This document shows, piece by piece, positions 1 through 32,167 of a DNA stretch of 32,167 nt. The translations under genes were made by a program, and so were the position numbers. Where the stretch lies: the IMG/VR virus record IMGVR_UViG_3300023184_002573, positions 1-32,167 of that record; one strand, given 5' to 3'. Source of the stretch: a virus. Each line of letters starts with the position of its first letter. Position 1 is the first letter of the stretch. The notes below the pieces were generated by a model. It saw only the letters and a program-made list of their open reading frames with translations. It was not told where the DNA came from and searched no databases.

Positions 1-605
1 TCTGCTAACCATGAGATCCTACGTTTTTTACCTGAGTCAAGTGCGCCTTTAAGCAAGTTAAGACATACATCATCAAGTAAGATGCTGTCACAGTCGTCAA
101 ATACTACAACCGAGTTACTGTCACTATACTTGTAAAGTGCCTTATACATACCTAGTGCGCTGGCCGTGCCTTTGATCATCTCTGACTTAACACGACGTCC
201 TGAGATCTGATCAAAGAGGTTTGCCTTTTCTAACTGTGCTTCGATACCAAATGACTTACCAACACCCGGAGGGCCTGCTACGATCATAGCACGGATATCT
301 CCGTTCAATACTGCTTTAGTCATGTCATCTAAGATGTCAAAACGTTCAGCGATTTCACTGATACGTTTTTCTTCTACAGCTGGGTCTACAGCTTCAACTG
401 CGGCGGTTGGTGCGTCTACTAGTTCATAGTCTGTAGGTGTTGCTACGGTAACACGGATTTTGTCTTTACCAAAACGACCGGTGCCGTCTACCGTGATGTA
501 ACCACCTTTACTACCTAATTGGAATTGTTTGATGAGTGGAAACACTTCATCTTTAACTTCTTGATTGCGATAACTGCCGTTCTTAATTTTTACGAATGCC
601 TGCAT
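1..605 (-). CDS. AAA-family ATPase, C-terminal part outside the window
   Basis: The reading frame opens with ATG at 603-605 and runs off the left edge, so about 201 N-terminal residues are visible. A Walker A motif GPPGVGKS lies at residues 111-118 and a Walker B stretch VVVFDD at 166-171, followed by an acidic turn typical of AAA ATPases. The first ~60 residues form a separate small basic/beta-rich domain and residues 60-80 are an Ala/Pro/Val-rich linker. AGGA sits about 9 nt before the ATG, and a consensus promoter lies at 673-701. Related ATPases are common in marine and freshwater T4-like phages, where their role is not settled; clamp-loader or unfoldase functions are both possible. The family call is firm, the function is not. 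Confidence 0.85.
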   Translation of the reverse strand, partial: MQAFVKIKNGSYRNQEVKDEVFPLIKQFQLGSKGGYITVDGTGRFGKDKIRVTVATPTDYELVDAPTAAVEAVDPAVEEKRISEIAERFDILDDMTKAVLNGDIRAMIVAGPPGVGKSFGIEAQLEKANLFDQISGRRVKSEMIKGTASALGMYKALYKYSDSNSVVVFDDCDSILLDDVCLNLLKGALDSGKKRRISWLA

Positions 606-672
606 TTGTCTAGTCCTTTATATTAATTAAAATATTGTGAAGCAGTTGTCTGCTTTCTTATTGTATGTAAAC

Positions 673-701
673 ATTATAACACCTTTTTAGGTGTTTGTCA
701 A
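673..701 (-). promoter_or_regulatory. Consensus sigma70-type promoter with palindromic spacer
   Basis: On the minus strand, TTGACA (696-701) and TATAAT (673-678) are separated by exactly 17 nt. The spacer contains a perfect 6-bp inverted repeat, ACACCT/AGGTGT around AAAA, which would suit an operator. It points at the AAA ATPase gene, leaving a leader of about 60 nt. Both hexamers match consensus perfectly, which suggests an early gene read by unmodified host polymerase. Confidence 0.85.
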
Positions 702-722
702 CCATTATTTAGGTGCTGTAAG

Positions 723-947
723 TCATTGATCTTCAACGCCTAAATACTGCTGGGCCATGTCAATTACGCCAGCTAAACAGGTAGGACAAAAAGCCACGGG
801 CAATATGCCAATATACCCCACAGTGCCGCCTTCATCTTCTGTATAATCGCATGAGCATACAGAACACACGTGGTTTTCTACTAGATATTCTTGGTGTTCT
901 AATTCTTGTTGATGTGCTTCTGCGCTAGTCAATTTGACCACCTTCAC
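723..947 (-). CDS. Small Cys-rich protein, probable zinc-binding
   Basis: A protein of up to 74 residues with two Cys clusters, CSVCSC at about 28-33 and CPTC at about 54-57, spaced like a small zinc ribbon. The longest start is GTG at 945-947 and overlaps the end of the upstream gene by 23 nt. A better-placed Shine-Dalgarno (AAGGTGG) precedes an in-frame TTG five codons later, so the true start is uncertain. No family was recognised. It is the last gene before the AAA ATPase promoter and probably belongs to the small-gene run that starts at the 1580-1608 promoter. Confidence 0.6.
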   Translation of the reverse strand: MKVVKLTSAEAHQQELEHQEYLVENHVCSVCSCDYTEDEGGTVGYIGILPVAFCPTCLAGVIDMAQQYLGVEDQ

Positions 948-1137
948 TTTCTACTACCGCTTTTTCCAATTCACGTTTGACCTGCTTGTAGGCCGCACGT
1001 TCCATGTTATCCAAATCGTCCCAATTCTCTTCCATGCTATTTAGAGCACCCCAGAGATTGTGATGTCCATATTCTTCACCGTGCCATTGTACGATACTGT
1101 AGGCTTCTTCAATTTCCATATATACAGGTATTCCCAT
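925..1137 (-). CDS. Hypothetical 70-aa protein
   Basis: An acidic 70-residue protein rich in Glu, Trp and Tyr with no recognised domain. The ATG at 1135-1137 is preceded by GGAG at good spacing, lying in the end of the 57-aa gene upstream, which stops only 2 nt before this start. The tight chain of small genes here (1313 to 723) is typical of early phage regions whose products often target host proteins, but nothing in the sequence shows a target. Confidence 0.6.
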   Translation of the reverse strand: MGIPVYMEIEEAYSIVQWHGEEYGHHNLWGALNSMEENWDDLDNMERAAYKQVKRELEKAVVESEGGQID

Positions 1138-1139
1138 TA

Positions 1140-1313
1140 TTATTCTCCAAGTTGGAATTTTTTAAGATATTCTCTAGCTTCAGTCAGATCTGTCACGGGT
1201 TCAGTAGAGTCTAACAACATAGCATGACGTGATAATTGCAGGATTCTTTGGGCACGATATAAGCGTTCATATCGGCTTTCACCTGGATAAGGTTGACTCC
1301 ATTTGTAGTTCAT
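1140..1313 (-). CDS. Hypothetical 57-aa protein
   Basis: A short gene of 57 codons, starting at ATG 1311-1313 and ending TAA at 1140-1142. The ATG overlaps the stop of the upstream membrane-protein gene as ATGA, so translation is probably coupled. It has a Tyr/Arg-rich N-terminal half (RYERLYRAQRIL) and a short charged C-terminus. No family was recognised. Confidence in coding comes from the exact fit between two neighbours and the ribosome binding site for the next gene placed at its end. Confidence 0.6.
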   Translation of the reverse strand: MNYKWSQPYPGESRYERLYRAQRILQLSRHAMLLDSTEPVTDLTEAREYLKKFQLGE

Positions 1314-1546
1314 TTGATCTCCTCAATGATAGATGATTTGAAATCAGGATCCCAAGGTAAATCTTTAATGTTAGTTGGCGATCCTTGGATAATTTCTTCT
1401 AAGGTTTTAGTAGGTTTACTGTGAGGAATGATTTTCTTTACTGGCGTTGAACTGACTAGAGAATAGATCAGATATGGTGTTATGATAACACCTAATAATA
1501 CCAGGGTTCCATTGGATCTTAATAATTTGTCAAAAGCATCAAACAT
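1310..1546 (-). CDS. Small single-pass membrane protein
   Basis: A 78-residue protein with one hydrophobic segment at about residues 14-32 (from TLVLLGVIITP onward), followed by a Lys/Pro-rich linker and an acidic C-terminal half. It is the first gene after the consensus promoter at 1580-1608, and its stop overlaps the next start as ATGA. Phages often encode small inner-membrane proteins for lysis control or superinfection exclusion, but no specific family was recognised. Confidence 0.6.
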   Translation of the reverse strand: MFDAFDKLLRSNGTLVLLGVIITPYLIYSLVSSTPVKKIIPHSKPTKTLEEIIQGSPTNIKDLPWDPDFKSSIIEEIK

Positions 1547-1579
1547 AGTATTTTGTTCCTTTTCTAACTTTATAGAAAC

Positions 1580-1608
1580 ATTATACTATCTTTTGGTTGT
1601 TTTGTCAA
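1580..1608 (-). promoter_or_regulatory. Consensus sigma70-type promoter with inverted repeat over -35
   Basis: Minus-strand TTGACA (1603-1608), 17-nt spacer, TATAAT (1580-1585). A 7-bp inverted repeat TTGGTTG/CAACCAA at 1593-1612 overlaps the -35 box and could be an operator. The start codon of the membrane-protein gene is 34 nt downstream of the -10 box. The core GGTTGACA is shared with the promoters at 673-701 and 2390-2418. Confidence 0.85.
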
Positions 1609-1637
1609 CCAATTTGTAAGTCTTTGATTTTAATAGA

Positions 1638-1793
1638 TTAACAACAATCACTAAATGCATCAATCCAACGTCTATTACAAGCTGTGTCTTTATCAGCACA
1701 TGGAGTTTCTGCTTGTGGTTGAACTGGTTTAGCAGGAATACTTGCGACCATGGCTTCAGTTGCTAGGTCGGATAGGTCCGCTTTCTTATTCAT
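1638..1793 (-). CDS. Hypothetical 51-aa protein
   Basis: I place the start at ATG 1791-1793 because AAGGAAG lies just upstream at good spacing; a longer in-frame start at 1844 has no comparable site and would lie inside a hairpin. The 51-residue product has a charged N-terminus, a Pro/Ala/Gln-rich middle and a Cys-containing C-terminus (ending DCC). No family was recognised. The hairpin at 1828-1848 and an AATAAATA late-type motif at 1853-1860 lie just upstream. Confidence 0.5.
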   Translation of the reverse strand: MNKKADLSDLATEAMVASIPAKPVQPQAETPCADKDTACNRRWIDAFSDCC

Positions 1794-1827
1794 TTTACTT
1801 CCTTTCGCCTTTTGGGCATAGTTAAAA

Positions 1828-1848
1828 TATAGTGATTTTGTCACTATA
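1828..1848 (-). terminator. Hairpin, possible weak terminator or leader stem
   Basis: A perfect 8-bp inverted repeat TATAGTGA/TCACTATA encloses a 5-nt loop. On the minus strand it follows the stop of the 94-aa gene and is followed by a short run of T (TTTT). The low GC of the stem and short T-run make termination uncertain; it could equally be a stem in the leader of the 51-aa gene. Confidence 0.5.
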
Positions 1849-1862
1849 AGATTATTTATTCG

Positions 1863-2147
1863 TTATGGTAGTTTAGGTGCACCTAATGCGTCTAACATGC
1901 TGTCCACACTGGCATACCATGTTTCGGTAATATTAATACCATAAAATATTATACCACGGGCGGTATCACTGACTCCACCAAGTAATACTAAAAATAAAAT
2001 TATCCAAACTATTATCCAAGGACTGGTATGGCCACTACTAAAATTAGTATCGATATCTGATCGTTGATAGTTACGGGTATAGTGATACCATTCTCTTCGA
2101 TTTGGGTTACCGTGATTGCCCCAATTTGGATCGTTGTATCTATTCAT
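1863..2147 (-). CDS. Small membrane protein with Asn/Tyr/Arg-rich N-terminus
   Basis: A 94-residue protein with an Asn-, Tyr- and Arg-rich first 40 residues, a strongly hydrophobic segment around residues 43-58 (WIIVWIILFLVLLGG) and a C-terminal amphipathic part. The start overlaps the end of the upstream 80-aa gene by 8 nt. A single-pass membrane protein with a soluble N-terminus is the best description; no family was recognised. Confidence 0.55.
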   Translation of the reverse strand: MNRYNDPNWGNHGNPNRREWYHYTRNYQRSDIDTNFSSGHTSPWIIVWIILFLVLLGGVSDTARGIIFYGINITETWYASVDSMLDALGAPKLP

Positions 2148-2382
2148 CGGACCCGCTGGTTATCGAATGTTGATCTTCGGGCGGGGCCTCGTGAGGTTCT
2201 TCGTTATCTGCGTAAAAATCTATAGGCACGACCAGGGGCTCTACGTCCCAATTAAGATTTTTCTTAAGATCTTCGCACATCTTGATTGCCTGTTTCATGG
2301 CACGCTGTGGATTACCGTAGGCATTTTCTTGGACGTGGTCGCTACCGTTTTTAACGGCTGTTGCTATATACATAGTTCTCAT
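2140..2382 (-). CDS. Hypothetical 80-aa protein from a possibly leaderless mRNA
   Basis: An acidic-tailed protein of 80 residues without recognised domains. The first ATG (2380-2382) lies only about 8 nt from the -10 hexamer of the promoter at 2390-2418, so transcription would begin at or within a base or two of the start codon. An internal ATG three codons later has a weak GAGA ahead of it and would give a 77-residue product. Its stop overlaps the next start by 8 nt. Confidence 0.55.
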   Translation of the reverse strand: MRTMYIATAVKNGSDHVQENAYGNPQRAMKQAIKMCEDLKKNLNWDVEPLVVPIDFYADNEEPHEAPPEDQHSITSGSDE

Positions 2383-2389
2383 ATTATCA

Positions 2390-2418
2390 ATTGTACTACC
2401 TAATTGATTTTATGTCAA
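2390..2418 (-). promoter_or_regulatory. Strong sigma70-type promoter
   Basis: Minus-strand TTGACA (2413-2418), 17-nt spacer and TACAAT (2390-2395). It lies between the SleB-like hydrolase gene and the 80-aa gene, overlapping the hydrolase stop region by only a few bases. It shares the GGTTGACA core with two other promoters in the first 2.5 kb. Confidence 0.8.
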
Positions 2419-2419
2419 C

Positions 2420-2983
2420 CTATTTTTGTCGTTTGTAGAAAACGTGATTACCAATTTTGGTAGCAACCTTGTGTGGCCAACGTGGGTTGACCTTTATTGA
2501 ATCTTCGTGAAACCACATGACATCTTTATCGATATTGGCTACTTTTTGGCCTTCAACGAAAACTCGATGGGCGGCAATATAGCTAGACTCTGATGATTTG
2601 ATAACTCGTGCCTTGTTGAGATCTTTATGGCAGTACCAACTGAATTGGCAGACACGTGTGTCACTACCCACTATAGTAGTTTGTGATACTACCGCGCATA
2701 GATCCTTGGGGAATAATCCACTACGGGCGCGATTGACTGTGACTTGTGCTACTGCCATCTGTCCCGCCATGGGTTCGCCATTGGCTTCATAAAATACGTT
2801 ACGGGCCAAGCAGGCCAATTGACGTTCTAAGGCTTTGGTTTGTTGTTGCTGTGCCCGGGCTAGTTTAAAACCAAATGCACGGTCTTGATTACCGCTGGCT
2901 ATCGATGTTACTGTTAATGCTAAAACTGCTGTGGACATTATTGTCCAGGTTAGTATTTTTTTGAATCGTGTGAACACGCTCAT
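2420..2983 (-). CDS. SleB/CwlJ-like cell-wall hydrolase (candidate endolysin)
   Basis: A 187-residue protein with an N-terminal positively charged stretch and hydrophobic segment at about residues 9-30, then a linker of Gln/Ala, then a SleB/CwlJ (Hydrolase_2) domain from about residue 57. Family signatures are NVFYEANGE (63-71, whose Glu66 aligns with the catalytic Glu), the VAQVTVNR helix, and CQFSW at 112-116. The family cleaves peptidoglycan. The N-terminal segment could act as a signal peptide or as a signal-arrest-release anchor, so periplasmic activity is likely. The ATG has a very strong AGGAGG site. It may be a lysis enzyme or a virion wall-penetrating enzyme; no holin was recognised beside it, although small membrane proteins lie downstream. 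Confidence 0.85.
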   Translation of the reverse strand: MSVFTRFKKILTWTIMSTAVLALTVTSIASGNQDRAFGFKLARAQQQQTKALERQLACLARNVFYEANGEPMAGQMAVAQVTVNRARSGLFPKDLCAVVSQTTIVGSDTRVCQFSWYCHKDLNKARVIKSSESSYIAAHRVFVEGQKVANIDKDVMWFHEDSIKVNPRWPHKVATKIGNHVFYKRQK

Positions 2984-3023
2984 ATCTTTCCCTCCTGTTA
3001 GTCTTGTCTTAAGGCTGATCTTC

Positions 3024-3242
3024 CTAAGAATTTATACCAGTCGCAGAGCGTGGCCAACTTTGGTTGACGCTGTTACGATCGATATAATGTTGGCATGGTT
3101 TAGTTTTTAATGCTACTAAATCATAGTCTTCAAATGGAGCACGGTTAACTCCTGTGCTTGATGTGTGTCTGTGACACTGTTCTCTCATTGTGCAATATCT
3201 CCCTGCGCAATAGTATCTTGATTCGGTTTCGTCATTACTCAT
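3024..3242 (-). CDS. Cys/His-rich 72-aa protein
   Basis: A 72-residue protein with four Cys and three His, including YYCAGRYC at residues 10-17, C23xH25 and a C-terminal C50QH. The arrangement suggests metal binding but matches no family I know. The start is well supported by GGAGGATT ahead of the ATG. It lies directly upstream of the SleB-like gene, with a 40-nt gap and no terminator, so the two may share a transcript. Confidence 0.55.
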   Translation of the reverse strand: MSNDETESRYYCAGRYCTMREQCHRHTSSTGVNRAPFEDYDLVALKTKPCQHYIDRNSVNQSWPRSATGINS

Positions 3243-3256
3243 TCTTAATCCTCCGA

Positions 3257-3316
3257 ACGTAGTATTATGTAGTCGGATGATTTTGGACTTTTATACGTAG
3301 TTTATTCGGATTTGAT
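3257..3316 (+). repeat. Imperfect direct repeat in gene leader
   Basis: Two imperfect copies of ACGTAGT..TTAT..TCGGAT..TTT begin at 3257 and 3295, about 38 nt apart, in the leader of the 72-aa gene. Between them, on the minus strand, is TATAAAAG (3288-3295), a weak match to a T4-like late promoter. A regulatory role is possible but unproven. Confidence 0.35.
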
Positions 3317-3324
3317 TGAGATAA

Positions 3325-4158
3325 CTACTCTAATCCCAAAATTGACGGATTCCTGCGAAGATAATCCATACGGAAATAATTCCAAACGTCATATAACTCA
3401 TCGCTGTTATATTTGTTAGTTAAGACTTTTAGGTCTGACAGATACTTAATATCATTGGCATATGGTCTATATTTTTCTGGTAGTGTTTCGTTGGTGTAGA
3501 CATAGGGACAAACACGATAATCATTTAAATCTAAAAACGTAGGGATTAATCTCTCAATGAGGAAAGTAAACATAGGCAGGGAATTATCATGTGCATACTT
3601 GCTTAATCCCTCTCCAAACACCTGATGTTTAAAGTCTTTATCCTTGTCAGCCTCTGAGAATAACTGGCGACTAAATGTCATAAAATCACGCCAAAACCTC
3701 TGATTTCCCACCACATAATTAGCAAAAACCGTACGATTTCTATCTAATAATGTTGCCAGCACATCTACATCATCATAGCCCAATTTAGCAAAAAATGTAT
3801 TACCTATTTGACTGATACCTGGATGATGGATATCACCTTGTTCCCAATTATTTGTAAACAATGCTTCATTGACAATACACGGATTAAACAAGTAAACATC
3901 GTATCCAGGATTGTTATTGATATGAGCAAATGTCTGTTCAGCAGTTAGGTTAGTTTTCTCTTTAAACTTCCAACTAACAAATCCCCAAAGATCTAAATTT
4001 TGTTCTAGGATCGTTTCATGTTCACGATTCCAGACATCCCATTCACGTAGTTCTGGTCGAGGGTTTGCTGTATTGTCCAATGGAGTGAATAACGGATCAC
4101 ATTGTGATTTTAATTCTGGCTTAAAGTATATTTGAAAGATCTTTGTGTTTATTGACAT
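3325..4158 (-). CDS. Unknown protein at the end of a glycan operon
   Basis: A 277-residue soluble protein rich in aromatic residues and Asn/Asp, with no nucleotide-binding or methyltransferase motif that I can see. It begins IFQIYFKPE and has a long WGFVSWKFKEK segment near residue 60; such proteins accompany glycosyltransferases in some bacterial glycan clusters, which I recall only loosely. Its start overlaps the end of the GT2-like gene by 38 nt, with AAAGGA upstream, so co-translation is likely. A glycosyltransferase or glycan-modifying role is inferred from context only. Confidence 0.65.
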   Translation of the reverse strand: MSINTKIFQIYFKPELKSQCDPLFTPLDNTANPRPELREWDVWNREHETILEQNLDLWGFVSWKFKEKTNLTAEQTFAHINNNPGYDVYLFNPCIVNEALFTNNWEQGDIHHPGISQIGNTFFAKLGYDDVDVLATLLDRNRTVFANYVVGNQRFWRDFMTFSRQLFSEADKDKDFKHQVFGEGLSKYAHDNSLPMFTFLIERLIPTFLDLNDYRVCPYVYTNETLPEKYRPYANDIKYLSDLKVLTNKYNSDELYDVWNYFRMDYLRRNPSILGLE

Positions 4159-4903
4159 AAAATTCTATTTCCTTTGATAAGTTTCTACTGCGAGGTATAA
4201 ACTCGTTCTCAAGTCTGTAAGTAAGTGTTTCTTTATTTGTGATATGATGGAACCCACGATTGAGTTGACGATCAATCAAGGGTATCTGTGTTTGTATCTG
4301 TAGCTTTCGAGCAAAGCCACCTTCATCCATTGGGCACCACCCATAATAGAATGTCACTAACTTGTCTGTATTATATGTATTCCAGTGCCGTCCCGGTGCC
4401 ATACATTCGTGTGTACTGTTTGCTGGATAGTGTACTGGAACATTATGTAGGCTACGACTACGACGTTCTAAAAAGTTTTGTTGATTGTCGCTAAACATAA
4501 ATCCATCAAACTTTTGTTCATATAATGGACGATCTTGTGTAATACTTTGTTCTCTATTGCAGTCAACAAAAAACACACTAGGTACAAGTAATTGACGAGG
4601 CTGATCATCTAATATTGAATAATCGCCAATCAACTGTTCTGTGACATTTAAACAGATCTTCCACCCTTCTATATCTTGTTCAAGATCGTTTACTTCTGTA
4701 TCAATCGTGTCTGCCTGGAAGTCCAAATTACGGCTAGTTATGACCTCCCATGTTGGACATATTTCTTTAATAATCTCTACGCTACGATCAGTTGAGTGAT
4801 AATCAATCATGATACCATGATCAAATATCTGCTTGTGGTGGTTAAGGAACCACGGTAGCATATACTCTTCGTTATAGAAGTGGCATAGTAACGTCTTCTT
4901 CAT
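4121..4903 (-). CDS. GT2-like glycosyltransferase
   Basis: A 260-residue protein opening with CHFYNEEYMLPWFLNHH, the NEE..L..WL.HH pattern of the Glyco_tranf_2_4/GT92-like group, then DYHSTDRS at residues 34-41, which corresponds to the nucleotide-sugar-binding strand and acidic motif. A second conserved-type block MDEGGF (near residue 197) and HH at 222-223 fit the acceptor side. It likely transfers a sugar in the cytoplasm to the glycan made by this operon. It starts just after the TylF-type gene (2-nt gap) with no clear ribosome binding site, consistent with translational coupling. Confidence 0.75.
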   Translation of the reverse strand: MKKTLLCHFYNEEYMLPWFLNHHKQIFDHGIMIDYHSTDRSVEIIKEICPTWEVITSRNLDFQADTIDTEVNDLEQDIEGWKICLNVTEQLIGDYSILDDQPRQLLVPSVFFVDCNREQSITQDRPLYEQKFDGFMFSDNQQNFLERRSRSLHNVPVHYPANSTHECMAPGRHWNTYNTDKLVTFYYGWCPMDEGGFARKLQIQTQIPLIDRQLNRGFHHITNKETLTYRLENEFIPRSRNLSKEIEFYVNKHKDLSNIL

Positions 4904-4905
4904 TA

Positions 4906-5772
4906 TTAAAATGTGCTGCTAATACTACCGCCTCTATTAGGCATAGAAAATGTTGGTGCTACTACTGCTGGAACTGGATCAGTGTTTTTAAATCTATGAT
5001 CTATTTTGTCAGCATCAATTTCTTTATTTTTTACCCAATATACCGAACTGTTATCAATAGTAATATACTCGCTATCAATACCATGGAATTCTCTATAGTC
5101 CGACAATGCTCGGCGACAATTAGGCAAGCCATAGTCATCAACGATAACATATCCGCCCACTGATAGTTTAGGATATAAGTTTTCTAATGCTACAATAGTT
5201 GACTCATACATATCACCATCTAACCTCAATAATGCTAGTTTTTCTACTTCAAGTGCAGGCAATGTATCGCTGAACCAACCCTTGACAAATTTGACTTGAT
5301 CTGTAAGTAAATCGTATCCAGCAAAGTTTTCTTGTACTTGTTCAAGGCTAACTGCTAAGAATGGTGCTGTGTGATGTGTATCACCTCGATCCACTGGATA
5401 CTCATGATCCTTGGGTGGTGGTAATCCTTGGAAACTATCGCATACGTAAACATTACGATCAGTGACACCATAAGCACGTAAGATAGCTGACATGAATATA
5501 CATGCGCCGCCACGCCATACTCCAGTTTCAATGAAGTCACCTGGAATGTTTTTATCGATCACATCTTCAGCAAGCGTTTGGATATTTAATAATCTTTTGT
5601 TACCAGCCATAGAGTGTGCTAGTACTGGCCAATCTTCTCCAAGTTCTCTAGCAGTTTGATTAAATGCGATTTGCTGACCCTTGCCAGAATCAAATGATGG
5701 ATCTCTGTAGGTTAACCCAAGTATGGTTTTTCTTACTATGTCTAAATACATCTGTCTTAAATTTTGTTCCAT
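4906..5772 (-). CDS. TylF/MycF-type O-methyltransferase
   Basis: A 288-residue member of the TylF (macrocin O-methyltransferase) family. Characteristic sequences are GDFIETGVWRGG at 78-89 (SAM binding), CDSFQGLP at 111-118, LDGDMYEST at 184-192 and VDDYG at 211-215, the latter two carrying the acidic metal and catalytic residues. These Mg-dependent enzymes methylate sugar hydroxyls, either on nucleotide sugars or on finished glycosides. Placed after a 4,6-dehydratase, SDR and C-methyltransferase, it most probably O-methylates the same deoxysugar. The product S-adenosylhomocysteine could be removed by the hydrolase encoded at 11317-12603. Confidence 0.88.
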   Translation of the reverse strand: MEQNLRQMYLDIVRKTILGLTYRDPSFDSGKGQQIAFNQTARELGEDWPVLAHSMAGNKRLLNIQTLAEDVIDKNIPGDFIETGVWRGGACIFMSAILRAYGVTDRNVYVCDSFQGLPPPKDHEYPVDRGDTHHTAPFLAVSLEQVQENFAGYDLLTDQVKFVKGWFSDTLPALEVEKLALLRLDGDMYESTIVALENLYPKLSVGGYVIVDDYGLPNCRRALSDYREFHGIDSEYITIDNSSVYWVKNKEIDADKIDHRFKNTDPVPAVVAPTFSMPNRGGSISSTF

Positions 5773-5784
5773 GATTTGTCCTTG

Positions 5785-6996
5785 TTAATTTGTGCTAACT
5801 ACAGGGAAGTATTTGATGAATACGTCACCTTCTTGATCGCGTTTAGTTTTAATTTTACTACTAATTTCTTTAAAGAAGTTCCATGCCAACGGAACAAATG
5901 CTACTTTGGTATCACCTAGTGAGTCTAATGCATCAATCGCTAGCACAGGAATGCTCATACCTGGACTATATAAACCTTGTTTCATTGGATTATCGTCGAT
6001 GATCATATCTAGTTTAGTCTTACCAAAGTTTAATAGTGTGTTACCTTTAGCTGCCGCTCCATAGCCTACGAGCTTATAGCCAAGTCCTCGATAATGATCG
6101 AGAGTGGAATTTAAATCACCGATGATGGTATAGCAATGATCAGCATAGGCAAGATATGTATTCATGTCTTGTAAGCCTTGTTCACCTTCATGATCCAATT
6201 GAAGTTGTACACTTGGTCTTGCACCTGGATGTTTAGACATCACAAACAAATAACTATTACCATGGATTGGAGTCTTTTGTATATCGATAATATATAAGCC
6301 AGCACGTGCCGCCAATGCAGACATTGAACTACTATTAAAGAAACTTAGATGTTCATGATAGATAGTGTCAAACTCATTGTTCTTGATCATATCAGCTTGA
6401 CTAGTTTGTATGAATAAACGACTTTTATCACCCATAATCTCTTTACATTGTAGTAAAAAGTCCAATGGATAATCATTATGTGCGAACACATTCTGCGCTG
6501 TGATGATATCCAACTGTTTCATCTTGTAGTGATAAACATACTTTTCTTTAAAGTAATCGCATACCACTTCGTGATTAGCATTACTTAATACATGTAGATT
6601 CTCAGCAGGATCAACACCGTAGGTTTTTAAGCCTAGAGCTTTAAATGAATTTAGTTGGCTACCATCGTTACAGGCGATATCTAATACTGTTTGTGGGGGC
6701 ATCTCAAAATATTCTAAAGTGCGTTTAGCAAACCAATCAAAGTAATCACGCAAGGTTTGGCTGGTGCCCGACACATATAGATAATTTTTGAATAGTAAGT
6801 CTGGGTTAACGGCGTGACTTAATTGTAAGTGAGTACATTCTTCACAGATGTTTAAGCGTAGCGGGAATGTTGGCTCTGCTTCCTCGGCAGTTTTCTTAAA
6901 ACTGTTAGCCAATGGTTGTTCGTTTAAGTCTAATACTAGTTTTAGTCGTTCACTACCACAGCATAAGCATTCATTAAGTTCTTTAGCATCTTGCAT
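5785..6996 (-). CDS. Deoxysugar C-methyltransferase (TylCIII/TcaB9-like)
   Basis: A full-length 403-residue protein of the three-domain sugar C-methyltransferase family. The N-terminal zinc domain has Cys pairs around C10/C13 and C52/C55; the SAM-binding motif DIACNDGSQ lies at 107-115; and the family's catalytic YHEHLSFF block starts at 214. The C-terminal Rossmann-like domain contains GAAAKGNTLLN and IDDNPMKQG. Family members add a methyl group to C3 of a 4-keto-2,6-dideoxy or 4-keto-6-deoxy nucleotide sugar. A GGGAAC site precedes the ATG, which lies within the end of the SDR gene (14-nt overlap). Confidence 0.88.
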   Translation of the reverse strand: MQDAKELNECLCCGSERLKLVLDLNEQPLANSFKKTAEEAEPTFPLRLNICEECTHLQLSHAVNPDLLFKNYLYVSGTSQTLRDYFDWFAKRTLEYFEMPPQTVLDIACNDGSQLNSFKALGLKTYGVDPAENLHVLSNANHEVVCDYFKEKYVYHYKMKQLDIITAQNVFAHNDYPLDFLLQCKEIMGDKSRLFIQTSQADMIKNNEFDTIYHEHLSFFNSSSMSALAARAGLYIIDIQKTPIHGNSYLFVMSKHPGARPSVQLQLDHEGEQGLQDMNTYLAYADHCYTIIGDLNSTLDHYRGLGYKLVGYGAAAKGNTLLNFGKTKLDMIIDDNPMKQGLYSPGMSIPVLAIDALDSLGDTKVAFVPLAWNFFKEISSKIKTKRDQEGDVFIKYFPVVSTN

Positions 6997-7906
6997 GTTC
7001 GGGTTCCCAATTATAAATTATATATTTGTCTCTCCACTGTGGGCGAGCTTGTTCGTACTGTTCTAATAAACTATCTACTATTGTAGCAGGCGTTTCTTGA
7101 AAAGTAAAATCGTATGTCTGTTCAAATAGTGTTGTATCTAGAGCAAAATCATAGGCATTGGCTGTTGTACCTTTATCTATAATATCTACTCTCAATTTAT
7201 CACTAACTGCCTGGGCAATTTCTCCCACAGTGCCGTTAAAGCTGGCTAAATTATAAATGCCAGGCATTGGTTGTTCAATACAGCGAACAACTGCACGACA
7301 CAGATCTTCAATACCTAACATAGCGCGGCTGATGTGTTTGTTTGTTACCTGTATACCTGTACCAAGTTGTACACTATGATACATGCTATTGATCATCACA
7401 TCAACACGCAAGTTTGGTGCCCAACCATTAACTGTGCCAAAGCGTAGACCAATCACACGCTTACCTTTAAGGTTAGCAATAGTTGCCTGTTGATCTAATG
7501 CGTACTTTGTTACGTCATAGTTGTTAACTGGAGTAAAGTGTGTGTTAGTTTCTTTGTGGCGTTCACCCGGCTTACTGTTACCGTATACACTAGCTGAACT
7601 TGCATAGATAACCAATTGATCATCTAGTTTAGCTAATAAGTCTGTGAAGTTAGTTACATTGTTTAACCATGGACCTGGCAAGTCTCCCTTACAACTCGGC
7701 ACGCTACTGTGTCCAGCTAAGACTATAATAACATCAAACTCTGCTAGTTCTTCTCTAGTAAGTTTGTGATAGTCACGACTGTCACTGGTTTCATCATAGG
7801 CAAACCACCCGCAGTCATTGGATTTTACAAAGTGATGATCACCTAGAACTTGACGTAGTCTACTTCCAATGTATCCATTACCACCTAGAATTAATACTTT
7901 TTTCAT
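6983..7906 (-). CDS. NAD(P)-dependent epimerase/dehydratase (extended SDR)
   Basis: A 307-residue extended short-chain dehydrogenase. GGNGYIG at 8-14 is the dinucleotide-binding loop; YASSASVYG at 101-109 supplies the Ser and YDVTK at 130-134 the catalytic Tyr and Lys. In this context it is a good candidate for the 4-ketoreductase or epimerase that finishes the C-methylated deoxysugar. The start overlaps the stop of the upstream gene by one nucleotide (TGATG). Confidence 0.88.
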   Translation of the reverse strand: MKKVLILGGNGYIGSRLRQVLGDHHFVKSNDCGWFAYDETSDSRDYHKLTREELAEFDVIIVLAGHSSVPSCKGDLPGPWLNNVTNFTDLLAKLDDQLVIYASSASVYGNSKPGERHKETNTHFTPVNNYDVTKYALDQQATIANLKGKRVIGLRFGTVNGWAPNLRVDVMINSMYHSVQLGTGIQVTNKHISRAMLGIEDLCRAVVRCIEQPMPGIYNLASFNGTVGEIAQAVSDKLRVDIIDKGTTANAYDFALDTTLFEQTYDFTFQETPATIVDSLLEQYEQARPQWRDKYIIYNWEPEHARC

Positions 7907-8643
7907 CAGTCAATGATCATCATGCCATTAGGTGCGATGTTACCCTGCAATCCTACAGTTTCTAATTCAACTAATTTATCCTTAGGGATAAATTTAGCCA
8001 TTGCATGCTCATTGTCGATATATTTGTTTTGATTAAATAATCCTACCATGGTTTCAATAATTTTGTTATACATACCGATAGTATCAGCTAATAGACTAGG
8101 AGTAAATGACCATAGACGTGTTTGCAATAGCGTATTAACGCCAGTGTCAGCCGGGTTGATCCAACTTGGTTGAGCTTTTTTAAACACATACTTGTCTTTG
8201 GTAGTAGCATTATCAAACTTAGCAATGTCGAACTTATCTGTAACCCGATAGCGACCGCTGAGCTTAAAAATACGATCAGCACCTTTAACTTCTTTCATCA
8301 TGGCTTTGTTATTGCTGATGTATGTCAGAGCTTTCATGATACCTAATGCTTCCATGGCATTCTTGCCAATATCATAATTTTGAACATTGTCATGGAAATA
8401 TTTGATATCAGCGTCATCGCTGTTGTCGATATAATAGTCAACTAGGTCAATGAGTTCTTCAAACTCTGCACTGGTGTCATTCTGTACATCAACTTTGCTG
8501 TTGTCTACGAGAATAACAACTGCGCCAGGAATATATTTCTTAGCACTCTTAGCTGTGTCTAGGGTCTGTTGGATACGTTGTGTGGGATCATAGATACCAT
8601 AGTTAGTATATACTGCTGATGTTAGTAATACGATATTTTTCAT
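7906..8643 (-). CDS. Glycosyltransferase-like protein with KLSGRYR motif
   Basis: The start is placed at ATG 8641-8643, with AAGGA upstream; a longer frame upstream lacks this site and would overlap rmlB. The 245-residue product begins with a beta strand (MKNIVLLTSAVYTNYG) and contains KLSGRYRV near the middle, a pattern seen in poorly described phage and LPS-type glycosyltransferases (WavE-like). A sugar-transfer role in the deoxysugar operon is plausible, but no DXD motif stands out, so the call is tentative. Confidence 0.6.
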   Translation of the reverse strand: MKNIVLLTSAVYTNYGIYDPTQRIQQTLDTAKSAKKYIPGAVVILVDNSKVDVQNDTSAEFEELIDLVDYYIDNSDDADIKYFHDNVQNYDIGKNAMEALGIMKALTYISNNKAMMKEVKGADRIFKLSGRYRVTDKFDIAKFDNATTKDKYVFKKAQPSWINPADTGVNTLLQTRLWSFTPSLLADTIGMYNKIIETMVGLFNQNKYIDNEHAMAKFIPKDKLVELETVGLQGNIAPNGMMIID

Positions 8644-8651
8644 ATTAGTCC

Positions 8652-9683
8652 TTATTCGCAACGTAACCAACGGTCGTTCTTCAATGTCCATTGTACAACT
8701 TCACCAATACGTTCTGTTAAACTAACCTTAGGTTCCCAACCTAAACTGCGCATGTAGTCACCACTCAGTGCATAACGCAGGTCATGTCCTGGACGTGAGC
8801 TATGGAAGTCGACCATTTCGTACTTCAATTCTTTTCCTTGCGCATCAGCGATAATCTGTGCTAGTTGTAAATTATTAATTTCTTGTTTGCCTACTAGATT
8901 GAACTTAGGACATTTAGCATCACCATAGTCTGCTTCTAGCTTAGTACTATCTAATCCTAACAAGAACATCATAGCATCTGCTACGTCTGCCGCATGGATG
9001 TAGAAACGACTGCCTGGAATAGTACGGGTCGCATCACTGTGGATAGTGATAGCATCGCCATCGTTTACCTTACGGATACACATTGGAATAAACTTCTCTG
9101 GGTGTTGGCGTTGACCAAACACGTTCATAGTATGTGTGATGTAGATAGGTAATTTGTAGGTATTTTCAAACGCTACTGCTAGTTCTTCGCCGCCGGCTTT
9201 GGTTGCTGAATATGGATTACTAGAATTGTAACGATCACGTTCACCATAGTTCACACCATTGGGTGCTGGACCAAATACTTCATCAGTTGAGAAGTAAATG
9301 AAACGTTCTAGATTTTTTAGTTTACGGCTAAACTCTAAGATATGGCCTGTACCTACTACATTATCCCAGACAAACTCCATTGGGAATTCAATGCTACGAT
9401 CAACATGGCTACCTGCGGCTAAATGTAAGACATAATTCACATCACCAATGTCACGAACTACCATCGGGTTTAATTCAGCACGTAGATCATGGAAGACAAT
9501 CTTCACACGCTTTTTGGTGTCTGCATCAAAATCGGCCATCATATCTGATAGACGATTTAGATTACCCGAGAAGTCTAGTCTGTCTAAGCTGACTACGTTC
9601 CAATCGGTATTTCTTAAAATATTTTCAATAACGTGGTGTGCGATAAAACCCGCACCGCCAGTCACTAAGACGGTTTTTGACAT
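8652..9683 (-). CDS. rmlB: dTDP-glucose 4,6-dehydratase-like protein
   Basis: A 343-residue extended SDR. TGGAGFIAHH at 8-17 binds NAD; STDEVFG at 132-138 supplies the Thr-Asp-Glu set diagnostic of nucleotide-sugar 4,6-dehydratases; YSATKAG at 158-164 has the catalytic Tyr/Lys; MNVFGQRQHPEKFIP matches the substrate-binding block. It would make a 4-keto-6-deoxy sugar, the entry point for the methyltransferases downstream. No RmlA homologue is obvious in this operon, so the dTDP-glucose (or other nucleotide sugar) may come from the host. TGGAG precedes the ATG and a late-type motif lies 40 nt upstream. The exact nucleotide and sugar are not decided by sequence. Confidence 0.88.
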   Translation of the reverse strand: MSKTVLVTGGAGFIAHHVIENILRNTDWNVVSLDRLDFSGNLNRLSDMMADFDADTKKRVKIVFHDLRAELNPMVVRDIGDVNYVLHLAAGSHVDRSIEFPMEFVWDNVVGTGHILEFSRKLKNLERFIYFSTDEVFGPAPNGVNYGERDRYNSSNPYSATKAGGEELAVAFENTYKLPIYITHTMNVFGQRQHPEKFIPMCIRKVNDGDAITIHSDATRTIPGSRFYIHAADVADAMMFLLGLDSTKLEADYGDAKCPKFNLVGKQEINNLQLAQIIADAQGKELKYEMVDFHSSRPGHDLRYALSGDYMRSLGWEPKVSLTERIGEVVQWTLKNDRWLRCE

Positions 9684-9722
9684 TGATATACTCCAGTTTT
9701 CGTTGAATTCACTACTTTTTAG

Positions 9723-9730
9723 TATTTATT
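9723..9730 (-). promoter_or_regulatory. Possible T4-type late promoter motif
   Basis: Minus-strand AATAAATA followed by CTA lies about 40 nt before the rmlB start codon. It differs by one base from the T4 late consensus TATAAATA and would leave a leader holding the TGGAG site. Similar octamers lie at 1853-1860 and 25381-25388. In AT-rich DNA such octamers arise by chance, so this is tentative. Confidence 0.35.
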
Positions 9731-9752
9731 TTAGCAAAAATCAGCGGAAAAA

Positions 9753-9914
9753 TTATGCCGCTACTGTATTTGCTACTTTAGCTTCTACGTATTCTTTAAT
9801 GAATTTGATAGCTTTGCGACTAGTATCAAATACATATTCTGTAGTATCATCTTCTTGTGTTAGGATCACCACGAATCCATTTTTTACTTTACGAATTTCA
9901 ATTGAATCAAACAT
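9753..9914 (-). CDS. Hypothetical 53-aa protein
   Basis: A 53-residue protein starting at ATG 9912-9914, with AAGAGGAAA upstream, immediately downstream of the consensus promoter at 9947-9975. The product alternates beta-like (IEIRKVKNGFVVILT) and helical charged segments. No family was recognised. It is the first gene of the deoxysugar transcript; its position suggests strong expression. Confidence 0.65.
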   Translation of the reverse strand: MFDSIEIRKVKNGFVVILTQEDDTTEYVFDTSRKAIKFIKEYVEAKVANTVAA

Positions 9915-9946
9915 TTTGTTTCCTCTTATAAGATTATTACCTTATA

Positions 9947-9975
9947 ATAGTAACAGGTTTAACTAAGTTTGTCAA
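9947..9975 (-). promoter_or_regulatory. Strong sigma70-type promoter for the deoxysugar operon
   Basis: Minus-strand TTGACA (9970-9975), 17-nt spacer, TACTAT (9947-9952). It starts directly after the T-run of the porin terminator, so the terminator and promoter insulate the porin from the operon downstream. The first start codon is 33 nt past the -10 box. Confidence 0.8.
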
Positions 9976-10006
9976 GAAAAAGCCCCACCGAAATGAGGCT
10001 TTTTTT
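9976..10006 (-). terminator. Rho-independent terminator after the porin
   Basis: AAAAAGCC and GGCTTTTT form a stem that extends with one mismatch into CA/TG, closing a short loop. On the minus strand the arm is followed by TTTTTCTT. It lies about 25 nt past the porin stop codon. The arm is flanked by A/T runs on both sides, so it might work in both directions, but no plus-strand gene needs it. Confidence 0.85.
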
Positions 10007-10032
10007 GGCTTTATCGAACTAAGAAATCAATC

Positions 10033-11196
10033 TTAGAAGAATAAGATCGCACCTGCTGAGTATGTATCGCTCTTGTTAGAAACACCACTATGTGCTTCTG
10101 ACTCAACTCGATTGTATTCAGCTACTAAGTTTAAATGCTTAGTAAGTGGGTGGTAAGCACCAACAGTGATACGTTCGTTGCTGTCGACTAGGCTTGATGA
10201 ATCTGATGCGTTAGCCTTGTCTAGATTTGATACACCGTATGCTAGACCAAGTTTTGTCTTGATTGGCAATGTATATGTACCTTGGACATAGTAACCATCT
10301 GAATCACGTTTGTTGCCCGATGCATCAGCACCGTTTGAACCAAATGTTGTTGTACCAGCACCTTCACCTTTATAGTAGTAACCAGTTAGACCAACTGCGC
10401 CGTATGATGCTGTAGCACCAATGTCGCCAGCCCAAGCTGTGTATTCACCACCTGTTGTAGGTTGAACTTTGTAGCTTGCGCCCGAAGTCCAAACTTTGGT
10501 GTTGATACCATTTGTAGCAAATGTGTAAGACACTTTACCTTCTAGACCAAAACGGTCTTGGTTAAGTGAATTTTGACTTGCTTGGTTAGGGTTAGTAATA
10601 CCAACAGTTGCTTGTAAACCGTTCATGTTAGGTGTTGTGTATGAGATTTGACCTTTCCATGCTGGATAGATATAACCACTACCAATACCACCTAGTGTTG
10701 TGGCAGCGCCACTTACACCAGCACCAGCACCAACGCCCAATAATGTCATATCGTTTAAGATAGCATCACTTGCAAAAATACCAATGTCTTTACCTAACTT
10801 AATTGAACCCCATGATTTGTCACCAAACGATAGATACGCTTGACGATTTAATGGAGTACTAGAATCACCAGCTGCACTGTTGTCAGAAGCATTTGGTTGG
10901 AAGCTGATCGTGAATTCTACATCAAGATCATTTTGACGAGTTTTACCTGTAAAACCTAACCATGATGGTAGTAGGCCAGTGTTAATACCCATTGCGTCTT
11001 TTTCACCAAGTGAATCTGGTTTAGCTGCTAAGCCACCTGTAATTACATTATTACCATGAGCTTTAGTGTAGTTAGCAAAAGCGTTAACGTTACCGTTTAC
11101 ATCTAATGTCCACTCACCAGCTGGGATAACAATACCAGCGTTTGCTGATGTTGCGAACAAACCTGCTAGCATTGTTGCGATTAATGATTTCTTCAT
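10033..11196 (-). CDS. Gram-negative outer-membrane porin, complete
   Basis: The start is set at ATG 11194-11196, preceded by AGAGGAAA. The 387-residue product has a textbook signal peptide (MKKSLIATMLAGLFATSANA, cleavage after residue 20), then a long run of short alternating beta strands rich in Gly, Ser, Thr and Tyr, and ends GAILFF with the terminal Phe needed for BAM-dependent assembly. NGNVNAFANY near the mature N-terminus and KLGKDIGIFASDAIL (loop 3 region) fit porins of the betaproteobacterial type. It should form a general diffusion pore in the host outer membrane. It has its own terminator and lies after ahcY with no clear sigma70 promoter; an inverted repeat occupies its leader. 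A full porin gene is very unusual in a T4-like phage. Confidence 0.9.
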   Translation of the reverse strand: MKKSLIATMLAGLFATSANAGIVIPAGEWTLDVNGNVNAFANYTKAHGNNVITGGLAAKPDSLGEKDAMGINTGLLPSWLGFTGKTRQNDLDVEFTISFQPNASDNSAAGDSSTPLNRQAYLSFGDKSWGSIKLGKDIGIFASDAILNDMTLLGVGAGAGVSGAATTLGGIGSGYIYPAWKGQISYTTPNMNGLQATVGITNPNQASQNSLNQDRFGLEGKVSYTFATNGINTKVWTSGASYKVQPTTGGEYTAWAGDIGATASYGAVGLTGYYYKGEGAGTTTFGSNGADASGNKRDSDGYYVQGTYTLPIKTKLGLAYGVSNLDKANASDSSSLVDSNERITVGAYHPLTKHLNLVAEYNRVESEAHSGVSNKSDTYSAGAILFF

Positions 11197-11230
11197 TATG
11201 ATTTCCTCTTTGTTTAATTTGTTGCAAAAA

Positions 11231-11255
11231 TGCCACAAAATAATATTTTGTTGCA
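11231..11255 (-). repeat. Inverted repeat in the porin leader
   Basis: TGC-x-ACAAAATA and TATTTTGT-x-GCA flank a single central base: 12-nt arms with one mismatch. It lies 35-60 nt ahead of the porin start codon. The symmetry suits a dimeric repressor site; as RNA it would be a weak AT-rich hairpin. The rest of the 120-nt gap between ahcY and the porin shows no strong sigma70 promoter; a weak late-like CTAAATAA lies at about 11270. Confidence 0.6.
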
Positions 11256-11316
11256 CATAAGCCACGTTTTTATTTAGCCAGGTGGCCGAGAGGTAATAAT
11301 ATTACTTAATGATTTT

Positions 11317-12603
11317 TTAATAACGATAACTATCAGGCTTATATGGACCATCGACCGCAACGCCAATATATGTGGCTTGATCAGCGGTTAATGCTGTTAA
11401 TTCTGCACCAATCTTGGCTAAATGTAATTGAGAAACCTTCTCATCCAAATGTTTTGGCAGTAGATATAAATGTCCAATTTGATAATCTTCAGTATTAGTA
11501 AACATTTCGATCTGTGCTAGGACCTGATTAGTAAAACTGTTTGACATAACATAACTAGGATGTCCAGTAGCACAACCCAAGTTCACTAGTCGACCTTTAG
11601 CAAGGATAATGATCTTATTGCCGTTTGGTAAGGTTACATGATCTACCTGAGGTTTGATCTCGTCCCAGACTAGATCTTGGATACCAGCAATATCAATCTC
11701 ACTGTCAAAGTGCCCAATGTTACATACGATACTATTATGTTTCATCTTCACCATGTGTTCGCGTGTGATAATATCGATGTTACCTGTGGCTGTTACAAAG
11801 ATGTCTGCCTTGTCTGCGGCATAGTCCATTGTTACTACACGATAGCCTTCCATGGCTGCCTGTAGTGCGCAGATAGGATCAATCTCAGTTACCCATACCT
11901 GTGCTGATAATGCACGAAGTGCGGCCGCTGATCCTTTACCTACATCACCAAAGCCAGCTACTACTGCTACCTTGCCTGCGATCATCACATCAGTTGCACG
12001 TTTGATACCGTCTACTAGACTTTCTCTGCAACCATACAAGTTATCAAACTTAGCTTTGGTTACTGAATCATTTACGTTGATAGCACGTAACTTAAATTCA
12101 CCTCGAGCCATGGCTTCATTGATCTTATGGATACCTGTAGTTGTTTCTTCTGTAACACCACGGATACCTTCTAATAGTCCCGGATGATGTTTGTGTACAT
12201 AATAAGTTAAATCATGGCCATCATCAAGTAACATATTTGGCCGCCAGTCATCTGGACCACTAACTGTCTGTTCAATACACCACCAATATTCTTCTTCTGT
12301 TTCGCCTTTCCAAGCAAATACCGGAATACCTTGATCAGCCAGTGCGGCGGCGGCGTGATCCTGTGTTGAAAATATGTTACATGATGACCAACGCACTTCT
12401 GCACCTAAAGCAATTAGTGTTTCAACTAGCACAGCAGTCTGGATTGTCATGTGTAACGATCCAGCGATACGTGCGCCTTTAAGTGGTTGCGCTTCTTTAA
12501 ATTCTTCTCTAACAGCCATTAAGCCTGGCATTTCTGTTTCGGCGATAGCGATTTCTTTGTGCCCCCAATCAGCTAAACTTATATCTTTTACTTTGTAATC
12601 CAT
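11317..12603 (-). CDS. ahcY: S-adenosyl-L-homocysteine hydrolase
   Basis: A full-length 428-residue SAHase. It splits S-adenosylhomocysteine into adenosine and homocysteine in the cytoplasm. Visible landmarks are [11 protein letters not shown] at 79-89, the [11 protein letters not shown] catalytic block at 178-188, the NAD-binding [10 protein letters not shown] at 217-226, [10 protein letters not shown] near 345, and the C-terminal KPDSYRY that contributes to the neighbouring NAD site. One oddity is DDGHD at 127-131, where the usual sequence is DDGGD. It closes the acyltransferase/desaturase operon (1-nt gap after the desaturase stop region). Its logical role is to relieve product inhibition of the several methyltransferases encoded here and to recycle homocysteine. 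Confidence 0.95.
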
Positions 12604-12604
12604 G

Positions 12605-13384
12605 TTAATCCTTTATTTGTTTGAAAGTTAATTTTTGAACATAAAAATCTATGTTTAGCCATTTCCATATGCCTGTTCCATAATATGGTTCAGTTTGCGT
12701 TTGATCATTGTCATGGTGATAATGATGCCAACATTGGCTGCCGTAAACTAAGACTAACCAATTTTTATCCTCAATTTTTAATTTATGTGTTACCCAATCA
12801 ATAGTTTTCCATATAAACAACCATGACCACATCGGAAATATAAACCAAGCAACAAAGGTCCACAATGATGTTAATGTTACACATAATATAATGTTAGCAG
12901 CACAGATCCACGCCCAATATTTTTGAAAGAATCTATATAATTTAGTATCTTGAACCTGTATCCTATCAGGATCAACATGATGCCAGGGGCTTGGGGCCGT
13001 CATATCTAAACAATATAATATAGGGTTAGTTGCTAGATCTATTTTACTTTGTGTAGGGTCTTTATCGGTCTCGTAAAATTCATGATGTTTCCAATGGAAT
13101 GAAATTTTGCTAAATGGTGATTGAAAGTCAAATGATACTATTCTCCAATATCCTAAAAATTCAATAATAGCCCAACGAGGTTTAAGCAACTTATGAACAT
13201 GGAATTCGTGATATATTCCGATATAGATCGAATCAATTATCCGCCAAACAAGAAAACTAATAGCAAATTGCCATAATGGTACAAAGAAAAACGAAGGCAA
13301 TATTAAAAACATTAGCCAAAATCCTCGTCTGGCATTAAATTTACTAAACAGGAATAAAAATTTATCTTTTAATAATTGTATCAT
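12605..13384 (-). CDS. Membrane fatty-acid desaturase/hydroxylase-like protein
   Basis: I prefer ATG 13382-13384 (259 residues), 2 nt after the upstream stop and with GAGA ahead; a TTG at 13390 is the alternative. The protein has several hydrophobic segments and three His clusters in desaturase order: HEFHVH near 59-64, HWKHH near 97-101 and WHHYHH near 219-224, plus a further His in WVTHK. Such boxes bind a di-iron centre in fatty-acid desaturases and sterol/fatty-acid hydroxylases at the inner membrane. It is divergent from the clear desaturase two genes upstream, so the reaction could be hydroxylation or desaturation. Its chemistry cannot be read from sequence. Confidence 0.78.
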
Positions 13385-13386
13385 GA

Positions 13387-14994
13387 TCAATCTCGCATAA
13401 ATTCTGGTGCGTTAAACTTATAATCTACTTCTATTTCTGTTGTTGGGGATGTAGAATAATTAATTTTTTTCCATAACAAATTTTGGTACATATTAAATCG
13501 AGAATGTTTCGCTAGACGTAGCTTATGCCAATTCACTTCACGCAGCTTGGTACTACGGGCTTCTTTAAAGTCAAATCCCAAATTGGCAATTTGGAAGCTC
13601 ATCGAAGCACGCATATTATTTACCTGCCACATTCTACGGCTAAAACTTTGTTCAAGTTCTAAAGCACGATGTAGGTCCATATGCGGACTTTCCCATACCA
13701 CTGTCTCATTCATAAATTGTGCTTCTAGTTCTGTAATATCTTTTTCTTTCTTTACTTTATATCCAAATTTTGAAAAGTCTGTACCAAACACACTAAGATA
13801 ATTCGCATATCCTTCGGGCTGAATCCATAAAGTATAAAAATCAGATGAGTCGATTGCAATCTCTCCTGATTCTATCCTTTCAACTGTTGATGTTACTTGT
13901 TCCTCTGACTCTAAAGGTAATCCTATAATAAAAGAAGAATGCAATAATAAGTCATTACCATAGCGACGTTTTAATTCAGATATTGTTTTAATTAATCTAT
14001 CTGGATCACCACCCTTGCCGATAATTTCACCAGTCGGCGCATGCATACTTTCTAAACCAAAATGTGCTCCACGCCAGCCGCTTTCAAATAATAAATCCAT
14101 AGTATGAGGTTTTGCTGCTATTAGATCTAATCGAATATATGCCCAATATTCTAATTGGAATGGTAAACTTTTACTAACTTGAAGTATCATTTCTAGTTTT
14201 TCTACACTATCATTAAATGTATCATCTAAGAAAAAATACCTAGTAATACCAAAGGTCTCGTAGTTATACAATAATTCTTGTTTTAACAAATCAACATTTT
14301 TAATATAATCTAATTTCTTTTTTCCGTTCAACGGGTATGAACAAAATTTACATCTGAAGATACACCCTCGAGATATTTCAATCGGTAGTGTTTCACCGGG
14401 AAGTATTATATCCTGAGAGCGCCATTGCATTTTATTATTAACAAAATCAAAACTTTCAGCACCGGCACCATCAATCACAGTAATACCATATAAATTTTTA
14501 ATCCAATTCTTAGGTTTAGATGTTTTATCTATTAGATGTTTTGCAAACTCAACTATAACAGTATCAGCATATCCCTTAAAAATATAATCAACATTTTTGT
14601 TACTAACAGTAACCAGTGCTTTTGGGCCACCTAGAATAATTTTACAATTTGGATTTTTTTGTTTAATAGCTTGGCATAGTTGATTACCTTGATCAAACCC
14701 ATGAGGCAACAAAGTATTTTTATCAGAACGAGAATATTGTATCTCACCAGTTTCTGTTGGATGTTGCCCCATTACTTTGTAAAAAAAATTATTAAATCCA
14801 ACAAATAATGTATTTTCATTTACTAAATGAACTACTGTCTTAATAAGTTCGTCAATGGTCCACATGTTTAAGTGGTGTATCACTGTAGTATCAATCCCTT
14901 GTTCTCTTAGGGCATTAGCAACCGTATACGGGCCCACATTCTTATTAAGAAATATTGGGTCAGTAATATCACTTAATAATACAGCATTATACAT
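13387..14994 (-). CDS. Radical SAM protein with N-terminal B12-binding-like domain
   Basis: A 535-residue protein. Residues 1-160 form a Rossmann-like region resembling cobalamin-binding domains, with LGGPKA at 121-126, but I see no clear DxHxxG, so B12 binding is doubtful. The radical SAM cluster motif is C211xxxC215xxC218 within ISRGCIFRCKFCSYP. HFGLESM follows, as in the MiaB/Elp3-like barrel. Proteins of this type (BchE-like and P-methylase-like) do methylations, ring formations and rearrangements. Located between two desaturase-like genes (TAATG overlap upstream), a lipid or isoprenoid substrate is a reasonable guess, but only from context. Confidence 0.85.
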   Translation of the reverse strand: MYNAVLLSDITDPIFLNKNVGPYTVANALREQGIDTTVIHHLNMWTIDELIKTVVHLVNENTLFVGFNNFFYKVMGQHPTETGEIQYSRSDKNTLLPHGFDQGNQLCQAIKQKNPNCKIILGGPKALVTVSNKNVDYIFKGYADTVIVEFAKHLIDKTSKPKNWIKNLYGITVIDGAGAESFDFVNNKMQWRSQDIILPGETLPIEISRGCIFRCKFCSYPLNGKKKLDYIKNVDLLKQELLYNYETFGITRYFFLDDTFNDSVEKLEMILQVSKSLPFQLEYWAYIRLDLIAAKPHTMDLLFESGWRGAHFGLESMHAPTGEIIGKGGDPDRLIKTISELKRRYGNDLLLHSSFIIGLPLESEEQVTSTVERIESGEIAIDSSDFYTLWIQPEGYANYLSVFGTDFSKFGYKVKKEKDITELEAQFMNETVVWESPHMDLHRALELEQSFSRRMWQVNNMRASMSFQIANLGFDFKEARSTKLREVNWHKLRLAKHSRFNMYQNLLWKKINYSTSPTTEIEVDYKFNAPEFMRD

Positions 14995-15827
14995 TACTGA
15001 TCTATTCTCATCTTTCCAGCGTCAGTTTGCGGTCCAGGCACTGCTAGGAATTTTTCAATAAACCAAGCACTGATGTCACTTTCACCTTTTTTAACAGCAA
15101 AGTCGTATAATTGCGCATTAGCATGATGATTATTGTGTAGTCCTTCACCTAGGCTAAATGTCTGCACCCATTGATTATTTGTACTTGTATCAACTGTTTC
15201 AAAGTTACGATATCCCCAACTATGCCCCACACAGTTTACCCATACGTTTAATTCAATATGATAGATTAAACTTGGTAATGCTAGTAGATATAATGTTAAG
15301 TGCCAATCGACTAATAAGGTAATAGCTGTTAATGCTCCCCAAATTTTATAATAATGATCATGGATGAATCTATATGTAGGGTGTATTAATAAGTCTCGTG
15401 GAGTCATTCCGCCACGACTCATAAACCAACTCAAACTTTGAAATTCCCAAATTCCCAATGCTGTATATAAACGTCCATCGTTTTTAGGACTGTGCCAATC
15501 CATTGGTTGATCAACTACTTTATGATGTTGGCGATGGTTTCGAGCGTATTGTATAGGACTACCTACTCCTAATAATAAACTTGTCCAGGCCATCAGACGT
15601 TCACCAAATGGAGTGGTATTAAAACTCTTATGGCTAAAATATCGATGCATACCTATACTGTGCCCGATTAGCTGTATAATTTTACTCCAAACAAGTGCAG
15701 CTAACAACCACCAAGCACTTACGTCGACAAATATAAGATATATCGCATAAAAACTAATTAGGTAAATCGTTCCTAAAAACAATCTATATTTGTTAGTGTT
15801 AATTTTCTTTTTTAAGTATTCCAACAT
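14994..15827 (-). CDS. Acyl-CoA/acyl-lipid desaturase (delta-9-like)
   Basis: A 277-residue integral membrane protein with the three canonical His boxes of delta-9 desaturases: H56SIGMH61, H98RQHH102 and H231NNHH235, and the conserved GEGLHNNHHA block. Hydrophobic segments at about 18-50, 80-92 and 165-190 give the usual two hairpins. It introduces a cis double bond in fatty acyl chains using O2 and a reductant, which must come from the host. The 5-nt gap to the acyltransferase upstream and the one-base overlap with the radical SAM gene indicate one operon. Confidence 0.9.
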   Translation of the reverse strand: MLEYLKKKINTNKYRLFLGTIYLISFYAIYLIFVDVSAWWLLAALVWSKIIQLIGHSIGMHRYFSHKSFNTTPFGERLMAWTSLLLGVGSPIQYARNHRQHHKVVDQPMDWHSPKNDGRLYTALGIWEFQSLSWFMSRGGMTPRDLLIHPTYRFIHDHYYKIWGALTAITLLVDWHLTLYLLALPSLIYHIELNVWVNCVGHSWGYRNFETVDTSTNNQWVQTFSLGEGLHNNHHANAQLYDFAVKKGESDISAWFIEKFLAVPGPQTDAGKMRIDQ

Positions 15828-15832
15828 TTTAA

Positions 15833-16564
15833 TTATCCTGAAATATTTCGTTCTTGTTCATCTGGATCTACATCATTTCTTCGCATCATTTTACCGCTGT
15901 ATAACGCAGTGGTTCCTGGCTCCATGCTTTTAACTACATACGCATGTCCATGAACTTTAACATCATCGCCTAATGTTAAAGTTTCGCCGTAACGGCCAGG
16001 AACTACAGTTGCATTACATCCAATAAACACATTATTACCTGCTTTGACTCCGCCTGCTAAGAATCCCTTAACGCTAACAAAACAGTTTTCACCCATTTCA
16101 ACATCGTGACCAAAAGCGGCATAATCAAGTGCTTCACAAAAGTCGCCCCATTTAACATCATCACGGACATCTACCCATCGTCCAGTATATGCGCCTCTAC
16201 CAAGGGTGCTACCTCTGCTAATTTTAGTTTCGGGGTGTATTAAACTATGAACTGGTAGATCCAGATCTTTAATCAATTTGAGTCGTTCTTTACGTAGATT
16301 ATACCCACTTTCTTCTGGTTTGCCGGCACGACTATTGCCATCCCAGCTATTACCTAGAAAAAACATAGTATCTGCGTATTTTTTAGGATTATTGTATAAG
16401 TCTAATTCACTGCCAATACAATGAACTCCTTTAATTTCATGTCCTACCGGATAGAATTTATCTAAGAATCCCAATACTTCGATCCCTAATAATTCGCAGT
16501 TTTCAGTTAAGAAATCGAATCCCCAACGGCTGCCGATAAAAATAATTGGTTTTTGTTTAGCCAT
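15833..16564 (-). CDS. NeuD/PglD-like sugar O/N-acyltransferase
   Basis: A 243-residue protein with an N-terminal Rossmann-like half (PIIFIGSRWGFDFL, then GFLDK) and a C-terminal left-handed beta-helix made of hexapeptide repeats (GRGAYTGRWVDVRDDVKWGDFCEAL through VFIGCNATVVPG). This is the layout of NeuD and PglD acetyltransferases, which acylate amino or hydroxyl groups of sugars. AAGGACAG precedes the ATG; the promoter at 16588-16616 lies just upstream, making this the first gene of the lipid-like operon. The acyl donor and acceptor are unknown; here it might join an acyl chain to a sugar, but ordinary acetylation is more likely. Confidence 0.82.
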   Translation of the reverse strand: MAKQKPIIFIGSRWGFDFLTENCELLGIEVLGFLDKFYPVGHEIKGVHCIGSELDLYNNPKKYADTMFFLGNSWDGNSRAGKPEESGYNLRKERLKLIKDLDLPVHSLIHPETKISRGSTLGRGAYTGRWVDVRDDVKWGDFCEALDYAAFGHDVEMGENCFVSVKGFLAGGVKAGNNVFIGCNATVVPGRYGETLTLGDDVKVHGHAYVVKSMEPGTTALYSGKMMRRNDVDPDEQERNISG

Positions 16565-16587
16565 ACCTGTCCTTATGATATAATAAT

Positions 16588-16616
16588 ATTATTACAGTAA
16601 ATTTAAAGTTTTTCAA
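16588..16616 (-). promoter_or_regulatory. Sigma70-type promoter for the acyltransferase-desaturase operon
   Basis: Minus-strand TTGAAA (16611-16616), 17-nt spacer and AATAAT (16588-16593), 24 nt before the acyltransferase start codon. The -35 box overlaps the end of the small interrupted reading frame at 16603-16752. Confidence 0.6.
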
Positions 16617-16752
16617 GTTGGCTAGCAGAAGGGATCTGCATACGGATATTGCGGCGTTCTACGTGTAACACAGTAGTAAAAGGGTTGCAACTACCCTAAG
16701 CGTCTAAGATACCGGCGTCAATGAATATTGGCGCTGCAACATTATTTATCAT
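16603..16752 (-). other. Small reading frame interrupted by an in-frame TAG
   Basis: An ATG at 16750-16752 overlaps the stop of the 68-aa gene as ATGA. It opens 18 codons ending ILDA, then TAG, then continues in the same frame for 30 sense codons (GSCNPFTTV... to SASQLEKL) and ends TAA at 16603-16605. The second part has the look of real protein, with amphipathic and charged residues, and contains an internal GTG and ATG. Possibilities are a nonsense-inactivated gene, stop-codon readthrough (context TAG-GGT), two tiny genes, or chance. None of the seven tRNAs seen has a CTA anticodon, so no suppressor is encoded here. If this is not a gene, the 184-nt gap holds only the promoter. Confidence 0.4.
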
Positions 16753-16955
16753 TGACTTTGTTCTGTACTAGCTTTATTTTGCCCACGTTGAGCCTGGGAT
16801 GGGTCACTGAATTTACGATTTTTAGCAGATGCTAGTGCCGCTTCAGCATCAATCATCATCTTTTTATAAAGATTACGTGCCACTGGGTCAGTGTAACTAG
16901 CTAATTTATATTTTGTTACCCGCGACATGTTAAAACTTGCATTGGTTTTTGCCAT
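16749..16955 (-). CDS. Hypothetical basic 68-aa protein
   Basis: A 68-residue basic protein: residues 1-20 are Ser/Lys/Tyr-rich, 20-47 form a probable helix (Ala/Lys/Met-rich) and the tail is Gln/Ser/Lys-rich and likely disordered. No family was recognised. AAAGGAAAA lies ahead of the ATG, and it sits between the glycosyltransferase-like gene (15-nt gap) and the TAG-interrupted frame that overlaps its stop. Confidence 0.6.
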   Translation of the reverse strand: MAKTNASFNMSRVTKYKLASYTDPVARNLYKKMMIDAEAALASAKNRKFSDPSQAQRGQNKASTEQSQ

Positions 16956-16970
16956 TGTATTTTCCTTTTA

Positions 16971-18077
16971 TTAAGTTACTATTTTAGCACTTAGTAGATG
17001 TTTTGTAAACCATTCTTTTGGATGACATTCATAATTAAACACATGCCCATGTGCTTTCATCGGAATCTTAGTCATAGACAAAAATGCGGCATCACGTGCT
17101 TGTTTTAGTGCGGCGATGTCTTGATCTAAATTAATATCAAATTCACTGATATAAGGCTTCCAAAACAAAGGAATATCTTCCACACACCAACGATATTCTG
17201 CACCATATGGGTTAACGCTATATAATCGTTCAGTGGCCGCATATAGATTTGTCCATCCTTCTCTACGTTCTGGGTATCCAATTCGTACTTTCATGTCATG
17301 ATCTAAAAATCCGATCGGGACAAACAATGGAGGTGCTATAGTACCTAATAGATTACCTACATGACTATACCCATCATAGTGTCGTATTAACTCTTTTGTG
17401 GGAGAATATACTGTGCCGGGTATTTTAAATCCATATTGCCATCCTAGACTATCTGAACGGTATATGTTATCGTCACCACAGTCTGTTTCAAACCAATACT
17501 TCTTAAATCTACCTGCTTTCATCATTAATAGACTATCAACAGTATCCCATTGGAACTTGATAAAATTACCATCTAGTGTTAATTCACCTTTATGTAGTAA
17601 GCTCATGCGCATCTGTTCTGGCCAATGGCTATAATACATCACAGCCAATGGATCAGGGTCGGCATTTAGTGTAGCAACAGACGCACTAATCATATCTAGA
17701 TCACTATCTATAAAGATATGATCATCGTTACCTTCATACCAAATTAATTCATCGTCATTAGTAAATTGTTCATTACAAAGTGTTCGCCATTTTTGTGTAC
17801 GATCTATTCTATGCCAATGTATTTCTAGTTTATCTGAGGGGAATATACTCAGAATAAACTGTTCGAGTTCAGCTTGACGAGGAGTAAACTCTGCTAGGTC
17901 AATATAGAATATAAATTTGTCTACCAATGGTGTCATTACTGCACGGCTGGCTAGGCAATATTTAAATATGTCAAATCTGTTACTAACTGGAAACCAACTA
18001 GCACGGTCATATACTGTGCCAGCATAAGGCCAAGTCATCTTAACATCAGTGATTTTTACATTGAATAAGACGATCAT
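16971..18077 (-). CDS. Glycosyltransferase-like protein
   Basis: A 368-residue soluble protein. The segment NDDELIWYEGNDDHIFIDSD near residues 105-125 resembles the DXD-bearing strand of GT-A fold glycosyltransferases, preceded by a beta-alpha region (KFIFYIDLAEFTPRQ). The later part is rich in Trp and Tyr. ATGA overlap with the aldolase-like gene indicates translational coupling in the sugar operon, so it probably transfers the sugar made by the upstream enzymes. No named family was recognised. Confidence 0.65.
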   Translation of the reverse strand: MIVLFNVKITDVKMTWPYAGTVYDRASWFPVSNRFDIFKYCLASRAVMTPLVDKFIFYIDLAEFTPRQAELEQFILSIFPSDKLEIHWHRIDRTQKWRTLCNEQFTNDDELIWYEGNDDHIFIDSDLDMISASVATLNADPDPLAVMYYSHWPEQMRMSLLHKGELTLDGNFIKFQWDTVDSLLMMKAGRFKKYWFETDCGDDNIYRSDSLGWQYGFKIPGTVYSPTKELIRHYDGYSHVGNLLGTIAPPLFVPIGFLDHDMKVRIGYPERREGWTNLYAATERLYSVNPYGAEYRWCVEDIPLFWKPYISEFDINLDQDIAALKQARDAAFLSMTKIPMKAHGHVFNYECHPKEWFTKHLLSAKIVT

Positions 18078-19060
18078 TTTAGATTATTTGTATATAGATC
18101 CAAGATAGATTCAATTTCATTGGTAATTGCAGACTTCCAATCTATTCGTTGGTTAAGTACATTCACTAATGCTTGGTATTTGCTACCAGAGAAACAATAG
18201 TGACCAGCAACATTGATTTGATGTTCACGGTCATCACGTTCAGTCCATTTGCGCCAGCGTCCGCTATTAACTACTTCATTAGCAAAGTCTGTCCATTGCC
18301 CTTGTGCGTCTGGATGAGCTTCAACTAGTCTACGTAATAGTTTAGTCTGTACCACACCTAGTTGTGGAGCTATGTTAAGAGCATGTACTCCCACAGTATC
18401 GCGTAGACGTATTTCTTCAGCTGACAAATAATCAGCATTATGCTCTTTCATCTTAACACCGTTGGTATTGGCAACTTCTACTAGTTCTTTAACTGTGGCA
18501 GTTTCAAATCCACCCGCTTGATGATCTTCGTGACATAGACTACCTGTTTGTGCCACAACAAATTGTATATTAGGAATATTCTTAGCAAACGCCACATCAT
18601 TCTTATACTTGATAGCCCCTGCGGCTACTCCCACATTTTCTTCTGTACCAAATTCAAATTGTACATTAGGATTAAGATCTAAGCAGAATTTAAATAGTTC
18701 TTCAGCGATACCATAGGTATCTTCAACACGACTAGTGTCGATATGTATTAAATTAAATCCTTGTTCAATATCATATGCGATAGTTTTCTTGGTTGCTTCT
18801 ACAGCACCACGCAATGATAAATTCTTTTCTGCATCTAAGAAGTATGGGCCACAGTGATCACGACACATCCAAATATAATCTGTAGGTAATGTAGATAACT
18901 GTTTACGTATCTGTGGGGTTGTCATCACGTAACCACTGTCTGCGTCAATTTGATTGCGACTAGCAATAATCATCAATGGTTTTTTATTATTGTGACTGTA
19001 ATTACATAATATCTCAATAACTTCACGGCTCATTGGGCCAAAACCTAATCTAAAATTCAT
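18074..19060 (-). CDS. GatZ/KbaZ-like aldolase-family protein
   Basis: Start placed at ATG 19058-19060, preceded by GGGG and overlapping the HAD gene by 11 nt; an upstream in-frame start would lie deep inside that gene. The 328-residue product shows the tagatose-bisphosphate aldolase subunit GatZ/KbaZ pattern: IASRNQID at 32-39, RDHCGPY at 67-73 (in place of GDHLGPN), HIDTS at 106-110 and EFGTEENVG at 136-144. In the galactitol pathway GatZ is a partner of the catalytic GatY. Here it is in a nucleotide-sugar operon without GatY, so it probably has its own aldol reaction, perhaps joining a three-carbon unit to make a higher sugar. That last step is inference. Confidence 0.78.
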   Translation of the reverse strand: MNFRLGFGPMSREVIEILCNYSHNNKKPLMIIASRNQIDADSGYVMTTPQIRKQLSTLPTDYIWMCRDHCGPYFLDAEKNLSLRGAVEATKKTIAYDIEQGFNLIHIDTSRVEDTYGIAEELFKFCLDLNPNVQFEFGTEENVGVAAGAIKYKNDVAFAKNIPNIQFVVAQTGSLCHEDHQAGGFETATVKELVEVANTNGVKMKEHNADYLSAEEIRLRDTVGVHALNIAPQLGVVQTKLLRRLVEAHPDAQGQWTDFANEVVNSGRWRKWTERDDREHQINVAGHYCFSGSKYQALVNVLNQRIDWKSAITNEIESILDLYTNNLK

Positions 19061-19520
19061 GTTCAATCCCCATCTTATCCATAATATATACGCAGGCATC
19101 CATGACTGCGCCTTTGCCACCTTCACGTGGTGTTACATACGTTGCATTACTAATTGCTGTTCTCCATGCTTGTGCTGGAGCAATGCTTAATCCTACATGA
19201 GGGAAAATCTTAGCATCATATGGGCCATCACCCATGAAGATTGTTTCTTCAGGATTGCCTTTATTTAATACGAAATCTAATCGATCTTTTTCTTTAACCA
19301 TAGTGCAAGGAAACTTCATATGCTCAATGATACGACTTTCTGTAATAGGCCAGCCTATTTCGTCGGCTGATACAAATTCTATTTCTAGATGTTTACGTAA
19401 TAATTTAAGTCCATCATGATCATAGTTACCAAACGCTTTAAATGGTTTACCACCAGCATACCAATAGAGCATGCCATCATTTAGCACGCCATCTACATCC
19501 ATGATAAAACGTTTATACAT
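19050..19520 (-). CDS. KdsC-like HAD phosphatase
   Basis: A 156-residue HAD protein of the capless KDO-8-phosphate phosphatase type. MDVDGVLND carries the nucleophile Asp8 and acid/base Asp10; MGDGPYDAKIF at 96-106 supplies motif IV acids; APAQAW and TPREGGKGAV at 130-139 match the family's C-terminal signature. These enzymes remove phosphate from higher-sugar acids before nucleotide activation. The TAATG overlap with the nucleotidyltransferase gene upstream and the 11-nt overlap with the GatZ-like gene downstream place it in one pathway. Its substrate is probably the GatZ-like product or a precursor. Confidence 0.88.
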   Translation of the reverse strand: MYKRFIMDVDGVLNDGMLYWYAGGKPFKAFGNYDHDGLKLLRKHLEIEFVSADEIGWPITESRIIEHMKFPCTMVKEKDRLDFVLNKGNPEETIFMGDGPYDAKIFPHVGLSIAPAQAWRTAISNATYVTPREGGKGAVMDACVYIMDKMGIEHEF

Positions 19521-21124
19521 TATCCAAGCACCTTGCTAAAGTGTAGTTGAGCAAGTGCGATCAAGAACTTGTCAAATGGTGCTTCGTGTAAAGGACTCAT
19601 ATTCAAATAGATGATTGGTACCAGTGTCTTGACCTTCTTCCAATCTAATCCTTGTTTAACTACCCAACGCTGTAAGATATCTTCATATACCTGAACATCT
19701 TTTACGCTAGGAACTTCTATTGTAGCATAATCGTTGCGTTCTGTATAGCTATAACGTTCGTGTTTGATGTCTTTATAACTCAGATGTAAGCCGCCAAGCA
19801 TCTTTGCTAGATCGTAGTATTGGTCACCATATAATGCGCCACCAAAGTCAGTGCGCCAATCGATAGCAGTAAATTGCTCTGCAAAATGTTTTTTGTGTTC
19901 TTCATAGTTGGTCAACGGACCTAGATATTGACCATGTTGATAAATCGTATTATCAAAGTGTAGATCACCGTGGATAAACTTCCATGATGTTTCTGTAGTT
20001 AACCAAGTAAAGTCAATTTTACTTAGGTATGTATCTATGGTATCTACTTCGATGCCATTAACCACACATGGCTCACTCCAATTGGCATACTTGGCACGGA
20101 ACATTTCAACACGTTCCATGGTTTTATCATGATAGAATTTATTACAGATAGTTAGATGATCGATGTCAGCATCGTTCTCAGCCGGTGCAGGTTTCCATAA
20201 TGTTGTTTCGCACCAGGCCAGCATACTTTCAAATACCTCTGGTGAATATTGATTATAAACGATGTCACCCTTGGCAAAGTCGTGTATTAAGAAGTTACCT
20301 GATTGTTCAACATTACTAGGCATAGCTTCTGGATTACAATTCGCACGCTTGACACGCATTTCTGCTTGCTTGGGGTTAGTCCAGAACTTGACGATCTTTT
20401 TATTATCGTTGTAGAATAATTCATCTGGTTTAGGAAAACTCACATCAGTGAATTCACTGCTTAGTTCTTCCCATTTTTCATAAGTACCAAAGTCTTTCCA
20501 CCCACGCACTGTATGTGCTTTCAATTTAAGTCCATCAAATCCTTCTGGAGTTTCTTTGGCTTTACGATTGATTAGATTGTTTAGGTAGTTGTCATCTTTA
20601 GCATACATCAACCCAATGAATGCATCAACTGCGGTCTTGCTAGGCAGTTTATTCTTTACGCTGATAATCTTATCAGCTTCGCGTTCAATCCAACAGTAGT
20701 CTTGTGCGATCGCACTGTCAACTGGATGTACTCCAATCCAATCGTGATCTAATTTGTCGCGATATTCAAAGTCAAACAATGTATCACAGGCCAGCCACAT
20801 GAATCCACCATGTAGATATTTTGCACAGGCTTGTATGCTGGTTGCTGGCCCGGTGTCACCTTCTGCATAGTTAGGGATATCTACGAATACCACATCTTTA
20901 TCACTGTGGACTACACCTACGTAATCTTTGATATACTGCCCCATGTGACCACAGGCAACAACGAAACGTGTGCCTACATCAAACTTTTCCATGATGTGAC
21001 TGATCAATGGTTTATTATCATAGGGTATAAGTGCTTTAGGTACCATACGACTGAATGGGCCCATCCTGCGTCCATAGCCCGCGGCTAGTATTAATACTGT
21101 GAGTTTATTGTTGGTGTTCGGCAT
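19520..21124 (-). CDS. Sugar/choline-type nucleotidyltransferase fused to an APH-like kinase
   Basis: Start at ATG 21122-21124, which has GGAAG upstream and overlaps the cupin gene by 20 nt. The 534-residue product has two domains. The N-terminal one is a nucleotidyltransferase with LAAGYGRRMG at 13-22, conserved Lys30 and ACD at 112-114. The C-terminal one is an aminoglycoside/choline-kinase fold with HGDLHFDN at 385-392 and a later Asp in the D-loop region. LicC-LicA-like phosphocholine enzymes and bifunctional sugar kinase/pyrophosphorylases share this logic. It probably phosphorylates and then nucleotide-activates one compound. Whether that compound is a sugar, choline or something else is open; the sugar context favours a sugar. 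Confidence 0.85.
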   Translation of the reverse strand: MPNTNNKLTVLILAAGYGRRMGPFSRMVPKALIPYDNKPLISHIMEKFDVGTRFVVACGHMGQYIKDYVGVVHSDKDVVFVDIPNYAEGDTGPATSIQACAKYLHGGFMWLACDTLFDFEYRDKLDHDWIGVHPVDSAIAQDYCWIEREADKIISVKNKLPSKTAVDAFIGLMYAKDDNYLNNLINRKAKETPEGFDGLKLKAHTVRGWKDFGTYEKWEELSSEFTDVSFPKPDELFYNDNKKIVKFWTNPKQAEMRVKRANCNPEAMPSNVEQSGNFLIHDFAKGDIVYNQYSPEVFESMLAWCETTLWKPAPAENDADIDHLTICNKFYHDKTMERVEMFRAKYANWSEPCVVNGIEVDTIDTYLSKIDFTWLTTETSWKFIHGDLHFDNTIYQHGQYLGPLTNYEEHKKHFAEQFTAIDWRTDFGGALYGDQYYDLAKMLGGLHLSYKDIKHERYSYTERNDYATIEVPSVKDVQVYEDILQRWVVKQGLDWKKVKTLVPIIYLNMSPLHEAPFDKFLIALAQLHFSKVLG

Positions 21125-21575
21125 CGATTCTTCCATGTCCTCTGTTTGCAGAGTCTTCAAGACGTATAACGTCATCTAATTGAGTAGTACTAGCTTCTGT
21201 ATAATGTAGATCATCATGTGCAATCATGCGGTGGATAGTGCGGGGTGGAGTATGGAATACAGCACCGGGTGCTAGTTCTTCTACAATTAATTCACTTTTG
21301 ATTTGTGCTATTTCTTCAGCTGAATACCCACCTGCTAAGAAACGTTCACAGTCAAACGGTTGTGGGTGATATGCTAGTGCACCATGCCCAATGTGTAAAT
21401 GGATACTTTCTGATTTGAATTGATGTACTTGCAGACTTGTTACAAACCCTGCTTTTAGTATCAATTCTTTGAGTGCAAATGGATAAACATCATTTCCTGG
21501 CATTAACCAAGTTTCTGTACCCCATGGTTTATGTACCACGTGGCAATTTTCAATTCTTAGGAATTCTACAGTCAT
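21105..21575 (-). CDS. Type II mannose-6-phosphate isomerase/WxcM-like cupin
   Basis: A 156-residue single-domain cupin. HKPWGTETW at about 15-23 begins the phosphomannose isomerase type II pattern; QVHQFKSESIHLHIGHG holds the first metal-binding His cluster (near residues 50-65) and HTPPRTIHRM the second; DDVIRLEDSANRGHGRID resembles the C-terminal signature of this group. It may isomerise a sugar or sugar phosphate in the cytoplasm. It is the first gene after the promoter at 21596-21624, with GAGG ahead of the ATG. Confidence 0.8.
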   Translation of the reverse strand: MTVEFLRIENCHVVHKPWGTETWLMPGNDVYPFALKELILKAGFVTSLQVHQFKSESIHLHIGHGALAYHPQPFDCERFLAGGYSAEEIAQIKSELIVEELAPGAVFHTPPRTIHRMIAHDDLHYTEASTTQLDDVIRLEDSANRGHGRIDAEHQQ

Positions 21576-21595
21576 AGCGGCCTCTTATGTAGATA

Positions 21596-21624
21596 ATTAT
21601 ATACTACTATTTAACTTTTTGCAA
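21596..21624 (-). promoter_or_regulatory. Sigma70-type promoter for the GatZ-type sugar operon
   Basis: Minus-strand TTGCAA (21619-21624), 17-nt spacer, TATAAT (21596-21601). The start codon of the cupin is 21 nt past the -10 box. The 13-mer AGTAGTATATAAT is shared exactly with the tRNA promoter at 23993-24021, suggesting common regulation. Confidence 0.75.
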
Positions 21625-21645
21625 GGCCCCATCAAAATAATTAGA

Positions 21646-22443
21646 TTATGTTCTATTATAAATTTTATACTCTTTTTCTAATTTTAACAGCTCGTTATAA
21701 TCAGCTTTATCTAAATCTCCAACGGGAAAATTTGTTCTTATAACGACCTGTTTATATGGATAATTCCCTTCAATTGATTTCAATCGTTTTTGATACATGT
21801 AATCTGCTAGTATCTGGTGATTATTAATAATATTGTCGTACAGTGTAAAATTTTTTACATAGTTTAATGCAAAAGATTTTTGATGATAAAATCTATTAGC
21901 CATTAGATCATTACCAAATGAGTTTGATCTATAGTGTAAATCAGTCGCACCCGGAACAGTTACGTCACCTGGATTTTCGATATATAATAGGCACTCAAAA
22001 TCATTTAAATTATCAATAACACACGGTCCTGCATCAATGTATAAATCAGGACGTATTTCAACTACTTGATCGTAAATAAAACTATTATCTAGTTCATATC
22101 GACGTTTCATGATGTTTGCCATTTTAGCCAGATAACTCTGATAATAAAACGTACTTGTATGCTGGTCTAACCTATTCGTAGCTAATCGATAGTTAATTAA
22201 ATTTTTATTATATTTTATAAATTCTTTGGTTACATCATCATCTGTTACTGGTCTTTTTGTCTTCAATTCGTTTATATCAGTATACCAATAATCACTTGTT
22301 TCAGTCCAGGTAGAAAAATAATAGTCAACATCAGCTGACAGCTGATCTGCATATTTAAAAATATACTCTGAGGCCCTGGGCCAGGCCCGAAAATCACCGC
22401 AAAGCAAAACTGCTAATTTATTAATTTTATGAGAATTTGACAT
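21646..22443 (-). CDS. Glycosyltransferase-like protein of unknown family
   Basis: The start is ATG 22441-22443, preceded by AGGA; a TTG directly before it is less likely. The 265-residue protein starts with a strand (KLAVLLCGDFRAW) and has DVDYYFSTW near 37-45 and VVEIRPDLYID near 127-137. These three blocks match the general pattern (CxGxxR, DVDxFxHTW, RxRPDL) of a poorly defined group of bacterial and viral glycosyltransferases. It overlaps the end of the upstream unknown gene by 17 nt and ends about 20 nt before the promoter at 21596-21624. Confidence 0.62.
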   Translation of the reverse strand: MSNSHKINKLAVLLCGDFRAWPRASEYIFKYADQLSADVDYYFSTWTETSDYWYTDINELKTKRPVTDDDVTKEFIKYNKNLINYRLATNRLDQHTSTFYYQSYLAKMANIMKRRYELDNSFIYDQVVEIRPDLYIDAGPCVIDNLNDFECLLYIENPGDVTVPGATDLHYRSNSFGNDLMANRFYHQKSFALNYVKNFTLYDNIINNHQILADYMYQKRLKSIEGNYPYKQVVIRTNFPVGDLDKADYNELLKLEKEYKIYNRT

Positions 22444-22870
22444 CAATTCCTGCCCTATAAATTAAATGCAATAGCTTTGTTATTAATAATTCTACGCTGT
22501 CTTCTTGAAGATTTTGATATTTTAATTTATTGAAATCATTCTTATATAAATTGCTTAGTAAAGAAAAAATATGTGGTTTACAATAAAATGAGCTAGTATA
22601 TAAATCTTTCGTATTAAAATAAAATCTGTCAGAATAATCATTGACGAAATTATTTTTAATATGTTGTAAATTTAAATTGGGTTGATTTATCACACAAACT
22701 AAATCAATATTGATATTTTCAAAATATATTTTTTCATCTATCTGTAGTGCTACATCTGCTAGTCTTAATGCATAAGTTGGTTTATCAGATGTTAAAATTA
22801 ACACTGGAGCAATATCAATTTTAATTGATGTTAAATCAATGTTTCCTAAGGATACTAATGCTATATTCAT
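22427..22870 (-). CDS. Unknown 147-aa protein directly after the tRNA cluster
   Basis: A 147-residue Leu/Ile/Asn-rich protein with no recognised motifs. Its ATG is 10 nt after the encoded CCA end of tRNA-Glu, and I see no Shine-Dalgarno. If the tRNA is cut from the transcript at its 3' end, the mRNA would carry only a ten-base leader. Its 3' end overlaps the glycosyltransferase-like gene by 17 nt. A partner role for that gene is possible; codon content is more AT-rich than the sugar operon below it. Confidence 0.55.
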   Translation of the reverse strand: MNIALVSLGNIDLTSIKIDIAPVLILTSDKPTYALRLADVALQIDEKIYFENINIDLVCVINQPNLNLQHIKNNFVNDYSDRFYFNTKDLYTSSFYCKPHIFSLLSNLYKNDFNKLKYQNLQEDSVELLITKLLHLIYRAGIDVKFS

Positions 22871-22880
22871 ATTTGTTAAA

Positions 22881-22956
22881 TGGTACTCCCAACGAGATTC
22901 GAACTCGTGTTACCTGCGTGAAAGGCGGGTGTCCTAGGCCTCTAGACGATGGGAGC
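22881..22956 (-). tRNA. tRNA-Glu (TTC)
   Basis: A 76-nt cloverleaf with encoded CCA: acceptor GCTCCCA/TGGGAGT, anticodon loop CTTTCAC and T-loop TTCGAAT. It is very close in layout to bacterial tRNA-Glu. The middle pair of the anticodon stem is C/A, which is unpaired. It is the last tRNA of the cluster. Confidence 0.9.
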
Positions 22957-22965
22957 GTTGATGTA

Positions 22966-23139
22966 TTATTTTTCTTTTTTCTTGGGTCTTCCCCAAGCCG
23001 CCTGGGGGACTCCTTCTTCTGCTCCACTAACTCCCCTGGCAATTTGTTGTATAACTCCACCATCTGCTAAAAACTTTTTCATAGCAATATCTATAGCATT
23101 TAGTTCGTCTAATTCTTGTTGTTTAGTGTCTTTTGACAT
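22966..23139 (-). CDS. Small 57-aa protein inside the tRNA operon
   Basis: An ATG at 23137-23139 with AGGAATAA upstream opens a 57-residue frame ending TAA at 22966-22968. The product has a charged N-terminal helix (KQQELDELNAIDIAMKKFL), a Gly/Ala-rich middle and a basic tail, RPKKKEK. It lies between tRNA-Arg and tRNA-Glu, so it is co-transcribed with them. No family was recognised; the basic tail suggests nucleic-acid or membrane contact, which is speculative. Confidence 0.6.
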   Translation of the reverse strand: MSKDTKQQELDELNAIDIAMKKFLADGGVIQQIARGVSGAEEGVPQAAWGRPKKKEK

Positions 23140-23168
23140 GTGTTATTCCTATTGTTATCAATCGTTAC

Positions 23169-23244
23169 TGGTCCGGCGTAAAGGAATCGAACCTCTATCT
23201 AGGGAGTAGAAATCCCCTGTTTTGTCCATTAAACTAACACCGGA
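23169..23244 (-). tRNA. tRNA-Arg (TCT)
   Basis: A 76-nt tRNA with encoded CCA: acceptor TCCGGTG/CGCCGGA, anticodon stem GGGGA/TCCCT, loop TTTCTAC (anticodon TCT, reading AGA) and T-loop TTCGATT. AGA is commonly used by AT-rich phages and rarer in many bacterial hosts. Confidence 0.9.
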
Positions 23245-23250
23245 CTATTC

Positions 23251-23325
23251 TGGCTACGATGCACGGACTCGAACCGCGACCAAGGGTTTTGGAAACCCGT
23301 GTGCTACCATTAACACTACACCGTA
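23251..23325 (-). tRNA. tRNA-Trp (CCA)
   Basis: A 75-nt tRNA with encoded CCA: acceptor TACGGTG/CATCGTA, discriminator G as in Trp tRNAs, anticodon loop TTCCAAA (anticodon CCA), T-stem CGCGG/CCGTG. The outermost anticodon-stem pair is a C/T mismatch. Confidence 0.85.
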
Positions 23326-23327
23326 CC

Positions 23328-23403
23328 TGGTGCGCCTTGATAGAATTGAACTATCACTCCTCCGATTATGAGTCGGACGCTTTACCATTAAGCTAAAGGC
23401 GCA
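23328..23403 (-). tRNA. tRNA with CAT anticodon (Met or Ile2)
   Basis: A 76-nt tRNA with encoded CCA: acceptor TGCGCCT/AGGCGCA, anticodon stem TCCGA/TCGGA, loop CTCATAA. CAT can be elongator Met or, after lysidine modification, Ile reading ATA. Sequence alone does not settle this; ATA is frequent in AT-rich genes here, so Ile2 is reasonable. It starts only 2 nt after the tRNA-Trp end in genome order. Confidence 0.88.
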
Positions 23404-23518
23404 CATTAAAACTGGGCGAACATGCCGGGGAGCCCAAGGGGTAGGACATGTTCTACCAATAGGTATTGTACCATAGTATTTCTACTATCTCCATCAACTG
23501 CCCATTGGGTGTTACAAA
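23404..23518 (-). ncRNA. Structured spacer RNA candidate between tRNA-Ser and tRNA-Met/Ile
   Basis: A 115-nt gap without a credible gene. Minus-strand hairpins can be drawn in series: ATAGTA with a GAAA loop and TACTAT, GGTA-CAA-TACC, and GGTAG ... CTACC with an 8-nt loop. An outer TGGGC/GCCCA pair can close them, and CCCAA/TTGGG is an alternative that would cross it. The structure might be a stable RNA or just processing signals between tRNAs. Confidence 0.4.
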
Positions 23519-23606
23519 TGGCGGAAACGGAGAGATTCGAACTCTCGAAACCTTTCGGTTTGCTTCGTTAGCAGTGAAGTGCCTTCGACCACTCGGCCAC
23601 GTTTCC
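23519..23606 (-). tRNA. tRNA-Ser (GCT)
   Basis: An 88-nt class II tRNA with encoded CCA: acceptor GGAAACG/CGTTTCC, anticodon loop CTGCTAA (GCT, reading AGC/AGT), a long variable arm AAACC-GAAA-GGTTT and T-arm GAGAG/CTCTC. The anticodon stem has one A/C mismatch next to the loop. Confidence 0.9.
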
Positions 23607-23608
23607 AG

Positions 23609-23733
23609 TTATTAGTATAGAGTTCTCGCGCTACAGTTGCGCAACCGTAGCATATGACCCGTCGGAAGCTAGCTATCTAGAATTAGTCCGCATATATCAT
23701 AATATTGATTGGCTGAGAACCCTATACTAATAA
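23609..23733 (-). ncRNA. 125-nt structured RNA candidate within the tRNA cluster
   Basis: Arms at 23715-23733 and 23609-23627 pair over 19 bp on the minus strand with only one G-U; on the plus strand that pair would be A/C, so the minus strand is favoured. Inside is a hairpin GCTACGGTT-GCGC-AACTGTAGC, again with a G-U that becomes A/C on the plus strand. The element begins 2 nt after the CCA of tRNA-Leu and ends 2 nt before tRNA-Ser. I see no open frame of value. T4 carries two stable RNAs of unknown role (species C and D) in its own tRNA cluster, which is the nearest parallel; homology is not shown. Confidence 0.7.
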
Positions 23734-23735
23734 TT

Positions 23736-23820
23736 TGGTGCCCCCGGAGAGACTCGAACTCTCAAGCCTTTCGGCACTGGCTTCTAAGACCAGCGTGTAT
23801 ACCAATTCCACCACAGAGGC
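23736..23820 (-). tRNA. tRNA-Leu (TAG)
   Basis: An 85-nt class II tRNA with encoded CCA: acceptor GCCTCTG pairing with the 3' arm GGGGGC region with wobble/mismatch, anticodon loop CTTAGAA (TAG, reading CTA/CTN), variable arm TGCC-GAAA-GGC(T) and T-arm GAGAG/CTCTC. The anticodon TAG reads Leu CTA codons and must not be confused with a TAG stop suppressor, which would need CTA. Confidence 0.88.
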
Positions 23821-23888
23821 TAATATATACAATTATATACATTAAGGGGTTTTATGCACTTAATATATATCTTTATATACTTTATATC

Positions 23889-23973
23889 TGGTGCCGGCTG
23901 AGTGAATCGAACACTCTCTATCTTACGAAGCCTGATTACAAGTCAGGTGCAATCCCACTCTGCGCAAGCCGGC
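23889..23973 (-). tRNA. tRNA with TGT anticodon (Thr) and a class II-like variable arm
   Basis: An 85-nt tRNA with encoded CCA: acceptor GCCGGCT/AGCCGGC, anticodon stem CCTGA/TCAGG, loop CTTGTAA giving TGT (Thr ACA), T-arm GAGTG/CACTC. The variable region is about 14 nt with a small CTT/AAG stem, which is a feature of Leu, Ser or Tyr tRNAs, and the D-arm has an extra base before a 3-bp stem. By loop position the anticodon is TGT; shifting by one base would give GTA (Tyr). It is the first tRNA after the promoter at 23993-24021. A spacer of 68 nt of AT-rich DNA separates it from tRNA-Leu. Confidence 0.75.
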
Positions 23974-23992
23974 ATGCTACTATTTAATAACT

Positions 23993-24021
23993 ATTATATA
24001 CTACTTTTGGATTAAAGTCAA
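23993..24021 (-). promoter_or_regulatory. Sigma70-type promoter for the tRNA operon
   Basis: Minus-strand TTGACT (24016-24021), 17-nt spacer, TATAAT (23993-23998). It lies 20 nt ahead of the first tRNA. The 13-mer AGTAGTATATAAT is shared with the sugar-operon promoter at 21596-21624. Confidence 0.85.
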
Positions 24022-24024
24022 CGA

Positions 24025-25374
24025 TTATTTAAAGCCAAAGGCAAATTTGCTAGGCTTCATTGTTGCGTAATAACTCTTACCAGCATCAATAAACATTGTG
24101 CCTTCAAAGTTTGGAGGATAAACTGAACGGAATCCTGTGACTACTGCGTCTTGACCTTGTACTTTCATATCAAGATATATTTGAACGATACTAGATTGAT
24201 TCATGAACGCCTTTATTCCTTCGCTCATAGTTGGTATAGCATTTAATCTATTAGCTACATGTTTGGCTATACTGCTTAATAGATGCAAGCCAGCGTTATA
24301 GTTTTTATTAGTTAATTCTGGAGAAAAATTACTACACAATTTAGCATACTTGGCAGGTAGTTTATTAACCCCAGTGTTAATCATATTACGACAATCCTGC
24401 CCGACTCGAGCATCAATGATACCAAATGCCACGCCTAGTTCAAGTGGTGCATCTAAGGCTGTTAACGTATTGATAATGTTGATAGCGTTAACTACTTTCT
24501 TATAGGTTTTAATTAACTGTGGATTATTAGTTCTTGCTTTTTCAATAGCGTCGTGGATATTCTTAGCACTGGCCTTGGCACCGTTACCACCTTTACTGCT
24601 GATGCCGAGATCTATACCTTTAGCTGATTGGAATACGCTGTCAACCAAGTTATGTGTCTTACTCATTGGCCAACGCACTTTACATTTTGCGTATGGAGAT
24701 CCTAGAACATCTTTACGAGCTAGATCAGCATCTCCGCCAATGACACCGCTGGCTAGAGCCACAGGGGTTAAGATCTCACCAAAGTAATCACGTAGTGCTG
24801 GCATCTGGCTAGCCATACCTTTAAATACTGGTAACTGCCCTTGACGTACTGCGGCCAGTGCTTCTGATAGTTGTTTTTCATGCTCAACGTTTTTTAATTT
24901 AGTTTTAATAGTAAGTAAGGCTTGATCAACATTGGGAAAACTTGTACCTACGCCAACTAGGGTTTGTGGGTCATAGCCCGTGGCTAGTTTTTGTGATGTT
25001 GCTGTGTTTAGTTTCCAACCCGCAGGTATTTCATTGTTGGCCCATTTACCTGTTAGTACACCTTGAGTGGTGTTGATATAACGACCCCAATATACAGCAT
25101 CACCGTCACTGGTCTGTAGTTGTGCTACTGCAAATGCTTTGTTATTACCTGGATTGTTGACCCATAGGATTTTGTCTTTAAGCACTTTCTTTTCTAGATT
25201 AGCGATATACTGATCACGTTCTTCTGCACTAGAATAAACACCTTGTTTAGGTGCTGGGAAAGGTGTTACCTGCTTGAATTCAGCAGTAATACCATCGGTG
25301 TGGACATATGGATCTCCTGGTCTACGACCAAAAAATCCTTTAGCTTCTACTAGAGTGAGTTCAGATATCTTCAT
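24025..25374 (-). CDS. Candidate internal head protein with capsid-targeting-like N-terminus
   Basis: A 449-residue protein. Its N-terminus, MKISELTLVEA, resembles the T4 capsid-targeting sequence of internal proteins: about ten residues ending in a Leu/Ile-x-Glu before Ala, the cut site of the gp21-type prohead protease. Cleavage would fall after Glu10. Residues 20-250 include a region with regularly spaced Asn/Gly/Trp; GISSKGGNGAKASAKN near 258-273 is a notable Gly/Ser/Lys loop. No enzymatic family was recognised. ATAAATA lies 7-14 nt ahead of the ATG, resembling a late promoter but too close for an ordinary leader, and no Shine-Dalgarno is visible. If the head location is right, the protein would enter the host with the DNA. 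Confidence 0.65.
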   Translation of the reverse strand: MKISELTLVEAKGFFGRRPGDPYVHTDGITAEFKQVTPFPAPKQGVYSSAEERDQYIANLEKKVLKDKILWVNNPGNNKAFAVAQLQTSDGDAVYWGRYINTTQGVLTGKWANNEIPAGWKLNTATSQKLATGYDPQTLVGVGTSFPNVDQALLTIKTKLKNVEHEKQLSEALAAVRQGQLPVFKGMASQMPALRDYFGEILTPVALASGVIGGDADLARKDVLGSPYAKCKVRWPMSKTHNLVDSVFQSAKGIDLGISSKGGNGAKASAKNIHDAIEKARTNNPQLIKTYKKVVNAINIINTLTALDAPLELGVAFGIIDARVGQDCRNMINTGVNKLPAKYAKLCSNFSPELTNKNYNAGLHLLSSIAKHVANRLNAIPTMSEGIKAFMNQSSIVQIYLDMKVQGQDAVVTGFRSVYPPNFEGTMFIDAGKSYYATMKPSKFAFGFK

Positions 25375-25384
25375 TATCTAGTAT

Positions 25385-26137
25385 TTATCTACGTTCTATA
25401 TCATCTTCGTTACAGGTAATTCCGTACTGGATTTCTACTATTTTACATGGGACATCATATGGATTACTTAGTTTGTGCCAGGTTTCTGCTGGGATAATAA
25501 ATCCATTGTGTGTGCTGAGTTCTTGGAAGCCTTTGTTATTATCTGTTTCAGATGCTACTACACAGCGGCCCTCTGAGACATGCCAATATTCTGCACGATC
25601 AAAATGACGTTGCATGGTTAAACTATGTTTTGGTTCTACAGTAAGTTCTTTTACTTTAGTCCCTTGTACTTCATGTAGGACCCGATAGTATCCCCAGGGA
25701 CGGATTGTTTTAGGAGCTTTCCATTCTTGTAGGATCCAACTACTGCTATTCTTCTTATCTTCGCCACCGACGCCAAACACAAACTCTACATCGTTAACTA
25801 CCATTTCGGGAATGTTTTCTTGGTTACGATCTCCGCCGTTAGCAAATATGATCTGACTGTTGGGGTATAAATTTTTAACATTGCGTATTGCTTCTAAGGC
25901 AGTATTATCATCGTCGTTGAACAAGATGACTCCATCGATAAACTTGAGATTTTCGATGATAGCAATACGTTCTGTTCCAGACATAAATGCACGACCTTTT
26001 TTACGTGTTAGCCAAGCGTCACTGTTGACCCCTACTATTAGGACATTACCCAATGCTTTGGCGGCCTTTAGGTATTCTATATGCCCGCTATGTAGTGGAT
26101 CAAATCCGCCTGTGCATAATACTACACGATTAATCAC
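25385..26137 (-). CDS. HldE-like nucleotidyltransferase fused to a cupin
   Basis: A 250-residue, two-domain protein. Residues 1-135 have GFDPLHSGHIEYL at 11-23 and later GGDR, the cytidylyltransferase pattern of HldE C-terminal and TagD-like enzymes. Residues 143-250 are a type II mannose-6-phosphate isomerase/GDP-mannose-type cupin (RPWGYYRVL, HSLTMQRHFDRAEYWHV, ETWHKL). A single chain doing nucleotide activation and isomerisation of a sugar phosphate is plausible. The start is GTG, overlapping the upstream stop as GTGA. It lies apart from both sugar operons, between a methyltransferase and the head-protein candidate, so it may serve a third modification or feed them. Confidence 0.82.
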   Translation of the reverse strand: MINRVVLCTGGFDPLHSGHIEYLKAAKALGNVLIVGVNSDAWLTRKKGRAFMSGTERIAIIENLKFIDGVILFNDDDNTALEAIRNVKNLYPNSQIIFANGGDRNQENIPEMVVNDVEFVFGVGGEDKKNSSSWILQEWKAPKTIRPWGYYRVLHEVQGTKVKELTVEPKHSLTMQRHFDRAEYWHVSEGRCVVASETDNNKGFQELSTHNGFIIPAETWHKLSNPYDVPCKIVEIQYGITCNEDDIERR

Positions 26138-27039
26138 TTTACAAATCTTTCTTTGGGTGGTCGTGTTATACCAACAGGTTTAAGCAAAGACGTTCCTTTG
26201 ATTTTTGTACCTGCTTGTTTAAGTTTAGATTCTGTAGCATCAACATTTTTATTAAAAATACCGTCAACTGTGGGCTCACCCGCTTCTTCTGGGATTACCG
26301 TTTGTTGAGGGATCCAATCGATGTAATAGTTTTCTTTATCTAACCACGGCATGATAACTTCTTCTTGTTTTAGGTACCCATTTTTAGTAATACTTTGTAC
26401 TACACTCGGATGTAATAAATTCTTATCAGCTAAATCAAACCAAGAGGTATTTTTAGGATCCATCGGTTCTACATCACTCTTATATACAGCCATTTGTATC
26501 CAGGGATCATTGAACCGTTTTAATAGATAAGCATCTCGACAATCAAATCCATTGACTGCCAACATATACATTAAACTAGTAGGGGTGTAATTATGATAGC
26601 AATTATTATAAGTTCTACTATAATATCTATTATTTTCTACACCATTACTTTGTGGCACATGTAAAACTAACATGCCGTTAACTGTCATTTGCTCATTCCA
26701 AAAACGTAGTGTTTCCAATGGATTATGGCTATATTGTAGGCTATCATGACTCCACATGAGATCAATACTAACTGGTAATATTTGTTTTTCAGTAAAATCT
26801 CTATTGATTTTATTAATATTAGCAAGATCAGGAACTTGACTTAATTTGCTCGGATCTTGATCAACAGCAAAACAATTATAATTATACGGCTCTGGTGGAT
26901 CATCCTTGCTTTCTAACATTGCCCACCATGTGATATCACTGCCAGTGCCACAGCCCATGTCACAGATGGTGCGTAGACTTTCTAAGAAAGTGTCGTATCC
27001 GTTAATGAGATCTAATGTTTTTTGATTATGATTAGCCAA
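26134..27039 (-). CDS. SAM-dependent methyltransferase, TTG start
   Basis: A 301-residue protein with an N-terminal class I methyltransferase domain: DMGCGTGSD at about 27-35 (motif I), FAVDQDPSKL (motif II, acidic ribose contact) and DLMWSHDSLQYSHNP (post-motif). The C-terminal ~100 residues hold Pro, Lys and Asn in a likely flexible tail. The start is TTG at 27037-27039: GGAGGA lies 8 nt before it and it overlaps the uvsY-like stop by 8 nt, which decides the start. The substrate is unknown. Confidence 0.8.
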   Translation of the reverse strand: MANHNQKTLDLINGYDTFLESLRTICDMGCGTGSDITWWAMLESKDDPPEPYNYNCFAVDQDPSKLSQVPDLANINKINRDFTEKQILPVSIDLMWSHDSLQYSHNPLETLRFWNEQMTVNGMLVLHVPQSNGVENNRYYSRTYNNCYHNYTPTSLMYMLAVNGFDCRDAYLLKRFNDPWIQMAVYKSDVEPMDPKNTSWFDLADKNLLHPSVVQSITKNGYLKQEEVIMPWLDKENYYIDWIPQQTVIPEEAGEPTVDGIFNKNVDATESKLKQAGTKIKGTSLLKPVGITRPPKERFVK

Positions 27040-27487
27040 TTGATGCGTCCTCCATACCTGCTGTTCTTAAGCGTGTCACGTGTCCTAGCATGAAATTCTT
27101 GCTTTCTAACCCTTTCATGATACCCAGCCAACGATTACGCAATAGTGCTACTTCGTTGATGATTGTTTCAAAGTCAATGACTTCATCCTCGCCATCAACA
27201 TATTTTTCTACGTCACGACTTGTTAATGCACGTTGATAGTTTTCTAAGTATTTCTTAAAGTGTTTAGTACGTATCTTGCGTAGTTGAATATTTAGATAGT
27301 TGAGAACCGCTTCAATCTCTTGTAGTTGATTAAAGCGTCTTTCAGTGATACCAGGCAGGCCAGCAAGATTCTTTTCTATGTTGCCATAGACCCCAACTTC
27401 TGTTTTGGCATCATCCAGTTCTTTTTCATAGTGATCTATAAAGTCTGGAATACTGCCTAAACTTGCAACTACACGACTATACCACAT
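27032..27487 (-). CDS. uvsY: UvsY-like recombination mediator
   Basis: A 151-residue, mostly helical protein. Its C-terminal part (LLRNRWLGIMKGLESKNF... GHVTRLR) follows the pattern of T4 UvsY (YWGILLDFCSGALDAIKSRGF... IQDMR). The middle is highly charged, with KHFKKYLENYQRALTSRD typical of UvsY of T4-like marine phages. UvsY loads UvsX onto gp32-coated ssDNA. Position two genes after uvsX and three after gp32 strongly supports it. The start overlaps the previous stop by one base (TAATG). Confidence 0.78.
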   Translation of the reverse strand: MWYSRVVASLGSIPDFIDHYEKELDDAKTEVGVYGNIEKNLAGLPGITERRFNQLQEIEAVLNYLNIQLRKIRTKHFKKYLENYQRALTSRDVEKYVDGEDEVIDFETIINEVALLRNRWLGIMKGLESKNFMLGHVTRLRTAGMEDASIG

Positions 27488-27732
27488 TAGTAGTCATCAC
27501 CGTCATCTTCTTCGTCAGCGATCGCTTCATCTTCTTCATCGCCAAGATATTCTTTAACAGCACGACCTAGATAAGCATCGGTGCCGCCAAATGTTTTAAG
27601 TTCACTTTCAGTGATATTGTGATCAGCCGCAACACTAATCACGTGATCTGCGGCGGCTTGACGATCTTTAGGATTGATATACTCTTTACAAGTAAGCCAA
27701 ACTTCACTGGCGATATCTAATTCAATGCTCAT
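27487..27732 (-). CDS. Acidic 81-aa protein between uvsX and uvsY
   Basis: An 81-residue protein with a helical N-terminal 60 residues and a strongly acidic tail (last 18 residues almost all Asp/Glu). It starts within the uvsX stop (ATGA) and ends at the uvsY-like start, so it is probably made in balance with them. Its acidic tail may mimic DNA or bind recombination proteins; no family was recognised. Confidence 0.6.
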   Translation of the reverse strand: MSIELDIASEVWLTCKEYINPKDRQAAADHVISVAADHNITESELKTFGGTDAYLGRAVKEYLGDEEDEAIADEEDDGDDY

Positions 27733-28808
27733 TCTGCTGTCTCCTCTTCTGTTTCTTCAACTACTTTTGATTCAGTACTTAGCAGATTAACATTAGAACT
27801 AAGTTCTTTCATTACTTTATCTAAACAACCATCTTCGTTGCGTTCCCATGCTTTGCGGAATTGTTTGATAGTCGTTTTATCAGCAAAAGTGTAAACTAAA
27901 CTGTTACCTTCTTTCTTAAGCAAGTTTTTAGCTTCTAACATGTCTGTTAATCCGCTGTATGGACTCATACCTGTTTCATATGGAATCTCAACTTGTACTG
28001 ACTCAAACGGTTTAGCATATCTAGTCTTCATGATCTTACAAGCTGCACGGATACCATTTACAGTTGTAGTCTTATTACCATCAGCATCTGTTTTAAGTTT
28101 AAGTTTACGCATCGCAACAACGATACTTGAAGCATAGATAAATCCTTGACCACCCGAAATCTTATCATCTGGGTCAAACATGTCTTGACTAGCGTATGTG
28201 TGATTCGTACAAACTAATCCAAGGTTCAATGTACCAAACATGTTCACGCAGTTACGTACAAGTGCTGTAAGTGCTTTAGGTTTACGACCCATATCACCTT
28301 TCATCTCACCTGCTTCAAACTGGTTAACGTCTGTCGGAGTTAACATCATACCTAATGAATCTAGAACAAACAATACTTTGGGACGGTCTTCTTCTGGTAG
28401 TGTGCGATACTCTTTAACAAAGTCACTGATAACTTTGGCCACATCATCAATCATAGCCATGTTAAGTTTAAGAAGTTTTTCTTCACTGGTATCTACACCC
28501 AATGCGTGTAGCCATGCTTCATCTAGTGCGTTTTCTGTATCAATCAAGATAACGTAAATGCCTTGCTCTTGTGCGTGACGCACAATGTTGCCTGAACAGA
28601 TAAACGATTTACCTGCGCCTGATTCTCCAGCAAACACAGTTACTTTACCCATCGGAATACCTCTTTCAAAGTTGCCAGATAGTAAGTAGTTTAATGTGTA
28701 GTTGCCGGTGCTGATCCAATCTGTAGGATCGTTAAAGCCAATACCTAAACCGTCGATTGACTTGGTGATTGACTTTCTAAATTTTGATATATCGAATGGT
28801 TTTGCCAT
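27729..28808 (-). CDS. uvsX: UvsX-type RecA-like recombinase
   Basis: A 359-residue RecA/Rad51-fold protein. The Walker A motif is GESGAGKS at 61-68 and Walker B VLFVLD at 145-150; LIDTENAL at about 88-95 and ISGGQGFIYASS fit the catalytic Glu region and DNA-binding loop 2 respectively. It performs homologous pairing and strand invasion for recombination-dependent replication in T4-like phages. It lies directly downstream of the gp32 gene, separated by a hairpin at 28832-28853, with GAGGACA before the ATG. The acidic tail (EETEEETAE) is typical of phage UvsX. Confidence 0.95.
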   Translation of the reverse strand: MAKPFDISKFRKSITKSIDGLGIGFNDPTDWISTGNYTLNYLLSGNFERGIPMGKVTVFAGESGAGKSFICSGNIVRHAQEQGIYVILIDTENALDEAWLHALGVDTSEEKLLKLNMAMIDDVAKVISDFVKEYRTLPEEDRPKVLFVLDSLGMMLTPTDVNQFEAGEMKGDMGRKPKALTALVRNCVNMFGTLNLGLVCTNHTYASQDMFDPDDKISGGQGFIYASSIVVAMRKLKLKTDADGNKTTTVNGIRAACKIMKTRYAKPFESVQVEIPYETGMSPYSGLTDMLEAKNLLKKEGNSLVYTFADKTTIKQFRKAWERNEDGCLDKVMKELSSNVNLLSTESKVVEETEEETAE

Positions 28809-28831
28809 AATGTGTCCTCGTTGAAATAACT

Positions 28832-28853
28832 GGGTAGAACCTAAGCTCTACCC
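28832..28853 (-). promoter_or_regulatory. Intercistronic hairpin between gp32 and uvsX
   Basis: GGGTAGA and TCTACCC form a 7-bp stem with an 8-nt loop just past the gp32 stop codon. No T-run follows on the minus strand, so it is more likely an RNA-stability or processing hairpin, or a partial attenuator that sets gp32 above uvsX levels, than a full terminator. Confidence 0.6.
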
Positions 28854-28867
28854 GTTACCTTTACTTA

Positions 28868-29878
28868 TTAAGAAGTTTTTTGTCTATTACGAATCATCGC
28901 TAAGATGTCTTCAGCACGTGCTGTTCCACCTGCTGGAGGTGTCGCAACTGGCGCTGTAGGAGACGCTGGTGCAGCCTCTGCGACCACTGGAGCGACCACA
29001 GCTGGAGCGGATTCAAATTCTTCATCTGCCACTGCTGGTGTTGCTGTTTGTGCTACAGGTGTAGCTGATTCAGCTGTAACGATTGTTACACCTCTTGGTT
29101 TGTAATAATTACCCCAACGTTCTGCATCATATGCTTGACCATCTACTGACGCTTCAAACATTTCTTTCATGACTTTAAGTTCAACTTCGCTTGGTTTCTT
29201 AGGTAAGAAATCTTTCAAATTGTATAAGCCATGAGTTTCAATTGCCGCAGCTTCTTCTGCTGTAAGTGCAGATTCTTTGCGTGACCATTTACTAGTCGAA
29301 TAATCAGCATAACCACCTTTTGATGTTTTAGTAACTGTAAAGTCTAAACCACCTTGGTAGTCTGTTGGTAAGTTTTCTAACTCTGGATCAAGTAATGCTG
29401 ACTTGATCAAGTTAAAAATCTGTGGACTAATGATAAATCTACGAATTGGATTTTCTGGTGTCTTATCGTCTGTGATAGGATTCTCACGCACGAAACCTTG
29501 GAACAAGTATGATCTTTTCTTCCAATACTTACGACCCATTTCTTCTAAACTAGTGTCTTTAAACCAAGTACGTACTTCTGCTAATATTGGACATGCTTCG
29601 CCCCACATCTCAACGCATGGTACTTGTACAGTGACTGGTTTACTATCAGCTTGGCCTTTAACGCCAGCAAACGGTAAATTGATCATTGCTCGTTCTGCCC
29701 AAAAGAATGTGTTTTTTGTGTCTGCGTCTGGAAGGAATCTAATACGAGCGTTTGTGCCTTCTTGGATGTTCCAGTGTGCGTAGATAGCGTTGTCGCCACC
29801 ACTTTGTGAATTACCGCCTGTGCCACGGTTTTCTGATGCTTGTAACTTTGCACGGATTTCTGCTAATGATGTTGCCAT
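28868..29878 (-). CDS. 32: gp32-like single-stranded DNA-binding protein
   Basis: A 336-residue protein with the gp32 architecture: a basic N-terminal segment (ATSLAEIRAKLQAS), an OB-fold core opening around YAHWNIQEGTNARIRFLPD, and GRKYWKKRSYLFQGFV at 115-130, a strongly conserved-type DNA-contact block. The core shows only two Cys (88 and 96), so the T4 His-Cys3 zinc site is incomplete. Residues 255-320 are an Ala/Pro/Val/Thr-rich linker and the tail ends AEDILAMIRNRQKTS. It covers ssDNA and organises replication and recombination with UvsX/UvsY. AAGGAG precedes the ATG. Confidence 0.92.
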   Translation of the reverse strand: MATSLAEIRAKLQASENRGTGGNSQSGGDNAIYAHWNIQEGTNARIRFLPDADTKNTFFWAERAMINLPFAGVKGQADSKPVTVQVPCVEMWGEACPILAEVRTWFKDTSLEEMGRKYWKKRSYLFQGFVRENPITDDKTPENPIRRFIISPQIFNLIKSALLDPELENLPTDYQGGLDFTVTKTSKGGYADYSTSKWSRKESALTAEEAAAIETHGLYNLKDFLPKKPSEVELKVMKEMFEASVDGQAYDAERWGNYYKPRGVTIVTAESATPVAQTATPAVADEEFESAPAVVAPVVAEAAPASPTAPVATPPAGGTARAEDILAMIRNRQKTS

Positions 29879-29931
29879 GTTATTACTCCTTGTGTTTTAA
29901 GTTGGTCTTTAATATGCCTAAACGTACTATG

Positions 29932-29969
29932 CATTTATATATAATACGCTATTATTATTTATTCCACAA
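29932..29969 (-). promoter_or_regulatory. Composite promoter region ahead of gp32
   Basis: Minus-strand TTGTGG (29964-29969), 17-nt spacer and TATTAT (29941-29946) give a moderate sigma70-type promoter. Overlapping just downstream is TATAAATG (29932-29939), one base from the T4 late octamer. Together they could give early/middle and late expression, as for T4 gene 32. The remaining 134-nt gap holds only this and the hairpin at 29973-29992. Confidence 0.5.
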
Positions 29970-29972
29970 GTG

Positions 29973-29992
29973 AAAAAAGATAAATTTTATCT
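29973..29992 (-). terminator. AT-rich hairpin and T-run after the 150-aa gene
   Basis: AGATAAA/TTTATCT gives a 7-bp stem with a 1-nt centre (so really a 5-bp stem with larger loop), followed on the minus strand by five or more T. It lies about 20 nt past the stop of the unknown gene at 30013-30465. The stem is weak, so it may be only a partial terminator. Confidence 0.4.
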
Positions 29993-30012
29993 ATTTTGGC
30001 AAAATTATATTA

Positions 30013-30465
30013 TTAAGGATTTTCTAATACTTCTAAAATCAATTGAGCAAGGGTTATTTTTTTGGTTAAATCGCCAATATTAGAAGGGAATTGATGTATT
30101 AGCTTGTTAATTGATATGTCAATTCTACCATTTTTATACATATAAGTATCATACCCTAATAGATTATTGCTATCATCAAAATAACTAATACATTTTTTTA
30201 ATTCTTTATATTCTAATCCTTCTAAATAAATATTATTCAATATAACTGCTTTATCGCTAATAATTTTACCATCAATGATCTCAGTGTCATTTTGATTTTT
30301 TCCTTGCATTATTATAGAAACTATATCAGTATCATCGACCTCAAGAGTAATTTTGTTTTGATTGACTGGTATAGATGTCAACTGTATTAGATTATTTTTT
30401 AATAGGCTAACTTGTGGAGCAATATCCTTGTATTTTTTAATTTCTATCAATAACGTTAATTGCAC
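30013..30465 (-). CDS. Unknown 150-aa protein paired with radical SAM gene
   Basis: I prefer a GTG start at 30463-30465, with GAGG 9 nt upstream; an ATG five codons earlier (30480) lies in the GAGG site region and has no site of its own. The gene overlaps the radical SAM gene by about 30 nt, showing translational coupling. The 150-residue product is beta- and Asn/Ile-rich, has one Cys, and ends with a helical ILEVLENP tail. No family was recognised. Being coupled to a radical SAM gene, it may be a substrate or partner; nothing proves this. Confidence 0.55.
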   Translation of the reverse strand: MQLTLLIEIKKYKDIAPQVSLLKNNLIQLTSIPVNQNKITLEVDDTDIVSIIMQGKNQNDTEIIDGKIISDKAVILNNIYLEGLEYKELKKCISYFDDSNNLLGYDTYMYKNGRIDISINKLIHQFPSNIGDLTKKITLAQLILEVLENP

Positions 30466-31888
30466 TTTTATAGACCTCATAATTTTTAATCATTTCAACC
30501 ATTTCTACTTCTTTATTAAAGCTAGGCATAAACCCTAATTTTTCTATGTGTTCTTGTAATACTAATCTTCTCCTAACTCTTTCTTTAAAAGTCAATGTTG
30601 GATTCTTGCGACAATACCATAAAACAGGATCCCAGCTGGTTTTAATCTCTAATGAGTCTTTAAGATCATCAAACAACGGTGTGTTTTTTTCTACGGCCAT
30701 ACTGTAATTTAATTCTACAGCAGTAATTACATTATCAGAGTATTTTTGATATTTTTCAAACATTTTCTTAGTTTCTTCAAATTGTTCTAACGTCTCAGTT
30801 GGGTACCCTATGAATAACAAAAATATGCATGTTATGTTATACTTTTCCATCATTTCTAAACTGTAATCTAAATCTGAATTAGAGAAATTTTTCTGCATTT
30901 CGTATCGAAGTACGTCGCTCCCAGTCTCTACTCCTATTTCCAAATTTTGACAATTACTGTTGCCTATCATTTTCCAAATTTTTTCTGGGAACTGTTTAGA
31001 ACTTCTAATAATAAATTGTCCGCCCCAGGAAAACTTTTTCCCTTGCTCTTTTAATTCCGATAGTCCGGTAACTATTTGTACAAACTCCGTCAGATTACCA
31101 TTCACTAAACTATCTGTAAAATGAATATGTGGATCATTGATTAAATCGATTAAATTTTTTATTTCATCTAGGATATGACTAGCCGAGCGTTGATCGAATT
31201 TCCAATGTTTGTGTATTTCACAAAATGTACACTTTCTCACACATCCTCTACTACCAGTAATTGGTATACTTACTTTATTATAATTATTAACAGCTTCTAC
31301 TTTCCAATAATCATAATTTTCTATTTCATAATCGGTATAATCTGGACTATACGGAGTATTAAGAGTGTACTCAATTGATTCTGTCAATGAGACATTAAAC
31401 GTTTTTGATAAGAACTGAATCCAGCTGGCCTCACCATCTCCAGATAATATCTGATTAGCCAGCTGAGATTCGATCATTTCTTCACCAAATACAGGACGTT
31501 CATTCATAGCGTCTGATATGCCACTACCGCCCAATATGATTGTCCCACTAAAATTAAAGTCTTTAAGAGATTTTAATAATTCTTTAGTAAAGAAATGTCC
31601 GTAATAACTAAAAATACTAATACCTAAAACTTTTGGGTCATGCAAATAAATAGTTTTTGCCCATGTTTTTATTTCATCTTTAAAAAGATCTTCAATATCC
31701 GTTGTTATATTTGTTGTTGCTGTGCGCCAATTTAGACCAATTTTTTTACAATATTCTACATAGCGTAAGTTAAAATCTATTACTTTTGATTGTAAACCTA
31801 GATAGTTACAGCCGCCTTTGAGTATGGCTGGGGCTGCTGGAAAATAATATGGTTCCATTTTCGGAAGGTTACAGATTAATACATGCAT
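30437..31888 (-). CDS. B12-binding-like radical SAM protein
   Basis: A 483-residue protein. Residues 1-160 are a Rossmann-like domain (PAAPAILKGGCNYLG, then IILGGSGISD and LSGDGEAS). The radical SAM motif is C216xxxC220xxC223 within SRGCVRKCTFCEIH; LEIGVETGS and FLLFIGYPTET follow, as in related oxidoreductases/methylases. No DxHxxG is visible in the first domain, so cobalamin use is uncertain. It is a second radical SAM protein in the window, different in sequence from that at 13387-14994. Upstream is a strong terminator; no clear promoter or Shine-Dalgarno was found in the short leader. Confidence 0.85.
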   Translation of the reverse strand: MHVLICNLPKMEPYYFPAAPAILKGGCNYLGLQSKVIDFNLRYVEYCKKIGLNWRTATTNITTDIEDLFKDEIKTWAKTIYLHDPKVLGISIFSYYGHFFTKELLKSLKDFNFSGTIILGGSGISDAMNERPVFGEEMIESQLANQILSGDGEASWIQFLSKTFNVSLTESIEYTLNTPYSPDYTDYEIENYDYWKVEAVNNYNKVSIPITGSRGCVRKCTFCEIHKHWKFDQRSASHILDEIKNLIDLINDPHIHFTDSLVNGNLTEFVQIVTGLSELKEQGKKFSWGGQFIIRSSKQFPEKIWKMIGNSNCQNLEIGVETGSDVLRYEMQKNFSNSDLDYSLEMMEKYNITCIFLLFIGYPTETLEQFEETKKMFEKYQKYSDNVITAVELNYSMAVEKNTPLFDDLKDSLEIKTSWDPVLWYCRKNPTLTFKERVRRRLVLQEHIEKLGFMPSFNKEVEMVEMIKNYEVYKSAINVIDRN

Positions 31889-31904
31889 GTATCTACTTAT
31901 CAGG

Positions 31905-31933
31905 CAAAAGAAAAGGCACTATAAAAGTGCCTT
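31905..31933 (-). terminator. Strong rho-independent terminator
   Basis: AAGGCACT and AGTGCCTT form a perfect 8-bp stem with a 5-nt loop (TTTAT on the minus strand), followed by TTCTTTT. It closes the gene ending at 31953 and separates it from the radical SAM gene 17-25 nt downstream. Confidence 0.88.
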
Positions 31934-31952
31934 AGTCTTGTGATATTATATC

Positions 31953-32165
31953 TTATTTTAAGCCTGCTAATTTCTTCATTTGTTCTCTTTCTTGATTGTA
32001 ATCTGCTTGTCGTTTGTATGCAGGTTCATCTGTATTATATCCGGTCCACCCTGGTTTTTTCTTATCAGCCATACCTGGTAATGTTTTGTTTGGTTGTCCT
32101 GGTGTAATACCTTTACGTTGGAATGTTGGTTTGTCATATCCACTATAATCTGGATTATCTGGCAT
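31953..32165 (-). CDS. Small phage protein, possibly truncated at the window edge
   Basis: A 70-codon frame that starts with ATG 2 nt from the right edge, so a longer protein cannot be excluded. It is a Pro/Gly/Lys/Tyr-rich, probably disordered product ending EREQMKKLAGLK. The (R/E)xxK.LAGL tail recurs in many small and structural proteins of T4-like marine phages as I recall, but its role is unknown to me. The terminator at 31905-31933 lies just past its stop. Confidence 0.55.
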   Translation of the reverse strand: MPDNPDYSGYDKPTFQRKGITPGQPNKTLPGMADKKKPGWTGYNTDEPAYKRQADYNQEREQMKKLAGLK

Positions 32166-32167
32166 TT

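Follow-up and report, generated by a model that had tools for sequence, protein, structure and literature searches.

The locus described here raises the question of what a phage that kills its host would do with a complete gene for an outer-membrane porin. The gene lies in a 32-kb IMG/VR virus fragment, the 32,167 nucleotides of which are referred to as the window; all coordinates are those of the window.

The porin gene and its phage

The following features of the window identify the gene, its neighbours and the phage.

10033..11196, minus strand: porin gene of the Porin_4 family, 387 aa (reading frame, profile match, structural model, selection in relatives)
11137..11196, minus strand: signal peptide MKKSLIATMLAGLFATSANA (from sequence; cleavage site judged by eye)
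11317..12603, minus strand: ahcY (S-adenosylhomocysteine hydrolase), normally found directly upstream of the porin position, which is called the slot below
8652..9683, minus strand: NAD-dependent epimerase/dehydratase, which normally flanks the slot on its other side and is preceded by a separate AATAAATA at 9729
27729..28808, minus strand: UvsX recombinase, a phage marker, nearest isolates jumbo phages
28868..29878, minus strand: gp32-like single-strand DNA binding protein, a phage marker, with AATAAATA 84 nt upstream (29962)
27032..27487, minus strand: UvsY-like recombination mediator, a phage marker

A sequence-only reading had placed a complete porin gene at these coordinates, correctly and without giving the strand. 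The reading frame is intact from the ATG at 11196 to the stop codon at 10035..10033, and the product matches Pfam Porin_4 (PF13609) over nearly its whole length (residues 8-367; E 7.5e-26; score 92 bits, cut-off 27). Signal peptide, β-barrel and terminal Phe had been described as intact, and all three were recovered: by eye, the signal peptide ends in ANA and the C-terminus reads ...AGAILFF, with a terminal FF, while the AlphaFold2 model, of moderate confidence (pLDDT 74, pTM 0.74), is a barrel. DSSP assigned 17 strand segments to this model, a number that would fit a 16-stranded porin if one strand were interrupted or a short additional segment present. The nearest solved structures found with VIA-align were DcaP (Z 28.1), BpsOmp38 (26.0), PorB (25.8) and Omp32 (25.7), and Foldseek likewise supported the porin fold; the structural prediction suggested earlier as a check thus returned a porin, at Z 25-28 to solved porins. 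By profile and model the gene encodes a complete Gram-negative general porin with a predicted 16-stranded barrel of the OmpF/Omp32 type, and a trimeric diffusion pore in the outer membrane is predicted.

The description of the phage as T4-like holds in a broad sense, as indicated by UvsX, UvsY and the gp32-like protein; jumbo phages, and not T4 itself, are its relatives. Comparison of the window UvsX gave Phosso, Atu_ph07, XbC2, CBB and GAP32 as nearest isolates (66-68%), and comparison of gp23 of the related record G003 gave Phosso (72%), a Vibrio phage (69%) and PA5oct-type phages (67%). On these two comparisons the phage is placed in the T4 superfamily, nearest to jumbo isolates such as Phosso, PA5oct and CBB. 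The carrier may itself be a jumbo phage, all records studied here being fragments.

Recurrence, host origin and selection

Relatives of the porin were found in 23 IMG/VR records besides the window, eight in a first scan (one of them, L009, with only a 43-residue end of the porin) and 15 more in an alignment scan. Among the 24 records including the window, 21 have a Porin_4 match, 12 a terminase and three gp23. The bacterial matches all have titles that name Methylophilaceae or broader labels compatible with this family, and a homologue is present in 140 of 187 Methylophilaceae genomes. These matches support Methylophilaceae porins as the donors and bear out the betaproteobacterial source proposed earlier.

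A phylogeny against betaproteobacterial porins had been recommended as a check; on a tree of 58 rows the phage porins fall in three places. Clade A consists of the window and L002-L007 (100/99), clade B is equally distinct (100/100), and C is a single long branch, L048. Supported branches force at least three changes among the phage rows. Three separate captures from hosts are the natural reading of this tree; one capture followed by losses is possible. Both clades A and B are under purifying selection, with pairwise dN/dS values of 0.08-0.33 and 0.06-0.18, respectively. Absence from all related phages together with a broken frame, which the sequence-only reading had named as grounds for abandoning the gene, is not what was found, given the 23 other records, the intact frame and the purifying selection. 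Host-derived and kept under selection in many phages, the porin would qualify as an auxiliary metabolic gene.

Frequent swapping of the porin between phage lineages is only partly supported. In the AhcY tree a branch (99/98) sets the porin-A carriers apart, a grouping that UvsX does not reject (AU 0.49), so the class A porin largely follows the phage lineage. L003 is a clear mosaic: its porin and leader group with the window, its AhcY with L004-L007 and its UvsX with L007.

Control region

Four elements were recognized around the porin gene.

11271..11277, minus strand: T4 late-promoter-like motif CTAAATA, 81 nt upstream of the porin ATG
11221..11265, minus strand: 5'-UTR hairpin (pairing and covariation over 14 leaders)
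11203..11210, minus strand: purine-rich ribosome-binding region AAGAGGAA (from sequence)
9982..9999, minus strand: intrinsic terminator stem, followed by a T run (folding; form conserved in relatives)

ATAAATA or CTAAATA lies 62-82 nt before the ATG in all 16 distinct phage porin leaders and in none of the 45 host porin leaders listed (two of them incomplete); one host leader has a copy, at 142 nt. In the structural regions of G014 and G019 (80 kb), 26 of 37 motif copies are intergenic by a manual tally from the listing, against 8.7% of bases that are intergenic DNA. Genes directly following the copies include those for sheath, tube, baseplate, tape-measure-like and hub proteins; the sheath was identified via PHROGs, a tail-sheath Pfam search of the records being uninformative. 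Such placement is the appearance of T4 late promoters. A gp55 homologue was found in one of the 24 records, G019; all of these records are fragmentary. Further late-promoter-like motifs lie on the coding strand of the window at 9729, 29962, 25388, 16749, 1859 and 712, and a sigma-70 scan gave nothing above chance. From its sequence and position, the motif in the porin leader appears to be a T4-type late-promoter core of the kind common to the structural genes, and the porin is apparently turned on by a phage late promoter.

An inverted repeat in the leader had been called operator-like. The repeat is real (11251-11235), and it forms the tip of the 5'-UTR hairpin. Its position downstream of the promoter-like motif and the compensatory changes make an RNA hairpin the better reading; an operator is not favoured. 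Across 14 such leaders, 83.5% of cells are paired, compared to 36-50% when the structure is slid. Covariation was higher than in all 500 shuffles and all slid controls, a figure that is not a probability and is inflated by sequence relatedness. The leader of the window alone has an unremarkable folding energy (z -1.2). The claim that the gene has its own terminator was confirmed: the stem at 9982-9999 folds at -14.3 kcal/mol (z -3.1), and a stem-loop with a T run follows the porin stop codon in every relative with sequence there. A simple consensus terminator scanner did not report this stem, probably because flanking A and T tracts lengthen it.

A slot for different outer-membrane proteins

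Among the 80 closest AhcY-bearing viral loci, a porin is present in 14 and another outer-membrane protein in the same place in others: type D in 12, type E in three and type F in one. Types D (196 aa) and E are small barrels; type F is cut short. Most of these other occupants lie 115-120 nt below ahcY, and types D, E and F have the leader and a signal peptide of the form MKK[TS]L[IL]ATL[IL]AGL in common with the porins. Indeed, L113 (type D) and L002 (porin A) have leaders that are identical over ~80 nt. Collection-wide scans with two leader patterns gave 23 matches, 22 with a readable start, and all 22 open such an outer-membrane protein, although these matches are not all independent and several of the records had been found before. 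The presence of other barrels behind the same leader and signal peptide in close relatives points to a swappable outer-membrane-protein slot. The sequence-only reading was right about the complete porin and missed this slot, which relatives fill with different barrels.

Type D matches OMP_b-brl (about 1e-8) and is predicted to fold with 10 strands (pLDDT 76), nearest to OpcA (Z 18.5). Homologues, weak at best, were found in four of 187 Methylophilaceae genomes. A role as general diffusion pore is unlikely for types D and E. On balance we favour the view that lytic jumbo-type phages keep a late-expressed cassette of promoter, RNA hairpin and signal peptide, in which unrelated or distant barrels are exchanged by recombination, so changing the surface and permeability of the infected cell. 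Four loci (L121, L125, L152 and L157) have a 187-aa ORF (MSLINTQV...), by eye peroxiredoxin-like, below ahcY at the place of the barrel.

Possible functions of the porin

The core of the constriction loop L3 (residues 143-156) shows 98% identity between the phage A porins and their three nearest hosts, while the extracellular loops show 46%. The pore thus appears to be kept, as the L3 core is host-like while the loops differ. Relatives of the phage also carry a PstS-like protein and Porin_O_P or Porin_5 channels, as well as PQQ methanol dehydrogenase and csgF/csgG; no Porin_O_P match was found in the record of the window itself, a fragment. A Porin_O_P gene is found close to pst genes in OM43 strain NB0046 (PMC5120137). 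In L039 (9304-10731; also in L038 and L040) a Porin_O_P protein has an in-frame PstS-type signal peptide, as if the body of pstS had been deleted, and in L037 and L044 pstS and Porin_O_P are separate genes. In L037 a PQQ-dependent methanol-dehydrogenase-like gene (9453-11318) and csgF, csgG and curlin-repeat genes (3396-7807) adjoin the phage porin.

The best single explanation, tentative and short of an even chance, is that a Methylophilaceae porin was captured into a dedicated swappable slot of a lytic T4-superfamily phage and acts late as a working pore, chiefly for uptake. On the sequence evidence, a large phage of this kind has taken up a general porin of its host and kept it as slot occupant. 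The porin would be transcribed late alongside the virion genes, exported by Sec, folded by the host BAM machinery and assembled in the infected cell's outer membrane into functional trimeric diffusion pores. Its most likely benefit would be that small-solute uptake is maintained or increased at a late stage of a prolonged infection, once host genes have been shut off and a small oligotrophic cell has to yield a large phage genome; hindrance of other phages by the altered surface may be an additional advantage. For the porin version of the slot, uptake is favoured by the kept pore and by the PstS-like, Porin_O_P/Porin_5, methanol dehydrogenase and csgF/csgG genes of the relatives, together with the pst neighbourhood in NB0046. 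Late timing argues against it, since this would leave little time for uptake unless infection is slow, and so does the lack of a Porin_O_P match in the fragment record of the window. Furthermore, uptake cannot explain the slot as a whole, as some occupants are unlikely to be general diffusion pores. The three roles guessed at in the sequence-only reading, replacement of a host porin, a block to superinfection and greater nutrient flow, are distinguished only in part by this evidence.

The fact that the slot also takes barrels that are not general pores makes remodelling of the cell surface a strong rival, possible although rather doubtful. A late barrel would dilute or replace the host receptor and so prevent binding to the cell or its debris, whether by other phages or by progeny of the phage itself, and barrels would be swapped because receptors and competing phages change. 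The Lc porin of PA-2 and the lipoproteins Cor and Llp are precedents. This explanation is supported by the different barrel types found in a single slot after a common leader and signal peptide, types D and E being unlike general porins. Clade A porins have short loops that do not vary in length, with 90 loop residues compared to 93-159 in sister hosts. Extracellular loop 4 has 14 residues throughout phage A, whereas its length is 13-75 in sister hosts and 22-33 in the three hosts nearest to phage A; such loops would also suit evasion of other phages. However, the L3 core is conserved as in the hosts, the loops of phage B are not shortened, and loops diverge no faster between phage and host than between hosts (loops/strands identity ratio 0.74 and 0.66, respectively). 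Moreover, classical exclusion genes act early, not late.

An improbable alternative is that an abundant late barrel stabilises the outer membrane, or finally weakens it as an aid to lysis, with the exact channel of little importance. That barrels differing in size and fold replace one another under a late-type promoter would be expected of such a role, but the strongly conserved constriction loop and low dN/dS point to a channel-specific one, and the window has no lysis genes immediately next to the slot. That the porin is a hitch-hiking host gene without function in the phage is very improbable, common as close homologues are in host genomes, and an assembly chimera was rejected, in view of the 23 other, independent records from many samples with phage neighbours, the phage-specific leader with its late-type promoter, the purifying selection and the supported clades that phage porins form of their own.

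Comparison with known systems

The claim that no porin is established in a lytic T4-like phage stands, in that a search of 50,697 phage records gave no sequence match to the phage porin. These records do include 42 with a relative of OmpC, and the matches listed are from lambdoid or P1-like temperate phages, PA-2 included. The Lc porin of PA-2, the NmpC/OmpD-type porins of lambdoid phages and that of P7 are likewise phage-borne, host-derived and complete porins of the trimeric type. Their carriers are temperate, and they act in lysogens, the surface of which they change. In contrast, the porin described here belongs to the Porin_4 family and apparently to a lytic T4-superfamily phage, where it lies behind a late-type promoter in a swappable slot. 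In this fragment record, the T4-superfamily context and the late-type promoter argue against a lysogenic-conversion porin of the Lc/NmpC type.

Cyanophage pstS is a phage-borne nutrient-uptake gene; its product is a periplasmic binding protein, not an outer-membrane pore, and some relatives of the present phage have both. Two BFVD entries from uncultured Caudovirales (A0A6J5L4P1 and A0A8S5S2G8) are also porin-fold proteins, with 12-14% identity in the fold alignment. The publication that we take to be the source of these entries does not discuss porins.

The Lake Baikal phages VP_139 and VP_266 resemble the present phages: they too are T4-type, have Methylophilaceae hosts and carry genes for methanol dehydrogenase and for the S-adenosylmethionine cycle; the text on them mentions no porin (Coutinho 2020, PMC7678222). 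The OM43 phage Melnitz and pelagimyophages carry csgGF outer-membrane pore genes (PMC9004378). They are similar in being lytic, in their streamlined aquatic hosts and in their outer-membrane channels, csgF/csgG being present in relatives here as well; they differ in that these are curli pores, not porins, and no porin appears in the text on Melnitz. Phage-encoded porins of lytic or Methylophilaceae phages were not found in the open-access literature, and the publications examined on Methylophilaceae or freshwater phages leave porins unmentioned. Porins of temperate phages are known; the lytic, late-controlled and swappable form appears to be new.

Lytic T4-superfamily phages of abundant freshwater and marine methylotrophs carry host-derived porins with late-type signals, which suggests that lytic phages rebuild the surface of the cell that they are killing. 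Whether they manage the outer membrane of the dying cell for nutrients such as phosphate, or for exclusion of rivals, is now testable, and the natural set of exchanged barrels could separate uptake from exclusion.

Other genes of the window

A cluster of seven tRNAs is located at 22881-23973. A membrane protein gene (12605-13390), a radical-SAM gene (13387-14994) and a fatty-acid-desaturase gene (14994-15827) form a row; the membrane protein has no Pfam match and looks similar to the desaturase. A role of this row (12605-15827) in lipid modification is possible. Two long stretches, 3325-9683 and 15833-21575, consist of sugar-nucleotide, glycosyl- and methyltransferase-like genes, which may serve in modification of the surface or of DNA with sugars.
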